Assembly (NCBI RefSeq): GCF_000314735.2
Contig: NZ_KB375270.1
Coordinates: 2,480,001 to 2,544,000, forward strand
Length of the DNA: 64,000 nt
Direction of reading: 5' to 3'
DNA from: Afipia felis ATCC 53690
GTDB lineage: Bacteria > Pseudomonadota > Alphaproteobacteria > Rhizobiales > Xanthobacteraceae
Every line of letters starts with the position of its first letter. Within the stretch, counting starts at the first letter, position 1. The translations under genes were made by a program, and so were the position numbers. The notes beneath the pieces are model-generated. The model made no database searches. It was not told the origin of the DNA and was given only the letters and a program-made list of their open reading frames with translations. Of the stretch, positions 1-64,000 are shown in pieces.

Positions 1-1
1 G

Positions 2-496
2 CCCGGCTACGTGCCGAGTGAAGCGGAAGAAGAACTGCCGCCGGAGTTCAAACGCACCACGGTGTTCTATCGCACCACCGAAGCTCCGGGCACCATCATC
101 GTCTCGACTTCCGAGCGTTTCCTCTATGTCGTGCAGGGCAACGGCCGCGCGCTGCGCTACGGCATCGGCGTCGGACGCGAAGGCTTTCAGTGGCAGGGGC
201 TTTTGAAGATCACCCGCAAGCAGGAATGGCCGGACTGGACGCCGCCGCCGGAGATGATCGCACGCCAGCCTTATCTGCCGCGCTTCATGGCGGGCGGCCC
301 CGGCAACCCGATGGGCGCGCGCGCACTCTATCTCGGCACCACCGTGTATCGAATTCACGGCACCAACCAGCCGCAGACCATCGGCACCGCGGTGTCGTCC
401 GGCTGCTTCCGGCTGGTCAATGCCGACATTGAAGACCTTTACGACCGCATTCCGGTCGGCACCAAAGTTGTCGTCCGGCAGAAGCCGCAGATCTGA
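2..496 (+). CDS. L,D-transpeptidase (YkuD/ErfK family), 5' partial
   Basis: Cell-envelope enzyme predicted to make 3-3 crosslinks in peptidoglycan or to attach proteins to it. The reading frame is open to the left edge, so the start and the signal peptide lie outside the window; the GTG at position 11 is only an internal codon. The visible part carries the YkuD catalytic signature: an HGTN segment followed about 17 residues later by SSGCFR, with the Cys as nucleophile and His and Arg as partners. The C-terminus VGTKVVV is typical of the family. An amino-acid-binding protein gene follows after 42 bases on the same strand. Family assignment is firm; the exact substrate is unknown. Confidence 0.9.
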   Translation, partial: PGYVPSEAEEELPPEFKRTTVFYRTTEAPGTIIVSTSERFLYVVQGNGRALRYGIGVGREGFQWQGLLKITRKQEWPDWTPPPEMIARQPYLPRFMAGGPGNPMGARALYLGTTVYRIHGTNQPQTIGTAVSSGCFRLVNADIEDLYDRIPVGTKVVVRQKPQI

Positions 497-538
497 TTTC
501 GCTAGAGTCTTGACCGATTGGGGACACGGGGCACCGAC

Positions 539-1591
539 ATGGCCATCTTCTCACGCACCTTCCGCTCCGGGCTCCTGCTCGGACTTCTCGTGGCACTGAT
601 CGTCGCCGCCGGCGCATTCATAACCCTCGACCGTTACGATACCCAGACACTGAAACGCACGGTAAAGCGCGGCGCGGTGAACTGCGGTGTCAACGCCGGA
701 CTCCCCGGATTCTCCAACAAGGATGCGAACGGCAACTGGTCGGGCTTCGACGTCGATATCTGCCGCGCAGTCGCAGCCGCGGTCTTCGACGACGCGACCA
801 AGGTCAACTTCATCCCGCTCGACACCAACCAGCGCTTCAAGGAGTTGCAGAACCGCAAGGTCGATATCCTGTCGCGCAATTCGACATGGAGCATGTCACG
901 CGAGGTTGACTACGACCTGACCTTCGCGGCCGTGTCCTATTATGACGGCGAAGGCTTCATGGTGCGGCGCGCGCGCAACGTCGATTCCGCGCTGGAACTC
1001 GGCGGCACCCGTATCTGCGTACAGTCCGACACCACGACGCAGCTCAATCTCGCGGATTATTTCCGCGTCAACAACATGACCTATGACGAGATGAAGTTCG
1101 GTAATATCGGCGAGCTTCTCAAGGCCTACGAGGCCGGCCAGTGCGACGTGCTCACCACCGACACCTCGCAGCTTTATGCCTACCGGCAGAATCTCGCCAA
1201 GCCCGACGATCATGTCATTCTCGCCGACATTATCTCCAAGGAGCCGCTCGCACCCGTGGTGCGCCAGCGCGACGACCAGTGGATGCTGATCGTGAAGTGG
1301 GCGGTCTATGCGATGCTTAACGCCGAGGAGCTTGGCGTGACCTCGAAGAACATCGACGAGGCGCTGAAGTCGAAGAAGCCGGACGTGATGCGGCTTGTCG
1401 GCACCGAGGGCACCTATGGCGAAGAGCTTGGTCTCACCAAGGACTGGGCTGCACGGATCATCCGCCATGTCGGCAATTACGGCGAGGTCTACGAGCGCAA
1501 TGTCGGCCTGGGCTCCAAGCTCGGCATTCCGCGCGGCCTCAATCAGCTCTGGAACGCGGGCGGCATCCAATACGCACCACCGATCCGCTGA
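539..1591 (+). CDS. Polar/general amino-acid ABC transporter substrate-binding protein (AapJ-like)
   Basis: Periplasmic solute-binding protein of the SBP_bac_3 family, closest by eye to AapJ, which delivers amino acids to the AapQMP importer. An N-terminal hydrophobic segment (residues about 8-28) is a signal peptide or anchor. The mature part starts with the family pattern RGAVNCGVN...GFSN, then GFDVDICRAVAAAVF, and later DVLTTDTSQLYA. I chose the ATG at 539 (MAIFSRTF) because it directly precedes the signal sequence; an in-frame start at 518 adds seven residues. No permease or ATPase genes are adjacent in the window, so it may serve a transporter encoded elsewhere. Confidence 0.85.
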   Translation: MAIFSRTFRSGLLLGLLVALIVAAGAFITLDRYDTQTLKRTVKRGAVNCGVNAGLPGFSNKDANGNWSGFDVDICRAVAAAVFDDATKVNFIPLDTNQRFKELQNRKVDILSRNSTWSMSREVDYDLTFAAVSYYDGEGFMVRRARNVDSALELGGTRICVQSDTTTQLNLADYFRVNNMTYDEMKFGNIGELLKAYEAGQCDVLTTDTSQLYAYRQNLAKPDDHVILADIISKEPLAPVVRQRDDQWMLIVKWAVYAMLNAEELGVTSKNIDEALKSKKPDVMRLVGTEGTYGEELGLTKDWAARIIRHVGNYGEVYERNVGLGSKLGIPRGLNQLWNAGGIQYAPPIR

Positions 1592-1601
1592 GGATATTTG
1601 C

Positions 1602-2096
1602 ATGACGACGCCACAACCGATTGCACCAGGCACGCGGATCGGTCACGTCCACCTGAAGGTCGCGGACCTCGACCGCGCTCTCGGCTTCTATGTCGGCGTA
1701 CTCGGGTTTGAGCTGATGCAGAGCTACGGCGATCAGGCCGCCTTCATCTCGGCAGGCGGCTATCACCACCACATCGGCCTCAACACCTGGGAAAGCAAAG
1801 GCGGCTCACCGCCGGCGCCCGGCACCACAGGCCTGTTTCACACCGCGATCCTTTATCCCACCCGCGCCGATCTGGCCGATGCGCTGCATCGCGTGTTCGA
1901 AGCCGGCATTCCGCTCGACGGCGCGAGCGATCACGGCGTCAGCGAAGCGCTTTATCTGCGCGATCCGGACCAGAACGGCGTCGAACTCTATTGGGATCGG
2001 CCGAAAGAAGAATGGCCGCGCAATGCCGACGGCTCGCTTGCGATGTTCACGCGCCGCCTCGATCTCAACGACCTGCTCGCCGCACGAAAAGCCTGA
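1602..2096 (+). CDS. VOC family protein (glyoxalase/extradiol dioxygenase fold)
   Basis: A 164-residue protein of the vicinal oxygen chelate superfamily. It opens with GHVHLKVADLDRALGFYVGVLGF, of which the His in HVHLKV is a metal ligand, and ends with DPDQNGVELYW, whose Glu is the other conserved ligand. The resemblance to CatE-type catechol 2,3-dioxygenase-like proteins is good, but single-module VOC proteins have many activities. The gene starts 10 bases after the upstream binding-protein gene, with GAGGATAT as a likely ribosome-binding site, so the two may be co-transcribed. It converges on feoB, whose stop is two bases away. The substrate cannot be told from sequence. Confidence 0.8.
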   Translation: MTTPQPIAPGTRIGHVHLKVADLDRALGFYVGVLGFELMQSYGDQAAFISAGGYHHHIGLNTWESKGGSPPAPGTTGLFHTAILYPTRADLADALHRVFEAGIPLDGASDHGVSEALYLRDPDQNGVELYWDRPKEEWPRNADGSLAMFTRRLDLNDLLAARKA

Positions 2097-2097
2097 G

Positions 2098-3981
2098 CTA
2101 ACCCCAACCCAGCGCCGTGGCGATGCGGAAGGTAACGAAGGCCGCGAGATAGGCCAGCGCCAGCATGTAGAAGAAGGTGATGAACATCCAGCGCCAGCCG
2201 CCGGTCTCGCGCCGGATCACCGCGAGCGTCGAGGCGCATTGCGGAGCGAAGATGAACCAGGCAAGGAAGGCCAGCGCGGTCGCAAGACTCCAGTTGCCGG
2301 CGAGCGCCTGACCGATCTGCGCCGTCGCCTCGTCGCCACCACCAATAGCGTAGATCGTGCCGAGTGAGGCGACCGAGACTTCACGTGCGGCCATGCCGGG
2401 AATGAGAGCGACGCTGATCTGCCAGTTGAAGCCAATCGGCGCGAGGGCAGGTTCGATCCAGCGGCCGAGGATGTAAGCGAGACTGTAATCGATGGCAGGC
2501 TCGGTCGCGCCCACGGGCGGACGCGGGAACGATGCCAGGAACCAGATCACCACCATCATCGAAAAGATCGTGGTGCCCGCACGCTTGAGGAACATCATCA
2601 CACGCGTGTAGAGCGCCATCGCCACGCTGCGCAGTTGCGGCAGCTTGTAGTCAGGCAATTCGAGCATGAAGGGCGGCGTCGCACTCTCGCGCCAGAAAAA
2701 ATGATTGGCGACGAACGACACCGCGAGCGCGCTGAAAATACCGATGGCATAGAGGCCGAACATCACGAGCCCCTGCAATCCGACGATGCCCCATACCGTG
2801 CGATCCGGCACGAACGCACCGATGATGAGCGTGTAGACCGGAATGCGCGCCGAACACGTCATCAGCGGCGCGACCATGATGGTGGTGAGGCGGTCGCGCC
2901 GGTTGTCGATCACGCGTGTCGCCATGATGCCGGGAATGGCGCAGGCGAAACTCGACAGCAACGGAATGAAGGCGCGCCCGTGCAGACCGGCGCCGCCCAT
3001 GATGCGGTCCATCAGGAAGGCCGCGCGCGCCATGTAGCCGAGGTCTTCCAGCAGCAGGATGAACAGGAACAGGATCATGATCTGCGGCAGGAACACGATG
3101 ACGCTGCCGACGCCCGCAATCACGCCTTTCTGGATGAAGCTCTGCAGCAATCCGTCCGGCAGCATGGCCTGAACGAAACTGCCGAACGCATCGAACCCGC
3201 CGGAGATCATATCCATCACCGGCTGCGCCCAGGCAAACACCGCCTGGAACATGACGAACAGCACCGCGAGCAGGATCACGAGTCCCGCTACGGGATGCAG
3301 CAGCACCGCGTCGACACGGCCGGTCAGCGTATCGGGCCGCGCGGGCTCGCTGACGGCAGCCTTGATGACGCGATCGGCTTCGCGCTGCGCCGCGCGCAGA
3401 TCGGCGGCGGTCGGCGCAGCCCATTTGTTTTCGCCGACCTCACCCGCGCCGTTGGCGGCGAGTTCATCGAGACGGCGCAGCAACTCCTCGGTGCCGCCCC
3501 GGCGCACGGCCGTGGAGGTCACCACCGGAATGCCAAGTTCGGCGGACAGACGCTCCAGATCGATCTCGATGCCGCGATGGCGGGCAATATCGATCATGTT
3601 GAGGACCAGCAGCATCGGCCGGCCGGCGCGCTTGAGTTCAGTGACGAGGCGTAACGCCACGCGCAGATTGGTGGCATCCGCGACGCACAACAGAAGATCG
3701 GGCTGCGCTTCGGTATTGATGCGGCCCAGCACCATGTCGCGCGTCACCTCCTCGTCGGGACTGCGGCCGCGCAAGGAATAAGTGCCAGGCAGATCGACGA
3801 GGTCGATGCGGTGGCCCGACGGCGTCTGGAATATACCGGTCTTTCGCTCAACCGTGACGCCAGGATAATTGGCAACCTTCTGACGACTGCCGGTCAGCGC
3901 GTTGAACAGCGCAGTCTTGCCGCTGTTGGGCGTGCCGACCAGCGCGAAGCGCCACGACCGGGTCTCGGTAATGCTGGTCAT
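2098..3981 (-). CDS. feoB: Ferrous iron transporter FeoB
   Basis: Inner-membrane Fe2+ importer with an N-terminal cytosolic G domain. The G domain shows GTPNSGKTALFNALTG (G1, about residues 17-32), DLPGTY (G3) and LNMID (G4). After the GDI helical region come two Gate (nucleoside-recognition) membrane domains, with the conserved Cys in SSFACAIPGIMATR, and a FeoB-C segment between them. At 627 residues it is slightly shorter than E. coli FeoB (773), as usual in alphaproteobacteria. It is transcribed with feoA, which ends 11 bases before it; an Irr-like box lies upstream of feoA. Confidence 0.95.
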   Translation of the reverse strand: MTSITETRSWRFALVGTPNSGKTALFNALTGSRQKVANYPGVTVERKTGIFQTPSGHRIDLVDLPGTYSLRGRSPDEEVTRDMVLGRINTEAQPDLLLCVADATNLRVALRLVTELKRAGRPMLLVLNMIDIARHRGIEIDLERLSAELGIPVVTSTAVRRGGTEELLRRLDELAANGAGEVGENKWAAPTAADLRAAQREADRVIKAAVSEPARPDTLTGRVDAVLLHPVAGLVILLAVLFVMFQAVFAWAQPVMDMISGGFDAFGSFVQAMLPDGLLQSFIQKGVIAGVGSVIVFLPQIMILFLFILLLEDLGYMARAAFLMDRIMGGAGLHGRAFIPLLSSFACAIPGIMATRVIDNRRDRLTTIMVAPLMTCSARIPVYTLIIGAFVPDRTVWGIVGLQGLVMFGLYAIGIFSALAVSFVANHFFWRESATPPFMLELPDYKLPQLRSVAMALYTRVMMFLKRAGTTIFSMMVVIWFLASFPRPPVGATEPAIDYSLAYILGRWIEPALAPIGFNWQISVALIPGMAAREVSVASLGTIYAIGGGDEATAQIGQALAGNWSLATALAFLAWFIFAPQCASTLAVIRRETGGWRWMFITFFYMLALAYLAAFVTFRIATALGWG

Positions 3982-3992
3982 GCCCGTTCCGA

Positions 3993-4277
3993 TCAGGCCA
4001 CGAAAATCGACATCGCCTCACGGCGGCGCAGGGCGATGGTGTTGTTGTCAACGCGCACGGCAATCGGGTCGCCCGCGATCGGGCCTTCATGCAGCACCTC
4101 GACCCTCGCGCCCTCGACGAAGCCGAGCTCGAGCAGCCGCCGTTCGATCTCCGCCGCGGGCACGCCGTTATGATCACCGGTCACGGTGATGGCTTCGATC
4201 AAGCCACGAAAGCCACGCAGGGTGTCCCCGAGGCAGATCGGTCCGTTGCCGCCGTTCGGCTTGTGGTCGTTCTTCAT
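3993..4277 (-). CDS. feoA: FeoA, small SH3-like partner of FeoB
   Basis: A 94-residue cytosolic protein of the FeoA family, needed for FeoB-dependent Fe2+ uptake. The SH3-like core is visible: a short basic N-terminus, then ERRLLELGFVEGARVEVLHE and the closing segment IAVRVDNNTIALRRREA, the usual RLxxLGfxxGxxvxv...ialR pattern. It is the first gene of the feoAB operon, 11 bases ahead of feoB. An inverted repeat matching the Irr/ICE consensus lies about 80 bases upstream of the start, consistent with iron control. Confidence 0.92.
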   Translation of the reverse strand: MKNDHKPNGGNGPICLGDTLRGFRGLIEAITVTGDHNGVPAAEIERRLLELGFVEGARVEVLHEGPIAGDPIAVRVDNNTIALRRREAMSIFVA

Positions 4278-4352
4278 GTCCGATGTCCTTGAGATATCAA
4301 CTGGCCCAAGGATCGGTCGCGATCAAGTCAATGGAGCTTGATTCCGCGCAAG

Positions 4353-4369
4353 ATTAGAACGGTTTTAAA
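4353..4369. promoter_or_regulatory. Irr/ICE-like operator upstream of feoAB
   Basis: ATTAGAA-cgg-TTTTAAA matches the iron control element known for Bradyrhizobium Irr (TTTAGAA-N3-TTCTAAA) at 12 of 14 fixed positions. It sits in the feoA upstream region, where an iron-responsive regulator would act. The consensus is recalled from the literature; regulation of this operon by Irr is inferred. Confidence 0.5.
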
Positions 4370-4413
4370 CTACGGCCGCCCACCGACGCGATTTGCCGCC
4401 AAAAGACGCGGCG

Positions 4414-5583
4414 TTATGACGCCAGCGCCTTCATCTCCTTGTAGAGGTCGGACTTGCCCTCGAAGCCAATGCCCGGCAGGTCCGGCATAGTGATGTGCCC
4501 GTTCTCGACCCGCACGCCGTCCGGGAAGCCGCCGTAAGGCTGGAACAGGTCCGGGTAGCTTTCATTGCCGCCGAGACCGAGACCGGCGGCGATGTTGAGC
4601 GACATCTGATGCCCGCCATGCGGGATGCAGCGCGATGGCGACCAGCCATGGGTCTTCAGCACGTCGAGCGTGCGCAGATATTCGACGAGACCGTAGGACA
4701 GCGCGCAATCGAACTGCAGCCAGTCGCGATCCGGACGCATGCCGCCATACTTGATGAGGTTGCGCGCATCCTGATGGCTGAACAGGTTCTCGCCGGTCGC
4801 CATCGGGCGCGGATAGAATTCGGCGAGCGCCGCCTGCAACGAATAATCCAGCGGATCGCCTGCCTCCTCGTACCAGAACAGCGGATAACCGCGCAGCATC
4901 TTGGCGTAGGCGATCGCGGTCTCGAGATCGAACCGGCCATTGGCGTCGACCGCGAGTTGCGCGTCGCTGCCGATTTCTTTCAATACCGCCTCGATGCGCT
5001 GCCGGTCTTCCTCCAGCGGCGCGCCGCCGATCTTCATCTTCACGACATTGTAGCCGCGGTCGAGGTAGCCGCGCATTTCCGCGCGCAACGCGGAATTGTC
5101 CTTGCCGGGATAGTAATAACCGCCCGCTGCATAAACGAATACGCGCGGATCGGCCTCGCGCTTGTGCTGTTCGGCGAGCAGGCGAAACAGCGGCTTGCCC
5201 GCGATCTTCGCCACCGCGTCCCACACCGCCATGTCGATGGTGCCGACCGCCACCGAACGCTCGCCATGACCGCCCGGCTTTTCGTTCATCATCAGCGTCG
5301 CCCACACCTTGTGCGGGTCGAGATTATCGCCGCTCTCATCCAACAGCGTCTTCGGATCGGCCTCCAGCACGCGCTGCGCGAAACGCTCGCGGATCAGGCC
5401 GCCCTGCCCGTAACGGCCGTTGGAATTGAAGCCATAGCCGACCACCGTCTTGCCGTCGCGCACCACATTGGTGACGACCGCGACGAGGCTCGAGGTCATT
5501 TTCGAGAAATCGATATAGGCGTTGCGGATCGGCGAGGCGATCGGCTTGGTGACTTCGCGGATATCGACAATGCGGACGGTCAT
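4414..5583 (-). CDS. tarD: D(-)-tartrate dehydratase (enolase superfamily)
   Basis: Mg-dependent dehydratase converting D-tartrate to oxaloacetate. The sequence agrees almost residue for residue with my memory of Bradyrhizobium TarD, including YGFNSNGRYGQGGL near the N-terminus, the KMK catalytic lysine motif (VVKMKIGGAPLEEDR), the metal-binding VDANGRF...EE...GEN series and the catalytic His segment CIPHGGHQMSLN. I start at the ATG at 5583 (MTVRIVDIRE), giving 389 residues, the expected family length; an upstream in-frame start adds eight residues without family support. The gene stands alone between feoA and the divergent MEKHLA gene. Confidence 0.93.
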   Translation of the reverse strand: MTVRIVDIREVTKPIASPIRNAYIDFSKMTSSLVAVVTNVVRDGKTVVGYGFNSNGRYGQGGLIRERFAQRVLEADPKTLLDESGDNLDPHKVWATLMMNEKPGGHGERSVAVGTIDMAVWDAVAKIAGKPLFRLLAEQHKREADPRVFVYAAGGYYYPGKDNSALRAEMRGYLDRGYNVVKMKIGGAPLEEDRQRIEAVLKEIGSDAQLAVDANGRFDLETAIAYAKMLRGYPLFWYEEAGDPLDYSLQAALAEFYPRPMATGENLFSHQDARNLIKYGGMRPDRDWLQFDCALSYGLVEYLRTLDVLKTHGWSPSRCIPHGGHQMSLNIAAGLGLGGNESYPDLFQPYGGFPDGVRVENGHITMPDLPGIGFEGKSDLYKEMKALAS

Positions 5584-5691
5584 AGGCAAATCCAATCTGG
5601 AGGGCACGCTGGCTGGGCCGCCAATCTAGCGATGGATGCCTTGCATGCAATCCCGTAAAAGAGAGGTCCTGCTTAACTTCGACAGATTCCC

Positions 5692-6153
5692 ATGCCGCGC
5701 GCTCCTTCTATCGCAGACGATCCCCGCCTGTTCGACCTCATCACCGGCAGCTTCCGCCGCCTGCTCGGCCGCGATTTAACCGATGGCGCAGCGGACGCGA
5801 CATGGCTCTATCATCAGGCACCATTCGTCGTGCTCGCGCATGATGGCGGCGCCGACCCGCGCTTCATCTATGCCAACGAGATGGCGCAGGCCTGCTTCGA
5901 ATATGCAACGGATGAACTGATCGGCCTCCCCTCGCGGCTGTCAGCCGAGGCACCGGAGCGTGCCGAGCGGCAACGCCTGCTTGATCGCGTGAGCCGCGAC
6001 GGCTTCATCGCCGATTATTCCGGTATCCGCATCGCGAAATCCGGCAGGCGCTTCCGGATCGAAAACGCCATCGTCTGGCAGTTAATCGACGAGAACGGCA
6101 CACGTCACGGCCAGGCCGCGACCTTTTCCGAATGGCACGACATCATGCCGTAA
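5692..6153 (+). CDS. MEKHLA domain protein (PAS-like)
   Basis: A 153-residue soluble protein with the MEKHLA/PAS-like signature: an N-terminal helix, then PFVVLAHDGGADPRFIYANE and ACFEYATDELIGLPSRLSAE, and a C-terminal FRIENAIVWQLIDENG strand pair. MEKHLA domains occur in plant HD-ZIP III factors and as stand-alone bacterial proteins of unknown role, presumably small-ligand sensing. It lies divergent from tarD and convergent with the CopD-like gene, so it is probably a single-gene unit. Confidence 0.8.
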   Translation: MPRAPSIADDPRLFDLITGSFRRLLGRDLTDGAADATWLYHQAPFVVLAHDGGADPRFIYANEMAQACFEYATDELIGLPSRLSAEAPERAERQRLLDRVSRDGFIADYSGIRIAKSGRRFRIENAIVWQLIDENGTRHGQAATFSEWHDIMP

Positions 6154-6166
6154 GCGGCAATCATAC

Positions 6167-6643
6167 TTAGAAAATCGACCAGCCGTGGCTGCCCGCTACT
6201 GCGCCGAACACGGTGATCCACGCCAATGTCACCAGTACCCAATGCGCGCGCTGCACCCAAAGGAACGCGAGGTCGGGATACGCGTGCGCCCAGCGATGGA
6301 AGCGCGGCTGCAGAATAAACGGCTCCGCGACAAACAGCACGAAGGCGAACAGCGCCCACACGCACACCATCGCATGCATCCACCAGAACGATACCGAATG
6401 GAAGCGATCCCACAGGTCGAACTTCCACACCATGTAGAATCCGCTGAGACCGACCAGAAGCACCATGGCGCGCGCCTGCCAGATGAACCGATGCTCGACA
6501 GCTTCGAACGCTGCGACCATGTCCTTGCCGAACGCGCCGCGTCGTAGCGCCGGAAGGATCACTGTCGTCGCCATCGAGGCACCGCCGATCCAGATCACGA
6601 CGGCGAGCACATGGATGGCACGGGCCAGAGCAAGATCGTCCAT
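6167..6643 (-). CDS. CopD-like integral membrane protein
   Basis: A 158-residue protein with four hydrophobic segments, at about residues 5-30, 55-75, 88-108 and 135-155. It contains ARAIHVLAVVIWIGGASMAT, a His/Trp pattern shared with CopD and related putative cytochrome b or heme-handling membrane proteins. Further His residues near helix ends (HRFIWQ, WWMHAM, HRWAHAY) could be heme or metal ligands. It sits 29 bases downstream of a DUF488 gene on the same strand. Function is unproven; the family call rests on topology and the first helix. Confidence 0.65.
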   Translation of the reverse strand: MDDLALARAIHVLAVVIWIGGASMATTVILPALRRGAFGKDMVAAFEAVEHRFIWQARAMVLLVGLSGFYMVWKFDLWDRFHSVSFWWMHAMVCVWALFAFVLFVAEPFILQPRFHRWAHAYPDLAFLWVQRAHWVLVTLAWITVFGAVAGSHGWSIF

Positions 6644-6672
6644 GACAAATCCCCTTCTCTTCTATCCGCGCA

Positions 6673-7209
6673 TCACGCCCCTGCGGCAGAATAAAGCACG
6701 GCGCCATCCGGCTGCGCCTGGGCTGAGGGCGTCATGGTCGCAGGCTCGACATGCCCCTTGCCGAGGATGTGAAAGACCTGTTTGCCGCGCGCGAGCAGAT
6801 AATCGGCGATGATGCGGCGGTGGCAGCGCCACCACACGGCTTCCGCGCACATGATGGCGCAGCGCTGTTTCGCGCCGAGTTCGAGAAGCCGCGCGAAGCC
6901 CTGATGAAAGGCCTCGCCCAGTGCGTAGTCGGCATAATTGTGAAAACTCTTGTTCTTCCAGAAGCCGTTGATCTGCGGATCGACACCCTTTTTGGCCCGC
7001 AGGCCTCCGAGTTCGGCGATGTGCTCATAACCGATCTGGAAGTCGGCGAGGCTATTCGGCAGCGTATCGCGATTATATTGCGGGTTGGCGCGCGAGCGCG
7101 GAATGGTGCGCACGTCCACCACCAGCGTCACCTCGGAGTCTCGCAGCAGGTCGACGAACTCCTCGATCGTCCTGGTCGAATGCCCAATAGTGAAAAAAGG
7201 CTGGTCCAT
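6673..7209 (-). CDS. DUF488 domain protein
   Basis: A 178-residue soluble protein of the DUF488 family. It starts FFTIGHSTRTIEEF, continues with LVVDVRTIPRSRANPQYN, and has the Cys/Arg-rich segment CAEAVWWRCHRRIIADYLL that marks the family. The biochemical role of DUF488 proteins is not established. It is probably co-transcribed with the CopD-like gene downstream. Confidence 0.85.
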   Translation of the reverse strand: MDQPFFTIGHSTRTIEEFVDLLRDSEVTLVVDVRTIPRSRANPQYNRDTLPNSLADFQIGYEHIAELGGLRAKKGVDPQINGFWKNKSFHNYADYALGEAFHQGFARLLELGAKQRCAIMCAEAVWWRCHRRIIADYLLARGKQVFHILGKGHVEPATMTPSAQAQPDGAVLYSAAGA

Positions 7210-7222
7210 GCCGCAACTGTCC

Positions 7223-7249
7223 GCCCGGCAAAGCCGGGCTCGTCTTTTT
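7223..7249 (+). terminator. Hairpin with T-run
   Basis: GCCCGGC-AAA-GCCGGGC (7-bp arms) followed by CTCG and a TTTTTT run at 7244-7249. The shape is a rho-independent terminator on the + strand, though no + strand gene ends just before it. On the - strand it lies in the leader of the DUF488 gene. Confidence 0.5.
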
Positions 7250-7780
7250 TATAGCTTCGTCATTCTTCCGGAGAACAAAAATGATCCAGAACAATTCGGG
7301 ACGGATTATTTTGCTCCAATTAAAGAGCCGCCTTTTCGAGCGGCCTTTTGTGAGCGCCAAACGCAATAGCAAGATGAATTGCTTCACCCCAACGATCAGC
7401 GGAGCGACCCAGCCGTCAGGCCGCGCGCTGTCGTTTGACCGCATTTGCGCTGAGGCCAACACCTGACTTGAAGCCGCACTCATTTCAGTCGCGCCATCCG
7501 ATATCAAATGAATCAATCACCGCGTTCAAGATATCTGCCGCAATGACCGAGACGACATTTCACCACCTGATCGGCGGCGCGCCCGGCCATCGGGAGACAG
7601 GTCCTGTCTGCAACGGCAGGGCGATCCTGCCCCTGGAATGCCCTGAATCGGCTCGGAACCCTTAAATATTAGGCCTATTTGACCCGCGAATGCCTCTAAT
7701 CCCTGGTGAGAAAGCGTATCTGGGCCACTGGACACGCGGAAAATCGAGTATTGTCAGCCGCCCGAATCAATGGAGTCGAT
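7250..7780. other. Intergenic region without a convincing gene
   Basis: About 530 bases between the DUF488 and HU genes. Short open frames here lack family resemblance and ribosome-binding sites. A weak hairpin with a TTTT tail at 7327-7349 (GCCGC / GCGGC arms) could end a small + strand RNA beginning near 7260; nothing more can be supported. Confidence 0.4.
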
Positions 7781-8080
7781 ATGGCAACCCAGATGACAAA
7801 ATCGCAGCTGATCGAGAAGATCGCTGAAGCAAACGAGCTTTCGAAGCGAGACGTAAAAGGCGTTCTCGAAGCGTTGGCGACGATCGGTTATAAGGAACTG
7901 AAGAAGAACGGGCTGTTTCTTGTCCCGGGCTTTGCGAAGTTCGTTGTGATCAAAAAGCCGGCCACCAAGGCCCGCAAAGGCACCAATCCCTTCACCGGCG
8001 AGCCGATGACGTTCAAGGCGAAGCCCGCCCGGAAGATCGTCCGCGCACGCCCCGTGAAGGCTGCAAAAGACGCCGTTTGA
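7781..8080 (+). CDS. HU/IHF family DNA-binding protein
   Basis: A 99-residue nucleoid-associated protein. The N-terminal helices (TKSQLIEKIAEANELSKRDV) and the arm region around NPFTGEPMTFKAKPARKIVRARP are typical of HU-family dimers that bend DNA. The ATG at 7781 begins MATQMTKSQL, the usual start; longer in-frame starts are not conserved. The C-terminal tail is basic and Ala-rich. A strong terminator hairpin follows at once, so it is a single-gene transcript. Confidence 0.93.
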   Translation: MATQMTKSQLIEKIAEANELSKRDVKGVLEALATIGYKELKKNGLFLVPGFAKFVVIKKPATKARKGTNPFTGEPMTFKAKPARKIVRARPVKAAKDAV

Positions 8081-8087
8081 TAACAAA

Positions 8088-8116
8088 GAAGCGAAGACCT
8101 CAACGGTCTTCGCTTC
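8088..8116 (+). terminator. Rho-independent terminator of the HU gene
   Basis: A perfect 12-bp stem, GAAGCGAAGACC / GGTCTTCGCTTC, with a TCAAC loop and TTGAT after it, begins eight bases after the HU stop codon. Confidence 0.75.
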
Positions 8117-8170
8117 TTGATCTCAGTCGATGATGTGTTAAAGCGCATCGATTGTGATCAGGAGGGTTGA

Positions 8171-8377
8171 ATGGCAAAGAAGGTCAAGAAGTCTGCGAAG
8201 AAGGCTGCAAAGAAACTCGTTCGTCGGCCGTTTAGCAAAGACGATATCAAAGCCTTGAAGGCTCATTCGAAAGCCAGAACGCCTGTCGCAAAGATTGCGA
8301 AGCAGATGAAGCGTACCGAGGGCTCGCTCCGCCAGAAGGCGTTGAAGCTCGGCATCGGTCTCGGTCACCAGCGCTAG
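8171..8377 (+). CDS. Small basic helix-turn-helix (SANT/Myb-like) protein
   Basis: A 68-residue, very Lys-rich protein with an AGGAGG ribosome-binding site (8160-8165) ahead of the ATG. After a lysine tail the segment FSKDDIKALKAHSKARTPVAKIAKQMKRTEGSLRQKA fits a SANT/Myb-like or resolvase-like HTH pattern in which an acidic residue, spaced leucines, IA and RT..S/V.RQKA recur. A protein of the same pattern is encoded at 50308-50541. It may bind DNA nonspecifically like a histone-tail mimic; no specific function is known to me. Confidence 0.75.
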   Translation: MAKKVKKSAKKAAKKLVRRPFSKDDIKALKAHSKARTPVAKIAKQMKRTEGSLRQKALKLGIGLGHQR

Positions 8378-8628
8378 AGAAAAACCTCCCCAGTCAGACT
8401 GTCGATCTGCGGGCTTTCCCCGCAGCTGTCGGCTATCTGGACTTCTTACTTGGTTCTCCCAAGACCACCGGGCGTCCAGATCAGGACCGCTGGCGGTAAC
8501 GACCGGCCGTGACAACCGGCCTGAAGATTTCAGGCCGGTTGGGAGTGTCGGATCGCAATCTCTATCTCATTTACCTGGATAGGCTGCGAGCGGCTGTCGG
8601 ACCGACAAGTCGAAGAGAAGTTTTACTT

Positions 8629-9390
8629 TTACGCCAGCTCTCCCGCTCTGGCCTTGGTGGACACCCAGCCGCCGTCAACTTTCAACTCTGCTCCAGTGAT
8701 GTAGCTGGATTCGTCGAGCGCCAGGAAAACCGCGGCATTGGCGATGTCCTCCGCCGTTCCCCAGCGACCCATGGGCGTTTCCTTGCCCCAATCATGCTCG
8801 GCATCTGCTGCCTGGGCAGCGTTCATCGGCGAATTGATGGACCCGGGCGCAATAGCGTTGCAGGTAATTCCCATCGGACCGAGATCAATCGCCATCGCCC
8901 GCGTCATGCCAAGGAGACCTGCCTTTGCCGAAACGTAAGCAACGCGATTTGGCCGGCCGACAAAACTTGCGATCGAGGCCGTGTTGATGATTCTGCCCTT
9001 GCCTGCGCGTTTCATGAACGGCACCACGGCGCGGGAGCACAGAAATGGCCCGGTGAGGTTGGTCTGGATCATCGTATTCCAGTCGGCATCCGTATGATCC
9101 AGAAACGGCTTGGTGATACGCACACCAACGTTATTGACGAGGATGTCGATCCGGCCGAACTGGCGATCGACTTCTTCCGCCATCTTGTTCATGGAGGCCG
9201 AATTCGTCACGTCCGCCTGCAGGCTGGTGCTCTGTCCGGCGATTTCCTTTGCCGCCTCTTTGCCCTTCTGCTCGTCGATGTCGACCACGACAACATTCGC
9301 ACCTTCCGCAGCGAAGGCCTTGCACATGGCCTTGCCAATCCCGCTGGCACCACCCGTGACGATTGCCACCTTGCCTTTAAGACGCATCAT
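8629..9390 (-). CDS. SDR family NAD(P)-dependent oxidoreductase
   Basis: A 253-residue classical short-chain dehydrogenase. The cofactor motif TGGASGIG is at residues 12-19, NNVG near 87, the catalytic Ser in TASIAS and the YVSAK Tyr/Lys pair near 155. Asp in VVDIDE after strand 2 suggests NAD rather than NADP. It is the last gene of the minus-strand catabolic block that continues through quinone oxidoreductase, TauE, Rieske proteins and the Tct transporter, so it probably oxidises a hydroxyl intermediate of the same pathway. Confidence 0.9.
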   Translation of the reverse strand: MMRLKGKVAIVTGGASGIGKAMCKAFAAEGANVVVVDIDEQKGKEAAKEIAGQSTSLQADVTNSASMNKMAEEVDRQFGRIDILVNNVGVRITKPFLDHTDADWNTMIQTNLTGPFLCSRAVVPFMKRAGKGRIINTASIASFVGRPNRVAYVSAKAGLLGMTRAMAIDLGPMGITCNAIAPGSINSPMNAAQAADAEHDWGKETPMGRWGTAEDIANAAVFLALDESSYITGAELKVDGGWVSTKARAGELA

Positions 9391-9413
9391 TCCATTCCTT
9401 TTTGCATTTTGTT

Positions 9414-10406
9414 TTACTGTTCAACTTGGAGCAAAAGCTTTCCGCGCGTTTTGCCACCTTCCATGTAACGGTGAGCGGCCGATGCATCGGAGAGCGGGAA
9501 GATCGTATCGATCGTCAGGAACAGCCGCTTCTCCCTCGCCATCCCGAACAATTCGGCCGCCCGGCCACGAATCTCGTCAGCATTCGCCATGTAGTCCGCC
9601 AGATGCGGCCGCGTGAAAAACACCGACCCGGCTTCCGCAAGCGCAAGCGGTTCGATCGCATCCACAACGCCCGAACTCGCTCCGAACAGGACACAAAGTC
9701 CTCTTCGCCGAACGCATCGGATACTGTCGGCGATTGTTGTCTTGCCGACCGAGTCATAGACGACATCAACACCCTTGCCGGATGTGAGCTCCATGACTCC
9801 TTCGCGGAAATCGGTGTCGCGATAGAGAATGCAATGGTCGGCACCTCGGCTGCGAGCGATGTCAGCCTTCTCCGGCGTGCTGACAGTCGTGAACACGGTC
9901 GCACCCAGATTTTTCGCGAGTTGAATCAGAAGCTGGCCAACACCGCCTGCTCCGGCATGAATGAGGCAGCTCTGCCCACGCTGCAGGGGGAAGGCCGCGT
10001 GACTGAGGTAATGCGCCGTGCATCCCTGAAGCATGGCTGCGGCACCAAATTCGAAGGAAATGTCCTCTGGCAGCGGGACAAGCTTCCACGCAGGGACCGC
10101 AACATATTCGGCATAAGAACCGCGCGACAGACAGAAGGCGACACGCTGGCCGACTTTCAAATCCTTCACGTCTTTACCGCGAGCCTCAATCGTGCCGGAC
10201 GCCTCCATACCGATCACCATCGGCAGCGGCGTTTTATACGTATGCGAACGCGCGTAGGTTCCGTTCCGCATGTAAATATCGATGAAGTTCACACCGGCAT
10301 AGGCCACGCGGACAAGCGCCTCGCCATCTGCAGGCACCGGAGTGGCCGTATCCTGCATCTCGCAGACTTCGGGACCGCCAAACTGACTGATACTGATTGC
10401 CTTCAT
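9414..10406 (-). CDS. Quinone oxidoreductase-like zinc-independent MDR protein
   Basis: A 330-residue medium-chain reductase of the NADPH:quinone reductase group. It starts MKAISISQFGGPEV, has AGVNFIDIYMRNGTY near residue 40, the Rossmann motif AGAGGVGQLLIQLAK near 145-160 and a C-terminus HRYMEGGKTRGKLLL. No zinc ligands of alcohol dehydrogenases are present. The ATG at 10406 is chosen from family length; the frame is open far upstream but that part overlaps the TauE gene. It lies 23 bases from the SDR and 14 from tauE, consistent with an operon. The acceptor is unknown. Confidence 0.9.
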   Translation of the reverse strand: MKAISISQFGGPEVCEMQDTATPVPADGEALVRVAYAGVNFIDIYMRNGTYARSHTYKTPLPMVIGMEASGTIEARGKDVKDLKVGQRVAFCLSRGSYAEYVAVPAWKLVPLPEDISFEFGAAAMLQGCTAHYLSHAAFPLQRGQSCLIHAGAGGVGQLLIQLAKNLGATVFTTVSTPEKADIARSRGADHCILYRDTDFREGVMELTSGKGVDVVYDSVGKTTIADSIRCVRRRGLCVLFGASSGVVDAIEPLALAEAGSVFFTRPHLADYMANADEIRGRAAELFGMAREKRLFLTIDTIFPLSDASAAHRYMEGGKTRGKLLLQVEQ

Positions 10407-10420
10407 TCCATACCGCCTTC

Positions 10421-11161
10421 TCAGAGCAACGATAGCAACCCTCGAACCACAACAAGCAGACCGGCCATGGCGACACAGACTGTCGAGACGGCGCGATATC
10501 GCTTGGCATCGATTCGAACGAAGAAATGCGTGCCGACCATTTGACCCAGAAGCAGTCCCGGCACCGTGACGGCTGCGATCATCAGGCTTTCTCTGTTTAC
10601 GATGCCGTGGATGGTGCCGAACACCAGACTTGCTGTACCCAGAAGCAGGAAGATGAAAGAAAGCGTGGCGCGGCAGCGGGCGGCAGTCCATGACGATGAC
10701 AGTATGAGCAAAATGATCGGCGGCCCGGCCATCGCCACTGCGCCTTGCATCAACCCGCTGAGCGCTCCTGCCCCGACCAGTTCGTATGACTTGGGATCAC
10801 GATTGAGCTTCCGACCGAGCGCCAGCGCCACAGTCGAGAAAACAACCACACCACCTACGATCAATCGCATGACGTCGGCAGGGAGAACGCCGAGAAAGAA
10901 GACGCCTGGAATCAAAGCAGGCATTCCGCCGATCCATGCGATCGCTGCCGCGCGAAAATTCGTATCATCCCAGTCGCGCAGAACCGTCGGCAGGCCTGAG
11001 GGGATTTGAAGGAGAGTGGCAATGGGAACAGCAACCGCTGGAGGATAAACGAGAGCCAACAGCGGCGTCGCAACGATGGCAAAACCGAAGCCTGTTAGTC
11101 CGCGCACGAAGGATGCGACGGTGACAGCCAATACCGCCCCTGATACGGCCAGCCAGTCCAT
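10421..11161 (-). CDS. TauE/SafE family sulfite exporter-like permease
   Basis: A 246-residue membrane protein with seven to eight hydrophobic helices, beginning with an N-terminal repeat containing FVRGLTGFGFAIVATPLL and a second half with SGLMQGAVAMAGPPIILLIL, the characteristic inverted-repeat motifs of TauE/SafE. Members export sulfite, sulfoacetate or other organic anions. Its place inside a catabolic operon suggests export or uptake of a pathway anion, perhaps sulfite if the substrate is sulfonated. This is inferred from context only. Confidence 0.85.
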   Translation of the reverse strand: MDWLAVSGAVLAVTVASFVRGLTGFGFAIVATPLLALVYPPAVAVPIATLLQIPSGLPTVLRDWDDTNFRAAAIAWIGGMPALIPGVFFLGVLPADVMRLIVGGVVVFSTVALALGRKLNRDPKSYELVGAGALSGLMQGAVAMAGPPIILLILSSSWTAARCRATLSFIFLLLGTASLVFGTIHGIVNRESLMIAAVTVPGLLLGQMVGTHFFVRIDAKRYRAVSTVCVAMAGLLVVVRGLLSLL

Positions 11162-11212
11162 GCACCCCTGCCTTCCCTATTCCCCAGCTCTTTTGACGGA
11201 GAGCGGCACGAT

Positions 11213-11533
11213 TTATGCGCGAACGAACCATTCGCCGTTGTCATGGCGCAGCTCGAAAATTTCCAGCGGAAGCTCCGCGAGGCCAACCTCTTCGCCCGTT
11301 CGGATATCCCACTGCCAGAAATGCAGCGGGCACGTCAGGATCGTCCCCTCGACGGAACCTTCTGCAAGCGGCGTATCTTGATGAGGGCAATCGGCGCAGA
11401 CGGCGTGAATCTTTTCTTCTGCCCTGATCAGCAGGATGATCTTGCCGGTCGGCAGCGTGACTTCCCGCCGCTCACCTTCTTCCATATCTTCAAGAGGCCC
11501 CAAAGGCAGCCAGGTCTCAGCCGAAACGGTCAT
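11213..11533 (-). CDS. Rieske [2Fe-2S] ferredoxin
   Basis: A 106-residue Rieske ferredoxin. The cluster motif is complete: CPH, 16 residues, then CPLH, giving two Cys and two His ligands. The rest has the small beta-sandwich pattern of ferredoxin components of ring-hydroxylating oxygenases (VTLPTGKIILLIRAEEK; FELRHDNGEWFVRA). Its start overlaps the end of the ferredoxin reductase gene by 17 bases, so the two are translationally coupled. It should carry electrons from the reductase to a terminal oxygenase, but no such oxygenase is in the window. Confidence 0.9.
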   Translation of the reverse strand: MTVSAETWLPLGPLEDMEEGERREVTLPTGKIILLIRAEEKIHAVCADCPHQDTPLAEGSVEGTILTCPLHFWQWDIRTGEEVGLAELPLEIFELRHDNGEWFVRA

Positions 11534-12569
11534 AACGGATCTCTGTGGGGCTAATCTTGCACTGTGTGATGAGGGCGCGCATGGTCGCGTCCACCATCGG
11601 CGGCGGTCCCCCTACGAAAAACAGAGGCTTCTGCGCGCCGTCTGCCTCCACTGCGCCGCGAACATGATCGCGCGCGATCTCATGCACCGGCCCGAAGCTG
11701 AACCGAAGCAACGGGTATCGCGCTGCGATAGCTTCGGCACTCGTGACATCCGAAAAAGCCACGGTCACCTGTAATTTTCCGGGTGATTGTTCGACAAACT
11801 CCGAGAGCTCATCGAGCAAGTAACTTGCATCAGGATGGCGCAGGCCGAAGTACAGATGCGACGGATATTGCGCAAAATGATGACCGGCGAGGGCATGCCG
11901 GATGATGGCCATCATCCCCGCGATGCCTGAGCCACCAGCTATTGCAACAAACGGCCTCTGCTCGGCGGTTGTGAAAGTCGCGCGTCCAAGAGGACCAAAG
12001 ACCTCGACGCGCTCGTCGCACTGGCCTTCGAATATGCGCGATGTAAATTGGCCGTCCTGACTGCGCCGAATGAGAAGGCTCAAACGCGCCTCGTCAGGCT
12101 CGTGGCTGATCATGGAATAGGCCCGAGGCCCTTCGATGCCTGGAAGAGACAGAAGAACGAATTGCCCGGGCAGATATTTCATCGGCTCGTCAAGCAAGAC
12201 ATCGAACAGACCAACCTCCGACGTCAGCAGGCGCTTGAGCATCAGCCGACCGGTACGAATGGCGCACGGCGGCTGATAGGGCGCGAAGAACGCCGAATTC
12301 AGCTTGACCTGCAGAGCACTCGTCGCCGCTGTCTGGCACAGCAGAACCTCTCCCGAACGGCGGCAGACTCGCGCGCCAGGCGCTTGCGGCCACAAATTGC
12401 TGACCGTGCCGGTCATGACCGACGCCTTGCAGTTGCCGCAAGTCCCCGTCCCGCATTCGTGCGGCAGACCGATCCCCTTCATCAGACCGGCATGAAGAAT
12501 CCGTTGACCGGGTTCGACTGCAAAGGCAGCTCGTTCGCCTTTTCGATCAACGACCTCAACCAGCATCAT
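11517..12569 (-). CDS. Plant-type ferredoxin-FAD-NAD(P)H reductase fusion
   Basis: A 350-residue electron-transfer protein. The N-terminal domain is a plant-type [2Fe-2S] ferredoxin (CGTGTCGNC near residue 40 and a fourth Cys in LLCQTA). It is followed by an FNR-type FAD domain (RAYSM near 150) and an NAD(P) domain (GGSGIAGMMAI near 215, FFVGGPPPMVD near the end). This is the layout of phenol hydroxylase or benzoate dioxygenase reductases. I use the ATG at 12569, which overlaps the stop of the upstream Rieske gene in an ATGA arrangement; longer in-frame starts run through that gene. Confidence 0.9.
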   Translation of the reverse strand: MMLVEVVDRKGERAAFAVEPGQRILHAGLMKGIGLPHECGTGTCGNCKASVMTGTVSNLWPQAPGARVCRRSGEVLLCQTAATSALQVKLNSAFFAPYQPPCAIRTGRLMLKRLLTSEVGLFDVLLDEPMKYLPGQFVLLSLPGIEGPRAYSMISHEPDEARLSLLIRRSQDGQFTSRIFEGQCDERVEVFGPLGRATFTTAEQRPFVAIAGGSGIAGMMAIIRHALAGHHFAQYPSHLYFGLRHPDASYLLDELSEFVEQSPGKLQVTVAFSDVTSAEAIAARYPLLRFSFGPVHEIARDHVRGAVEADGAQKPLFFVGGPPPMVDATMRALITQCKISPTEIRYDRFG

Positions 12570-12931
12570 GTCGTGACCACAACCTGGTTGCCTTCGACAT
12601 GGACGTCGTAGAAGCGCAGCTTCATCGGCAGTCGTGTCTCGTCCTTGACCGTGGGCAGGCCATCGACCAGCGAAAACTCGAACCCATGCCACGGGCAGCG
12701 CAGAGTTTCGCCGTAACTACAAAACGTCATTTCGTTCACGGCATCGCTTTCGGTCGTCCCGGAAATGCAACCGAACTCGAGGTCGGCACCTTGATGAGGG
12801 CACCGGCCACCGACCGCCCGAATTTCGCCTGATGGCAACTTCGAAATGATAATCGGCGATCTTCCGATCTTGGCCGGGGTAATTTTGCCAACGTCCAATT
12901 CATCGACACTGCAGACAACATGTTTCGCCAT
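12566..12931 (-). CDS. Rieske [2Fe-2S] protein with extended cluster loop
   Basis: A 121-residue Rieske protein. The ligands are CPH and CPWH, but 32 residues separate them instead of the usual 15-17, because of an insertion holding two further Cys (FGCISG, FCSYG). The CPWHGFEFSLVDG segment is classic Rieske. It lies three bases downstream of the amidohydrolase gene and overlaps the reductase gene by four bases. The extra loop suggests a role distinct from the second Rieske ferredoxin at 11213. Confidence 0.88.
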   Translation of the reverse strand: MAKHVVCSVDELDVGKITPAKIGRSPIIISKLPSGEIRAVGGRCPHQGADLEFGCISGTTESDAVNEMTFCSYGETLRCPWHGFEFSLVDGLPTVKDETRLPMKLRFYDVHVEGNQVVVTT

Positions 12932-12934
12932 AAT

Positions 12935-14008
12935 TTATTCTGCCGCCTCGCTTGGGATCTTCTTATTGTGTCCACCGAGCTCGTAAAACTCTGCCGCATT
13001 GCGCCACAGAATTTTTTCTCGCGTGGTCGGCGGCAGTAATTTCGGAATCGCTGCGTTCGGATCGTCGAAATCGAAATGCGGATAGTCGGTGGAGAAGACG
13101 AGGATATCGTCGGTCCCCATCAGATCGATCAACTTCATCCAGTCTTCGCTGGAGATGTCCTCCGTCGGCTGCGTGGACAGCCGCAGACGCTCGCGGCAGT
13201 GCTGGCTCGGGAGCTTCTTGAGCCACGGCACCTCCACCCGGCCCTGCCTGTATTCACGATCCATTCGCCACATCACATGCGGCAACCAGCTGAACCCACC
13301 CTCGAGGATTATGAACCGGAGGTTCGGATAGGCATCGAATACCCCGTTACAGACCAGGCTGATGACCTGGGGCATCAGCGAAATCGGAATCAGGCAATGT
13401 CGTTCCATGTAGTGGAGGCCCATCCCGTAAGGGCCCTGCGCGAACGTCGTGTGATGGAATGCGACCATCAGACGATTCCGTTCCGCCGCTTCAAAGATCG
13501 GCCTGTACATCGGGTGCCCGTAAGCGATGTCGTCAACGACGGGCAACATGACCTGACGCATCTTCGGATGGGCGGCCATACGATCGATTTCGCGCGCGGC
13601 GGCTTCCGGGTCGCGGGCATTGATCTGAATGCTTCCGAGGAAGCGCTCGTCCTTCGATAGCCAGTGCTCAACGACATAATCGTTGTAGGCGGCCGCCAAG
13701 GCGGTCGCCAGACCGTACTGAAGCTTGAGCCCGGTCGGATAGAAGTAACCGGTCAGCACGGCGTGGCTGAGGTCGTACTCGTCCAGCAATTGCCGCCGCA
13801 TCAACGAATAGTCGGACACCGACGCGGAGCCATCCGCGCTGCGTACATCCGCACGGTTTCCAAGCCCCGGCGAGGTGTAAGCAAATGGCTGACTGAAACC
13901 GCGCCACGCGCCGTTCGCAATCCAGCTCTTGTAGGGTTCCGGAAGATACGGAACCAGATCCTTGATGCTGGAAAAGCTCTCGTGAACGTCGGTGTCGATG
14001 ATGCGCAT
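12935..14008 (-). CDS. Amidohydrolase family protein (ACMSD-like TIM barrel)
   Basis: A 357-residue amidohydrolase_2 member. The start [12 protein letters not shown] gives the DxH metal motif; [22 protein letters not shown] supplies the barrel His residues, and [13 protein letters not shown] near the C-terminus provides the conserved Asp. Relatives hydrolyse or decarboxylate aromatic or cyclic carboxylates. I chose the ATG at 14008; an upstream in-frame start adds 11 residues without family support. It sits between the Rieske genes and tctA, so it probably acts on the substrate imported by the transporter. Confidence 0.88.
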
Positions 14009-14041
14009 AGTCGTCCTCGTAGTTTCTCGAATGTGTATCAA

Positions 14042-15595
14042 TCAGTTGGGATTGGCCGCTGCAGTCGCTTCAGCCATCTGCAGGTCGGGACGCTTGTCTT
14101 TTGAAGAACGGAAAATCATTTTCTTCAGCGTCGGGAACACAAGCGACAGCAATGCAAGGAACATCAGCGTTGCACTGATTGGCGACCGGAAGAACATCGT
14201 CCAGTCGTCGTGATAAGTGATCATGCTACGCGTGAACGAGTCCTCGGCGATCGGTCCGAGAATGGAGCCGAGCACCATTGGCGCGACCGGCAGCTTGACC
14301 CGCTCCATGATCCAGGCGAGCACGCCGAAGATCACCACGACCCACAGATCGGACATGGCGTTGCGGTCGGCAAAGGCGCCGATCAGCGCGAACATGGCGA
14401 TTATCGCGATCAGGATACCCGGTGGCACCTTGAGCACCTTGATGATGAGCCGGATCCAGACGAATCCGAGCAGGCACATGCCGATCACCGACACGAACAT
14501 CGAGGCCAGAATAGTGTAGACGGTCAGAGCCGATTCCGGATTCTTCAGCATGAAGGGGCCGGGCTGCACGCCATGCAGCAGGAACGCTGCGAGGATCACC
14601 GCAGTCGCACCACTACCTGGCAAACCGAGCGTCAGCAGCGGCACCATATGACCCGCCACCGATGCAGTGGATGCGATCTGCGGGGCAACAATACCTTCTG
14701 GAATGCCGGTGCCGATCTGGCGACCCCGCTTACCGTACTGACGCTCGACGCCGTAGGACACGAAGGAAGATATCGTCGCGCCTGCACCGGGAATGAGACC
14801 GAGTAGCGTGCCGATGGTCGTGCTCCGCGCCAGGGTCGCACGCAGTCCCCACAATTCGCGCAATGACGGCAAGCTGGTCGCCGTGCTGCTGGCACCCGGC
14901 AAAGAGACGGACTTTGAGCCCTGCCCGATCTTGTCGAGAATTTCGCCAAAACCGTACATGCCGACCAGCACCATCACGAACGGCACGCCATTGATGAGCA
15001 CATCGGATCCGAAGGTGAACCGTTCCGAGCCGTAGGTGGCGTCGATGCCGACCGTGGAAACCAGCAAACCGATGCACATGCTGATCAGCGCGTTCGGGAG
15101 AGACTTACCTGCCAGCGCGACGACGGTCGTCAAGCCGAAGAAAACGGCGGCGAAATATTCCGGCGCACCGAAACTCAGAGCGATTTTGCTGAGCGGACCG
15201 GCAAGACTGACCATGACCGCCGAGGACACAAGACCTCCGGTGAGTGCAGCAACCAGCGCCCAGCCGAGCGCCTTCGCCGCATCCCCCCGCATCGTCATGC
15301 TCCAGCCGTCCCAAAGCAGCGGGACGTCCATTGGTTCACCCGGAATTTTGTAGAGGATCGCCGTGTAGCAGCCGGCATAAGTACCGGACATGTAGATAGC
15401 AGTGAGCAGAATGATCGAGGTCTCGAGGCTCATCGAATAGGTAAAGGGCAGTGCGAGCACGACACCCATGACAAGGCCAAGACCGGGCAGCACGGACACG
15501 GCCATGCCGACGCACAGGCCGATCACCAGCGCAACCATGTCCTGCCATTTGAAGACTTCGGCAAAGCCGGCAATCAGAAGATGAAAGGTATCCAT
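14042..15595 (-). CDS. Tripartite tricarboxylate transporter, large permease TctA
   Basis: A 517-residue polytopic membrane protein with the DUF112/TctA pattern, including ALPFTYSMSLETSIILLTAIYMSGTYAG (shown in part), GATISSFVSYGVER and GLPGSGATAVILAA. It forms the membrane channel of a secondary importer of organic acids together with TctB and the periplasmic TctC. The three genes lie in order tctC-tctB-tctA, followed by the amidohydrolase, suggesting dedicated import of the catabolic substrate. The C-terminal tail is soluble and basic. Confidence 0.93.
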   Translation of the reverse strand: MDTFHLLIAGFAEVFKWQDMVALVIGLCVGMAVSVLPGLGLVMGVVLALPFTYSMSLETSIILLTAIYMSGTYAGCYTAILYKIPGEPMDVPLLWDGWSMTMRGDAAKALGWALVAALTGGLVSSAVMVSLAGPLSKIALSFGAPEYFAAVFFGLTTVVALAGKSLPNALISMCIGLLVSTVGIDATYGSERFTFGSDVLINGVPFVMVLVGMYGFGEILDKIGQGSKSVSLPGASSTATSLPSLRELWGLRATLARSTTIGTLLGLIPGAGATISSFVSYGVERQYGKRGRQIGTGIPEGIVAPQIASTASVAGHMVPLLTLGLPGSGATAVILAAFLLHGVQPGPFMLKNPESALTVYTILASMFVSVIGMCLLGFVWIRLIIKVLKVPPGILIAIIAMFALIGAFADRNAMSDLWVVVIFGVLAWIMERVKLPVAPMVLGSILGPIAEDSFTRSMITYHDDWTMFFRSPISATLMFLALLSLVFPTLKKMIFRSSKDKRPDLQMAEATAAANPN

Positions 15596-15605
15596 TCCAT
15601 TGCCC

Positions 15606-16214
15606 TCAGTTAGCGCCGACGAGTTTCATGACAATCAGGGATATCTGGGCAAACGGCCCCTCCCCGAGCGGCAGGGCGACATAGATCAGCTTCATGAAGA
15701 AGAATGAGAACCCAAAGCTGATGGCCAGCGACAGCAGACCGAGGAAGACCGGTCTGCGAACCCCGCCGATCCACATCACTGCGGCGACGTACAGGACCGT
15801 CGCGACGAAGAACCCGACAAGGTCGAACAGCAGCAGATAGGCGACAGTGGCGGCGGTCGCGGCGGCAACCAGCATCGGATGGGCTTCCATTCGTTGCGAG
15901 AAGCCCTCGTCGTCCATCTCGTTCGCAGCGTCCGCAACAGGACGCGGCCTGACCCAAACGACGATCCGGCGCAGAATCTCGAATGCGGAGACGGCGATCA
16001 GCAAAGCGATGATGATCTTGGGCCACCGCTCCGGCCCCATCTGGCCGGGAACTTCGGCATAAGAAATCTCAGATGCGACGCGATAAAGAAAGATCGCGAC
16101 GGCGACGATGAGAACGTAGGGCCCGAGTTCACGGAGCCATTTCAGCGGAGACATAGGAGCGCCGGACTCGGCGCCCCCATCCATTGGTTTGCTGGACATC
16201 GTATCACCAGACAT
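15606..16214 (-). CDS. Tripartite tricarboxylate transporter, small permease TctB
   Basis: A 202-residue protein with four predicted helices, about residues 30-48, 60-80, 110-150 and 165-190, typical of TctB. The motif GQMGPERWPKIIIALLI and the final FVATVLYVAAVMWIGG helix fit the family. The ATG at 16214 is chosen because tctC ends at 16228; an upstream in-frame start would overlap it. Ten bases separate it from tctA. Confidence 0.85.
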   Translation of the reverse strand: MSGDTMSSKPMDGGAESGAPMSPLKWLRELGPYVLIVAVAIFLYRVASEISYAEVPGQMGPERWPKIIIALLIAVSAFEILRRIVVWVRPRPVADAANEMDDEGFSQRMEAHPMLVAAATAATVAYLLLFDLVGFFVATVLYVAAVMWIGGVRRPVFLGLLSLAISFGFSFFFMKLIYVALPLGEGPFAQISLIVMKLVGAN

Positions 16215-16227
16215 GGCTGCAACGCGA

Positions 16228-17193
16228 TTACTTGGCGGCCGCAGTGGCGGCGTTGGACTGCGAAAGCGCACTCGCCTCGCTCAACCAGTCCGTCATGAAC
16301 TTCACGCTGTTCTCGGAGCCGACGAAGCTGTCGGCTTCGGCGTACTGCAGCTTGAGGTAGTCGCGATACTCTTTGGCCTGTGCGACCTTGGCCAGCGCAG
16401 TCGACAAGGTCTTCACGATCGCCGGATCGGTGCCGGAACGAACGATGACGACGCGGAACTGCGGAAGGAAGACGTTGTAGCCAAGCTTGCCCGAGTAAGC
16501 GACGTTCTCGAAGCCTTCGACCGGCTTCTTGCTGAAGAACAGCACCGGCTTGATCTGCTTGCCGTCGATGAAGCTGCGAATGTCACCGGCCTGTTCGTAG
16601 AGAAGATCGCTCTGGCCACCGACCACCGACGCATAGCGCATGCCCGGCTCGGCGAAGCCGACGCTCTGGAATTTCATGCCCTTGTTCTTGAAGTAGTTGA
16701 CCGACATGTCGTCCGGGCTGCCATAGCCCGTCACCGCCATGCGCATTTCCTTGTCCTTGACCGCCTTTTGCACGTCGTCCCAGGTCTGCAGCGGCCCGGT
16801 CGCGTTCGAGAAGAACCCCGACGGCTGCTGGATCATGACCGCGATCGGCGTGATCTGCTCAAGTTTGAAGCGAGAGTTCTTCGCAGCGAACAGCGCGAAC
16901 GTATCGCCCGTCATGACTTCGATGGTGTAGCCATCCGCTGGTGAGGTCACGAGCTTGGTCAGGCCGGTCTGCCCGGTCGCGCCCGGCATGTTCACCACCG
17001 GCACCGACGTCTTCAGTTCGGGCTCAACCAACTTGCTGATGATCCGCGCCACCTGATCGGCGCCGCCGCCCGGTCCCCAAGGCACAATGAAGGTGATCGG
17101 ACGGGATGGATAATCGGCTGCAACCGATGCAGCCGGTGAAATAGCCACGGCACCGGCCAGGCCCGCAGCGAAAGCCAAGAAAAGACCCCTCAT
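16228..17193 (-). CDS. Bug-family periplasmic solute receptor TctC
   Basis: A 321-residue extracytoplasmic binding protein. A Sec signal (MRGLFLAFAAGLAGAVAIS, cleavage near ASVAA-DYP) precedes the Bug signature YPSRPITFIVPWGPGGGADQVAR and NMPGATGQTGL. Bug proteins bind carboxylates through two water molecules, so a mono- or dicarboxylate ligand is expected. An AGGGAG ribosome-binding site precedes the ATG at 17193. It heads the minus-strand catabolic operon and is divergent from the enolase-superfamily gene across a regulatory region. Confidence 0.92.
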   Translation of the reverse strand: MRGLFLAFAAGLAGAVAISPAASVAADYPSRPITFIVPWGPGGGADQVARIISKLVEPELKTSVPVVNMPGATGQTGLTKLVTSPADGYTIEVMTGDTFALFAAKNSRFKLEQITPIAVMIQQPSGFFSNATGPLQTWDDVQKAVKDKEMRMAVTGYGSPDDMSVNYFKNKGMKFQSVGFAEPGMRYASVVGGQSDLLYEQAGDIRSFIDGKQIKPVLFFSKKPVEGFENVAYSGKLGYNVFLPQFRVVIVRSGTDPAIVKTLSTALAKVAQAKEYRDYLKLQYAEADSFVGSENSVKFMTDWLSEASALSQSNAATAAAK

Positions 17194-17261
17194 TAGCTTA
17201 CTCCCTGATTTATTTGGATTTTTTGGAAGAACGTTTTGCTTCTTTTGATTTGGATCAAAAC

Positions 17262-17323
17262 TTGACAGCAAATCTCCCGGGAGTCTACAAAAAAATGGTA
17301 CATTTTATGTAAGAAAATGGAAC
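17262..17323 (+). promoter_or_regulatory. Divergent control region: promoter and candidate IclR operator
   Basis: TTGACA (17262-17267) and TACAAA (17286-17291) with an 18-base spacer form a plausible promoter for the + strand gene at 17332. A CTCCCGGGAG palindrome lies at 17274-17283. Two direct repeats, AAAATGGTAC (17292) and AAAATGGAAC (17314), are 22 bases apart, two helical turns, a fitting binding site for the nearby IclR regulator. Binding is inferred. Confidence 0.45.
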
Positions 17324-17331
17324 GATAATTC

Positions 17332-18420
17332 ATGTCCCCGAGCCTTTCCAATTCCAAAATCACCCTCGCCGCCGCCAAATTGCGGCTACCGCTCACCGTC
17401 CCCTACCGATTGGCGTTTGGTGAACAGACGCATTTCGACGTTCTGCTCGTGGCAGCGCTCGGCAACGGCACTGTCGGATGGGGTGAAGCGACCATCCTGC
17501 CCGGCTACACTGACGAGACGATCGAACAGGCCTGGTCACTGGCGAAAGACCTCACGGATCGCTGCACGACGATTCAGGATCTGAATTCCGCATGTGACAA
17601 AATGCTGGATAGCGCGCCATTCACCGCGACCGCATTCCTGACAGCACTGGACTGGCTCGCAGAAAATCCGATCCTCCGCCGCCGCGGCCGCTTCGAACTG
17701 CTGGGCACCGTGAATGGCAAGGCCGACAATCGCGACAAGCTCGAGCAGGAAGTCGAGACGCTGCTCGGGCGCGGCTACAAAACGCTGAAGGTCAAAATCG
17801 GATGGGAGCCGGAAGCCGATCTCAAGCAGGTCAACGTGGTCCGGGAGATCGTGAACGGGCGCGCAAAATTACGCGTCGATGGCAATCAGGGATACACCCG
17901 GGATCAAGCTATCCATTTCCTGAGCCGACTCGAGCCGGAGGATATCGAGCTTGTCGAGCAACCTTGCGCTGCGGAGGACTGGGACTCGGCGGCGGCCATC
18001 ACCAAGGCCAGCAAGGTGCCTTTGATGCTCGACGAGTCGATCTATGCTCTGAGCGACATAGACCGTGCAGCCGATCTGAAATGCGCCGATTACATCAAGC
18101 TCAAACTCATGAAGCTGGGCCGATTGAATACGTTGGAGAACGGTCTTCGCCAGATTTCCGATCGCGGCATGACCGCAGTTCTCGGAAACGGCGTCGCAAC
18201 GGACCTCGGCTGCTGGATGGAGCTTTGCGTAGCGCTCGGCAATGTCAAAACTGCCGGCGAAATGAATGGATTTTTGAAGACGCCGGTTCAGCTTCTTGAG
18301 CCGGTGCTGAAATGCGAGGGCGCATCCGTCATTCTCGATGGAAGCATGCCCAGGATTAATCTAGATGCTGTAAGGGGCCACGCGATTGATCGCGCCGGCG
18401 CCTGGAAAGAACTGGACTAG
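17332..18420 (+). CDS. Enolase-superfamily enzyme (muconate-lactonizing/dipeptide-epimerase subgroup)
   Basis: A 362-residue member of the MLE subgroup. The visible catalytic set is KVK (TLKVKIGWEPEAD), the metal ligands in VDGNQGY, VEQP and LDES, and the second lysine in IKLKLMKLG. These are the two-lysine features of MLE, o-succinylbenzoate synthase and dipeptide epimerase. The N-terminal capping domain occupies residues 1-120. It reads divergently from the tctC operon and is followed 31 bases later by iclR. The substrate may be a lactone or muconate-like intermediate of the neighbouring pathway, which is inference. Confidence 0.87.
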   Translation: MSPSLSNSKITLAAAKLRLPLTVPYRLAFGEQTHFDVLLVAALGNGTVGWGEATILPGYTDETIEQAWSLAKDLTDRCTTIQDLNSACDKMLDSAPFTATAFLTALDWLAENPILRRRGRFELLGTVNGKADNRDKLEQEVETLLGRGYKTLKVKIGWEPEADLKQVNVVREIVNGRAKLRVDGNQGYTRDQAIHFLSRLEPEDIELVEQPCAAEDWDSAAAITKASKVPLMLDESIYALSDIDRAADLKCADYIKLKLMKLGRLNTLENGLRQISDRGMTAVLGNGVATDLGCWMELCVALGNVKTAGEMNGFLKTPVQLLEPVLKCEGASVILDGSMPRINLDAVRGHAIDRAGAWKELD

Positions 18421-18451
18421 AGCGAAACATCCACACGGACTTAAGCGAGCT

Positions 18452-19231
18452 ATGGCGACAAAAACGAACGATGATGCAGACAGCAAGATGACCGCGGTTC
18501 AAAAGGCCGCGCGTCTGCTTCAAGCCATTGCATCCGCCGAAGAGCCGAAGTCGCTCGCGGACCTCGCCGAACAAGCAGAAATGCCGAAACCCTCGGTCCA
18601 TCGCCTTCTCCTCCAACTCGAAGATGTCGGATTCGTTCAGCGCGATCTCAGCGGCCGGGGCTATACGGTCGGCGCGTCATGGCTGCGGCTCTCGGTCGAT
18701 GCACTGGTCGCCCAGGCGCGCCAACCGATCGTGCGCGGGATCATGCAGAAGCTCGTCGACCGCGTGAAAGAGTCCTGCAACCTCTCGGTTCTGCAAAATC
18801 ACGAGGTGCTCTATCTCGAGCGCGTGGAATGCGACTGGCCGCTGCGCATGCAGTTGCAATCCGGCTCACGCGTTCCCATCCACGCGACCGCATCAGGCAA
18901 GCTGTTGATCGCTCAAATGTCCGAGAAAAACCGGCGAGCGCTTCTCAACAGCATTCACCGCGAAAAATTTACCGACACCACAATCGTTGATCTGGATGAG
19001 ATGGAAGAAGAATGCCGCCTCATCCGAAAAAACGATCTGTCGATGAACAAGGAAGAATACCATCGCGGACTGATCGGCGTTTCCGTGCCGCTGCGGCGTT
19101 CGGACAACACGGTCATCGCCACCCTTTCGATCCATGCACCGAGCTTCAGAATGTCCGTTGAAACAGCGCTCAGCTATGCGCCGCTGTTGAAGGAATCAGC
19201 GAAAGAAATCGTGGCCGAGCTTGGGCTCTAG
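18452..19231 (+). CDS. IclR family transcriptional regulator
   Basis: A 259-residue regulator. The N-terminal winged helix (AARLLQAIASAEEPKSLADLAEQAEMPKPSVHRLL, in part, residues 18-55) is followed by the IclR effector domain with RVPIHATASGKLLIAQM, a hallmark near residue 150, and GLIGVSVPL and ALSIHAPSFRM-like segments (here ATLSIHAPSFRM). The ATG at 18452 gives the standard length. It is the likely regulator of the divergent catabolic operon. The effector is unknown. Confidence 0.92.
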   Translation: MATKTNDDADSKMTAVQKAARLLQAIASAEEPKSLADLAEQAEMPKPSVHRLLLQLEDVGFVQRDLSGRGYTVGASWLRLSVDALVAQARQPIVRGIMQKLVDRVKESCNLSVLQNHEVLYLERVECDWPLRMQLQSGSRVPIHATASGKLLIAQMSEKNRRALLNSIHREKFTDTTIVDLDEMEEECRLIRKNDLSMNKEEYHRGLIGVSVPLRRSDNTVIATLSIHAPSFRMSVETALSYAPLLKESAKEIVAELGL

Positions 19232-19347
19232 CGCTTCTTCCAGCCGACTAGCCAGAAGCGGAAAGGAACTGGGAGATAGTCGCTATTAGAGGACCACGCT
19301 GGTGCCTGAACATTGTCGATTCCGCATGAACTCGCAAGATTTTGGCG

Positions 19348-20397
19348 TCATCGCACGCGAGAAGGTACAGCTTTCGACATCGCTCCTTCTTCATACCAGC
19401 CCCTTGTTGCCTTCACGATTTTAACAACCGAAAGCATCACCGGCACTTCCACCAGAACGCCGACAACGGTGGCAAGCGCAGCTCCCGAGGTCAGACCGAA
19501 CAGGCTAATGGCTGCTGCTACCGCCAACTCGAAGAAGTTGCTGGCACCGATGAGAGCACTCGGCGCGGCCACACACCACGCAACACCCAGCCGTCGGCTG
19601 AGCCAATAAGCGATACCGGCATTGAGATAAACTTGGATCAGGATTGGCACGGCCAGCAAGGCGATCACCACCGGCTGGGCAAGGATTTGCTGCCCTTGAA
19701 AGGCGAACAGCAAAACCAAGGTTGCGAGTAGAGCAACCAGCGAAACAGGCTGGAGCGTTCGCAGTGTTCGCTCCAAGCGCCCCGGACTTCCGACGATAGA
19801 GCGCCGCCATACCTGAGCGATGACGACCGGAATGACGATGTAGAGGCCGACCGATAGAAGGAGCGTCGTCCAAGGCACCGTGATGGACGCAACGCCAAGC
19901 AGCAGCCCAACCAGCGGGGCGAACAGGAAAATCATAATCACATCGTTTAGCGCCACTTGGCTAAGCGTGTAATGAGGCTCGCCTTCGCAGAGATTCGACC
20001 ACACGAACACCATTGCAGTGCATGGTGCAGCAGCAAGCAAGATCAACCCAGCGATGTACGACGAGACTTGCGAGGCTGGCAGCAACGGGGCGAACCAATG
20101 GCCGATGAACAGGGAGGCAAGAAGAGCCATCGAGAAAGGCTTGATGGCCCAGTTGACGAGGAGCGTAACTCCGATCCCGCGCCAATGCTGTCGGACCTCT
20201 CCAAGTGCTCCGAAGTCAATCTTGAGGAGCATCGGAATAATCATCAGCCAGATCAGCAGGGCCACCGGAAGGTTGACCTTGGCGATCTCCGCTCTGGCAA
20301 TGACTTCAAAAAGCCCCGGAAGGAAATGCCCCAAGGCAACACCGAACACGATGCAAAGAGCAACCCACAGCGAAAGGTAACGCTCGAATACGCTCAT
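19348..20397 (-). CDS. acr3: Arsenite efflux transporter ACR3
   Basis: A 349-residue membrane protein with ten hydrophobic helices of the ACR3 (bile/arsenite/riboflavin transporter) family. AAPCTAMVFVWSNL contains the conserved Cys in helix 4 needed for arsenite transport, and ALIGASNFFELAVAAAI is a family signature near residue 290. It extrudes As(III) produced by ArsC. It is the third gene of arsR-arsC-acr3, ending toward the iclR gene. Confidence 0.95.
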   Translation of the reverse strand: MSVFERYLSLWVALCIVFGVALGHFLPGLFEVIARAEIAKVNLPVALLIWLMIIPMLLKIDFGALGEVRQHWRGIGVTLLVNWAIKPFSMALLASLFIGHWFAPLLPASQVSSYIAGLILLAAAPCTAMVFVWSNLCEGEPHYTLSQVALNDVIMIFLFAPLVGLLLGVASITVPWTTLLLSVGLYIVIPVVIAQVWRRSIVGSPGRLERTLRTLQPVSLVALLATLVLLFAFQGQQILAQPVVIALLAVPILIQVYLNAGIAYWLSRRLGVAWCVAAPSALIGASNFFELAVAAAISLFGLTSGAALATVVGVLVEVPVMLSVVKIVKATRGWYEEGAMSKAVPSRVR

Positions 20398-20400
20398 GTG

Positions 20401-20928
20401 TCACGCCACATCGTTACGAGGCGACGTGCTGCCCTCGCTTTGTCCAATGTCGTGGAGCTTGGTCTTGAGCGACAGCTTATCGATGCTCGCAAGGGGTAAG
20501 CTGACAAACGCATCAACCCTGCTTTTCATGTAGCGGAAGGCCGCAACGAAGGCCGCTTCCTTCTCTATCTCACTGCCAGTGACCTTTGCGGGATCATCAA
20601 TGCCCCAATGCGCCACCGCAGGATGTCCGGGCCAAACTGGACACACCTCACCCGCCGCGTTGTCGCAAACGGTGAAGACGAAATCCATTACCGGAGCGTC
20701 AGGCTGCGAGAACTCAAGCCATGTTTTGGAGCGCAGTCCCTCGGTCGGATAGCCGAAGCTCTCAAGGGTCTGGATCGCGAACGGGTTGACGCGGCCGTTC
20801 GGGGTACTTCCTGCCGAGAATGCCCGGAAGCGCCCTTCCCCATCTTTTCTCAAGATGGATTCGGCAAGGATCGATCGTGCGCTATTGCCGGTGCAGAGAA
20901 ACAAGACGTTGTAAATTGGATCAGTCAT
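20401..20928 (-). CDS. arsC: Arsenate reductase, LMW-phosphatase type
   Basis: A 175-residue arsenate reductase. The P-loop CTGNSARS starts at C12, giving the C-x5-R phosphatase signature, and two further Cys (VCDNAAGEVC) provide the thiol relay typical of thioredoxin-linked ArsC. The C-terminal extension beyond residue 140 is longer than in the shortest forms. The ATG at 20928 (MTDPIYNVLFLC) is preferred; a start five codons upstream overlaps arsR. Four bases separate it from acr3. Confidence 0.93.
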   Translation of the reverse strand: MTDPIYNVLFLCTGNSARSILAESILRKDGEGRFRAFSAGSTPNGRVNPFAIQTLESFGYPTEGLRSKTWLEFSQPDAPVMDFVFTVCDNAAGEVCPVWPGHPAVAHWGIDDPAKVTGSEIEKEAAFVAAFRYMKSRVDAFVSLPLASIDKLSLKTKLHDIGQSEGSTSPRNDVA

Positions 20929-20935
20929 GTGAGCC

Positions 20936-21301
20936 TCACGCATGTTCCTTTTTCCGTTTCTTGGTGCTGGCCGGGGTGCAGCATGTATCGGCCAACGCGG
21001 GAGTGCAGATTTCCGGGTGGCCGCTACAGCAATCCTTCATCAGGAAGGCGATCAGCCCTCGCAGCGTTTCAAAGTCTGCCGAATAGATGATCGAACGCGC
21101 CTCACGTCTCGAATTGACAAGGCCAGCGTGTTCTAGGTCTTTCAGGTGGAACGACACGTTGGACGCGGCCACACCCGCGCGTTCGGCGATCAGCCCTGCT
21201 GCCAAACCAAGCGGCCCCGCTTTCACCAACATCCGAACAATCGCCAGTCGTGTGTCTTGAGCGAGGGCTCCGAAGGCGGAGATGGCTTGACGCTGATCCA
21301 T
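20936..21301 (-). CDS. arsR: ArsR/SmtB family arsenite-responsive repressor
   Basis: A 121-residue winged-helix repressor. The recognition segment is AGVAASNVSFHLKDLEHAGLV. The canonical CVCDL arsenite site in helix 3 is absent; instead three Cys occur near the C-terminus (C91, C92 and C99 in DCCSGHPEIC), resembling the Acidithiobacillus ArsR arrangement, plus a further CC pair in DTCCTP. It is the first gene of the ars operon and divergent from the DUF6428 gene across a short dyad operator. Confidence 0.92.
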   Translation of the reverse strand: MDQRQAISAFGALAQDTRLAIVRMLVKAGPLGLAAGLIAERAGVAASNVSFHLKDLEHAGLVNSRREARSIIYSADFETLRGLIAFLMKDCCSGHPEICTPALADTCCTPASTKKRKKEHA

Positions 21302-21311
21302 CGACGATCCT

Positions 21312-21327
21312 ATATTTCAATAAATAT
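21312..21327. promoter_or_regulatory. Candidate ArsR operator
   Basis: ATATTT-CAAT-AAATAT, a perfect dyad in the 46-base space between divergent arsR and the DUF6428 gene. The AT-rich inverted repeat resembles ArsR/SmtB sites; binding is inferred. Confidence 0.55.
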
Positions 21328-21347
21328 CAAAATGAAGGTATAGCAAA

Positions 21348-21860
21348 ATGGGCGAGATTGCCAACCCCCTTTCTTCCTCCGACGAGCTTTCCCTTGATGC
21401 GTTGCTAGGTACGTTGGACGCCCACAAGGAAAAAGCGCTGATCTTTCATTACGACGGGCAGGACGTTCGTCCGAGCTACCACGTCACCGAAGTGAAGACG
21501 GGCGCGTTCAATGCGCTGGACTGCGGCGCAAATCCTGAGAGCTGGCAGGAAACCTTCATCCAGTTATGGGACATCGTCGAAGAAAATCGCGGACACATGC
21601 CGGTCGGGAAGTTCTTGGCGATCATGGGGAAGGTCGCCCAAAGCGTCCCATTCCCGCGAGATGGCAAGTTGACCTTCGAAGTGAGCGACGGCGTGAGACC
21701 GATGCAACTCTACAAGGCGGATACACTCACCATTGAAGACGATGCTGTTCGTGTACCGCTCTCGCCACGTCCATCGAGCTGCAAGCCGCGCGACCGCTGG
21801 CTTGAAGAACAAAAGGCATCGTGCTGCACTCCGAAGAATAGCCAACCCTGTTGCGGGTGA
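21348..21860 (+). CDS. DUF6428 family protein of ars operons
   Basis: A 170-residue soluble protein that I recognise as the DUF6428 type found next to arsR and acr3. The core contains LIFHYDGQDVRPSYHVTEVK and a WQETFIQLWD segment. The C-terminus is Cys-rich (SCKP, KASCCTPKNSQPCCG), which could bind As(III) or another thiophilic metal. It reads divergently from arsR under the same operator region and is followed by an MFS transporter. No activity is established. Confidence 0.75.
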   Translation: MGEIANPLSSSDELSLDALLGTLDAHKEKALIFHYDGQDVRPSYHVTEVKTGAFNALDCGANPESWQETFIQLWDIVEENRGHMPVGKFLAIMGKVAQSVPFPRDGKLTFEVSDGVRPMQLYKADTLTIEDDAVRVPLSPRPSSCKPRDRWLEEQKASCCTPKNSQPCCG

Positions 21861-21885
21861 GGTTCGATTGCTTGCTCAGGGTTAG

Positions 21886-23067
21886 GTGACGGTGCCAAGC
21901 CAAATCAGAATTGTCGTTCCTCTCGGCATTACGCAAACGCTTGCGTGGGCATCCAGCTACTATCTTCCGGCGATTCTGGCGGACCCTATTGCTCGCGATC
22001 TCGGGCTAACGGCAAACTGGATATTCGGCGCGTTCTCAGCCGCACTCGTGATTTCGGGATTGCTGGGTCCAAGGATCGGTCGCCAAATTGATCTCGTCGG
22101 TGGCCGGTGGGTGTTATCCGGGTCGAATATTATTTTAGCTGCGGGACTCGTAGCCCTTGCGTTCACCCACTCTGTCGCGATGCTTCTATTCGCATGGCTT
22201 CTTCTCGGCATCGGTATGGGGCTCGGGCTCTATGATGCGGCGTTCGGTGCCTTGGGACGCATCTTCGGTCAATCAGCGAGGTCAGCGATTACAGGCGTGA
22301 CCCTTTTCGCAGGCTTCGCGAGTACTATTGGGTGGCCTCTAACCTCACTAGGGCTTGGCGCCATCGGCTGGCGGGAAACATGCCTTGCATGGGCTGCGAT
22401 TCATATTGCTATCGGGCTTCCGTTGAACCTGATCTTTATTCCCAAAGCGGCGCCACATGACTCTTTAGCGGTAAACAGCAGCAAGCCGTCCATTCCGATG
22501 GACCGCACAATGATTCTCTTGGCGTTTGTGTTCGCTGCTGCGTGGACCGTGACAGGCGCGATGGCTGCACACTTCCCAAGAATACTTGAGGCGGCAGGAG
22601 CTTCGCCCTCGCAAGCAATCTTAGCAGGCGCTTTGATTGGTCCGGCGCAGGTGGCGGCTCGGATCGCAGAGGCAGGGTTTTTATCGCGCTACCACCCGTT
22701 GATTTCTACACGGCTTGCTTGTCTCGCGCATCCAATCGGTGCGGCATTTGTAGGAATCTTTGGCGGCCCGGCAGCAATGGCTTTGGCAATCCTGCATGGT
22801 GCAGGCAACGGCATACTGACGATCGCACGAGGCACGCTGCCGCTCGCTATCTTCGGTCCTCAAAACTACGCCTATCGCTTGGGGATTCTCGGAGCGCCTT
22901 CCAGAGTGGCGCAGGCGATTGCGCCGTTCGCCTTTGGTATCCTGATCGAATACATAGGAACCGGCGTGCTGATCATTTCATCTGCGCTGAGCCTATCAGC
23001 GCTAGCCGCCCTGCTATTGCTAAGACCGAGACGCACCGAAATATGCCGTCGTGACAGACGGACATGA
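21886..23067 (+). CDS. MFS transporter of the ars operon
   Basis: A 393-residue major facilitator protein with about 12 hydrophobic helices. It begins GITQTLAWASSYYLPAIL and has the cytoplasmic-loop segment GPRIGRQIDLVGGRWVLSGS, the motif A region between helices 2 and 3. Proteins of this sort accompany ars operons (ArsK-like exporters of As(III)/organoarsenicals). The start is a GTG at 21886 preceded by AGGGTTAG; a second GTG lies two codons on. The cargo is inferred from position only. Confidence 0.75.
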   Translation: MTVPSQIRIVVPLGITQTLAWASSYYLPAILADPIARDLGLTANWIFGAFSAALVISGLLGPRIGRQIDLVGGRWVLSGSNIILAAGLVALAFTHSVAMLLFAWLLLGIGMGLGLYDAAFGALGRIFGQSARSAITGVTLFAGFASTIGWPLTSLGLGAIGWRETCLAWAAIHIAIGLPLNLIFIPKAAPHDSLAVNSSKPSIPMDRTMILLAFVFAAAWTVTGAMAAHFPRILEAAGASPSQAILAGALIGPAQVAARIAEAGFLSRYHPLISTRLACLAHPIGAAFVGIFGGPAAMALAILHGAGNGILTIARGTLPLAIFGPQNYAYRLGILGAPSRVAQAIAPFAFGILIEYIGTGVLIISSALSLSALAALLLLRPRRTEICRRDRRT

Positions 23068-23261
23068 TCGTCGTGATGAAGCAGTCGTATTCCAGTGGCC
23101 ATCCATCGGGGAAAAAAAGCGGGTTCATCTAAAACCCAGGCAGGCTTCTTTTTTTGACGAAGAGTGAGGGCCCGCGTCATTTATGTCACGTTGCGATGCC
23201 ATTGCTTATAGAAGCAATTTCGGTCTGAGGAATTATCTTCAAGACCGACTGCAGCAGCTCA

Positions 23262-23627
23262 TCAACCGCAGTTCCAAATCGGCCCGATAGGTGTTCGCGT
23301 CCAGCAAGGACCAAATGTGCCACCGTTGTATCTGCCTCTATAAAAGCCTGGTCGACCGAAATAGTGCCATTCGGCATCGTACCCGTAATAGCTACGCACG
23401 GGGTCGATATACCAAGGACGTCGGCGTTCACGTGCTATGCGCTGTAATGCCTTTTTCTGCATGTAGAGCGGCATGCTGTTGCTAAGCGGCTGCTGATAGC
23501 CGGGCAAGAAGCCATAGCCGTGCGAGCGCGACGCCGACCGTTTATGGGCTGGCGCAGCTATTGCGGCCACCGATATTAATGACAGAACAACAGCAGCTAT
23601 TAGACAAGCGAAGCGCGACATTCGCAT
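23262..23627 (-). CDS. Small secreted hypothetical protein
   Basis: A 121-residue protein with a clear signal peptide (MSRFACLIAAVVLSLISVAAIAA, shown in part; cleavage near AIAA-PAHK). The mature part is basic and Tyr/Gly/Pro-rich, ending GPCWTRTPIGPIWNCG with two Cys that could form a disulfide. Similar short secreted proteins are common in Bradyrhizobium, without known function. No clear ribosome-binding site is seen before the ATGs at 23627 or 23621. It stands alone between the ars and metal-repressor genes. Confidence 0.6.
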   Translation of the reverse strand: MRMSRFACLIAAVVLSLISVAAIAAPAHKRSASRSHGYGFLPGYQQPLSNSMPLYMQKKALQRIARERRRPWYIDPVRSYYGYDAEWHYFGRPGFYRGRYNGGTFGPCWTRTPIGPIWNCG

Positions 23628-23758
23628 ACGATAGACAGTAGGCCATGAGATGGCCATTCAAATTCGAGTGCGAGGTTCATATCTCAGTTTACTCCGCAGC
23701 ACTAACCGGTCCCGCGCTTCTAAAATCGCACAAATGAACCCAACTGCGAGTAAGCTGA

Positions 23759-24025
23759 TCACAGATATTTGGCGATCAGCTTGAATTCCTTGAGAGGCGC
23801 CTGGTTCGACTTGCCGGCGGCTTTTAGCGGCCGTTCGATGCACTCGCTGATGTGATCGTGAATCAAGGCTTTCTTGGCATTCTCGATGGCACTTTCGACG
23901 GCCTGGAGCTGCTGGGCGATCTGCAGGCAGGGGCGGCCGTCCTCGATCATTTCGATAATGGTTTTGAGGTGGCCGTCAGCGCGTTTCAGACGCTTAACGA
24001 TTGCAGGGTGTCTGGTGTGGGGCAT
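23759..24025 (-). CDS. CsoR/RcnR family metal-sensing repressor
   Basis: An 88-residue four-helix repressor of the DUF156 family. C33, H58 and C62 reproduce the Cys-x25-His-x4-Cys spacing of the CsoR copper site (36-61-65 in the mycobacterial protein), while the N-terminal PHTRH is more like RcnR/FrmR (His3). The sensed ion could therefore be Cu(I), Ni(II), Co(II) or an aldehyde. Two palindromes lie just upstream of its start, so it is probably autoregulated and may control the metal genes beginning at 24362. Confidence 0.85.
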   Translation of the reverse strand: MPHTRHPAIVKRLKRADGHLKTIIEMIEDGRPCLQIAQQLQAVESAIENAKKALIHDHISECIERPLKAAGKSNQAPLKEFKLIAKYL

Positions 24026-24034
24026 CTGTTCTCC

Positions 24035-24052
24035 TATCCTCCATGGAGGATA
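24035..24052. promoter_or_regulatory. 18-bp perfect palindrome before the CsoR/RcnR-like gene
   Basis: TATCCTCCATGGAGGATA is a perfect palindrome 10 bases upstream of the repressor start. Together with the G/C-tract repeat beside it, it looks like a tandem operator. Confidence 0.5.
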
Positions 24053-24058
24053 TCACCC

Positions 24059-24074
24059 ATCCCCCCAGGGGGAT
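24059..24074. promoter_or_regulatory. C-tract/G-tract operator of CsoR/RcnR type
   Basis: ATCCCCC-CA-GGGGGAT, 7-bp arms with a 2-base centre. CsoR, RcnR and InrS operators are AT-flanked C/G tracts of this kind. A TTGACT hexamer follows at about 24087, which could be the -35 of a + strand promoter. Confidence 0.55.
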
Positions 24075-24361
24075 AGATAAAAGAGCTTGACTTGCCTCTA
24101 TGGCGGGCGTAGTGGCCAAGCATAGCTGGGAACATGCTGTTCTCAGCTAGTTTCAACCCAACGAAGAGCGCAAGCTCAGCAAAGAGCACATGGGCAGTAC
24201 CATCTTTGGCAGCGCCATTCCGGAGACAACCGCCGGGCTCGCGATGCCGCAGGACAAAGAGATCAGTCGCGACGGCTCCAGTCGCGTGAGAGTTGATGGT
24301 CGTACCTAACTGACCGTCTGTCTCACCGGCCTGCCGCGGGACGCGGAAGTGGAGGTGAGCG
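24075..24361. other. Intergenic region with a coding-like remnant
   Basis: No intact gene seen. On the + strand a frame from about 24190 codes MGSTIFGSAIPETTAGL and continues to RVDGRT before a TAA at 24307, then resumes in the same frame as LTVCLTGLPRDAEVEV. This could be a short gene broken by a stop codon; I do not recognise it. Confidence 0.3.
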
Positions 24362-24664
24362 ATGTTCAGAAAAATCGCAAAATTCTGGTCGTGCGAGCTG
24401 CGGCGCGTTGCGCCGTCAGCCGTTCAGGCCGTGCATTCCAGCAACAAGCATTCCAATGACAACCGGCCGGGTCTTCGCCGCCCGCCCGGCCAGCGCCGGA
24501 GTCCACACCCGGGGCTGGTCTGTCATTGGACCACGACCGAAGGCAGCGGGCGGCTAGTGTGCTGCTGGCAAGCCGAGGGCGATGTTGCGACGTCGGCCGA
24601 CGAGCCCGGTCGCAGTCGCGTGACCAATCGAGCGTTCGCGCAGCTTCGTCGCGCTGCAGGATGA
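24362..24664 (+). CDS. Small hypothetical protein
   Basis: A 100-residue basic protein. The middle part, RPHPGLVCHW-like (here SPHPGLVCHWTTTEGSGRL) followed by VCCWQAE, has the look of small alphaproteobacterial proteins ending LVCRW...L.C.W, which I have seen annotated only as hypothetical. The preceding bases GGAGGTGAGC give a good ribosome-binding site for the ATG at 24362. It lies between the metal repressor and the HisE-like/Nramp genes and may belong to their transcript. Confidence 0.5.
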   Translation: MFRKIAKFWSCELRRVAPSAVQAVHSSNKHSNDNRPGLRRPPGQRRSPHPGLVCHWTTTEGSGRLVCCWQAEGDVATSADEPGRSRVTNRAFAQLRRAAG

Positions 24665-24700
24665 ACAGGGAGACCATGAATGGACGAGGGACCTAGTAGC

Positions 24701-24750
24701 CCCGTTGCGCGTCAGACCGGCGCGGCAACGGGAACCCCTCCGGGGGACGA
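24701..24750 (+). promoter_or_regulatory. Tandem hairpins in the leader of the HisE-like/Nramp genes
   Basis: CCCGTTGC (24701-24708) pairs with GCAACGGG (24725-24732); a CCCC/GGGG hairpin follows at 24735-24748. They lie 110-160 bases before the HisE-like start. They may be an attenuator or simply stable untranslated RNA; no known riboswitch consensus is apparent. Confidence 0.3.
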
Positions 24751-24863
24751 CATCGCATTTCGAATTGCCGTGATCCGATCCGGCCGAGGTGACATGAGCG
24801 CCTGACGCTCCTGCTCGCTCCGGTGCCGGCCAGCGGCATCGCGAGTGAAGACAGGAGACAATC

Positions 24864-25409
24864 ATGACAGAGGCTATCGAACGCGAGCTGCGCAAGAGTC
24901 TGTCGCGTGGGCTGAAAGAATTTGACAGCTTCGCGATCCCAAATGCCACATCACACATTGATCGCAGGGAAACGGTCCCGCTCCCCACGCGACAGGATGC
25001 AGCCGGCATCAGGCCTGAGGACATCGGGCCTCAGGAAATCGACCGCCTTTATCATGCCTTTGCGCTGGTGACGCCTGAGAGCTATCCGCGCACGGCCCGA
25101 CTACTGACGTCCGGTACACGCCGGAACGCGCAAAAGGTCATCGAGGAAGCCGGCGAAGTGGCGCTCGAGGCGATCAAGCACAGCAGAAATGGCGTCATCC
25201 GTGAGAGCGCCGATCTTCTCTACCATCTTGCCGCGCTTTGGCATCGCGCTGGAATCGACCCGAAAGACATCTGGGTCGAGATGCACCGCCGCGTCGAATT
25301 GCTCGGGATTGCCGAGAAGCTTCCAAAGACTCGCGACCGTGATTCGAAGCAGGAGCCAGGCGCGCAAGCCGCAGCCGCTCCGCAAGTGCCGAATGAGGTG
25401 AGGTCATGA
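24864..25409 (+). CDS. HisE-like (phosphoribosyl-ATP diphosphatase/MazG-fold) protein
   Basis: A 181-residue protein. Residues about 90-150 match the HisE/MazG-like all-alpha pyrophosphatase pattern: NAQKVIEEAGEVALEAIKH, then ESADLLYHLAALWHRAGID with the EExxE...ExAD acidic metal-binding residues. A 60-residue N-terminal extension and a 30-residue C-terminal tail are not found in ordinary HisE, and no his genes are nearby. It overlaps the Nramp-like gene by four bases, so the two are translationally coupled; a nucleotide-pyrophosphatase linked to metal transport is more likely than histidine synthesis. Confidence 0.7.
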   Translation: MTEAIERELRKSLSRGLKEFDSFAIPNATSHIDRRETVPLPTRQDAAGIRPEDIGPQEIDRLYHAFALVTPESYPRTARLLTSGTRRNAQKVIEEAGEVALEAIKHSRNGVIRESADLLYHLAALWHRAGIDPKDIWVEMHRRVELLGIAEKLPKTRDRDSKQEPGAQAAAAPQVPNEVRS

Positions 25410-27058
25410 CTGTTATGAATGAAGTGAATGTACAGGTCGCACGCGCAGCGGTGCTGGATGAAGCTCATGTCGGCGATATCCGCGGGGCGCTCGGCACGAT
25501 CCGTGAAGGCGATTATGGCCCGCGCAAGGGCCTGGCTGCGCGATGGAAGACGTTGATCGCGATCCTCGGGCCCGGGTTGATCGTGATGGTCGGCGACAAC
25601 GACGCCGGTGCGTTCGGGACTTATGCCCAGGCCGGCCAGAACTACGGCACCACGCTGCTATGGACGCTGCTGCTGCTGATCCCGGTGCTCTACGTCAATC
25701 AAGAGATGGTGGTTCGCCTTGGCGCTGTGACCGGTGTCGGGCATGCGCGCCTTATCTTCGAGCGGTTCGGCAAATTCTGGGGCGCATTCAGCGTCATCGA
25801 TCTATTCCTGCTCAACGCGTTGACGCTGGTGACCGAGTTCATCGGCGTGAGCCTCGCGCTGAGCTATCTGGGTCTGTCGCAATTCTGGGGTGTCATCGTA
25901 TCGGCGCTGGTGGTGATGGTCGCCGTCAGTACCGGTGATTTCCGTCGCTTCGAACGGTTTGCGATCGCCCTCGTTTTCGGCAGCCTGCTATTGATTCCGA
26001 TCTTTCTGATGGTGCATCCGCCGATCGGCCAGATCGCCACAGACTTCTTCGTGCCGAGAATGCCGGCGGACGGCAAGTTGAACGAGGTGATGTTGCTGAT
26101 CATCGCTATCGTCGGGACCACTGTTGCGCCGTGGCAGCTATTCTTCCAGCAGAGCTACATCGTCGACAAGCGCATTACACCACGCTTCATACGTTATGAG
26201 CGATGGGACCTCTGCATCGGCATCATTCTGGTGGTGCTCGGCGCGGTCGCGATGATGAGTTTTGCGGCTGCAGTCTTTGCCGGCCGGCCCGAATTCGGCA
26301 ACTACACCGATGCGCTCGGTACCGCCGTTGGGTTGGAGAAGTATGCCGGCCGGCTTCCCGCAGTGCTGTTTGCGCTTGCGCTGCTCGACGCCAGCATCAT
26401 CGGGGCTGCCGCTGTCTCATTGTCGACGGCATATGCTATCGGCGACGTGTTCTCCCTCAAGCACTCGTTGCATCGCAAGCCGCAGGACGCGAAGGGATTT
26501 TACGGTGTCTACTTCGGCCTCATCGTTCTGGCGGCAGTGTTGGTGCTGACACCGGGGACGCCGCTCGGTTTGCTTACCAATGCAGTGCAGACCCTCGCAG
26601 GCGTATTGTTACCGAGCGCGACGGTGTTCTTGCTCCTGTTGTGCAACGATAAGGCCGTGCTTGGTCCGTGGGCCAACTCGTGGAAGCTGAATGTCTTCAC
26701 GGGTGCAGTGATTGCGGCATTGGTGATGCTGTCGACCATTCTTACGGCTTCCGTGCTGTTTCCGGACATGAATGAACAATGGATCGTCGGGATTCTGATC
26801 GGTGGCAGCATCCTCGCGGTTGTGGTGACCGTTCTGACCAAGCTGTACCAACTGACCGAGCGCAAACCGCGCCGACGTATCGTCGCGTCGCGCCAGTTGG
26901 ACCCGGACACTTGGCGCATGCCACCGCTTGGTCAGTTGCCACCAGCCAAGCTCAGCGTGTTGAGCCGGATCTGGATGATTGTGCTGCGTGGCTATCTCGT
27001 GGTTGCCGGAGGACTCGTCCTGTTCCGCATCTTCGAGCTGGCGACGGCGGGCGCATGA
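25406..27058 (+). CDS. Divergent Nramp-family divalent metal transporter
   Basis: A 550-residue membrane protein with about 11 helices and a long N-terminal extension. Helix 1 has GDNDAGAFGTY (D64-N65-D66-A67-G68) instead of the canonical DPGN, and helix 6 has TTVAPWQLFF (A241-P242) in place of MPH. Loss of the metal-coordinating Met is a feature I associate with Nramp-related Mg2+ transporters, so Mg2+ or Mn2+ is likelier than Fe2+. It overlaps the HisE-like gene and is followed by a small frame and a porin. Confidence 0.85.
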   Translation: MTVMNEVNVQVARAAVLDEAHVGDIRGALGTIREGDYGPRKGLAARWKTLIAILGPGLIVMVGDNDAGAFGTYAQAGQNYGTTLLWTLLLLIPVLYVNQEMVVRLGAVTGVGHARLIFERFGKFWGAFSVIDLFLLNALTLVTEFIGVSLALSYLGLSQFWGVIVSALVVMVAVSTGDFRRFERFAIALVFGSLLLIPIFLMVHPPIGQIATDFFVPRMPADGKLNEVMLLIIAIVGTTVAPWQLFFQQSYIVDKRITPRFIRYERWDLCIGIILVVLGAVAMMSFAAAVFAGRPEFGNYTDALGTAVGLEKYAGRLPAVLFALALLDASIIGAAAVSLSTAYAIGDVFSLKHSLHRKPQDAKGFYGVYFGLIVLAAVLVLTPGTPLGLLTNAVQTLAGVLLPSATVFLLLLCNDKAVLGPWANSWKLNVFTGAVIAALVMLSTILTASVLFPDMNEQWIVGILIGGSILAVVVTVLTKLYQLTERKPRRRIVASRQLDPDTWRMPPLGQLPPAKLSVLSRIWMIVLRGYLVVAGGLVLFRIFELATAGA

Positions 27059-27270
27059 GCTCAAGGGCGATGGAGCGTGCACGGCAGTCTGGCGCGCTCC
27101 TCCTGCTCAAGCTGGCACGCCTGATGCTGCGCGGCGTCGTTGCGCTCCGCGTCCCGAGCCTTTCGCTTCGGTGCTCGCTTTCGATTGTGAGCGCGCTTGA
27201 GCGAATGGGAGCAAGGCTGCTGCTGGGGCATCGAGGTCGCCACAGGCGTGATTTCTGCGACGAAGACTGA
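27055..27270 (+). CDS. Possible small basic protein coupled to the Nramp-like gene
   Basis: A 71-residue frame whose ATG overlaps the transporter stop in an ATGA arrangement. It encodes a Leu/Arg-rich amphipathic sequence (SGALLLLKLARLMLRGVVAL in its first third) and a basic, acidic-ended tail. The four-base overlap supports translation; there is no recognisable family, and it may be spurious. Confidence 0.3.
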   Translation: MSSRAMERARQSGALLLLKLARLMLRGVVALRVPSLSLRCSLSIVSALERMGARLLLGHRGRHRRDFCDED

Positions 27271-27437
27271 CTGTATGCAGCGCCGGCGCAGGGGAACCGC
27301 GTCAGGTGCTGCATGGGGGATTTATCGAGCCGGTTCGGCTCACACGTCAACAGGTTTGCAGGTCGCCGCAGCTTCAACATGCGTGTTGAGGCGCCGGATG
27401 GACCGCGATTGCTCAATTCAAGGACTGTGGGGACAAC

Positions 27438-29429
27438 ATGAAAGGAATCTGCATCGTGGCGGGAGGCATCCACGCCATCATCGTAACAAGCACGTGCGTA
27501 TCGGCCGCAGATTTGCCACTCAAGACGCCGATTGCGAATGCCTATGATTGGACCGGACTGTATGTGGGCGGCCATGTCGGCTATGGCCGGGGAAAGGTTG
27601 CCTCCGATTTGGGAGCTCAGGGCTTCTTATTTTCAAAAGCATCGTTTGGTGCTCTCTATGGAGGCGCGCAGATCGGTTACAATTACCTGCTGCCTTCGCA
27701 CGTTCTGCTTGGGGCGGAGGTGGACCTCTCGTTTCCAAACTATCTCAACGCCGACGACGTGGTCTGGTCAGGGATGGGAACTCCGGGCGGTACCACCGAG
27801 AAAATCGATTACATCGGGACCTTGCGTGGTCGTCTCGGCTATGCGTCTGATCAGTGGCTGGTCTACGCGACTGGAGGACTTGCGTGGTCGAGCGGGCATT
27901 TCTTTGCAGTCGATCTAGCGTCGGGTGCTGAACAAACGCTCTCGCAGGTTCGGACCGGATGGGCTGCTGGTGGTGGTGTCGAGTTCGCGTTCGATGCACG
28001 CTGGAATGCACGTCTCGAATATCTATACAGCCAGCTTGGTCCCGCCAGTGTTGCGTTCACGTCGGGTGAGCAATACGGCTCGCGCTTCGACATGCACATG
28101 ATCCGGCTTGGCCTCAATTATAAGCTCACCGGTGGCACGGATGCTGCCACGCCAAAGATAGATGCCTCGTTGCAGGATAACAGCGATGTTTGGGAGATTC
28201 ACGGCCAGACGACCTATGTTCAGCAGGGCTATCCGAAATTCCATGCGCTCTATTCAGGCCCGAACAGTCTGCCGACATCGGCGCAGACCAAGAGCACATG
28301 GACGGCAAGTGTCTTCATTGGCGTCAGACCGTGGGATGGCGGCGAGATCTACTACAATCCTGAACTGCTTCAGGGGTTCGGACTGAGCAGCACGGTCGGC
28401 GCGGGTGGCTTCCCGAACGGCGAAGCGCAGAAGTCGGACTTTCTGTATCCGCACTACAATTCGTCACGGCTGTTTTTGCGTCAGACGTTCGGGTTGGGCG
28501 GAGAACAGGAAACGGTCGAGAGCGGCTATGGTCAGATGGCCGGGAAGAAGGACATCTCGCGGGTGACAGTTCAGGTCGGTAAATTTGCCGTGCACGATGT
28601 TTTCGACAGCAATGCATATGCACAGGATCCCCGCGTGGATTTCCTCAATTGGTCGATCTGGGCTGCGGGTGCGTTCGATTATCCGGCAGACAAGGTCGGG
28701 CTGACCTATGGTGCCGTAGCTGAGCTGAATCAGAAATCCTGGGCCCTGCGCACTGGATATTTCCTGATTGGAAATGAGCCGAATTCAAACAACTTCGATA
28801 TGGCCCTGTTCAAGCGAGGCGGTTATGTCACCGAGCTTGAGACTCGCTACGCCTTGTTCGGGCACCCCGGCAAACTCCGCGTCACAGGCTGGTTGCACGA
28901 GTCGTTCTCCGGCAGCTATCGTGACGCGGTCAATCTCGTCCTGGCGAACCCGGGTCTCGATCCTACCGATGCGATCGTCAGCACGCGTCAAGGTCGTACC
29001 AAATACGGCTATATCTTCAACCTGGAGCAGTCGGTCACGGATGACATCGGCGTGTTCGCGCGCTGGAGCTGGAATAGCGGCACGAATGAGATTTCGGCTT
29101 TCACCGATATCGATTCCAGTCTGTCATTCGGCACGTCTATTGGCGGTGCCGCGTGGGGACGCCCGAGCGATAAAATCGGTATTGCCGGAGCCATCAACGG
29201 ACTTTCCAAGGATCACCGGGATTATATCGCTGCTGGAGGTCTGGGAATTCTGATCGGCGATGGCGCGCTCAACTACAGGAACGAGAAGATTCTCGAAGCC
29301 TACTACGCTTACAGCTTCAATAAATGGAGCACGCTGACATTCGACTATCAATTCCTCGCGGACCCCGCCTACAACGCGGATCGTGGCCCCATCTCGGTGT
29401 TCTCGGTGCGGGCGCATGCGGAGTTCTAG
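27438..29429 (+). CDS. Outer-membrane protein: Omp31-like barrel fused to an OprB-like porin
   Basis: A 663-residue secreted protein. After a signal peptide (about residues 1-24) comes an eight-stranded Omp25/31-type barrel with DWTGLYVGGHVGYGRG near its start and ARLEYLYSQLG / HMIRLGLNYKL near its end (to about residue 232). Residues 245-663 match carbohydrate-selective OprB porins: DVWEIHGQTTYVQQGYPKF, DVFDSNAYAQDPRVDFLNW, and the C-terminal SVFSVRAHAEF ending in Phe. Two barrels in one chain is unusual but occurs in bradyrhizobia. It follows the Nramp genes by 170-380 bases and may admit the metal or its chelate. Confidence 0.85.
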   Translation: MKGICIVAGGIHAIIVTSTCVSAADLPLKTPIANAYDWTGLYVGGHVGYGRGKVASDLGAQGFLFSKASFGALYGGAQIGYNYLLPSHVLLGAEVDLSFPNYLNADDVVWSGMGTPGGTTEKIDYIGTLRGRLGYASDQWLVYATGGLAWSSGHFFAVDLASGAEQTLSQVRTGWAAGGGVEFAFDARWNARLEYLYSQLGPASVAFTSGEQYGSRFDMHMIRLGLNYKLTGGTDAATPKIDASLQDNSDVWEIHGQTTYVQQGYPKFHALYSGPNSLPTSAQTKSTWTASVFIGVRPWDGGEIYYNPELLQGFGLSSTVGAGGFPNGEAQKSDFLYPHYNSSRLFLRQTFGLGGEQETVESGYGQMAGKKDISRVTVQVGKFAVHDVFDSNAYAQDPRVDFLNWSIWAAGAFDYPADKVGLTYGAVAELNQKSWALRTGYFLIGNEPNSNNFDMALFKRGGYVTELETRYALFGHPGKLRVTGWLHESFSGSYRDAVNLVLANPGLDPTDAIVSTRQGRTKYGYIFNLEQSVTDDIGVFARWSWNSGTNEISAFTDIDSSLSFGTSIGGAAWGRPSDKIGIAGAINGLSKDHRDYIAAGGLGILIGDGALNYRNEKILEAYYAYSFNKWSTLTFDYQFLADPAYNADRGPISVFSVRAHAEF

Positions 29430-29629
29430 ATCGTGCGCATTCCCCGTCGGAGCATGGATCTTGCAACGATTGCCTCGAATAACTTCAAAAACCGGTCTCA
29501 GAGTTTGTTGTCAGCACCGAGCGCTCTCATCGAACATCAGCCCAGGCTGTCATGAATATGTTTGCGCGATGGTACGAACAGCTTGGGTTCGTCGGCTGTT
29601 CAAGCCATTCGGGATGACGAACCTTCATC

Positions 29630-29735
29630 ACGAACGCAGCCCGGAAGATATCGCTAGCAGGAGGATCGCTGCGTGACGTCCAGATGCTGACCGGTCACAG
29701 CAGCCCTGGCATGCCCAAAACTAAATTTGGGCCCA
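29630..29735 (+). pseudogene. Degenerate tyrosine-recombinase C-terminal fragment
   Basis: In one frame the sequence reads AGGSLRDVQMLTGHSSPGM, which matches the C-terminal box of XerC-like integrases (GxSLRDVQxLxGHSS). No upstream catalytic domain, start or matching downstream end exists, and the tyrosine box is missing. It is probably the scar of an earlier integration at this site, just before the island integrase. Confidence 0.5.
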
Positions 29736-29792
29736 TTGCGTTTGGCCTCAAACACCTATGTATCTGATATATATAGTATTTCTGTGATATTC

Positions 29793-29804
29793 TGGCGGAG
29801 AGAG
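29793..29804 (-). other. Candidate attachment core: tRNA-Ser-like 3' end
   Basis: TGGCGGAGAGAG is the reverse complement of CTCTCTCCGCCA, the typical 3' acceptor end plus CCA of a tRNA-Ser. No tRNA body follows to the right, so only the last 12 bases are present, as expected for one attachment site of an element integrated into a tRNA-Ser gene. A GCTTGG-AGT-CCAAGC dyad lies at 29814-29828. The partner site is not in the window. Confidence 0.35.
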
Positions 29805-29932
29805 CGTCTTTCCGCTTGGAGTCCAAGCAAATCCAGCCAGGTCCAACTTATCCTTTAATTCCAGGCACTATTTCAATTTTCTCGTCCAGAACCGTCGAAC
29901 TTAATCCTGCCAAATCCTAAAAGTTTTGTGGT

Positions 29933-31126
29933 ATGGATTGTGGGATGAGCGGCAAACATCCCCATAAAGTTCTTTCAACCGTTCGCATCAATTCGATCAA
30001 ATCAAAGGGTCGATTTGCCGACGGCAACGGGCTCTACCTCGTTGTCGATCCATCCGGTGCAAAGCGCTGGGTCCTGCGGACAATGGTTCGGGGAAAACGG
30101 CGGGACGTCGGGCTTGGGGGATTGAAGCTGGTGTCCCTTGCCGAGGCGAGGGAAAAAGCCGCCGAGTTTCGGAAGATGGCGCGGGAGGGCGGCGATCCCG
30201 TGGCGGAGCGTCGTAAGGCCACCAAAAAAGCCCCAACGTTCAAGGAAGCCGCTAAGGCCGTATACGAAAGCTACAAAGCTGCCTGGAAGAACCCCAAGCA
30301 CGTTGCTCAGTGGATCAGCAGCATGGAGGCCTATGCGTTCCCTACCATTGGGACGTTACGCGTCGACGAGATCGAGACCACGGACGTCATGAGAGTCCTG
30401 TCTCCCATTTGGCTGTCCAAGCCCGAGACGGCGCGGCGGATTCGTCAGAGAATGAAGACGACTCTCGACTGGGCCAAAGCCTCCGGGTTTCGCTCAGGCG
30501 ACAACCCAGTGGAGGGCGTGACCAGCGGTCTGCCGAAGCACACCGACAGAGACAACCATTTCCAAGCCATTCCATATAAGGAAGTGCCCAAGTTCGTCGC
30601 CGCTCTCCGAGATTCAAATACCAACGAGATCATCCGTCTCGCGTTTGAATTGCTGATTTTGACGGCGACCAGAACCAACGAGGTCTTGAATACGGATTGG
30701 GCTGAGGTCGACCTGCAGAAGAAGATTTGGACCATTCCCGCATCACGGATGAAGATGTCCAGAGAGCACCGGGTACCTCTTTCAGGGCGCGCTCTGGAGC
30801 TTTTTAAGTGCGCGCAAAAGGTTGGCAATGAGGAAGGTTTAGTTTTTCCGGGGCGCGACAACGAAAAGCCCCTATCCAACATGGCGTTCTTGATGACCAT
30901 TCGGCGGATGGGGTTCGAGTTCACGGCCCATGGGTTTCGTTCCGCTTTCCGAGACTGGGCAGCCGAGACGACGAACTTTCCACGCGACGTCTGTGAAATG
31001 GCACTCGCTCATGCGATCAAGAATAAGACGGAAGCAGCTTATCGTCGTGGCGACTTGTTTGAAAAACGCTGCGATTTAATGGATGCGTGGGCTCGGTATG
31101 TGGAGGAGAGACAGAATGGTAGATAA
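29933..31126 (+). CDS. int: P4-type tyrosine integrase (DUF4102 + phage integrase)
   Basis: A 397-residue site-specific recombinase. The N-terminal arm-binding domain has FADGNGLYLVVDPSGAKRWVL and LGGLKLVSLAEAREKAAEF; the catalytic domain shows the Arg in TATRTNEVL, HGFRSAFRDWA (H-x-x-R), the second His in LAHAI and the nucleophile in AAYRRGD. All catalytic residues are present, so it looks functional. It is the first gene of the island and overlaps the next gene by 11 bases. An ATG four codons downstream is an alternative start. Confidence 0.95.
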   Translation: MDCGMSGKHPHKVLSTVRINSIKSKGRFADGNGLYLVVDPSGAKRWVLRTMVRGKRRDVGLGGLKLVSLAEAREKAAEFRKMAREGGDPVAERRKATKKAPTFKEAAKAVYESYKAAWKNPKHVAQWISSMEAYAFPTIGTLRVDEIETTDVMRVLSPIWLSKPETARRIRQRMKTTLDWAKASGFRSGDNPVEGVTSGLPKHTDRDNHFQAIPYKEVPKFVAALRDSNTNEIIRLAFELLILTATRTNEVLNTDWAEVDLQKKIWTIPASRMKMSREHRVPLSGRALELFKCAQKVGNEEGLVFPGRDNEKPLSNMAFLMTIRRMGFEFTAHGFRSAFRDWAAETTNFPRDVCEMALAHAIKNKTEAAYRRGDLFEKRCDLMDAWARYVEERQNGR

Positions 31127-31958
31127 ACCCTTCAAGGAGAAGCTTGAAGAGGAGGTCGAGAATTTCCAGGAAATATACGAGCAGTTTGACAGACGTCTGA
31201 AAGACCTGTTCGAGAACGAACAATGCACCAATGTTTGGGACGGCTCGTTCAACGCGCCCTTTGATGAACTGCCAGGGGGAGGTGCTGCTGCCTCCAGCGA
31301 CGAGCTTGATGAGCAAGACCCTAATTTTGCGGTGCTTTACACCATTCGGTCGCTCAGGTTGCACGAGCTAAATTTCTTTACGGCGTTGAAATTTCAAGAG
31401 CTAAGTCCCGATTTCGCTGCAATATCCGATGCTTATGAATTGGGCGTTATAGACGCCAATGATGTGCCGCAACTTCAACGGATTTTCCGTACCGCTGCGG
31501 GTAATCCGCTTGTCCAAGGAGTCAAAACTGATCGATCTGACGCCATTTTTTGGAGAACCTTATTGGAAATCTTTTGTCGAGCATACGTCGGGAAGGTCGG
31601 CCGCCCGCCATGGGGCGACTTCGAATATCTGCAGCTGGCAATCGACCTGAACTGGATCTGTCATGAGAAGTTGAAGAGTTGGGACGTAAGCAAGGCCCGA
31701 GAGTACCTCAACTCAAACAAGGATTTTCGTAAGGGCTATCCGTCCAGTGAAGACCGAAATGCCGTTGGCGCTAGGCGTATTATGCAACTTGAAGAATGGG
31801 CGAAGTGCAAATTCGGCAAAAATTTTCTGTCGACAATTATCGAGACAAAACAAGACTTGGTTCTGAAACATATAAGAGAGATGCCCGCAAAAACGTACTT
31901 TTCCGACGACGCGTTAAAACAGATTATGGGATCTTTGCGTGCTCCGCGCGAGGGGTGA
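31116..31958 (+). CDS. Island protein of unknown function
   Basis: A 280-residue soluble, acidic, largely helical protein that I do not recognise. The N-terminus (FKEKLEEEVENFQEIYEQFD) is likely coiled coil; residues 25-65 hold a GG-rich acidic linker. No catalytic motif stands out. Its ATG lies within the last codons of the integrase gene, suggesting co-transcription and perhaps a role in mobility or regulation. Lower G+C than the flanking chromosome fits an acquired origin. Confidence 0.65.
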   Translation: MVDKPFKEKLEEEVENFQEIYEQFDRRLKDLFENEQCTNVWDGSFNAPFDELPGGGAAASSDELDEQDPNFAVLYTIRSLRLHELNFFTALKFQELSPDFAAISDAYELGVIDANDVPQLQRIFRTAAGNPLVQGVKTDRSDAIFWRTLLEIFCRAYVGKVGRPPWGDFEYLQLAIDLNWICHEKLKSWDVSKAREYLNSNKDFRKGYPSSEDRNAVGARRIMQLEEWAKCKFGKNFLSTIIETKQDLVLKHIREMPAKTYFSDDALKQIMGSLRAPREG

Positions 31959-32035
31959 GCCGCGCAATAATTCTCCCTATTAGTGCAAAACCAGACTGCG
32001 TAGATCGACCTCGTCAACAATGAGCGAGGTCAAAA

Positions 32036-32308
32036 ATGCAGTCTGGATTTCTCCGGTTGCCTTTCGTCATCAGTCCGAAGGGCCCTATCCCCTGTAGCAA
32101 ATCCACCTGGTGGGCAGGCGTAAAGTCTGGTCGTTTTCCTGAGCCCAGGCGCAACGGAAGAATGACCTTCTGGCATCGGGACGATATCGCGGAACTTATT
32201 GAACTGCTGAAAGATAATCTCGACTGGCGGCACCGGCAAAACCCGTCAAGCGAGCTACAATCTCGGAAAACCTGCAACGATCCAGGTGAAGGAGGTCGTG
32301 CATCATGA
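32036..32308 (+). CDS. AlpA-like helix-turn-helix regulator/excisionase
   Basis: A 90-residue protein of the AlpA/MerR-like excisionase type: GFLRLPFVISPKGPIPCSKST, then WWAGVKSGRFPEPRR and a FWHRDDIAELIELL helix, as in P4-island AlpA proteins that recognise DNA and control integrase or island genes. Its stop overlaps the next start in an ATGA arrangement, placing it at the head of the modification operon, so it may also be that operon's regulator. Confidence 0.85.
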   Translation: MQSGFLRLPFVISPKGPIPCSKSTWWAGVKSGRFPEPRRNGRMTFWHRDDIAELIELLKDNLDWRHRQNPSSELQSRKTCNDPGEGGRAS

Positions 32309-33324
32309 CCTCCGCAGTCTCAGTGCTCGTGGATCAGGATGAGGGCGCGCAGCCGTCACTTGGAACGAGCTTGATAGTGCCCGATAATCCGGAAGAGGCA
32401 GCTGATGCTGTTGTGTCCGGCCACGTTGAAACGTGCGAATCGTATATTCGGCATGTCGCTGGATTGGTCTATCTGTGCTGCAACAAATTCCAAGCCGAAG
32501 ATGAGCGGACTCGCTTTTCAAAGCGGCTTGAAGAGCTGTGCTTTCTCTCGGCGAGAGATGCGGCCGCGCCTGAGCGCACAAGCAGCAAGCTTTCCATGTT
32601 GAAGAAGGTCGGAAAGCACGCAGATATCTTTTGCGGTTCTCGCGTGCTTCCATTTCTCGCGCCGGAACATTCAAAGCTTTATCAGCTTGCACTCTTGCTT
32701 GAACTGCTCGAATGCGACACCGACCGGTTTGTTAGCGAGCTGAACTGGCTTGGCTCTGATTTCACGCGCGACGACGTGATCGCTCGCATAGCTGGAATTA
32801 AATCGGGTGCGCCGCCGCAAGAGGCTTCGGCTGAGCCAAATCCGGAGGAGCATTCTGCATCCTCGCCAGTTGCTAGCGATACCACTCCGTTCGACCTAGT
32901 TGCCGGGACGGTCACAGCTAACGATGCCCGTATCCTTCGGCGCGACCCGGTGGACCCTGCCGAATGGGATCGCCTTCTGCCCAGGCCGGTCCTTTCTGAA
33001 AGCGCGGCCCTTGTCATTATCACCAAGCTTTCCGAACTCAGCGTGGTCGAAATGCGACTGGCTCCGCATTTTGGATTTAGCCGTATCGAGCACATTTTTG
33101 TGGTCGGCGATGCGGGTGCAATCGACCTGATCGACCAGCAAGTCATGGTCGTGGCCACTCGCGGCAAGACGGATTGCGCAGTTCCCGAGACGTCTATTCC
33201 AACGTCAGACAGCCCTTGTGATTCAGCAGTTGCATTTTTCGGCAACGCAGAAAGGAAATTCCAGCTTTTTAGCGGTTCTGGCGTTCGCGACGGTTGGGAA
33301 GCCCTCAGATGGAACGAGGCCTGA
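32305..33324 (+). CDS. MT-A70-like protein with degenerate catalytic motif
   Basis: A 339-residue two-part protein. Residues 40-165 are helical, with KLSMLKKVGKHADIF and LAPEHSKLYQLALLLELL, a segment seen before MT-A70-type domains of mobile elements. Residues about 196-339 follow the MT-A70 fold: FDLVAGTVTAND where DPPW should stand, LPRPVLSESAALVIITKLSE, HFGFSRIEHIFVV, VMVVATRGK, and the closing RKFQLFSGSGVRDGWEALRW, which corresponds to the KLELFAR..GW end of the family. Because DPPW is lost it is probably a non-catalytic, DNA- or partner-binding subunit. The assignment is from eye alignment only. Confidence 0.55.
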   Translation: MTSAVSVLVDQDEGAQPSLGTSLIVPDNPEEAADAVVSGHVETCESYIRHVAGLVYLCCNKFQAEDERTRFSKRLEELCFLSARDAAAPERTSSKLSMLKKVGKHADIFCGSRVLPFLAPEHSKLYQLALLLELLECDTDRFVSELNWLGSDFTRDDVIARIAGIKSGAPPQEASAEPNPEEHSASSPVASDTTPFDLVAGTVTANDARILRRDPVDPAEWDRLLPRPVLSESAALVIITKLSELSVVEMRLAPHFGFSRIEHIFVVGDAGAIDLIDQQVMVVATRGKTDCAVPETSIPTSDSPCDSAVAFFGNAERKFQLFSGSGVRDGWEALRWNEA

Positions 33325-33325
33325 T

Positions 33326-33955
33326 ATGGGACCGGCCGGTCTGATGCCGTTGCTTGGACGCATTGTTGCGTCTCAGACGGTCAATCGCGATGTCGCCCTC
33401 CTGCTGTCGGGGGGTATCGACAGCTATTCGGTCGGCGTCGCCTGCGAGCGCGAGGGCAAGCGTGTGATTGCCTACACGTATGAGTTGGAAGGCATTCCGT
33501 CTGTTGATCGAACCAAGGCGGAAATCTTGGCTCGCCGTCACGGCTGGCCGTTGAAGGTCGTTATCGTTCCGACCGGGGACATCGCAAACGACTTTTTCCG
33601 CTTGGTCGGCGTTTGGAGATGCCGGAAGAAGACCCACGTCGAAGTGATGTTTCCCATGATGTACGTGCTGTCTGCCATCGACGAGCAAGACGTGTTCGCC
33701 GGTTGGAATGCCGACGATCACTACGCCAACACGGCTGAGGATCAGCGAAAGCTCGCTGTCCTTCGTCGGAACGGCGCGACCGCCAATAAACTGATCGCAG
33801 CCTTCGATGATCTCCGGCGCAATCGGTACGCCGCCCACGATGCCTCAGAGTCCCAAGACACTTTTTGGATTGCTTCTCAGATCGCCTCGGCTGCTGGGAA
33901 GAGACTTTTGGACCCGTATACCAATGACACCATCCGCCAATTCTTCTCGCTTTGA
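33326..33955 (+). CDS. PP-loop ATP pyrophosphatase, asparagine-synthase-like
   Basis: A 209-residue protein with the PP-loop LLSGGIDSYSV (S28-G-G-I-D-S33), which binds ATP for substrate adenylation. Downstream, VMFPMMYVLSAI and DVFAGWNADDHYANT align with the P-x-Y-LL and SGEGADELFGGY regions of asparagine synthetase B, closer than to QueC or DndC, since the Cys-rich zinc or Fe-S motifs of those are absent. There is no glutaminase domain. It begins one base after the MT-A70-like gene and overlaps the methyltransferase by 32 bases. An adenylating, amide-forming role on a carboxylate is inferred. Confidence 0.75.
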   Translation: MGPAGLMPLLGRIVASQTVNRDVALLLSGGIDSYSVGVACEREGKRVIAYTYELEGIPSVDRTKAEILARRHGWPLKVVIVPTGDIANDFFRLVGVWRCRKKTHVEVMFPMMYVLSAIDEQDVFAGWNADDHYANTAEDQRKLAVLRRNGATANKLIAAFDDLRRNRYAAHDASESQDTFWIASQIASAAGKRLLDPYTNDTIRQFFSL

Positions 33956-35402
33956 TATTTCTGCGCTTTCAGACCCTCGAAAGCCGATCGTACGCGAGGC
34001 ATTGCGTTCGATCGGGCTTGACGTGCGGGATACCGATTTCACGGTTAACGTGAAGCTTCAGAAGGGCGGCGGGGTCAGTGGCCTCTTCGAAGAGGCGCTT
34101 CTCAAACATCCCAAAGTCAACTTCTTCGAGCCCAAATTGGAATCGATGGTCGGTCTTTGCCGACGTTGGGCTAAGCTGACCGAGCTTGCTCGTGACAAGT
34201 TTGCCGAAATCGCGTCTCAGAAAAAGCCGGTTGTTCGGACTATCGGACAAAGCGCTAGTCTATTTCGGCGTATGGCAGAACTGCGACAGGCATCGGAGCG
34301 CAGTCGCTACACGGTGATTTCCATGTTTGCAGGTGGTGGAGGGTCAAGCCTCGGCCATCTCGCTGCAGGGGGAAAGGTCGTTCTCGCGAATGAGTTCGTT
34401 CCTGAAGCCGCAGAGACCTACCGCCGCAATTTTACGGGCACTTTCGTAGACACGAGGGATATCCGGGAACTCCTCAAAGATGAAGCTGGCTTGCTGGCCC
34501 TACTGAGGGGGCTCGATGTTGATGTCCGGAATATTGATGTCCTCGACGGCTCACCACCGTGTTCGGAATTCAGCGTCGCTGGGCGGGGTATTGCTGATCC
34601 GACCATTATGAAGAACTATTCCGACACCAAGCAACGGGACATTTCGGGGCTTCCGATCGATTTTGCACTTTTTGCTCTGCTGATCCGCCCGCGGGTCGTG
34701 GTGATGGAGAATGTGCCGAGCCTCGTTACGCGTGGAAAGGCTATCTTGGCCGCCATCGCCAGCGTCTTAGGCGAGCAGTACTTCGTTTCGTGGGTGGTGC
34801 TCAACGCAAACGATTTTGGTGTTGCCCAAGCTCGTCGTCGGCTGTTTTTCATTGCGGTACGTAAAGACGTCGGATCGGTCATCGGAATCAACAGCAACTT
34901 TGACGTTCATCGGGCTTTCCCGAACAGGACGTTCATGCATGAGACGATCAGAACCGCCTTCGCGGACCTCGATCAGACAGCGGATGACGTGCGGCCGTGG
35001 ATTTATTCAGCGCGCCAGACCGGCTTGGAGCGGGCAATCGTAACGCTGCCAAAGAACCCGAACCGCCTAACCCGGCCAGTGCAATTTGATGGTGAGAAGA
35101 GACGCAATTTCACCCTCACGCGCTGCTCGTGGGATCTTCCCGCGCCCACGTTGACGGTTACGGCGCAGCAGCCGTCAGGACTGGCGGGTGCGATCCACCC
35201 TGATCAAGACAGAAAGTTCACTATCCCAGAGCTGAAGCGGCTGACAGGTCTGCCCGACGACTTTCAGCTGTCCGGAACCGTTGCCCAAGCCGCCGAACGC
35301 ATCTGCAGAATGGTGCCTCCACCAATGACTCAGGCCATTGCGGAAAGCGTCTACGAACGCGTGCTCGAACCCTATCGGAAGGCAATCCATGAAGAAGGCT
35401 GA
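33924..35402 (+). CDS. DNA cytosine-C5 methyltransferase with altered motif X
   Basis: A 492-residue C5 DNA methyltransferase. Motif I is FAGGGGSS (135-142), motif IV GSPPCSEFS with catalytic C213, motif VI ENV (262-264) and motif VIII QARRR (302-306); residues 310-430 hold the target-recognition region. The end (LTGLPDDF, then ERICRMVPPP) aligns with LQGFPDDF...RQIGNAVPPP of ordinary enzymes, so the motif X Gly-Asn is Cys-Arg, with Arg at 462. In engineered enzymes a Lys at this Asn accepts carboxy-SAM. A 130-residue N-terminal extension is unrecognised. The ATG at 33924 lies inside the PP-loop gene; the CmoA-like gene overlaps its end by 14 bases. Confidence 0.92.
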   Translation: MTPSANSSRFDISALSDPRKPIVREALRSIGLDVRDTDFTVNVKLQKGGGVSGLFEEALLKHPKVNFFEPKLESMVGLCRRWAKLTELARDKFAEIASQKKPVVRTIGQSASLFRRMAELRQASERSRYTVISMFAGGGGSSLGHLAAGGKVVLANEFVPEAAETYRRNFTGTFVDTRDIRELLKDEAGLLALLRGLDVDVRNIDVLDGSPPCSEFSVAGRGIADPTIMKNYSDTKQRDISGLPIDFALFALLIRPRVVVMENVPSLVTRGKAILAAIASVLGEQYFVSWVVLNANDFGVAQARRRLFFIAVRKDVGSVIGINSNFDVHRAFPNRTFMHETIRTAFADLDQTADDVRPWIYSARQTGLERAIVTLPKNPNRLTRPVQFDGEKRRNFTLTRCSWDLPAPTLTVTAQQPSGLAGAIHPDQDRKFTIPELKRLTGLPDDFQLSGTVAQAAERICRMVPPPMTQAIAESVYERVLEPYRKAIHEEG

Positions 35403-36075
35403 GTTTTCATTTGTAGACCAGGCAGAGGGCGACTTCGAAAACCACATCGAGTCGCACGTTCCCGACTTTGCAGGCCTTCGTCGCGAAATCGTGTCCCTCG
35501 CTCCAACGCTCGTCCAGCCAGGCACGACCGTTCTCGACGTAGGCTGTTCAAGTGGAATGCTGCTCCGATTGGTCCGCGATGAAGTCGAGAGGCGTCGCTC
35601 GGGTACCTTCGCTTATCGCGGTATCGACATCGTTCCTGAATTTCAATCAAGTTGGGATCGTGTCGCGGCACCCAATCTGTCGTTTGAGGTCGCCGATGTT
35701 TGCGATCAGGCGTATACCAGTCTCAGTTTGGCGATTAGTGTCTTCACAGCGCAGTTTGTCCCGTTCCACCGCAGGAAGCCGCTTTTTCGGACATTGTTGA
35801 ACGGATTGGTAGACGGCGGTCACATGATCGTCGCGGAGAAGCTCTTGGCCTCGTCAGCGCGCTATCAGGACGCGTTGACCTTCAAATACTATGACTTCAA
35901 ACGCGACCGAGGAATTCCTGCCGAGGATATTCTCGACAAAGAAAAAACGCTGCGCGGATTTATGTCTTCTTATACGAGGGATGAACTCATCGACGTGTTG
36001 AAAGAAGTGGGTTTCAGGGACATTCAAGACTTCTGGTGCCAGTTCCCTTTCGTGGGGTTCATTGCGAGCAAATGA
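35389..36075 (+). CDS. CmoA-like carboxy-SAM synthase
   Basis: A 228-residue Rossmann SAM enzyme. It aligns along its whole length with E. coli CmoA as I remember it: HIESHVPDF (for RSVPGY), LVQPGTTVLDVGCSSG, FTAQFVPFHRR, GLVDGGHMIVAEKL, YYDFKRDRG and FWCQFPFVGFIASK at the very end. CmoA makes carboxy-S-adenosylmethionine from SAM and prephenate. The key Arg199 of E. coli appears to be Glu185 here (DKEK), with Lys on either side, so the carboxyl donor or product could differ. No cmoB is nearby; instead it is coupled to the C5 methyltransferase, whose stop it overlaps. Confidence 0.8.
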   Translation: MKKAEFSFVDQAEGDFENHIESHVPDFAGLRREIVSLAPTLVQPGTTVLDVGCSSGMLLRLVRDEVERRRSGTFAYRGIDIVPEFQSSWDRVAAPNLSFEVADVCDQAYTSLSLAISVFTAQFVPFHRRKPLFRTLLNGLVDGGHMIVAEKLLASSARYQDALTFKYYDFKRDRGIPAEDILDKEKTLRGFMSSYTRDELIDVLKEVGFRDIQDFWCQFPFVGFIASK

Positions 36076-36217
36076 TATTGACCACGATTTTACTCGGTAA
36101 AAGTCAGGTCACGCGCGGATGCTGGCGGAGCTACCCTGATGAGCCTAAACTGGGAGTGTTCTAAGAAAATCACGGATTTAAATTGGCACACTCGCACTTT
36201 CTGTCGAAAGGCCGCCG

Positions 36218-37114
36218 ATGAGTCTTGAGTTTGAGAAGTTAAAGCAAGAAAGAGCCACGGCTTTCAAAAAGCTGCAGGATTCGCTTCAGTCGACGCTGGG
36301 CTCCCATAGGGCCACGCGGCTAGCGAAGGCTGGCTGCCGCGACTCGGGGACTTTACTTCATGATGACATCGCGCGGCGACATGCCCGGATGCTCGCCGAT
36401 GATTTGAAGGCGATGTGCGAATCGAATGCGGGCTCTCAAGATGACTTAAGATTTCTGACCATACTTCACGCTGTGTCGCCTCTATCCTGTGATGACGCAT
36501 TGGCAAAGTCGTCCGAACTGGAGCGGCATCTATTGGGCTGCCTTTCTTCGGCGCGCGTCGGCTGCCTTGCAGCTGTCGAGTTTGAGGTCGTCAACCTTTC
36601 ACTCCTCCGGAAGATCAAGTCACGCTCGAACAGCGAGACCCGTAAACTCGACGTCTTGGAGAAGATCGGTACGCCGGATATCGCCTCCGGTGTGCTGGTC
36701 CACTTGCATGGCGTTCTAAACTTCTCAAAGGCCAAGCTAGACGCAGATGCTTTTAGGGCAGAACTGCGAAAGGAGAAGGCCTGGTCGCGCTCGAACTATC
36801 AGATAGAAATCAAAAATTTTCACAGCGGCAAACCTCTCGCCGAAAATCTAGAGCGGATTGCGTCTTACCTTACAAAGGGCGGCAATGAGCCGCTGAAGTA
36901 CAACCCCGGATTCGGGAGAGACGCTGATTCACTGCTTGATACTCAGATCTGGCGCGGAAAATCTGGCAGGGTTGAGAACGGTGCGGAGGCGGTCCCAGAC
37001 GAGCGGGGTCTGACGATTGGCGAAATCGGGTTGCTCGATCAGATTTGGCAACGGCAGATGGCCACGCGCGACGACAATCGCGGATACCTGATCGAGACGC
37101 TTGAGGCGCCATAG
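36218..37114 (+). CDS. Island protein of unknown function (298 aa)
   Basis: A basic, mostly helical protein that I do not recognise. The N-terminal 40 residues are a probable coiled coil (LEFEKLKQERATAFKKLQDS), and LGSHRATRLAKAGCRDS follows. No enzymatic motif is visible. It begins 142 bases after the CmoA-like gene on the same strand and is followed by an inverted repeat, so it may be the last gene of the modification operon or the first of a second unit. Confidence 0.6.
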   Translation: MSLEFEKLKQERATAFKKLQDSLQSTLGSHRATRLAKAGCRDSGTLLHDDIARRHARMLADDLKAMCESNAGSQDDLRFLTILHAVSPLSCDDALAKSSELERHLLGCLSSARVGCLAAVEFEVVNLSLLRKIKSRSNSETRKLDVLEKIGTPDIASGVLVHLHGVLNFSKAKLDADAFRAELRKEKAWSRSNYQIEIKNFHSGKPLAENLERIASYLTKGGNEPLKYNPGFGRDADSLLDTQIWRGKSGRVENGAEAVPDERGLTIGEIGLLDQIWQRQMATRDDNRGYLIETLEAP

Positions 37115-37120
37115 TATTGA

Positions 37121-37155
37121 GTTACTGATCAGATCAAAAACCAGATATCAGTAAC
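37121..37155 (+). repeat. Inverted repeat after the 298-aa gene
   Basis: GTTACTGAT (37121-37129) and ATCAGTAAC (37147-37155), nine-base perfect arms with a 17-base loop, six bases after the stop codon. It lacks a T-run, so it could be a weak terminator, an RNA stabiliser or an operator for the gene at 37379. Confidence 0.4.
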
Positions 37156-37378
37156 AGCAGCAATAAGCAGCAAGCAGTTCATAGCCATATCATTTGAACT
37201 CGGACGTCAGCCACCAGACGACCTTGACGTCGCTCGATTGAAGGCTCGTCCGAGCAAATTATCGTGAGTGGAGTCCGAAGCAGTCCAGCCACGTCCGACG
37301 GATCAGAGGCGCAGCAATCAAAGTACAACTGCGGTTCGAGCACTCGTTTAAACTGCGTATCCATAACAGGAGATACGC

Positions 37379-37954
37379 ATGTCAAATCGTCCCGAAAAGG
37401 TTTTGAATTATCTCAGGAGCTGTAAGGTCCCATTTAGGGATTACGTTCGCTCCGCAGACAATGAAGCATTGCTCGATTTGCTGAAGCGCAATTCACGCAA
37501 TGAGCAAATCGTCTGCGTGAGCGTTGATGAACTCTTCAATCGCAAGGAAACAGCTGGATTATCACGTTATGTGCCGCACACAAGCAAGGATATTGAAGCG
37601 TTGCTTGAGCCAGCCTTGCAGATCACGAGGGGTGTTTCGAAAAATCCTAAAGAGAAGCTCATTCTCGGAGGTGAGGTCCGTCGCAGCAAAAAACGCCAGA
37701 TTCGAGCTTACGCTGACCTATACACACTGATCGATACGACGCTCGTGAACGCGACGCTGACTGGCTATATCGTTCACCCACTGTCAGATCCTTTCGTGAT
37801 GTTGAGGATGAAGCGGCCATTTGAACAGGAGCTGTGCTTCACTTTGGCTCAGAAGGAGTTGGCATTTGCGTCCTGGCAAATCGTGGCTGAGCAAGCGCTG
37901 GGCCTTTGTCCGATCTCGCCGCTTCCGGACCCGTTCCAAGACGCCGCGGAGTGA
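37379..37954 (+). CDS. Island protein of unknown function (191 aa)
   Basis: A 191-residue protein, no family recognised. It has an alternating strand/helix character: EQIVCVSVDELFNRK, a basic middle (RRSKKRQIRAYADLYTLIDT) and hydrophobic LTGYIVHPLSDPFVMLRM. An AGGAG ribosome-binding site (37368-37372) precedes the ATG. It converges on the SNF2 helicase gene across 147 bases. Its place between modification genes and helicases suggests a component of the same system, which is inference. Confidence 0.6.
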   Translation: MSNRPEKVLNYLRSCKVPFRDYVRSADNEALLDLLKRNSRNEQIVCVSVDELFNRKETAGLSRYVPHTSKDIEALLEPALQITRGVSKNPKEKLILGGEVRRSKKRQIRAYADLYTLIDTTLVNATLTGYIVHPLSDPFVMLRMKRPFEQELCFTLAQKELAFASWQIVAEQALGLCPISPLPDPFQDAAE

Positions 37955-38101
37955 CTGTTCATCGATCGATGCTGTTGCTTGAGACTCGCGATGGAAGGCC
38001 AAATCCGGTCTTCCTTCGTCAGTTTCCACCGGCTCTTTGCGGCCAGCTATCCGTTACTTTTGCCCAACATAGGCTTTCGTGTTTTTGAAGCCATAACGTA
38101 A

Positions 38102-41100
38102 TTAGCGAAAGCTGCCTCGTTCGTCTCGCTTCACTACAGCGACGCGTCCCAGCACCGCATTCTGATCTAGAGAGTAAAGCATTCCCGCATGCTGCGTTCG
38201 CAATCCGAGCATGGATTTGACCTCCGCTGCCAAAGCGAGTTTTCTGCAGTCGGGAGACAATTGCGCAGCCTCAATTCGGCATTTTTCTGTTTTGAGAACG
38301 GCTACCAGATGTGGGCGGATGCCGTCCCAATGTTCACGAGCATCTGCGGTGCGGCGCGTGCCGGCCAAGAGATCTTGGATTGGCTGTAAACGGCCAGAGG
38401 AGTCTGCGATGTACTGAAAATGTACAGCAAGACCGAGTAGCGTGCAGGTGCGAATATCGTCTGGATGTGTCGCCACGCCGCTCCACTGGCATCGCTTGGC
38501 CTCAATGGGTGCGCAGAATTTTCCGTAAGCCGACCGCACGCCTTCCTCTTCTAAGAATACCGCATTTGATATGCTGCTCGTTACCAGATGTTCAGACAGG
38601 GCACGCTTGCCACTGATGGAAGAAGCTGTGAGTTCACCGGGTAACACGCGCTTGCCCGTGACAGCGCAAGGCTGCAGTACATCTGGAGCAACAATCTTGC
38701 CAGTCTTTGCGCAGCGCTCGGATTCACGGGGAAGCAGTATGCGTTTTGTTTCCTGGCACCGTATGAATTCCTGGACGTGGCCGCGTTTGCCGGAAATGGC
38801 GGAAACAGCCTCCTGGTCCAGCCGATATGACTTGCCCGAAACTTCGCTTTGTCCAAGCTGCTCGTTCAGCACGTCAGCTTTTGTGAAACTGCATTGTCCA
38901 AAGTGCGCGGGCTCACCTTTCCGGCCGCTGACGGCGCATGTTTTTAGTAGTGTACGGTCAACGACCGCGTTCGTGATGTCGGACATACCCGCTTCGTCAA
39001 TCAGCAACGATTTTCCTGAGAGGGAGCATTGAAGAAGATGTTCCGGCAGTGCATAGCGGCCGCTCACTTCTGAACGGGCGAGTCGGTGTTTTAGGGCGCG
39101 CGTGCCAGACAAAGCGCAAGTACCAAGGCAGTCGGCAGGCACCGTCAGATTCGTCAGTGCGCATCGCTCCAGCGCAGGCGCTGTCTCAATGCGGCCATCG
39201 GACGGTATGATGACGAGCTCGCTTTCATAGGATGTGTCGTCAAGTTGGTAGCGTGCCCGGACGTTCGCGCGTCGGCTCACCTGCCCATCCAGAGCAACAA
39301 GAGTCGTATCGATTTGTGGCGTGAAATCGTCTTCGAGTTTTTTACGTTTGCGAGCGTCATTCCCTGCAGCGCGTAATTCGTTCTCTCGCCGTTCAAGATA
39401 AAAGCGGTTGAACTCCACCACGTTCGGATCACGATGCGCCTCTTCCAGAATGCAAGCGGTATTGATGCCGGTTGCCTCAGGTTGTTGCAAAAGATCGGGC
39501 AAGGCATCGAGGGTCATGGTAGCTTGAGCGTGGTCGGAAGGTTTACAGGGGACAGTTACAAGCCGCTCATAACTGTCATGACCAGTGGTCGCGCGGACGC
39601 GAGCGACGGCGGTGCCATCGAAGCGCCGCTGCACGCTAAGTATAGCGACGTCGGGTGCAGTTCCGCCGAAGCCCGATACCCAGCCGTGTACGAGCTCCTC
39701 TATCTTTCGCCGTGGTTCTACGTCGTTATCGTGCAGCTGATGGAGGCCGGAGGTGGTCACCCGGTCCACGAGACGGAGGAAGGCCGGGCTACCTGGGAGA
39801 TAAAGCGGCGCCTTGGCATACTCGACTTCAACATTCTCACTCAGTCGCGCATATTCGGGCATACCCTTTATCGTGATGCGCAGAACGCCAGGTGTTACTT
39901 CTGCGATCGTGCCGCCGAGGCACGCAAAAGCCGCCCGAACGAACGACTCGAATTCCATGGAAGGATGGACTTTTTCGAGTATCGGCGTTTGCGGTCCGAC
40001 ATATTCGTAACCATCCATGGCTCCAAGGGTGGTCTCGATATTCGCTTTTTCTTCTTCAAGGGTTTTCTTGGCAGCATCGATACTACGTGCAACCTTTTCG
40101 GCCGCAGCTGCCATGTCACGTCCGGCAAGGGCTGCAACAACAAGTTCACGAATCTTTTCATCGAATCCGGTGCCTTCCTCGCCATCGCCGACACCTGATG
40201 CCTCAAGCAGAGATTCGATATCGCCGATGGCGTCGGTCGCCATTTGCAGTTTGGTCATGAGGCGGCCGACGATGTATTCCTCAAACGTGCCGGCAAGCAT
40301 GACATTGTAAATGACGACGTTTTTGTGCTGGGAGCCCAGGCGCTGAACACGGCCAATGCGTTGCTCGACAATCATTGGATTCCACGGCAAGTCGAAATTG
40401 ATAAGGACGTTGGCAATCTGGAGATTGACGCCCTCCGATCCGGCTTCGGTTGATACAATAGCCCTTATTTCTGGAGGGTTAGCGCGAAAGCGCGCTATCG
40501 TGTCTTGGTTGCGCTGCCCGGACGAGCCGTTAATGATGCCAACTTTCAAGCCAAGCTCTTCAAGGAAAGCCTGGATAGTGGTCTGGGTCTCGCGTCGTCC
40601 CGTAAACACCACCATACGCCAACCGGTGGGATTTTGCTGCTGCAGCATGGAGACGAGTTGACGAAGCCCTTCCAGCTTCGCGCTTGTTCGCATGGGCGTG
40701 ACTATGGCTTGCACAGTTGCGGCCAACTCCATCGGCACCGTCCCGTTCCGCGCCATGGTTTGCAATTGTGCCATGAGAGCGTGCGGGCTGCTGGTCAACG
40801 CTTGCAGGATGCTTATCTGCGCAAGGCGATTCAGTTTCTGGATCGGTTTAGCAATAGCCTTGATAAGGGCGAGCTCCTCCGATGAAGGGACCACTTTATG
40901 CAGTTGGATCTTGCGCTCGGGAAAATCTAAGTTGGCATCGCCACGCCGGACACGTGACATGTAACCATAGACAATCTTGCGAAAATCCTCTCGTGCATCC
41001 GGTTTTAGGATGCGTGCCGTCTCACGCTTGTCTGCGATAAAGCGGCGCGCGAACATGCCTTCGCTTCCGAAGGGATTTTCATGGCCTCGAGCAACGGTAA

Positions 41101-41779
41101 GCAGATCGACTAAGGAATAGAGGTCCCATAGCCGGTTCTGAATGGGTGTTGCCGTCAGCATCAGCACGTAGCGAAAGCGGCGTTGTTGCAATGTGCGGTG
41201 AAAAACCTTGGCTACCTGTGGCGTGGGGTCGACGCCGTAAAGGTTACGAAGCTTATGGGCTTCGTCCAGTACCAGCATGTCGAAGCGGTCGTCGGGAATT
41301 TTGTCGAGATGAGCGCGTGCCGAATGATAGGTTGTGATGACGGCGCCGACCTCGTCGGGTTCGGCCGAAGCAAGTTTACTTCCGGTAATGACCTCGCCTG
41401 GAATATCGAATTTCGCCTCTAACTCATCTTTCCATTGGGGGCCGAGCAGCTTGGGAGCCACAATGAGAATCTTGGCAACGCGGTTGCGCGCAATCAGTTC
41501 GCTGGCGACGAGCCCTGCGGAAATGGTTTTGCCGAGGCCAACATCGTCAGCAAGCAGGGTCACGGGCAAACGACGGCAGAAAGTGATGAGGTTCTGGACC
41601 TGATGGTGAAAGGGCTCCAGCCGGTCTTTCCAGCGGAATTCGGATTTGAAATCGTCCCGACTCTCAATCACGATAGGGTCGGTGAGACCCCATTCCAGCG
41701 CCGCGCGATAAACCGCGTATTCGCCGGTTGACCGTGCGCGCCGCAATATCTTTGTCTGTAACCCCTGATCTGAAGCCAT
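38102..41779 (-). CDS. SNF2/HepA-family helicase with C-terminal 15-residue repeats
   Basis: A 1225-residue protein. The SF2 translocase core lies at about residues 50-520: Walker A LLADDVGLGKTISAG, DEAH box VLDEAHKLRN, LTATPIQN, and motifs V-VI STEAGSEGVNLQ...EQRIGRVQRLGS, closest to HepA/RapA-like enzymes that move on duplex DNA. Residues 525-870 include a coiled coil (EKVARSIDAAKKTLEEEKAN). Residues about 871-1080 are 14 tandem 15-residue repeats, described separately. The start at 41779 (MASDQGLQTK) is preferred over one 20 codons upstream. It faces the modification operon and is divergent from the nuclease-helicase gene, so a DNA-defence role is likely. Confidence 0.85.
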   Translation of the reverse strand: MASDQGLQTKILRRARSTGEYAVYRAALEWGLTDPIVIESRDDFKSEFRWKDRLEPFHHQVQNLITFCRRLPVTLLADDVGLGKTISAGLVASELIARNRVAKILIVAPKLLGPQWKDELEAKFDIPGEVITGSKLASAEPDEVGAVITTYHSARAHLDKIPDDRFDMLVLDEAHKLRNLYGVDPTPQVAKVFHRTLQQRRFRYVLMLTATPIQNRLWDLYSLVDLLTVARGHENPFGSEGMFARRFIADKRETARILKPDAREDFRKIVYGYMSRVRRGDANLDFPERKIQLHKVVPSSEELALIKAIAKPIQKLNRLAQISILQALTSSPHALMAQLQTMARNGTVPMELAATVQAIVTPMRTSAKLEGLRQLVSMLQQQNPTGWRMVVFTGRRETQTTIQAFLEELGLKVGIINGSSGQRNQDTIARFRANPPEIRAIVSTEAGSEGVNLQIANVLINFDLPWNPMIVEQRIGRVQRLGSQHKNVVIYNVMLAGTFEEYIVGRLMTKLQMATDAIGDIESLLEASGVGDGEEGTGFDEKIRELVVAALAGRDMAAAAEKVARSIDAAKKTLEEEKANIETTLGAMDGYEYVGPQTPILEKVHPSMEFESFVRAAFACLGGTIAEVTPGVLRITIKGMPEYARLSENVEVEYAKAPLYLPGSPAFLRLVDRVTTSGLHQLHDNDVEPRRKIEELVHGWVSGFGGTAPDVAILSVQRRFDGTAVARVRATTGHDSYERLVTVPCKPSDHAQATMTLDALPDLLQQPEATGINTACILEEAHRDPNVVEFNRFYLERRENELRAAGNDARKRKKLEDDFTPQIDTTLVALDGQVSRRANVRARYQLDDTSYESELVIIPSDGRIETAPALERCALTNLTVPADCLGTCALSGTRALKHRLARSEVSGRYALPEHLLQCSLSGKSLLIDEAGMSDITNAVVDRTLLKTCAVSGRKGEPAHFGQCSFTKADVLNEQLGQSEVSGKSYRLDQEAVSAISGKRGHVQEFIRCQETKRILLPRESERCAKTGKIVAPDVLQPCAVTGKRVLPGELTASSISGKRALSEHLVTSSISNAVFLEEEGVRSAYGKFCAPIEAKRCQWSGVATHPDDIRTCTLLGLAVHFQYIADSSGRLQPIQDLLAGTRRTADAREHWDGIRPHLVAVLKTEKCRIEAAQLSPDCRKLALAAEVKSMLGLRTQHAGMLYSLDQNAVLGRVAVVKRDERGSFR
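38540..39168 (-). repeat. Protein-level tandem repeat, 14 units of 15 residues
   Basis: Within the SNF2 helicase the sequence falls into 15-residue units such as TCALSGTRALKHRLA, QCSLSGKSLLIDEAG, PCAVTGKRVLPGELT and ASSISGKRALSEHLV. The pattern is x-[C/S]-x-[ILV]-[S/T]-[G/N]-[K/R]-x-x-[hydrophobic], four to five residues, then Leu. Cys and Ser alternate at position 2. The CxxSGK units look like half zinc knuckles or beta-hairpin turns. Confidence 0.8.
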
Positions 41780-42024
41780 AGTGTGCAAGTCCCGCCCTCG
41801 GAAACAAGAGTGCCGCCGAGGACAGACCTTCGCAAGCATGACTTTCGCTAGGTCCCCGAAGTTCAGTAGGGACGAGGGCGTTTGGCCGCAGAATAGTAAG
41901 TTACGGGCTGCGATCTTGTCGCCCTTCGAGCGGCGTGATCATCTAAAAAGGACCGATAGCCCGGTTCATCTGCTTAAGGCGGCGAAGCGGCAACGGCTTA
42001 AACGGTATGGGTTAGGCGTCAAAT

Positions 42025-45000
42025 ATGCAAAAGACTGGCACCACGATTGTACTCAGCGCTCACGATCTGGTGGGTAACTTGTACTGCGCTCATCTGACTG
42101 GCGTGGATCTCCAGGTTGCGCAGGGAGCGTTGGCCAAACCCGCTCGCTGGGATCCACTACTCGATATCTTGCGGGAACGCGGACAAAAGCATGAGCAGGC
42201 CTTCCTCGACCATCTTCGCGCAAGCGGCTTTGAGCCGCTTCTGATCGATGGTGTCGATGTTACGGATGATGCCGTCGCCCGCACGCGAAAAGCTATGCAG
42301 GCAGGGCCTCCAATTATTGTTCAGGCTGCACTGCGCGATGGAAACTGGGTTGGTCGGGCCGATATTCTGCGGCGGGTCGAAAAACCGAGTTCTTTGGGGG
42401 CATGGTCCTACGAGATTATTGATACAAAGTTGGCTCGAGAAACCAAGGGCGGCACCGTATTGCAGCTGTGCCTTTATGCTCAGCTCCTGACCGCCATGCA
42501 GGGCGTTGAGCCAGAATACGTATACGTCGTCGCTCCCTGGTCGGACTTTCAGCCGCAACAATTCCGTGTCGCCGATTACATGGCTTTCTTTCGAAAAGCC
42601 CAGTGTGCCGCGCAAGCTGCCGTTGATGCGGGAGATAAATACACATCGATCGACTATCCGCATCCCAGAGCGCATTGTGACGTGTGCCGGTGGGAGCCAC
42701 AGTGCGATGCACGCCGCCGCGCCGATGATCATCTGTGCCTAGTGGCCAATGTCAATACTTTGCAGATGAACGAACTAAGGGCCAACGGCATATCGACCGT
42801 CAAGGCGCTTTCGGAAATGACCGTACCGCTGGCATGGAAACCTAAACGCGGCGCAGCGGCAAGCTACATCAAGGTGCGCGAACAGGCGCGCATCCAGGTT
42901 GAAGCCCGTGAAGGGGGTGGCCTGCGTTATGAATTACTTGATGTCGTTCCCGGAACAGGATTGTGCCTCTTGCCGCCTTCGTCAGCGGGTGATGTGTTCT
43001 TCGACATCGAGGGCGATCCATTTATTGGTGAAGGCGGCTTTGAATACCTGTTCGGCTACCATTATCGAGATAGCTCTGGTGAAGATCACTACGAGGCGCA
43101 ATGGGCATTTGACCGTGCATCAGAAAAAAAAGTGTTCGAATCCTTCATGGATTTCATCACTGCTCGGTGCGCTGAATTTCCCGATATGCATGTTTACCAC
43201 TATGCGCCTTATGAGCCTGCCGCCCTCAAGCGCATTATGGGGCGGTATGCCACGCGCCAAGCCGAGGTGGATAATCTCCTGCGCGGCAAAGTGATGGTCG
43301 ATCTTTATGCCGTCGTGAGAAATGCCATCAGAGCGAGCGTCGAAAGCTACTCGATTAAGAAGCTTGAGCCCTTTTATAGTTTTGAGCGCGCCATGCCGCT
43401 TCAAGACGCCAATGTGGCCCTTGCCGCAATTCAAGCAGGTCTGGAACTTGGCGACGCGCAATCGATCGATGAAGTGACGCGCAAATCGGTCGCCGCCTAC
43501 AATCAAGACGATTGTCGCTCCACCTCCGCCTTACGTGAATGGCTTGAAGAATGCCGCACACAGGCGATTGCGGATGGGGCTGTGATTGACAGGCCAGCGC
43601 CGGGCAGCGACGGACCTAGCGATGATGTCGCGGAGCAAGAAGCTCAGATTAATGCATTGATCGCGCGCCTGGTTCATGACGTGCCAGTTGATCCGGTCGA
43701 ACGGACAGCCGAACAGCACGGTCGATGGATATTGGCCCATTCCCTAGATTGGCACCGCCGGGAAGAAAAAGCCGTTTGGTGGGAATACTTCCGGTTGGCG
43801 GCGCTCACGGTGGAAGAATTACTTAATGAAAAAGCGGGTTTAGGCGGGCTTACGTTTCTGAATACCGTGGATCGTAGCAAACAAGGCATTCCGACTGATC
43901 GGTACCGGTTCATCCCGCAGGACACCGATATCCGTGGTGAAGCGGACTTGCGTATGTGCGGAGGCGATAAGTTCGGCTCCGTGATCGCCATCGCCCAGGA
44001 TGACCTCACAGTAGACATCAAGAAGTCGAAGGCGACAGCCGATATCCATCCGGAGGCCGTATTCGAACATACACATATTCCTACTAAGGAGCAGCAAGCC
44101 TCGCTCTTTCGGCTTGGAAGCTATGTCGCCGACAATGGCATCCAAGGTGTGGGGCAGTATCAGGCGGCCCGTGATCTTCTGCTCCGATTGCCGCCACAGC
44201 TTGGCGGCGCCGCATTACATGTTCAGGGAAAGACAGTCCTGGAAAATGCGTTGCGGATCGCTCCAGCTCTTTCCGACGGTGTCTTGGCGGTGCAAGGACC
44301 GCCCGGAACTGGAAAATCCTTCACAGGCGCGCATATGATTTGCCGGTTTATTAAAGATGGAAAGCGTGTCGGCATCACGGCAAATAGCCATAAGGTTATT
44401 CGCAACCTGATCGATAAGGCTGTCGAAATAGCGCTCGCCAGCGGACAGAACGTCAAGGCCGGGCAAAAGCTTTCTTCGAAAGAGCCGGACGGTGATCATG
44501 TACGAGTCTATACGGACAACGCCAAGACAATCGCCGCGATCGGGTCCGGCGAGGTACAGGTATTAGGCGGGACATCGTTTTTTTGGGCGCGCGAGGATGC
44601 TGCGAATCTTGTCGATGTTCTATTTGTCGATGAGGCTGCGCAAATGTCGCTCGCCAACGTTCTCGCGGTTTCCCAAGCGGCTCCTCAGCTCATTCTTTTG
44701 GGTGACCCGCAGCAGTTGGATCAGCCTATGCAAGGCTCGCATCCTGATGGAACTGGAGTCTCGGCTCTCAATCATGTTCTAGCAGGTCGTCAAACAATTG
44801 ATCCGGTACAGGGACTCTTTCTGGAAGAGACCTGGCGGATGCACCCAGCCATCACGGCGTATAACTCTGAACTGTTTTATGACAGTAAGCTGGAATCTGT
44901 TCCCCAGTGTGGTGGCCAGAATGTCATCTCCAGCGGGCCTTTCACCGGTACAGGTCTGCGCTACGTGCCAGTTGTCCATACGGGCAATCAATCTAGTTCG

Positions 45001-45438
45001 GTAGAAGAAGCTGAGGCCGTTGGACGAATCGTCGCATCACTGCTCTCGTCAGATGCAACTTGGACGGATCGTAAAGGCGATACAAAAGCACTGGCGCTCG
45101 ATGACATCATCATTATTGCGCCTTACAACGCGCAAGTATTCGAGATTCAGCAGCTCATTCCTGATGCGCATGTCGGCACTGTCGATAAATTCCAAGGACA
45201 AGAAGCTGCAATCGCGATCTATTCATTGGCAACGTCCACCTATGCCGATGCGCCACGCGGCATGGAATTTCTCTACAGCTCGAACCGGCTAAACGTTGCA
45301 ATCTCTCGTGCGAAATGCCTTGCTATCATGGTAGCGTCTCCGGCGCTCTTCGAGGCCGAATGCAAAACGCCGCGTCAGATGCAATTGGCTAACGCCTTTT
45401 GCCGCTATCTCGAATTGGCGCAGACAGTTCACGTGTGA
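42025..45438 (+). CDS. RecB-like nuclease / RNase H-like / SF1 (DNA2-UPF1) helicase fusion, TM0106 type
   Basis: A 1137-residue protein of the TM0106 RecB-like family. Residues 1-235 form a PD-(D/E)XK nuclease: YEIIDTKLA near 130 gives the D-x-K residues and CDVCRWEPQC near 218 fits a Cas4/AddB-like Fe-S cysteine set. A DEDD-type exonuclease-like part starts at VFFDIEGDP (about 328) and includes YNQDDCRST near 495. The C-terminal SF1 helicase has QGPPGTGKS (about 757), FVDEAAQMS, LLGDPQQL and NVAISRAK. The gene is divergent from the SNF2 helicase over about 245 bases. Such fusions are suspected DNA-repair or defence nucleases. Confidence 0.88.
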   Translation: MQKTGTTIVLSAHDLVGNLYCAHLTGVDLQVAQGALAKPARWDPLLDILRERGQKHEQAFLDHLRASGFEPLLIDGVDVTDDAVARTRKAMQAGPPIIVQAALRDGNWVGRADILRRVEKPSSLGAWSYEIIDTKLARETKGGTVLQLCLYAQLLTAMQGVEPEYVYVVAPWSDFQPQQFRVADYMAFFRKAQCAAQAAVDAGDKYTSIDYPHPRAHCDVCRWEPQCDARRRADDHLCLVANVNTLQMNELRANGISTVKALSEMTVPLAWKPKRGAAASYIKVREQARIQVEAREGGGLRYELLDVVPGTGLCLLPPSSAGDVFFDIEGDPFIGEGGFEYLFGYHYRDSSGEDHYEAQWAFDRASEKKVFESFMDFITARCAEFPDMHVYHYAPYEPAALKRIMGRYATRQAEVDNLLRGKVMVDLYAVVRNAIRASVESYSIKKLEPFYSFERAMPLQDANVALAAIQAGLELGDAQSIDEVTRKSVAAYNQDDCRSTSALREWLEECRTQAIADGAVIDRPAPGSDGPSDDVAEQEAQINALIARLVHDVPVDPVERTAEQHGRWILAHSLDWHRREEKAVWWEYFRLAALTVEELLNEKAGLGGLTFLNTVDRSKQGIPTDRYRFIPQDTDIRGEADLRMCGGDKFGSVIAIAQDDLTVDIKKSKATADIHPEAVFEHTHIPTKEQQASLFRLGSYVADNGIQGVGQYQAARDLLLRLPPQLGGAALHVQGKTVLENALRIAPALSDGVLAVQGPPGTGKSFTGAHMICRFIKDGKRVGITANSHKVIRNLIDKAVEIALASGQNVKAGQKLSSKEPDGDHVRVYTDNAKTIAAIGSGEVQVLGGTSFFWAREDAANLVDVLFVDEAAQMSLANVLAVSQAAPQLILLGDPQQLDQPMQGSHPDGTGVSALNHVLAGRQTIDPVQGLFLEETWRMHPAITAYNSELFYDSKLESVPQCGGQNVISSGPFTGTGLRYVPVVHTGNQSSSVEEAEAVGRIVASLLSSDATWTDRKGDTKALALDDIIIIAPYNAQVFEIQQLIPDAHVGTVDKFQGQEAAIAIYSLATSTYADAPRGMEFLYSSNRLNVAISRAKCLAIMVASPALFEAECKTPRQMQLANAFCRYLELAQTVHV

Positions 45439-45969
45439 CCAGTTTCGCCGCTGCGGTAGCAACGACTCGTCGTCGAGGGTCTGCCCCTGACTCAATCGTC
45501 CAAACGTTCAGCACCGATAAGCCTATAGGGAAGAATCCTTCAACTCGCAGAGTATCTACTATTGGTGCAAAGCGGACATTACTGGCCTGCTTGATGATAA
45601 AAAATACGCAAATGGCCTTTCTATAATCAGTTTATCTTTGTCGAAGAACGGTCGGAAAATATCGCACAACCAGATCAAAGGGTTGTGCGAACTGATTATA
45701 GAATGGATCAAGTATCATCAGTCAGAAGTGCTGATCCTCTTAAAAGATAATCCAGCGTTTATGTTTTACGCCTCGCGATCATCAGCTTTCTTGTTCTAAG
45801 TCCCCAATACAACAGCTAACTTAGAGCACGGATTATTCCACTGGAAATTGCGCTACGGTAGGATCAAGCTTCCAGTAAGCAACTACCTCAATATCGCTAG
45901 CCTGGTACAACCACGTCCTGTGAGCCTTAATTGATGGCTCGGGCGACACAGGCAGGATCATAGGTCGAC
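45439..45969. other. Gene-poor region at the probable right end of the island
   Basis: About 530 AT-richer bases with no supported gene. The notable content is the nested inverted repeat at 45619-45703. A frame at 45399-45626 begins inside the helicase gene and has no family support. Confidence 0.4.
45619..45703. repeat. Nested inverted repeats
   Basis: Outer arms TTCTATAATCAGTT (45619-45632) and AACTGATTATAGAA (45690-45703) are perfect 14-base complements. Inside the same interval TCGCACAACC (45662-45671) and GGTTGTGCGA (45681-45690) form a perfect 10-bp hairpin with a 9-base loop. A cruciform or structured RNA is possible; it may mark the island end. Confidence 0.6.
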
Positions 45970-46218
45970 CTAATTCTTTCGAAACACATTCCAAGAAACT
46001 GAGAAATCGATTTTAAGCCCGGGTCCATTGTCGTCTCGGACTTCTATGGCAGCTTTTTGCGGCCCGGGCTCGCCTATCTCAAAGGTCATGCTCTTAGCAA
46101 GGTCGCCCAACGTGGGCACAGCTTTGCGCTGCACGGCTTCAAGACTGGGAAATTCCATGCCTTCTTCGTCAGGCATTAGAGTGTCTGCTTCTCGTATGTC
46201 AAAATAGTATCGCGCCAT
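45970..46218 (-). CDS. DUF6894 family small protein
   Basis: An 82-residue protein beginning MARYYFDIREADTLMPDEEG, the DUF6894 signature common in bradyrhizobia and methylobacteria, followed by FPSLEAVQRKAVPTLGDLAK and a C-terminal strand region (AIEVRDDNGPGLKIDFSVSW). Function unknown; such genes often occur near stress genes, as here. Confidence 0.8.
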   Translation of the reverse strand: MARYYFDIREADTLMPDEEGMEFPSLEAVQRKAVPTLGDLAKSMTFEIGEPGPQKAAIEVRDDNGPGLKIDFSVSWNVFRKN

Positions 46219-46472
46219 TCAGTGCTCATGCTCAGCTTTCCAAGATCAAAAGCCGGAGACGCCATGAAGGTTTCAAGCGGCAATTTGCTCTTAGTGCTTT
46301 CTTTTCGCTTCCTCACTATGTTCCTTCGCCAAGGCCAAACTTTGCGGTTTTCGCGAAACGCGTGTGTGCCGTAGCTTTTTTTCTTAGCACCGCATCTTTC
46401 GGGAAAGGCAATACAACTACCGATGAGCCTAATCATTCTTCTCAATGTGATTGAGACTGTTTGCAATGAAAG

Positions 46473-46502
46473 AAGCGAGGCCCGTGGATTTGGGCCTCGC
46501 TT
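46473..46502 (-). terminator. Terminator of the DUF892 gene
   Basis: AAGCGAGGCCC / GGGCCTCGCTT, an 11-bp stem with an 8-base loop immediately after the DUF892 stop codon, followed on the minus strand by CTTTC. Confidence 0.65.
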
Positions 46503-46504
46503 TC

Positions 46505-47002
46505 TTAAGCAGCTTCTGCTTCAGAATTCACCACAGTCTTTGCGAGACCTGTAAGCGTTTGATCCGTTTTCTTCTCCTCTGCCAAAGTCTCTTTTAAAAG
46601 CTTGCTGGCATTGGCGAGGCCAAGCTCGTCAGCCCAAGTAATCAGAGTGCCATAGCGTGAAATTTCGTAGTGCTCGACAGCTTGGGCGGCAGCAAGAAGA
46701 CCAGCATCAAGAGCGGGCGCTCCTTTGTACTCAGACATAATCTCTTTGCCCTCGTCCAAAATACCCATAATAGCATCGCAAGTTTTCCCGCGGGGCGTTT
46801 GGCCGATTTCCTCGAACACGGCATCAAGCCGCTCGACTTGGCCTTCGGTTTCTTCCAGATGCTTTTCGAAAGCCGCTCGCAGTTCTTCGCTCTGAGCCGC
46901 CTTTGCCATCTTGGGAAGAGCACTCATGATCTTCTTTTCCGCAAAATAGATATCCTTGAGCGTATCGTGAAACAGATCGTTTAGAGTTTTGGTTTTTGAC
47001 AT
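46505..47002 (-). CDS. Ferritin-like DUF892 (YciE/YciF) protein
   Basis: A 165-residue four-helix protein. TLNDLFHDTLKDIYFAEKKI at the N-terminus, EKHLEETEGQVERLDAVFEE and AAQAVEHYEISRYGTL supply the Glu/His residues of a ferritin-like di-metal site. Relatives YciE and YciF are induced by osmotic and oxidative stress. The ATG at 47002 (MSKTKTL) is chosen; a start three codons upstream is possible. It stands alone with its own terminator. Confidence 0.9.
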   Translation of the reverse strand: MSKTKTLNDLFHDTLKDIYFAEKKIMSALPKMAKAAQSEELRAAFEKHLEETEGQVERLDAVFEEIGQTPRGKTCDAIMGILDEGKEIMSEYKGAPALDAGLLAAAQAVEHYEISRYGTLITWADELGLANASKLLKETLAEEKKTDQTLTGLAKTVVNSEAEAA

Positions 47003-47403
47003 GGCGCGCACCTCGTTAGAATTGATGGATGGAGTGCTTGTACCGAGAACAGGTCAGATGTCAGCGCGTACCAATACGTTGTTGTCGCAGCCAGAAACCG
47101 GCAAAATGGCCGCGTCCACCGTCTCTGTTGTGGCCGGTTGGCACCCGGCACAAGCGCCGGATAATGCGCGCATGATAATTTAGTTGCAGTAAGCAGGTCA
47201 TCCCGGCCCGCTGAACCACTTTTCGCACGCTCGCGACGCGGTGGCATGGAGGACCTGACGCAGGGCCTTCATTCCGCGACTTCGGCTATGACATCCGCGC
47301 CCTTTTTCTCAGATCGAATGGTGGTGGGAGCCGGCCGGGGACTGGATCGAGTTTCGGATGCGGCGGCTGAAATTCATCTACCCAAAAATTTTTAAAGCTC
47401 CTC
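47003..47403. other. Intergenic region between DUF892 and hsp20
   Basis: About 400 bases between divergent genes. Frames on both strands here lack family resemblance; I see only promoter-type AT-rich patches close to 47400. Confidence 0.4.
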
Positions 47404-47431
47404 TTGACGAGAAGGGCGTCCTTTCTATTTT
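47404..47431 (+). promoter_or_regulatory. Candidate sigma-70 promoter of hsp20
   Basis: TTGACG (47404-47409) and TATTTT (47426-47431) with a 16-base spacer, about 110 bases before the hsp20 start, leaving room for a long untranslated leader that contains the ROSE element. Confidence 0.4.
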
Positions 47432-47439
47432 TTTCATCG

Positions 47440-47541
47440 CCACTATGAGTGGTGCGGAGCGCCTGATGGGTTCCGCGAGGCGGGCGCCGGTGGTGTCCGG
47501 TGTCCTGGTCGTATCCAACTTGCTCTGTGGAGGATTTGGCT
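47440..47541 (+). ncRNA. ROSE-type RNA thermometer in the hsp20 leader
   Basis: The 3' hairpin matches the ROSE consensus: TTGCTC (47520-47525) faces GAGGA (47530-47534) across a TGTG loop, with the Shine-Dalgarno in the stem and the characteristic G-G opposition (G522/G533), then TTTGGCTATG. GC-rich hairpins precede it (47460-47510). In bradyrhizobia ROSE melts at heat-shock temperature and frees the ribosome-binding site. The match to the bradyrhizobial hspA leader is strong from memory. Confidence 0.8.
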
Positions 47542-47991
47542 ATGAGGACTTTTGATTTTACGCCTCTCTGGCGGTCATCAATTGGCTTCGACCGATTGAT
47601 CGACCTCGTTGATGCGGCGCAACGCAACAGCGAGGAAAGCTATCCCCCGTACAACATCGAGCGCGTCGGTGACAATCAGTACCAGATTTCTCTGGCGCTG
47701 GCTGGCTTCGCGCCGAGCGACGTCACCATTACTGCCGAGCAGAATGTCGTCACGATCGAGGGCCGCAAGAACGAAGAAAAGCGCGAATTCCTTTATCATG
47801 GAATATCCGCGCGGGCGTTCCGGCGGCAGTTCAGCCTTGCTGACCACGTCGAGGTGAAAGGTGCCTCGTTTGAAAATGGCATTCTGCGTATCGATCTGTT
47901 CCGAGAGGTTCCGGAGGCGATGAAGCCGCGCAAAATCGAAATCAACGCGGGCTCTTCGAACGTTCACCAGATCGAATCGAAGGCCGCCTGA
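47542..47991 (+). CDS. Small heat shock protein, Hsp20/IbpA class
   Basis: A 149-residue alpha-crystallin chaperone. It starts MRTFDFTPLWRSSIGFDRLI, the class A bradyrhizobial form; YNIERVGDNQYQISLALAGF opens the alpha-crystallin domain and ENGILRIDLFREVPEAMKPR closes it with the conserved GxLxI-type segment. It holds unfolding proteins in a refoldable state. Translation is probably controlled by the ROSE element directly upstream. Two small genes follow on the same strand. Confidence 0.93.
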   Translation: MRTFDFTPLWRSSIGFDRLIDLVDAAQRNSEESYPPYNIERVGDNQYQISLALAGFAPSDVTITAEQNVVTIEGRKNEEKREFLYHGISARAFRRQFSLADHVEVKGASFENGILRIDLFREVPEAMKPRKIEINAGSSNVHQIESKAA

Positions 47992-48065
47992 CCTTCCTCG
48001 AAGCGGTTCGGGTACCGAACCGCTTCGTTTGCCGTCCGAAACGAAAGGAGAAAGAGGAGGACGAC

Positions 48066-48392
48066 ATGACTGTCCGTACGAGATTCAACGATGACGATGT
48101 TTTCGACCTCAACGGTATCTTTCATCCTGGATTGGTTTACGACCATCCACGAGATGTTCTCGCCCAAGAAGGGCTTACCGTCGCAGAGAAGCGAGCCATC
48201 TTGGCGTCTTGGGCTTCGGATGCAGCAGCCGTAAAATCGTGCCCTTCGCTCAGGGCAGTCCCCGGGCAGCGGCAACCGGTGACGATCGATGAAATCCTCA
48301 AAGCCCTCTCAAGCCTTGATCACCGACCTCGACCTCCTGGAGGAAAACCGTTCCGGCGTCGGTCTGTATCTCGCGTCCTCGCCGCGGCTTGA
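48066..48392 (+). CDS. Conserved hypothetical protein downstream of hsp20
   Basis: A 108-residue protein beginning MTVRTRFNDDDVFDLNGIFHPG, with LTVAEKRAILASWASDAAAV, a segment I associate with bradyrhizobial hypothetical proteins found near heat-shock genes. A good GGAGAAAGAGGAGG site precedes the ATG. The C-terminus is basic and Pro-rich. It overlaps the next start by one base (TGATG), so it forms an operon with it and probably with hsp20. Confidence 0.7.
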   Translation: MTVRTRFNDDDVFDLNGIFHPGLVYDHPRDVLAQEGLTVAEKRAILASWASDAAAVKSCPSLRAVPGQRQPVTIDEILKALSSLDHRPRPPGGKPFRRRSVSRVLAAA

Positions 48393-48592
48393 TGGAGGTC
48401 GCTATGTTCGGAAGTGTACCACAAGCTTTTGAACTTCAGCGGCTTCGACGGCTGAAAGAGGCCGTACTCGGCTCCGAAATCAAATTCGGGGTGCCGAGGA
48501 TAATCCCGGCGGAGGATTGGATGAGGGATCTAGAATCCAGGATTGCCAGCCTCGAGCGTGGCCTCGGCATTGATAGCCGCCCCAACAGGTGA
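48392..48592 (+). CDS. Small hypothetical protein
   Basis: A 66-residue protein with a predicted helical hairpin (ELQRLRRLKEAVLGSEI; MRDLESRIASLERGLGI). Its ATG shares one base with the stop of the preceding gene, supporting coupled translation. No family recognised. Confidence 0.5.
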   Translation: MEVAMFGSVPQAFELQRLRRLKEAVLGSEIKFGVPRIIPAEDWMRDLESRIASLERGLGIDSRPNR

Positions 48593-48696
48593 GCCTGTGC
48601 ATGGCCGGTACGGTTCCTGACCTTACCGGCCTGATGCGGCGGCTGAGGAGTGCGGATAAGGAACTTGAAGAGCCTTACACGCGGATTTTGTTCTTT

Positions 48697-48718
48697 AACC
48701 CCGCTCCGGCGGGGTTTT
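48697..48718 (+). terminator. Rho-independent terminator
   Basis: AACCCCGC-TCCG-GCGGGGTT with TTCTATTT after it, about 100 bases downstream of the hsp20-linked genes. The inverted sequence could also end the minus-strand small membrane genes. Confidence 0.7.
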
Positions 48719-48723
48719 CTATT

Positions 48724-48801
48724 TCAATGCGCAAGCATCGCGAGCGCGGCAATAAGCAGCAATAGCCCTGCAAAGATCGCGATCAGAAATATGTTCTGCA
48801 C
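48724..48801 (-). CDS. Possible 25-aa single-helix membrane peptide
   Basis: A GTG-started frame coding one hydrophobic helix (NIFLIAIFAGLLLLIAALAM, flanked by Gln and His). It lies nine bases after the stop of the 37-residue membrane protein on the same strand. There is no clear ribosome-binding site, so it may be chance. Confidence 0.3.
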   Translation of the reverse strand: MQNIFLIAIFAGLLLLIAALAMLAH

Positions 48802-48810
48802 TTAAGGCCA

Positions 48811-48924
48811 TCACGATAAAAACAGCAGGCTATAGGCAATAACGCCGAAAAGACTGATCGTTCCTAATGCGGCCAGCATCAAGAAGATGCGCTCTATTTT
48901 GTCTGAGTTTTCGAATGAGAACAT
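48811..48924 (-). CDS. 37-aa single-pass membrane protein
   Basis: MFSFENSDKIERIFLMLAAL and a further hydrophobic stretch make one transmembrane helix after a charged N-terminus. The ATG at 48924 is preceded on the minus strand by AAGGAGGGG, a very strong ribosome-binding site, which argues for translation of this short frame rather than the longer in-frame one from 48993. Confidence 0.55.
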   Translation of the reverse strand: MFSFENSDKIERIFLMLAALGTISLFGVIAYSLLFLS

Positions 48925-49436
48925 GAGCCGCTCCCCTCCTTGTTGGAGTTGGACGGGAGCGCAACTGGCGGTCTCATCACCGATAGATGCCACGAGCCGT
49001 GCGGTGATGAATCGAATATGGGCCGTTAAGCTAAGATCGCCATTAACATACGTTTATTAATATGCGGGAACGAAAATTATTGTGGCGCGGCGGGGCTGCC
49101 AAATTGATTACGATCCGGGCTTGCCATCAGGTCAAGAGCCACGTCAGGGCCAAAAGCGAAGAGCTGGCCGTGAGGTAAACAAACCAGAAGTCTGTATCTT
49201 CCCGCGTCATAAGGAGGCATCCTTCTGCAATCAAGCTGCTCCCCATTAAGACCAGAAAAAGCCCTAGTCATTGATTTTGGATAACACGCCGCGCCCTCCC
49301 TTAGGTGCTTGCCAGACGGCAGGATTTTTCTATCGCATCTTCAGAAGACTGTTTACGCAACGTTAACTACGAAACTAGCGGTCATGGAAATCTGCCTAAA
49401 AACGGGGGTTCACTCCGACCACCATGGAGGTGCCCG
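48925..49436. other. Intergenic region without a convincing gene
   Basis: About 510 bases. A minus-strand frame at 49077-49271 has no ribosome-binding site or family look. AT-rich patches at 49035-49065 could hold promoters for the minus-strand small membrane genes. Confidence 0.4.
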
Positions 49437-49625
49437 ATGGGACAGATGTACGACCCGGAGTTGGTTAAACGTCGCCTGAAGGATATGGCGTATCAATTGC
49501 GACAAGACGCGATCAAGAACGGCGACATGGAAAGTTGGCGGATTTCTCGTCTGATACGCGAAGTCTCAACAATGGAGCAAGCTCGCGAAATGGAGCGCAG
49601 GCTCAGACGATGGCGCGGGCTTTAG
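49437..49625 (+). CDS. Small conserved hypothetical protein
   Basis: A 62-residue, highly charged helical protein (YDPELVKRRLKDMAYQLRQD; EQAREMERRLRRWRGL). The ATG at 49437 follows a GGAGG site with good spacing. Similar short frames occur in bradyrhizobia. Function unknown. Confidence 0.55.
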   Translation: MGQMYDPELVKRRLKDMAYQLRQDAIKNGDMESWRISRLIREVSTMEQAREMERRLRRWRGL

Positions 49626-49658
49626 CTCTTAGTAATCAAGGCCTTTGCGAGCAGTCTT

Positions 49659-49946
49659 CTAATCTGACTCGGAGCGCGCTTCGGCCCAGAGGCAGGCCGC
49701 TGCGAGTGCAGCAGCATAAAGGGCCTCCAATCTCTCATGATCCTCCCCTTCGTCTATCGACTGCCGAAGGTTTCGAATAGCCACGAAGGTGTTCTCCCTA
49801 AAGAGATCGCCTAACGTGCCGTGCTCGGGAAGCGCCAGCGCACCTGCTTTTGTTAGATTAGCATCGCCCGGAACTAGATGAGCTTTATCTAGGGCTTCGA
49901 AAACGCTGATTGCGATCACTCGTTCATGGGCTTTCATGACCGCCAT
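49659..49946 (-). CDS. Hypothetical protein (95 aa)
   Basis: A small soluble protein with probable helices (RVIAISVFEALDKAHLV; LYAAALAAACLWAEARSE). No family recognised. An internal Met four codons in is an alternative start. Its reading frame ends convergently with the 49437 gene. Confidence 0.45.
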   Translation of the reverse strand: MAVMKAHERVIAISVFEALDKAHLVPGDANLTKAGALALPEHGTLGDLFRENTFVAIRNLRQSIDEGEDHERLEALYAAALAAACLWAEARSESD

Positions 49947-49968
49947 GGAGTCGTTGTTCCATATGCCT

Positions 49969-50292
49969 TTACTTACGTATCCTACTTTGCAGCGCCTTGG
50001 CTAGCCTCTTATCGAAATCTGCTTTGCGTAATGCAATGGGTCGATCAAACGTATTGTTTTCGGAGAGGATGCCCCGAATTACATTTTCTTCGATTTTATC
50101 GATGTTGCAGTCTTTGAACATGCAATTCGTGAACGCTAACTGTTCCGTGCCTTCGTCTAGTAGCAAGATGCAATCAACAAAGACGCAGTCATCAAACCGC
50201 GTAAAATTTAACTGCGATCGGAAGTCGAAAGTCCGCCCATGATATGCTTCTTGCCAGAAGACCCGCTCCTCGCGCAGGCTGATAGTGCTCAC
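49969..50292 (-). CDS. Pentapeptide-like hypothetical protein
   Basis: A 107-residue protein whose middle (LNFTRFDDCVFVDCILLLDE; LAFTNCMFKDCNIDKIEE) shows the F/C-spaced F-x-x-C pattern of pentapeptide repeats, though only a few turns. A C-terminal basic helix (KADFDKRLAKALQSRIRK) follows. Function unknown. Confidence 0.55.
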   Translation of the reverse strand: MSTISLREERVFWQEAYHGRTFDFRSQLNFTRFDDCVFVDCILLLDEGTEQLAFTNCMFKDCNIDKIEENVIRGILSENNTFDRPIALRKADFDKRLAKALQSRIRK

Positions 50293-50307
50293 GGTGAACT
50301 GCTCGGT

Positions 50308-50541
50308 TTATCTCGGTGGGGACGAATTACTCGCTTCAACATTTGCCGCTTTCAATGCTCGGCTCGCCTCTTGGCCACTGCGAATGGAAATGCCATGCCG
50401 CTGAGCCATCGATCGAACCCCGGAGGCAGTTCGATTCAGCGCCGCTGCTATTCGATAAATGGACCGTCCTTGCTCAGCATACAAACGCAAGGTGCGCAAA
50501 TCGTCGTCACTCCAACTTCCGTTTTTCACAGCAACCCTCAT
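50308..50541 (-). CDS. Small SANT/Myb-like HTH protein
   Basis: A 77-residue protein with WSDDDLRTLRLYAEQGRSIY and IAAALNRTASGVRSMAQRHG, the W/F-x-x-x-D...IA...RT..V/L pattern also seen at 8171-8377. Probably binds DNA. The C-terminus is an unstructured Ala/Ser tail. Confidence 0.65.
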   Translation of the reverse strand: MRVAVKNGSWSDDDLRTLRLYAEQGRSIYRIAAALNRTASGVRSMAQRHGISIRSGQEASRALKAANVEASNSSPPR

Positions 50542-50592
50542 AGGTACGATAGATTGCCGTATAACGATGAGATAGTCAGCTAGTTCCGAGGG

Positions 50593-50877
50593 CTACGGCT
50601 TCGGCGTTGCCGAACTCAGCACTTTGGCTATCTCCGCGAGACTGTCAGCAGTGCTGGTATTGCCGCCAAGTACCCCAAGCAGATTCTTTTCCCGCTCCTC
50701 GTCGAGGACGGCATGAGCAGCAGCGATCCGCTCCATTTCGTTGGCTAGCTTGCGATACGTCTCGGCAAGCGCACTGAAGATCTTACGCTTCCCTTCGTTC
50801 GACGCCGTTTCACCAATAGTCTCGCAGGCTTCGGCATCAGCGTGGAGTTTGTCGATGAAGAGCCGAATATCTTGCAT
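50593..50877 (-). CDS. Conserved hypothetical helical protein (94 aa)
   Basis: An all-helical 94-residue protein (DIRLFIDKLHADAEACETIG; IFSALAETYRKLANEMERIA). Such short helical proteins recur in bradyrhizobial genomes without assigned function. It is read from its own upstream region. Confidence 0.55.
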   Translation of the reverse strand: MQDIRLFIDKLHADAEACETIGETASNEGKRKIFSALAETYRKLANEMERIAAAHAVLDEEREKNLLGVLGGNTSTADSLAEIAKVLSSATPKP

Positions 50878-51001
50878 TTCTACCCTTTCGCGTTAACTAG
50901 CCGACTTTCAGCAGACTCATCGCTAAAGGTCATCTGAACAGCATGAAGCTTTTCGATAGCCTTCTTAACTGCGGCTGATCAATCATATTGGAGAAGATAG
51001 T

Positions 51002-51250
51002 TTACCCCGAATAGCAATTGAACCGCCCGTGCTTCACGCCGCGCAAAAACCCGCGCGAGACGTTCTGCTCCATTTCCCATTCCAGATATTCGTTTGCGAG
51101 GATTAGCGAGCGTATTGCGCTGCGAAGATCGCCGCCACAAGCGGCTATCGCCTGATCGGCAGCCGCGTCCAATCGATCCGATTCCGCCTGGGGAGCAGGC
51201 TCCGGTTGTGCCGACATGAGGATGTTCCGTATTGACCTCTTGCGGACCAT
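51002..51250 (-). CDS. Conserved hypothetical protein (82 aa)
   Basis: An 82-residue protein with DRLDAAADQAIAACGGDLRS and AIRSLILANEYLEWEMEQNV, then RGFLRGVKHGRFNCYSG, a type common in Bradyrhizobium. An internal ATG at codon 12 (MSAQPEPAP) is an alternative start. Function unknown. Confidence 0.65.
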   Translation of the reverse strand: MVRKRSIRNILMSAQPEPAPQAESDRLDAAADQAIAACGGDLRSAIRSLILANEYLEWEMEQNVSRGFLRGVKHGRFNCYSG

Positions 51251-51390
51251 GTTCCTATTTTGTTCTCATGGAGTCAAGTGGACCAAAACGTCGTTTTCCC
51301 CGCCGTGGAAGCTGGAAAGGCCGAACCCCATACGTTCATGGTGACGGATGCAAACAACATCCCGCTCGCTATTGTGCCGTGTCGTGATGA

Positions 51391-51587
51391 TCTGAAAATG
51401 TGCCGTTCTATCATCGGTCGCTCACGTCCGACGAAGCGCGGCGGATCGCAAAGGCGATCACTCGTCTGCCTGAATTTTTTTAATGCAGCGACAAGACTTC
51501 CACCCTCGCAGAAGTGGGAAGCCGTTGTCGGCGCTACGTCCGTATCACGTGGCGCTTGAGGAGAATCGGCTTATCTTCGCGCAATGA
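51391..51587 (+). pseudogene. Frameshifted small gene remnant
   Basis: One frame reads YHRSLTSDEARRIAKAITRL then PEFF and a stop; a different frame continues at once as LMQRQDFHPRRSGKPLSALR and on to ENRLIFAQ before a TGA. The change of frame falls exactly at a run of seven T (51475-51481). One extra T would join them. Either a decayed gene or a homopolymer sequencing error; no start is seen upstream because of stops at 51385. Confidence 0.45.
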
Positions 51588-51960
51588 TATGTGGTTTTCA
51601 TGCCGCTGTAACATTTGCCAGTGCGAAACGATCGACAGGGCGCTTCAGTTTGTCGTCACCAGATGTTCGCTCAGGCGCGTGCCGATTGTTTCTTTTATTT
51701 TCAGGACATGCGGGCATGTTATGCAACAGAACGGCGCCCCATTAATCTGACTGCAGCTAGTATGCACTCCACTGCGAGTTAGCGTGAGCAAATTTCTGCC
51801 GCTTTCGGTGATCTAACCCAACCACGCCATCGTATTATTTGCTGCGTCTATATTGCAGCCGCCCCCGCTGCAAGCTGACGCAAAGTATGCTCCCTGGTTG
51901 GCGAGCCATCCGACCGGGGATTTTATCGATTTTAGGGGCGACGCAACGGAGTCGAAAAGC

Positions 51961-52563
51961 TTGACAATTAGTACACTGCCTTCGTCTAACGAAATTGCCA
52001 CACCTTCTCGGGAGGAAGTCGAGTCCGCTTTTCGTACTATCATACGTTGGGCAGGAGATGACCCGTGCAGACCCGGATTAGTAGAAACGCCTTCAAGAGC
52101 TGCCCGAGCGTTTCGCGAGTACTTTGAAGGTTACGGCCAAGATCCCATTCAAATTTTGAATAAGACATTCGACGAGACGGGTGGCTACGAGGGGATGGTG
52201 GTTCTCCGGGGTATCGCATTCGAAAGCCACTGTGAGCATCATCTGGCGCCGATCGTTGGAAAGGCGTGGGTTGCATATGTGCCGAATGGCCGCGTTGTTG
52301 GACTTTCAAAGCTTGCGCGCGTCGTCGAAGCCTATGCTAAGCGGCTTCAAATACAAGAACGACTGACCTCCGAGATCGCCTCAACCATCCAGGAAGTATT
52401 GAAGCCTCAAGGCGTAGGAGTTGTGATCAAGGCTACGCATCATTGCATGTCTAGCCGTGGGGTTCACAAAGTCGGTTCGGAAATGATCACGAGCTGCATG
52501 CTTGGCTGCTTCCGGGACAACGCGAGCACAAGGCACGAGTTCTTGGCTATGGCAACCAAATGA
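51961..52563 (+). CDS. folE: GTP cyclohydrolase I
   Basis: A 200-residue enzyme converting GTP to dihydroneopterin triphosphate. Zinc ligands are C91 and H94 in SHCEHHLAP and C162 in THHCMSSRGV. RPGLVETPSRAARAF and VVGLSKLARVVEAYAKRLQ complete the family pattern. I take the TTG at 51961, nine bases after a GGAG site; a longer frame from a TTG at 51853 adds 36 residues without family resemblance. It is followed after 160 bases by trpB. A second folE elsewhere is likely, so this may be a condition-specific copy. Confidence 0.9.
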   Translation: MTISTLPSSNEIATPSREEVESAFRTIIRWAGDDPCRPGLVETPSRAARAFREYFEGYGQDPIQILNKTFDETGGYEGMVVLRGIAFESHCEHHLAPIVGKAWVAYVPNGRVVGLSKLARVVEAYAKRLQIQERLTSEIASTIQEVLKPQGVGVVIKATHHCMSSRGVHKVGSEMITSCMLGCFRDNASTRHEFLAMATK

Positions 52564-52723
52564 TCTCATACCACCACGACAGCTATTTTACATTTTCCGA
52601 ACTTATGCAGATCCTTCGCGTGTATGCGCGAAACCACCTTCGCGGCGAGTAAATTTTTTTTTGCAAGTAAAACATGCAGAGAGCCAGCAAGATCGTGCGC
52701 AACCCTCGTCTGGGTTAAAGTGA

Positions 52724-53935
52724 ATGAGGATTAAGCGAACCGAATCCTTGCGCTCCGGACCCGATGAGCGCGGCCACTTTGGCTTGTTTGGTGGACGCTA
52801 CGTACCTGAAACATTGATGCCGCTTATCCTCCAGCTGGAGAGCGCGTACATAGAAGCGCGCGAGTGCCATCAATTCCAAAGCGAGATGGATTTCTATCTC
52901 CAAAACTATGTAGGCCGACCCAGCCCGCTGTACTTCGCCGAGCGTCTGACAGACCACTGCAAGGGCGCGAAAATATACTTTAAACGCGACGAGCTGAACC
53001 ACACCGGTGCGCACAAGGTCAACAACGTGCTCGGTCAGATCTTGATCGCCCGGCGCATGGGGAAAAAACGAATTATCGCTGAAACTGGAGCTGGTATGCA
53101 TGGCGTAGCGACCGCTACGTTATGCGCTCGTTTTGGTCTCCAATGCGTAATCTACATGGGATCTTTAGACGTTGAAAGGCAGCAAACCAACGTTCTACGG
53201 ATGAAGATACTCGGTGCAGATGTCAGGCCGGTTGAAGCGGGATCAAAAACTCTGAAAGACGCGATGAATGAGGCATTGCGTGATTGGGTGACTAATGTTG
53301 ACGATACTTTTTACTGCATCGGCACTGTGGCTGGGCCTCATCCATATCCCATGATGGTTAGAGATTTTCAGTGCGTCATCGGACGAGAAACGCGTTCTCA
53401 AATGCTGGTATCTGAAGGTCGCCTTCCCAATTCCTTGATTGCATGTATTGGTGGCGGTTCCAATGCGATTGGCTTGTTTCATCCTTTTCTTGATGAGCCT
53501 ACGGTTGAAATGTATGGCGTTGAAGCCGCCGGTAATGGGCTCACAAGTGGGATGCATGCGGCGTCCATCGCCAAAGGGCAGCCCGGAGTGCTTCATGGAA
53601 ACCGGACGCGTTTACTGATGGACGACAATGGCCAGATTGAGAATGTACATTCAATCTCAGCAGGTCTCGATTATCCAGGTGTAGGGCCAGAACATGCGTG
53701 GTTGGATGCTATCGGACGTGTAATGTACATTTCTGCAACGGACGAAGAAGCGGTGTCAGCGCTTTGTCTCTGCGCAGAGCTAGAAGGTATTATTCCAGCT
53801 CTTGAACCTGCACATGCCTTGGCGAGGGTCCTGACCCTCGCGCCGCAAAGACAAAGAGAGCATTTGATGGTTGTGAATTTATGTGGCCGCGGCGATAAAG
53901 ACCTTCTGACGATCTCTGGATTTTTAAGGACCTGA
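52724..53935 (+). CDS. trpB: Tryptophan synthase beta-chain homologue with altered active site
   Basis: A 403-residue PLP enzyme of the TrpB1 type. The PLP lysine is K98 in [10 protein letters not shown], the catalytic Glu is E120, and IGGGSNAIG binds the phosphate. Two near-invariant residues differ: [12 protein letters not shown] has Met125 where Gln is normal, and [10 protein letters not shown] has Cys387 for the Ser that contacts the PLP nitrogen. No trpA or trpF is nearby, so it may not make tryptophan from indole-glycerol phosphate; a stand-alone beta-replacement enzyme is possible. Base composition is lower in G+C than the chromosome around feoAB. Confidence 0.85.
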
Positions 53936-54067
53936 GCCGAGAGTTCTAGACTACCGACGTATTTTATATAGACACGCTAAAGACTCATGCGGAGTCACTG
54001 CTAGGAAAAGCCAAAGATCACGCAGAATATCAAAATCTACGCGCTAACTCGCATGAACAGCTCTTCA

Positions 54068-54952
54068 TTAAATTAAAAGATCGTGAGTCAATAATGGACG
54101 CAGGAGCGGATTTGGGAATTTTCTTTTCATCGTAACGGCATAGAAATTCTCAGTTATGCCTGGCAGTCTGTTCGCCTCGACAAGGGCGCCAGAGTCCAAT
54201 TCATCTTTAACAACGATCGACGGCAGGACGGCAAGCCCGATGTCTTGGCGTGCTAGCAAGCGCATCATCGCCATGTCCTCCACTTCCGCAACGATTTGCG
54301 GGCGAATGCCCAGCCGATCGACAAGAGCATCAAAGCCAATCTTCACGCTGCTATCGGTTGTTGGCAAGATGATCGGGTGAGACCCTAGCCGCTGGACTAA
54401 ATCCTCCTTCTTTATGCCAAGTCGAGCTCTCGTGCCGATCAAGCTAACAGGTTGTTCGGCGAGGCGGTGAGCGACAAAGCGCGTCAAGGCATCGCGAGAC
54501 GGTGCCTGGTTAATGAGAACAACATCGAGACTTAGTTCCTCAAGCGACTGCAAAAGCTCGCTAGCGCTACCTGAGCGCAGTACCAGTTCAACGTCGGCGC
54601 GTCCAAATAACGGTTTCAAGAAAGCCATTTGGAAATTGCGAGAAAGTGTCGCTAAGGCGCCAACTCTAAGTACTCGCCGCGCACCCCTCGTGTTGCGCAA
54701 GGTGCCAACTAGTTCGTCTCCGGCCGAGAAGATCGCATCGGCATGATCGAGCGCGATCCGTCCCGCTTCCGTCAGGTGTAGTTGCCGACCCCTTCGGTCG
54801 AATAAAGGATGACCTAAACGGGCTTCAAGTTTACGGATTTGAACCGATAAAGCCGACTGGGTGACGTTCAATGTCTCGGCCGTGCGCGTGAGGTTCCCAT
54901 CATGGGCAACGGCCCAGAAATATCGCAAATGGTTGTAATTGAGCGTGCTCAT
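54068..54952 (-). CDS. LysR-type regulator, NhaR-like
   Basis: A 294-residue LysR protein. The N-terminus LNYNHLRYFWAVAHDGNLTR and SALSVQIRKLEARLGHPLF is the NhaR-type winged helix, followed by a periplasmic-binding-like effector domain. It is divergent from dabB, with a T-N11-A dyad covering its own start, so it probably controls dabBA. NhaR proteins respond to Na+ or pH; here bicarbonate or a related signal is possible. Confidence 0.88.
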   Translation of the reverse strand: MSTLNYNHLRYFWAVAHDGNLTRTAETLNVTQSALSVQIRKLEARLGHPLFDRRGRQLHLTEAGRIALDHADAIFSAGDELVGTLRNTRGARRVLRVGALATLSRNFQMAFLKPLFGRADVELVLRSGSASELLQSLEELSLDVVLINQAPSRDALTRFVAHRLAEQPVSLIGTRARLGIKKEDLVQRLGSHPIILPTTDSSVKIGFDALVDRLGIRPQIVAEVEDMAMMRLLARQDIGLAVLPSIVVKDELDSGALVEANRLPGITENFYAVTMKRKFPNPLLRPLLTHDLLI

Positions 54953-54976
54953 TTCGTTTCATTATAGCGAACGAAA
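54952..54976. promoter_or_regulatory. LysR-type T-N11-A operator
   Basis: TTTCGTT-N11-AACGAAA, seven-base perfect arms, between the LysR gene and dabB. The form is classical for LysR-family binding sites; it overlaps the first base of the regulator start codon. Confidence 0.6.
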
Positions 54977-55054
54977 GTGCGCAAACAATGCATTTTCTTC
55001 CTAATCTGCATCCGAGTATCAGCTGGGCGATGAAACCCAATTTGGAGTTTATTC

Positions 55055-56626
55055 GTGTCGCCTTACGCCTTCTCGTTGATTGCTCCCTTCGTCCTTATTA
55101 TTTCCGCCGCCCTTTCGTTTTTGCTCTCGGAACAGCACTCTCGCTTAGTGGCAACCCTTGCCGAAATTGCTGCGCTTTTGGCGCTGGCAGTGGCCTTGGC
55201 GTCGATCGTTACGCTTGTCTTCCTTGGCGCTGGCGAAAGTAACCTTTTTGGCACGGCCGGGATCGGTCTATCGACGCGTCTCGATGCCGTTAGCGTGACG
55301 ATGCTTGCACTTGTCGCTTTCGTCGGCTGGATCGTGGTGCGTTATTCGCGCACATATCTGGACGGTGAGCAGCGCCAGAGCACCTTCACCGGTTGGCTAA
55401 CCACAGCTCTGGCGGCCGTGCTTCTTCTCGTGCAGGCTGGCAATCTTTCCCAGCTTGTCGTGGCATGGATAGCGACCAGCCTGTGCCTTCATCGTTTGTT
55501 GTTATTTTATCCCAGCCGGATCGCCGCGCAGCGCGCAGCACGAAAGAAACTGTTTTTTACGCGGATTGGCGCCGTGAGCCTCATCACGGCAGCTGTTATG
55601 CTGGCGCTCGCCTTTGGCACAACCGACATCGCTGCGATCAATGCAGCCGCCAGGAATGGCAATGCGCCCTTGCTGGCAGTTTCCGCGACCATTCTTATTG
55701 CGATTGCGGCATTGTTGAAGTCGGCGCAATTCCCCACGCATGGTTGGCTGACCGAAGTCATGGAAGCGCCAACACCGGTCTCCGCATTGCTGCATGCCGG
55801 CGTCATAAATGGCGGCGGATTTCTGCTCGTCCGGTTCGCCGATGTGATGTTGCTCTCGCCTGGAATCTTGGCCGTCCTGGCTATCCTAGGTGGCTTCACC
55901 GCACTTTTCGGCGCACTTGTGATGTTGACGCAGCCTTCAGTCAAAACTTCGCTTGCTTGGTCGACGGTGGCGCAAATGGGGTTCATGACGCTTCAATGCG
56001 GGCTGGGACTCTTCCCATTAGCGTTGCTGCACATAGTCGCGCATTCACTCTACAAAGCGCACGCCTTCCTCTCTTCTGGCGGCGCCGTTGATCAAGTAGC
56101 GGCCATCCGGCGACCAGGACCGGTTGCGATACCTGACGGCGCTGCAGTCGGCTGGGCCTTTATTGCGGCGCTTACGATTTATGCCGCGATCGGCGCGGCG
56201 TTTGGCACCATTTTCGGCTTTGATCACAAATCACCGCAATCTCTAGCACTGGGCGCCATCCTAATTTTCGGCGTAGCTTATCTATTGGCACAGGGAATGG
56301 CCGATGCCGCTCCGCGTGTTTTGACCCGTATGACTGCGGTCTACTCGCTGGCCGCAGCGTTCGGCTACTTCGCCCTGCAAACGCTGGCAGAGCGGCTGAC
56401 CGCTGGCGCGCTGCCTACAACGCCTACACCAGGCCGCCTAGAGTGGACACTGATGATTCTCGCGATCATCTCGTTTGGGACGGTAGCGGTTGCTCAAGCA
56501 CTTTTCCCGCTTTGGTCTAATCACCCTGCTGCAGCCGGTCTGCGGGTTCATCTTTCGAACGGCCTTTACATCAACGCAACACTCGACCGGATGCTTGGCG
56601 GATGGTCCGTCCGTAAGCCGTCTTGA
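55055..56626 (+). CDS. dabB: DabB, NuoL-like membrane subunit of the inorganic-carbon transporter
   Basis: A 523-residue protein with about 13 hydrophobic helices of the complex-I/Mrp antiporter family. [20 protein letters not shown] is the conserved lysine-helix segment and [15 protein letters not shown] the broken helix. DabB conducts cations to drive CO2 hydration by DabA. It uses a GTG start at 55055 and is followed by dabA 25 bases after its stop. Confidence 0.9.
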
Positions 56627-56651
56627 AAAAAATACAGCCAGGAACAAATCA

Positions 56652-59075
56652 ATGCTGATGATTACGCCTGAACCCGCAACTCTGGAATCGGATGTTATTC
56701 TAGCCGCTGCGAAACAAGCGGCTCGCGCCATTCCACCTCTTTGGCCGCTAACATCCAGTGTAGCGGTAAATCCTTTCTTGGGACAAACCGAGGAACCGTT
56801 AGCCATCGCTGCAGTTCGCCTCAGAAGAGCTGCTGGGATTGCTCTGACAATGTCGCGCGCATGGTACGCAGACCGTATTCACACTGGTGAAATTTCCGAC
56901 GAAGATATAGAGGGGGCTCTTGGGGCGGCAAGGGAACTAGCCCCAACCGAAACTCTCGCTTCCGTTAAGTCCAAAGCAGAGGAGCAAACACCGGCTTTGC
57001 CCCCGCTTCCAACCATTGCGGATTTTGCAGCCAAAGCTTCAAGCATTGATTGGCCGGGAATTTTGTCGGAGCGCTTTGGTCACTGGGCTGCCAGCTATTT
57101 CGACGCCGGCCACGCACTCTGGGCTGCACCGCAGAGTCGAAGCGCCTACGCTGCTTGGCGCGCGGTCGCGACGAATGACCTAACGCCGGAGATACTTGGT
57201 TTGTCAGGATTTGCCGCTCATATCGCGCAGGCGCCCGAGCACCAAAATGACGTTGTGATCCAAGTGGTCAAAAGGTTGGGGTTGAGTGAGGGCGCGCTAG
57301 AGATGTACTTCCACCGGCTGCTTCTGAGCCTGGGTGGCTGGGCACAGTACGCCCGCTACAGACTTTGGAAGGCTGAACTCTCGGGCAGCTCGGACGACAC
57401 AATAGCCGAACTATTGGCTATCCGTATGATGTGGGAAAGCGCGTTGTTTGAACAATATGGTTCAAAGATCGCCGACCAATGGGAAGAGGCGCTTTGCGCT
57501 TATGCATCGTCAATCGAACCCACACTGGACGACGCGATCAATATGATCCTGCAGGAGGCGACTGAGCGCTCGTTGCAACGGCGCTTAGCCAAAACCCTCG
57601 CAGTCCCTGCACTGACAAATGTATCGTCACGCCCGGCAATGCAGATGGCTTTTTGCATAGACGTGCGCTCAGAGGTATTTCGCCGGGCGCTTGAAAGCAC
57701 TGATCCATGCATCGAAACCCTCGGGTTTGCTGGCTTTTTTGGTCTCGGCATTTCGCATAAGCGTTTTGCCTCCGATGTGCCCGAAGCTCATCTGCCGGTA
57801 TTGCTGTATCCCAAAATACACACATGCTCTGGCGGTCATTCACACGATAACGGCAACCGAGACCAAACCGCCAGAGTTGTTGCTCGTGCGAAGCGTGCTT
57901 GGGGTAGATTCAAGCTTGCAGCAATTTCCTCTTTTGCGTTCGTCGAAGCGACTGGACCCATTTATGCAAGCAAACTGATACATGACGGCCTCGGCTTGTC
58001 CAAAAACGAGGTCCCAAACGATCCGCCTCCGCGATTTGATCCGGCGCTACCTCTCGACGCGCGCATCAGCATAGCAGAGAGCGTCCTCAAGGCGATGTGC
58101 CTTATTGAGCGGTTTGCACCGCTCATTCTTGTCGCTGGACACGGCGCTAATGTCATCAACAATCCACATGCAAGCGCGCTCCACTGCGGTGCATGCGGCG
58201 GCTACTCTGGTGATGTCAACGCACGGTTGCTCGCCGGGCTGCTCAACGATCCCGAGGTACGCCTAGGTCTGGTAGAGCGTGGGATCAATATTCCGGACGA
58301 CACGCTGTTTGTCGGCGCGTTGCATGACACGACTACGGACAGAGTGACCGTGTATGAAGCGGATCATCCATCTTCGACTCATAGAGAGAAAATCGTAACG
58401 GCAAAGGCTTGGCTTAAAGTCGCGGGGCAGCAGGCGCGGACTGAGCGCGCCTTAAGGTTGCCAAGAGCTACCGGGCCGAATGAGATCGTGAGTCGCTCTC
58501 GCGACTGGTCCGAAATTCGTCCGGAGTGGGGGTTGGCCGGCTGTGATGCGTTTATCGCAGCACCGCGCCGTCAAACTGTCGGCCGAGACCTCAAAGGCCG
58601 CGTTTTTCTTCATGACTATGATTGGCGGCTGGACGAGGAATTCAGCATCCTCGAATTGATCATGACAGCGCCGGTCGTGGTAGCAAGTTGGATCAGCCTT
58701 CAATATTATGGATCTACGGTTGCCCCAGAACTGTTTGGTGGCGGCAATAAACTTCTTCACAACGTCACCGGCGGGATCGGCGTCTTGGAGGGGAATGGCG
58801 GACTTTTGCGGGCGGGACTTCCTTGGCAGTCAGTTCATGACGGCAAGCATTACGTGCACGATCCTGTTCGCTTGACCGTACTTCTTGAAGCACCTCGGGA
58901 CGCGATGAGCGCGATCCTGAAGCGTCATGATCAAGTGAGAGCCCTATTCGACAATAAATGGCTTCATTTGATAGCTCTCGATGACAATGGCTTCATGGCT
59001 TGGCGGTATATTGGCGGTCTGCGCTGGCAGGCGATTGCCACCAACAAAGATGAACGACATCCCATGGCAGTATGA
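56652..59075 (+). CDS. dabA: DabA (DUF2309/UPF0753), zinc-dependent CO2-hydrating subunit
   Basis: An 807-residue protein. The beta-carbonic-anhydrase-like zinc site is complete: C335 and D337 in [10 protein letters not shown]497 in VAGHGA and C512 in LHCGACGG, the same spacing as in the Halothiobacillus enzyme. [16 protein letters not shown] opens the protein. With DabB it accumulates bicarbonate in the cytoplasm. The ATG at 56652 follows the dabB stop; longer in-frame starts overlap dabB. No Rubisco genes are in the window. Confidence 0.93.
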
Positions 59076-59328
59076 GCCGGCGTTATCGGCTAAAAGGCGA
59101 GACTCGTCGTCGAATCTAGCTACCTTCGCGTTCAAGCCTATCGGAAGCTGACAGCTGAACGGAATTGCGCTTCGGAGAAGCAATCATCCAATGATGGAAG
59201 GGTCGTACCTTCTTGTCACAGGTTCGCGGACCGCTGTCTTTCCAAAAGTAGGTAACCTCAAATCCTAAGCGTGCCGAAAATTGATCAGCAATAGCGGGTT
59301 GCTCAAACGCAGATGAGGGAGGCTATCT

Positions 59329-60225
59329 TTGAGCAAAGCTAATCATCAGGCTCCAACGAGCGAGTTTACGTCTAGTCCGTATTCTGGCCGCCGCGGCGTG
59401 CTTGCGACGATGCACGGCAAAGAGGCTGCCATCTCGCCAGCGTTCCGAAAACGGCTCGGCCTTCGAGTCGAAACGGCAATGGGGCTCGACACCGACGCAC
59501 TTGGCACTTTCACAGGCGAAATTGCGCGATTCGGAACCATCCGCGAGACTGCAATCGCTAAAGCTCGTCTTGGAATGGCGGCGGTAGGTATATCTATCGG
59601 CATCGCCAGCGAGGGAAGCTATGGCCCCCATCCGCACATTCCCTTTATCGCTGGTGGGATAGAACTTATAGCTATCGTCGACGATGACCTAGGAATTGTC
59701 GTGTGCGAACACCTAATTGACGATGCCCCGGCTTACGACCACGTGATTACGGCTGAGATAGGCAATATCAACTCGTTTCTGAATCGAATACGATTTCCAA
59801 ATCATGCCCTGATCGTGCGACCTCATCAGACTGATGGCAGCGAGGTCATGATCCACAAGGGATTGCGCACCGTCGAGGCGTTGGCCAACGCGATTGCGTC
59901 GGCAGCAGCTCGCTCGGACGACAAACGCGCGCTCGTGCAGACAGACATGCGCGCACATATGAATCCGACGCGGATGGTGACGCTCCGTCGTCTGGCTATC
60001 TCTCTTTGCGACCGTCTGGCCACGCGCTGTCCGAGTTGTGCTATGCCAGGCTACGGACTGATTGATGTTGAATCCGGTTTGCCCTGTGAATGGTGCGGCG
60101 CACCGAGCTTGATGGCTCGCCATCATCTATTCGGCTGCGTTGCCTGCGATTTCAGCGAAAGGCGCCCTCGACCCGACGGGCGTACCAGCGCTGATCCTGG
60201 TCAGTGCCCGAAGTGCAATCCATGA
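59329..60225 (+). CDS. DUF6671 family protein
   Basis: A 298-residue protein with RRGVLATMHGKEAAISPAFR near the start and, at the C-terminus, four pairs of zinc-ribbon Cys (CPSC, CEWC, GCVACD, CPKC), the DUF6671 pattern. The middle has an alpha/beta core (AVGISIGIASEGSYGPHPHI). Such proteins often accompany dabAB or other carbon genes; function is unknown. It starts about 250 bases after dabA; a TTG start at 59329. Confidence 0.75.
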   Translation: MSKANHQAPTSEFTSSPYSGRRGVLATMHGKEAAISPAFRKRLGLRVETAMGLDTDALGTFTGEIARFGTIRETAIAKARLGMAAVGISIGIASEGSYGPHPHIPFIAGGIELIAIVDDDLGIVVCEHLIDDAPAYDHVITAEIGNINSFLNRIRFPNHALIVRPHQTDGSEVMIHKGLRTVEALANAIASAAARSDDKRALVQTDMRAHMNPTRMVTLRRLAISLCDRLATRCPSCAMPGYGLIDVESGLPCEWCGAPSLMARHHLFGCVACDFSERRPRPDGRTSADPGQCPKCNP

Positions 60226-60562
60226 TCGCCTTGAAATCTTTATGCACGTAGGCCCGATTGCCGAAAGTTGTCGAATTTGGCGCGTGACCAGCAGAGCAAA
60301 GCAAATACTGAATTTAACGCTACCGTTATGAGATCGACGTGCCGATCGCACAAATTTTGAATGTCAGGCAATGACATGTTGGTGAGCAGCACTAAGTCGG
60401 CGCTTAATTGTGATCTTGGCTATATTTTGAATGACCCAGGAATCCTAAGCCCTCGTTTACGCGCACGTTCCGATGAGTGCTTCGGAAGGCTTGGGTTGGT
60501 CGAAAAGAGAACTATGAAATCAAGTTTGATAAGCTGCGCTTGGTGAGCGCACCTTCGTATTG
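60226..60562. other. Intergenic region without a convincing gene
   Basis: About 340 bases between convergent genes. A + strand frame at 60361-60546 has no family resemblance and no ribosome-binding site. Nothing else is seen. Confidence 0.4.
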
Positions 60563-60985
60563 TCATTCATTCGAACTCTTTCCATGATGCAATCCAAGGA
60601 GCTCGTTGGTGAGCCGATTCAAGTCGGATAGTGAGTAAGGTTTCGCAATGAATGCTACCGCCTCGGCTGCACGTGCAATAGTGGTATCACTTGAAGAGAG
60701 GACCACCGGCAACCCCGGTCGTTCAATCTTTAGACGTCGAGCGAGTGCCACTCCATCCATTGTCCCAGGCATTTGAAAATCGCTCAGAACGAGATCGCAG
60801 TTCACCCCGGAATTTAAAAGTATTATGGCTTCATCAGCGTTCGCGGCTTCAAGCACTTCAAATCCACCTGCTCGCAGGAATTCCGCAACAGGAATACGGA
60901 GCAGAACCTCATCCTCAACAATGAGTATTGTCTTCTGCTCTAAATTTGGAAATTTCTCGTAGCTCGTGGTCGGTTCATGGGCCAT
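60563..60985 (-). CDS. Single-domain response regulator
   Basis: A 140-residue CheY-like receiver. Acidic residues are in LIVEDEVLLR, the phosphoacceptor is D69 in LSDFQMPG, and the switch residues are Ser in LSSSDT and Lys in IAKPYS. There is no output domain, so it works through protein partners or in a phosphorelay. No histidine kinase is adjacent. Confidence 0.92.
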   Translation of the reverse strand: MAHEPTTSYEKFPNLEQKTILIVEDEVLLRIPVAEFLRAGGFEVLEAANADEAIILLNSGVNCDLVLSDFQMPGTMDGVALARRLKIERPGLPVVLSSSDTTIARAAEAVAFIAKPYSLSDLNRLTNELLGLHHGKSSNE

Positions 60986-61099
60986 TCCGATTGTGCTCCA
61001 AACAAAGTAACATCTCGCCTCAGAGGTTAGTTGGGGTCAAACAGCAGCTATTTTGCGCCCGTTGGCCAGAAATGCATGGAAAAATCCATTCGGCTAAAT

Positions 61100-61471
61100 T
61101 CAATTTACCTGTGCCCAATTTACGTTCCGGCAAAGCAGTCCGCCCAATATGCACCCGTGCGTGATCAAGCTATTGCGACCGACAATCACCGTTAATGCAT
61201 AGCTTATATCGCGTTTAGGGTCGTAGGCGGTGCCTGCAAGCTTCGTTTCGGACTTGCGATCCAGCGACATCACCAATCGATCGCCGACCTTCTCGCCCTT
61301 GCTCGCATCTTTGATCCAAAGATTGGTTGCGCAAATCTTGGATCCGCACGGTGCGATCCTGACGCGAGCATTCCCGTCATCGCGCAACCACACCCCGTCA
61401 GGGCTGCGTTCCTGGGCGGCCAATGCGGTGCACCCTATAAGATAAAGGATAGAGAACGCTGCTGCGCGCAT
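61100..61471 (-). CDS. DUF2147 family secreted protein
   Basis: A 123-residue protein with a signal peptide (MRAAAFSILYLIGCTALAA) and the DUF2147 pattern: PDGVWLRDDGNARVRIAPCG, then CATNLWIKDASKGEKVGDRL and a C-terminal CILGGLLCRNVNW. The four Cys may form disulfides. Function unknown; exported, lipocalin-like fold suspected. Confidence 0.85.
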   Translation of the reverse strand: MRAAAFSILYLIGCTALAAQERSPDGVWLRDDGNARVRIAPCGSKICATNLWIKDASKGEKVGDRLVMSLDRKSETKLAGTAYDPKRDISYALTVIVGRNSLITHGCILGGLLCRNVNWAQVN

Positions 61472-61654
61472 TATCACGACATAGACTCCTGAAGGTTTGC
61501 GCTTCTATCTTCGCTATACGCAGGCCTTCCCTGTTCGGATCACATACCGTGTGGGGGCCGCTTTCGTGAGACCATCGTAACGCGCAGCACCGTGTGATCT
61601 GATGATCCCGCAAGGGCGTAACAGGAGTAATCTCGGGCAAAGAAAGGCCAACCT

Positions 61655-62065
61655 TTGAAAACTTATGGCATTGCCTACATCGCGACCGGTTTGGTGTTTC
61701 TTGCCATTGATGCGATCTGGCTGACCGTGGCCGCGCAACGGCTTTACCGACCGCTAATGGGTGATATGTTGGTCGACGGCTTCAGACTGGCGCCAGCAGC
61801 ACTGTTCTATCTCATCTACATCGCCGGAATCGTCTTGTTTGCCGTCGCGCCTGCTTTGGCCAGCGGGAGGTGGACGACAGCAATATCCTACGGCGCGCTC
61901 CTCGGGCTTTTTGCCTATGCGACCTATGACCTGACCAACCAGGCGACATTGAAAAATTGGCCGGTAGCGGTGACCATCGCCGACCTGTGCTGGGGAACGT
62001 GTCTGACCGCTGTTGCAGCAACGGCAGGTTTTCTGATCACGCGCGCCTTCACGCCCGCGCCTTGA
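61655..62065 (+). CDS. DUF2177 family membrane protein
   Basis: A 136-residue protein with four hydrophobic helices and the DUF2177 segments FLAIDAIWLTVAAQRLYRPL, FYLIYIAGIVLFAV and ATYDLTNQATLKNWP. The start is a TTG at 61655 with AGAAAGG nine bases upstream. The 3' end overlaps the minus-strand membrane-protein gene by 17 bases. Confidence 0.85.
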   Translation: MKTYGIAYIATGLVFLAIDAIWLTVAAQRLYRPLMGDMLVDGFRLAPAALFYLIYIAGIVLFAVAPALASGRWTTAISYGALLGLFAYATYDLTNQATLKNWPVAVTIADLCWGTCLTAVAATAGFLITRAFTPAP

Positions 62066-62621
62066 TCTGGCTTATCAGGCCTGACGCGATAAGCCCGACG
62101 AAGACGGAAAGTGTGCCGGCACTCATGGCGTTCAACCTGACAAATGCTTGGTATTCGGAACTGGTATAAATGTGTACGGGGGGGGTTCCATACGCACCGT
62201 TGAATCCGAAATAGATGAGTATAGCCCCGCCAATCAAGATGAAGGCGAGTAGCCGCTCGGAAGGGCGGAAGAACGTTGCGGCAATTAGGGCGCATGGGAT
62301 CAAGAAAATCTCCACGCCCGACGCCGGGCCGAATACCTTCGCGCTCAAGATCGTGTTGGCCATCCCAACAATAGGGAGCAGCGCTCGGCCAATCTTGGAA
62401 TATCGCCGGGCAACGGCTGGCACGGCCAGGAAAAGCGGCGTCGACAGGAAGGTGAAGACAGCCGGCCAGACATGGTCGCTGACGGTCCAATAGACATAGA
62501 GCGGATAAAACGGCTGATTGGATGCGACCACCAGCGCGATCAGGTTGCAGGCGGCGACCATGGGATCGTCATGGGCGGCGTAAGCCGCGATTCGATCCCA
62601 CATGTGTCGAAGACGATTCAT
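62049..62621 (-). CDS. Integral membrane protein of unknown function
   Basis: A 190-residue protein with about six hydrophobic helices (FLSTPLFLAVPAVARR; RLLAFILIGGAILIYFGF; GTLSVFVGLIASGLISQI). I do not recognise the family with certainty. It follows the cyclopropane-synthase-like gene by 14 bases on the same strand, so it may be in its operon. Confidence 0.6.
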   Translation of the reverse strand: MNRLRHMWDRIAAYAAHDDPMVAACNLIALVVASNQPFYPLYVYWTVSDHVWPAVFTFLSTPLFLAVPAVARRYSKIGRALLPIVGMANTILSAKVFGPASGVEIFLIPCALIAATFFRPSERLLAFILIGGAILIYFGFNGAYGTPPVHIYTSSEYQAFVRLNAMSAGTLSVFVGLIASGLISQIKARA

Positions 62622-62635
62622 GGATGGACTGGGCG

Positions 62636-63664
62636 TCAGGCTGGACGCAGGAGATAATGGCTTACGCCCCATTCCTCGCCGCCGGCATGTCCGAACAGCC
62701 CGGCGGTCGCCAGATAAAAGAGACGCCAGCGCTGGTGCCAGAGCGCGGCGTCGGCACCGTAAACCTCGCCGAGGATCCGATCTATCTCCCGGCGATTTTC
62801 ATCGAAGCGCGCGAGCCAGTCCACCGCTGTCTTCTGATAGTGGATCCCGCTCCAGCGCCAGTCCTGTTCAACCACAAAGCAGTCCGGGAAATGCCCGATC
62901 AGGCCGTGGCTCGGCATAATTCCTCCCGTGAAGAAGTGCTGGGCGATCCAGTCCGCTGCGTTTCTGTGATCGAACCGATAGGGACTGTTCTTGTGACTGA
63001 AAACGTGAATGAACAGCCTTCCCGTCTCGGGAGCGAGCCACATCCTGATACGTTCGAGCAGCCCCTTCCAGTTGGACATATGCTCGAACATCTCAACCGA
63101 GACGATCCTGTCGTACTGACTGCCAGCCGTGAATTCATTCATATCCGCCGTTACGATACGCACATTGGCGAGGCCGCGTTCGGCCGCTTGAGCCTCGATA
63201 TGAACTCGCTGTGGCCTTGAGTTTGAGACAGCGGTGATGATTGAACGAGGGAAACGCTCGGCCATGAAAAGCGTCAGCGATCCCCAGCCGCAACCGAGTT
63301 CCAAGATCGTTTGCCCGTCGGCAAGGTCGGCGTGTCTGACCGTCTCTTCAAGCGACATCCGCTCGGCGTCAGCCAGTGTTTCCTCACCCGTCCGATAAAA
63401 GCAGCACGAATATTTGCGACGCGGACCAAGCGTGAGGGCGAAGAACTCGGGCGGCAGTTCATAATGCTGCTTGTTGGCGGCGTCGGCATATTCGGCTATC
63501 GGATACTCGCCCATGGCGCGCACGAAATCGCTCTCTGCCACGTGCCCCTCGGTGGCAAGCTTTCGTCGCGTGCGTCCGACTAGGAGTTCGATGCCCATCT
63601 GCGCCAGGGAGTCGGGAAGCGGGACGCGTTCCGCGGCGCGGATAACTGAGGCAATCAAGCTCAT
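62636..63664 (-). CDS. Cyclopropane-fatty-acyl-phospholipid synthase-like methyltransferase
   Basis: A 342-residue SAM-dependent enzyme. HYELPPEFFALTLGPRRKYSCCF is the lipid-head segment of the CFA group; ILELGCGWGSLTLFMAERFP is motif I, and SVEMFEHMSNWKGLLERI and the final region complete the fold. The N-terminal domain is shorter than in E. coli Cfa (382 aa), as in the Cfa-like group linked with DUF1295/DUF1365 proteins. It overlaps the DUF1295 gene by four bases. Confidence 0.88.
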   Translation of the reverse strand: MSLIASVIRAAERVPLPDSLAQMGIELLVGRTRRKLATEGHVAESDFVRAMGEYPIAEYADAANKQHYELPPEFFALTLGPRRKYSCCFYRTGEETLADAERMSLEETVRHADLADGQTILELGCGWGSLTLFMAERFPRSIITAVSNSRPQRVHIEAQAAERGLANVRIVTADMNEFTAGSQYDRIVSVEMFEHMSNWKGLLERIRMWLAPETGRLFIHVFSHKNSPYRFDHRNAADWIAQHFFTGGIMPSHGLIGHFPDCFVVEQDWRWSGIHYQKTAVDWLARFDENRREIDRILGEVYGADAALWHQRWRLFYLATAGLFGHAGGEEWGVSHYLLRPA

Positions 63665-64000
63665 CGAATGTCTCCATTGTCACTCGCATAGGCAGCGTGT
63701 TGCGGGCCTGGCCAGAATGCGTTGACGCGATGTTGATAGTCTCGAAATGCCTTGCCGCGCGAGCGCAGCATGTGCGCTTCCAAGGGCGGAATACCGGAGG
63801 CGTGAACGAGGAGCCAATACATTAGAAATGGCCCGGCGAGAGACAACCACCCCCAAGGGTAGGCACCTGAAAGATCGATTGCGATGATGGCGTAGGCGAA
63901 CCAGCCTATCCATTCGAAAAAATAATTTGGATGACGCGACACCCCCCAAAGCCCGACGTCGCAAACCTTCCCTTTGTTTACCGGATCGGCACGAAATGCG
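63661..64000 (-). CDS. DUF1295 (steroid 5-alpha-reductase-like) membrane protein, 5' partial
   Basis: The C-terminal 113 or so residues of a membrane protein that starts beyond the right edge. WGVSRHPNYFFEWIGWFAYA is the family's signature, followed by a helix pair and the end segment RGKAFRDYQHRVNAFWPGP, as in DUF1295 proteins. They often lie with cyclopropane-synthase-like genes and act on lipids. The frame is open at position 64000. Confidence 0.85.
   Translation of the reverse strand, partial: AFRADPVNKGKVCDVGLWGVSRHPNYFFEWIGWFAYAIIAIDLSGAYPWGWLSLAGPFLMYWLLVHASGIPPLEAHMLRSRGKAFRDYQHRVNAFWPGPQHAAYASDNGDIR

Follow-up and report, generated by a model that had tools for sequence, protein, structure and literature searches.

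The closest described system belongs to the Synechococcus phage S-B43, for which the available text of a December 2025 report describes three enzymes acting on cytosine: CmoA makes carboxy-SAM (Cx-SAM), CmoX forms 5-carboxymethylcytosine, and CmoY makes its glycine amide (PMC12783734). According to the same text, phage SpCmoX accepts Cx-SAM as its sole donor and modifies GC sites, an Arg of the S-B43 enzyme contacts the Cx-SAM carboxylate, and M.MpeI N374K places a basic residue at the same position as this Arg (PMC12783734). M.MpeI N374K is engineered, acts at CG sites and has neither CmoA nor ligase partner, unlike the locus described here. The CmoA/CmoB pathway of E. coli, which produces cmo5U in tRNA, has the Cx-SAM donor in common with our locus. 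Besides PMC12783734, no other account of 5-carboxymethylcytosine chemistry in DNA was found, in a search that mostly left subscription literature outside its reach.

A five-gene operon in the window, the whole 64,000-nucleotide stretch of Afipia felis ATCC 53690 DNA that we analysed, resembles the phage system. A preliminary description proposed that the operon makes 5-carboxymethylcytosine, perhaps followed by an amide, and knew of no natural system of this kind. That chemistry is strongly supported by phage homology and by a diagnostic Arg, although it is not novel in kind, and the claim of no described precedent fails against the published phage system, as seen in the available text of PMC12783734. 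The operon itself was correctly recognized, whereas it was missed that ligase and transferase derive from a fusion with a broken frame, that the operon sits in a mobile element, and that the MT-A70-like protein is a conserved partner. We propose, at a probability of about 0.72, that an integrative mobile element here carries a DNA hypermodification operon, which would carboxymethylate and then amidate cytosine through an enzyme chain fused in its relatives, together with a partner protein, and would thereby protect DNA.

Organization of the operon

Five genes overlap or almost touch on the + strand at 32036-36075, downstream of a tyrosine integrase gene. The features of this region and its downstream neighbors are as follows.

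29933..31126, + strand: tyrosine integrase, upstream of the operon (PF00589, PF22022 and PF13356 over cut-off; PHROG integrase, 188.9 bits)
32036..32308, + strand: AlpA/excisionase-like regulator (weak matches; counterpart in related locus L009; 4-base overlap with u339)
32305..33324, + strand: u339, a helical N-terminal part and a predicted catalytically dead MT-A70-fold domain (~191-339)
33326..33955, + strand: CmoY-like PP-loop amide ligase, N-terminal part (ATG at 33326; SGGIDS motif; PF00733; TGA after CTT)
33950..33955, + strand: CTT TGA frame break (+1) within the ligase
33948..34271, + strand: CmoY C-terminal part and linker, in the CmoX frame (ORF open from 33807; tblastn 37% for ORF residues 48-136)
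34272..35402, + strand: CmoX, putative DNA cytosine C5 carboxymethyltransferase (ORF 33807-35402; PF00145, 164.4 bits)
35389..36075, + strand: CmoA, putative carboxy-SAM synthase of the DNA-modification type (14-base overlap with CmoX)
36218..37114, + strand: u298, no family match; perhaps an HUH replication protein (by eye only), and possibly element backbone
38102-41839: SNF2 helicase, resembling DrmD/DpdE
42025-45438: nuclease-helicase, downstream of the operon

Pfam and NCBIfam support the kinship of ligase, transferase and CmoA. The overlapping or abutting AlpA-like, MT-A70-like, PP-loop, C5 methyltransferase and CmoA genes thus agree with the preliminary description. Its MT-A70-like protein without a catalytic motif is likewise confirmed, with the fold present and DPPW missing, and its remark that no cmoB lies nearby extends to the entire genome, where none is recognizable.

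As a yardstick we used the S-B43 record MN018232 (locus L005) and structure PDB 8yf3. Both systems have the three enzymes, at 36-37% identity each, the diagnostic Arg and the CmoA signature. In S-B43 the three genes are separate and ordered CmoA, CmoY, CmoX, whereas in the window u339 comes first, followed by CmoY-CmoX, which relatives have fused, and then by CmoA. The 12 kb of S-B43 examined gave no match to u339, which the window carries, and in contrast to the phage genes the window operon adjoins an integrase in a bacterial chromosome. Fusion, prophage setting and MT-A70 partner are all absent from the available text of PMC12783734. The chemistry is known in kind, and what is new is the integrative-element version, with its fused enzyme and dead MT-A70 partner.

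Identity of the transferase and the synthase

The best PDB match of the window transferase is phage S-B43 CmoX (8yf3; 222.8 bits, E 6.6e-65), the second-best chain being a DNMT1 at 75.1 bits. Numbered from 33807, the SPPC cysteine is Cys252 (codon 34560-34562) and Arg501 (codon 35307-35309) aligns with R350 of SpCmoX. Both the 8yf3 alignment and the row alignment place Arg501 at the Cx-SAM-carboxylate position, where 5mC enzymes carry Asn. A first set of rows, comprising 100 loci (window included; best 80 of 590 viral-contig matches among them) and M.HhaI, has the catalytic Cys in 101/101 rows, and in 96 of these the Cx-SAM position is Arg; of the other five, three are truncated and show a gap there, and two have Asn, M.HhaI and L022, the latter having no CmoA match. 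A second set, drawn from the best 80 of 220 viral-contig matches (69 of these new) with the window included, has Arg in 70/70 rows. Of 147 pattern matches, 15 were kept. Because the loci were chosen by similarity to CmoX, the Arg counts are a consistency check only, and because contigs overlap (L049/L149, L082/L171, L068/L184) or are nearly alike (L126/L127), locus counts are not independent.

An ordinary 5mC methyltransferase lying beside an unrelated SAM enzyme would share the core fold common to all C5 enzymes and would suit a CmoA that scores under the TIGR00740 cut-off. We nonetheless consider it highly improbable, and rejected a plain 5mC enzyme for its wrong residue at the cofactor position and its different best match: Arg replaces Asn, 8yf3 leads by far, and SpCmoX takes only Cx-SAM (available text of PMC12783734). 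Moreover, a CmoA match is present at 83 of the 100 first-set loci (best 80 of 590 viral-contig matches included).

Window CmoA matches TIGR00740 over nearly its full length at 79.6 bits, below the equivalog cut-off of 193.3 bits, and is 35.8% identical to SpCmoA over residues 6-229. In E. coli CmoA, Arg199 binds the carboxylate, as stated in the available text of PMC3663124. Window CmoA lacks this Arg; it has Glu there and an Arg four residues on, such that the E. coli pair Arg199/Glu203 reads Glu/Arg in both window CmoA and SpCmoA. The Glu/Arg signature recurs in 131 of 139 CmoA rows at each position, the proven SpCmoA and the window included. Since SpCmoA is a proven synthase with the same swap, we take the swap as the mark of a DNA-type CmoA. 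A whole-genome search returned neither a CmoB above cut-off nor another CmoA, in contrast to the E. coli pathway, and a tRNA-pathway CmoA was rejected on this ground and on the phage-type signature.

A ligase-transferase fusion and its frame break

The window ligase matches SpCmoY at 37% over 200 residues, and a Hyphomicrobiales locus, L009, at 47% over 203 residues, as far as IRQFF beside CTT TGA. Homology to L009 then resumes in a different frame, that of the transferase ORF, and continues into CmoX (38% over 160 residues); the C-terminal CmoY part in this frame has a BLAST match to L009 and none to SpCmoY. Window CmoY thus has the PP-loop SGGxDS motif and SpCmoY homology, yet no single open coding sequence. 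CmoY and CmoX form a single open frame in L009, L010 (SAR116) and L018 (uncultured Alphaproteobacteria), the L018 gene being cut short at its transferase end with almost no sequence past CmoX, and also in the four IMG/VR contigs L124-L127, the last two being near-copies. Fusions account for 3 of the 100 first-set loci (best 80 of 590 viral-contig matches included) and 4 of 69 further loci (from the best 80 of 220). Because L009 homology crosses the break and the relatives are fused, the window gene most likely descended from a fused gene; its frame is broken within the ligase. The L009 fusion gave no match as a single query, a plasmid search yielded no record covering 80% of the fused sequence, and PDB sequence searches with the ligase returned nothing useful. 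The structure predicted for the fused L009 chain had a mean pLDDT of 45.8 and was not used.

The CTT-TGA break may reflect recoding, a split enzyme, damage or an assembly error. Positions 33950-33955 agree with the prfB frameshift site in its CTTTGA core. That site also has an SD-like AGGGGG just upstream of TGA and a C after TGA, by the available text of PMC12421855; at the break the upstream sequence is TTCTTCTCG rather than the SD-like element, and T follows TGA. If the copy in the window is decaying, or was misassembled, the ligase would be inactive in this genome and the operon would yield no more than unamidated 5-carboxymethylcytosine, if it yields anything. This is a possibility to be taken seriously, if not a probable one: seven relatives keep ligase and transferase in one open frame and none has the break, and the missing SD-like element and TGAC speak in its favor, whereas the remaining operon genes are open and the pieces on either side retain good conservation right to the break (47% and 38% identity to L009). 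In the window the stop falls no more than two codons from the frame switch. Simulated two-base deletions in the L009 gene, which offer a weak argument against decay, produced a stop within two codons of the switch in 57/810 cases and CTT-TGA at the switch in 4/810, so chance may be enough to explain it. The ligase may instead work as two pieces, CmoY-N beginning at 33326 and a CmoYC-CmoX chain with its own start in the overlap, at ATG 33807, 33840 or 33924. The open CmoX frame and the in-frame ATGs upstream of the break would permit this, but no ribosome-binding site is evident by eye before these ATGs and none of the relatives examined has such a split, which leaves this arrangement unlikely.

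A pseudo-MT-A70 partner

The C-domain of u339 has an MT-A70 fold, and the DPPW catalytic motif is absent in nine u339 members, one partial. The family occurs at 7/7 fused loci, in the window and in the genome G719, and at none of the other 160 loci (E <= 0.01), 62 of the 167 fetched loci being under 6 kb. Across 200 relatives u339 was found in one, the window genome itself. Judged by this sequence distribution, u339 is a conserved partner in the fused CmoY-CmoX clade. As a viral-contig query u339 gave no match, and PDB sequence searches with it returned nothing useful; an HTH was not found in the window u339 itself, and HTH matches exist in relatives. The MT-A70 fold of the C-domain is common to the METTL3-METTL14 and MTA1 complexes. 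METTL14 is a dead partner that supports METTL3; in contrast to these complexes, u339 would partner a C5 cytosine transferase.

Element setting and distribution

A site-specific recombinase lies in the examined stretch of 9/9 loci (the seven fused loci, the window and G719). Tyrosine integrases are present in the window, L009, L010 and G719, that of L010 having only the N-terminal integrase domain over cut-off, and serine recombinases in L010, L018, G719 and L124-L127. The L124 and L126 contigs, at ~10 kb, resemble whole elements, with the order recombinase, CmoA, u339, CmoY-CmoX, variable stretch, Rep-like gene (a sub-threshold match in L124) and large serine recombinase; reading of their listed frames revealed no phage structural genes. 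The variable stretch holds one unknown gene in L124, a type I restriction-modification system in L125, and in L126/L127 a TRM-like methyltransferase gene with an unknown gene that is nuclease-like only by eye. As these contents differ among L124, L125 and L126, the stretch behind the fused gene looks like variable cargo.

In a transferase tree that leaves out L018, L020 and L021 (cut short at the Arg), the window groups with L009 (100/98) and with L010 and G719 (100/96), beside 81 rows from phages and IMG/VR; branches are long for the window and for several bacterial rows. CmoX-type transferases are rare at the thresholds used (E <= 1e-35 or 1e-30): in samples that overlap, the window genome was the sole carrier among 397 genomes from the order and among 388 from the phylum, and among 385 from the class it was joined by G719 alone. 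Direct repeats at the element ends were not established within 29200-48000, and the matches obtained with both flanks as DNA queries against 41 genomes each did not combine into an empty site.

The SNF2 helicase and nuclease-helicase just downstream of the operon raise the prospect of host restriction-modification or defence, in which the modification would mark self and these two proteins would attack unmarked DNA. The likeness of the helicase to DrmD/DpdE fits such a role, as do the type I restriction system behind the fused gene of L125 and the methyltransferase-like and by-eye nuclease-like genes in the same place in the near-copies L126/L127. However, neither downstream gene occurs in the examined stretches of L009, L010, L018 or L124-L127, that of L018 barely extending past CmoX, and the G719 stretch has only a weak helicase match (21.7%). 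The SNF2 gene is found in four other genomes, and 12-20 kb stretches from three of them contain no operon gene. The same nuclease is thus not conserved with the modification genes at eight related loci; both proteins were rejected as system members because they do not accompany the operon there, and a defence function appears improbable.

Proposed mechanism and significance

We infer the activities to be carboxy-SAM synthesis, C5 carboxymethylation and ATP-dependent amidation, because the phage enzymes are proven. Under the mobile-element hypermodification model, CmoA would convert SAM and prephenate to carboxy-SAM, which CmoX would use to carboxymethylate cytosine at C5 in double-stranded DNA, perhaps within a short motif like the phage GC. 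CmoY would then activate the carboxylate with ATP and couple it with a small amine, glycine being the most likely, given that the ligase has no glutaminase domain and is SpCmoY-like. With CmoY and CmoX in one chain (in the window, once), the first product can therefore pass to the second reaction. For the pseudo-MT-A70 protein, the most likely role is to bind DNA and to direct or regulate CmoX, much as METTL14 supports METTL3, and a likely benefit would be the shielding of the element's own DNA from restriction. A bolder version, to which we give a slim chance, has the dead MT-A70 partner guiding the fused enzyme, amidated carboxymethylcytosine on both element and host DNA, and a +1 shift at CTT-TGA setting the ratio of fused enzyme to free ligase fragment.

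If the model is correct, 5-carboxymethylcytosine chemistry would reach beyond a tailed phage to integrative elements residing in bacterial chromosomes, and the fusion would be a natural enzyme that carries out two steps in one chain, first installing a chemical handle on DNA and then using it. The model would also point to a conserved partner protein whose function is open to immediate testing, and operon-bearing genomes could hold a base modification overlooked by routine methylome analysis.

Fused CmoY-CmoX and the arginine of CmoX

In one related locus carrying the fused CmoY-CmoX frame (L018), homology ends ahead of the key arginine (Arg501 of the window CmoX), at the CmoX end of the frame, and misassembly is perhaps the cause. 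Another locus, L022, encodes a CmoX-related C5 methyltransferase with asparagine at this position and has no CmoA match; this enzyme is a natural control for the arginine position of CmoX. Two plasmids each carry a CmoX-like gene with the arginine and a CmoA-like gene nearby: Azospirillum argentinense plasmid p7, where the locus also includes a ParB-domain gene, and a Thermobispora bispora plasmid, where it adjoins phage capsid and protease genes.

Neighboring genes

The following genes were annotated in the window, in the Hyphomicrobiales locus L009 and in the IMG/VR contigs L124-L127.

window 38102-41839, DrmD/DpdE-like SNF2 helicase whose C-terminal half is long
window 42025-45438, TM0106-family RecB-like nuclease (TIGR03491, 244.5 bits) fused to a superfamily 1 helicase
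L125:4714-10725, type I restriction-modification system (HsdM, HsdS, HsdR; Pfam match above cut-off for each)
L126:4814-7071 and L127:2623-4880, methyltransferase-like gene and unknown gene
window 36218-37114, L009:12700-13593 and L124:8383-8886, candidate HUH replication proteins of elements

Despite its likeness to DrmD and DpdE, the SNF2 helicase scores far under both cut-offs. G088, from a different genus of the family, has a 507-residue stretch of 98.8% identity in an interrupted copy of the gene. The nuclease-helicase gene of the window is divergently oriented to the SNF2 gene.

The type I system follows the fused CmoY-CmoX gene, and in L126 and L127 the same slot holds the methyltransferase-like gene (PF02005, 27.3 bits versus a cut-off of 27) and the unknown gene, which looks PD-(D/E)XK-like only by eye. 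Visual inspection likewise suggested possible HUH replication proteins at three loci, with a sub-threshold REP_ORF2-G2P match among them for the L124 gene only. Separately, window 47400-48398 has a second, 86% identical copy in the same genome (G000:C1:2923072-2924075).

Charge swap in CmoA

Aligning the window CmoA (35389-36075) with those of related loci revealed that Arg199 and Glu203 of E. coli CmoA are replaced by Glu and Arg, respectively, in 131 of 139 CmoA rows. This charge swap could be a mark of DNA-modifying CmoA.
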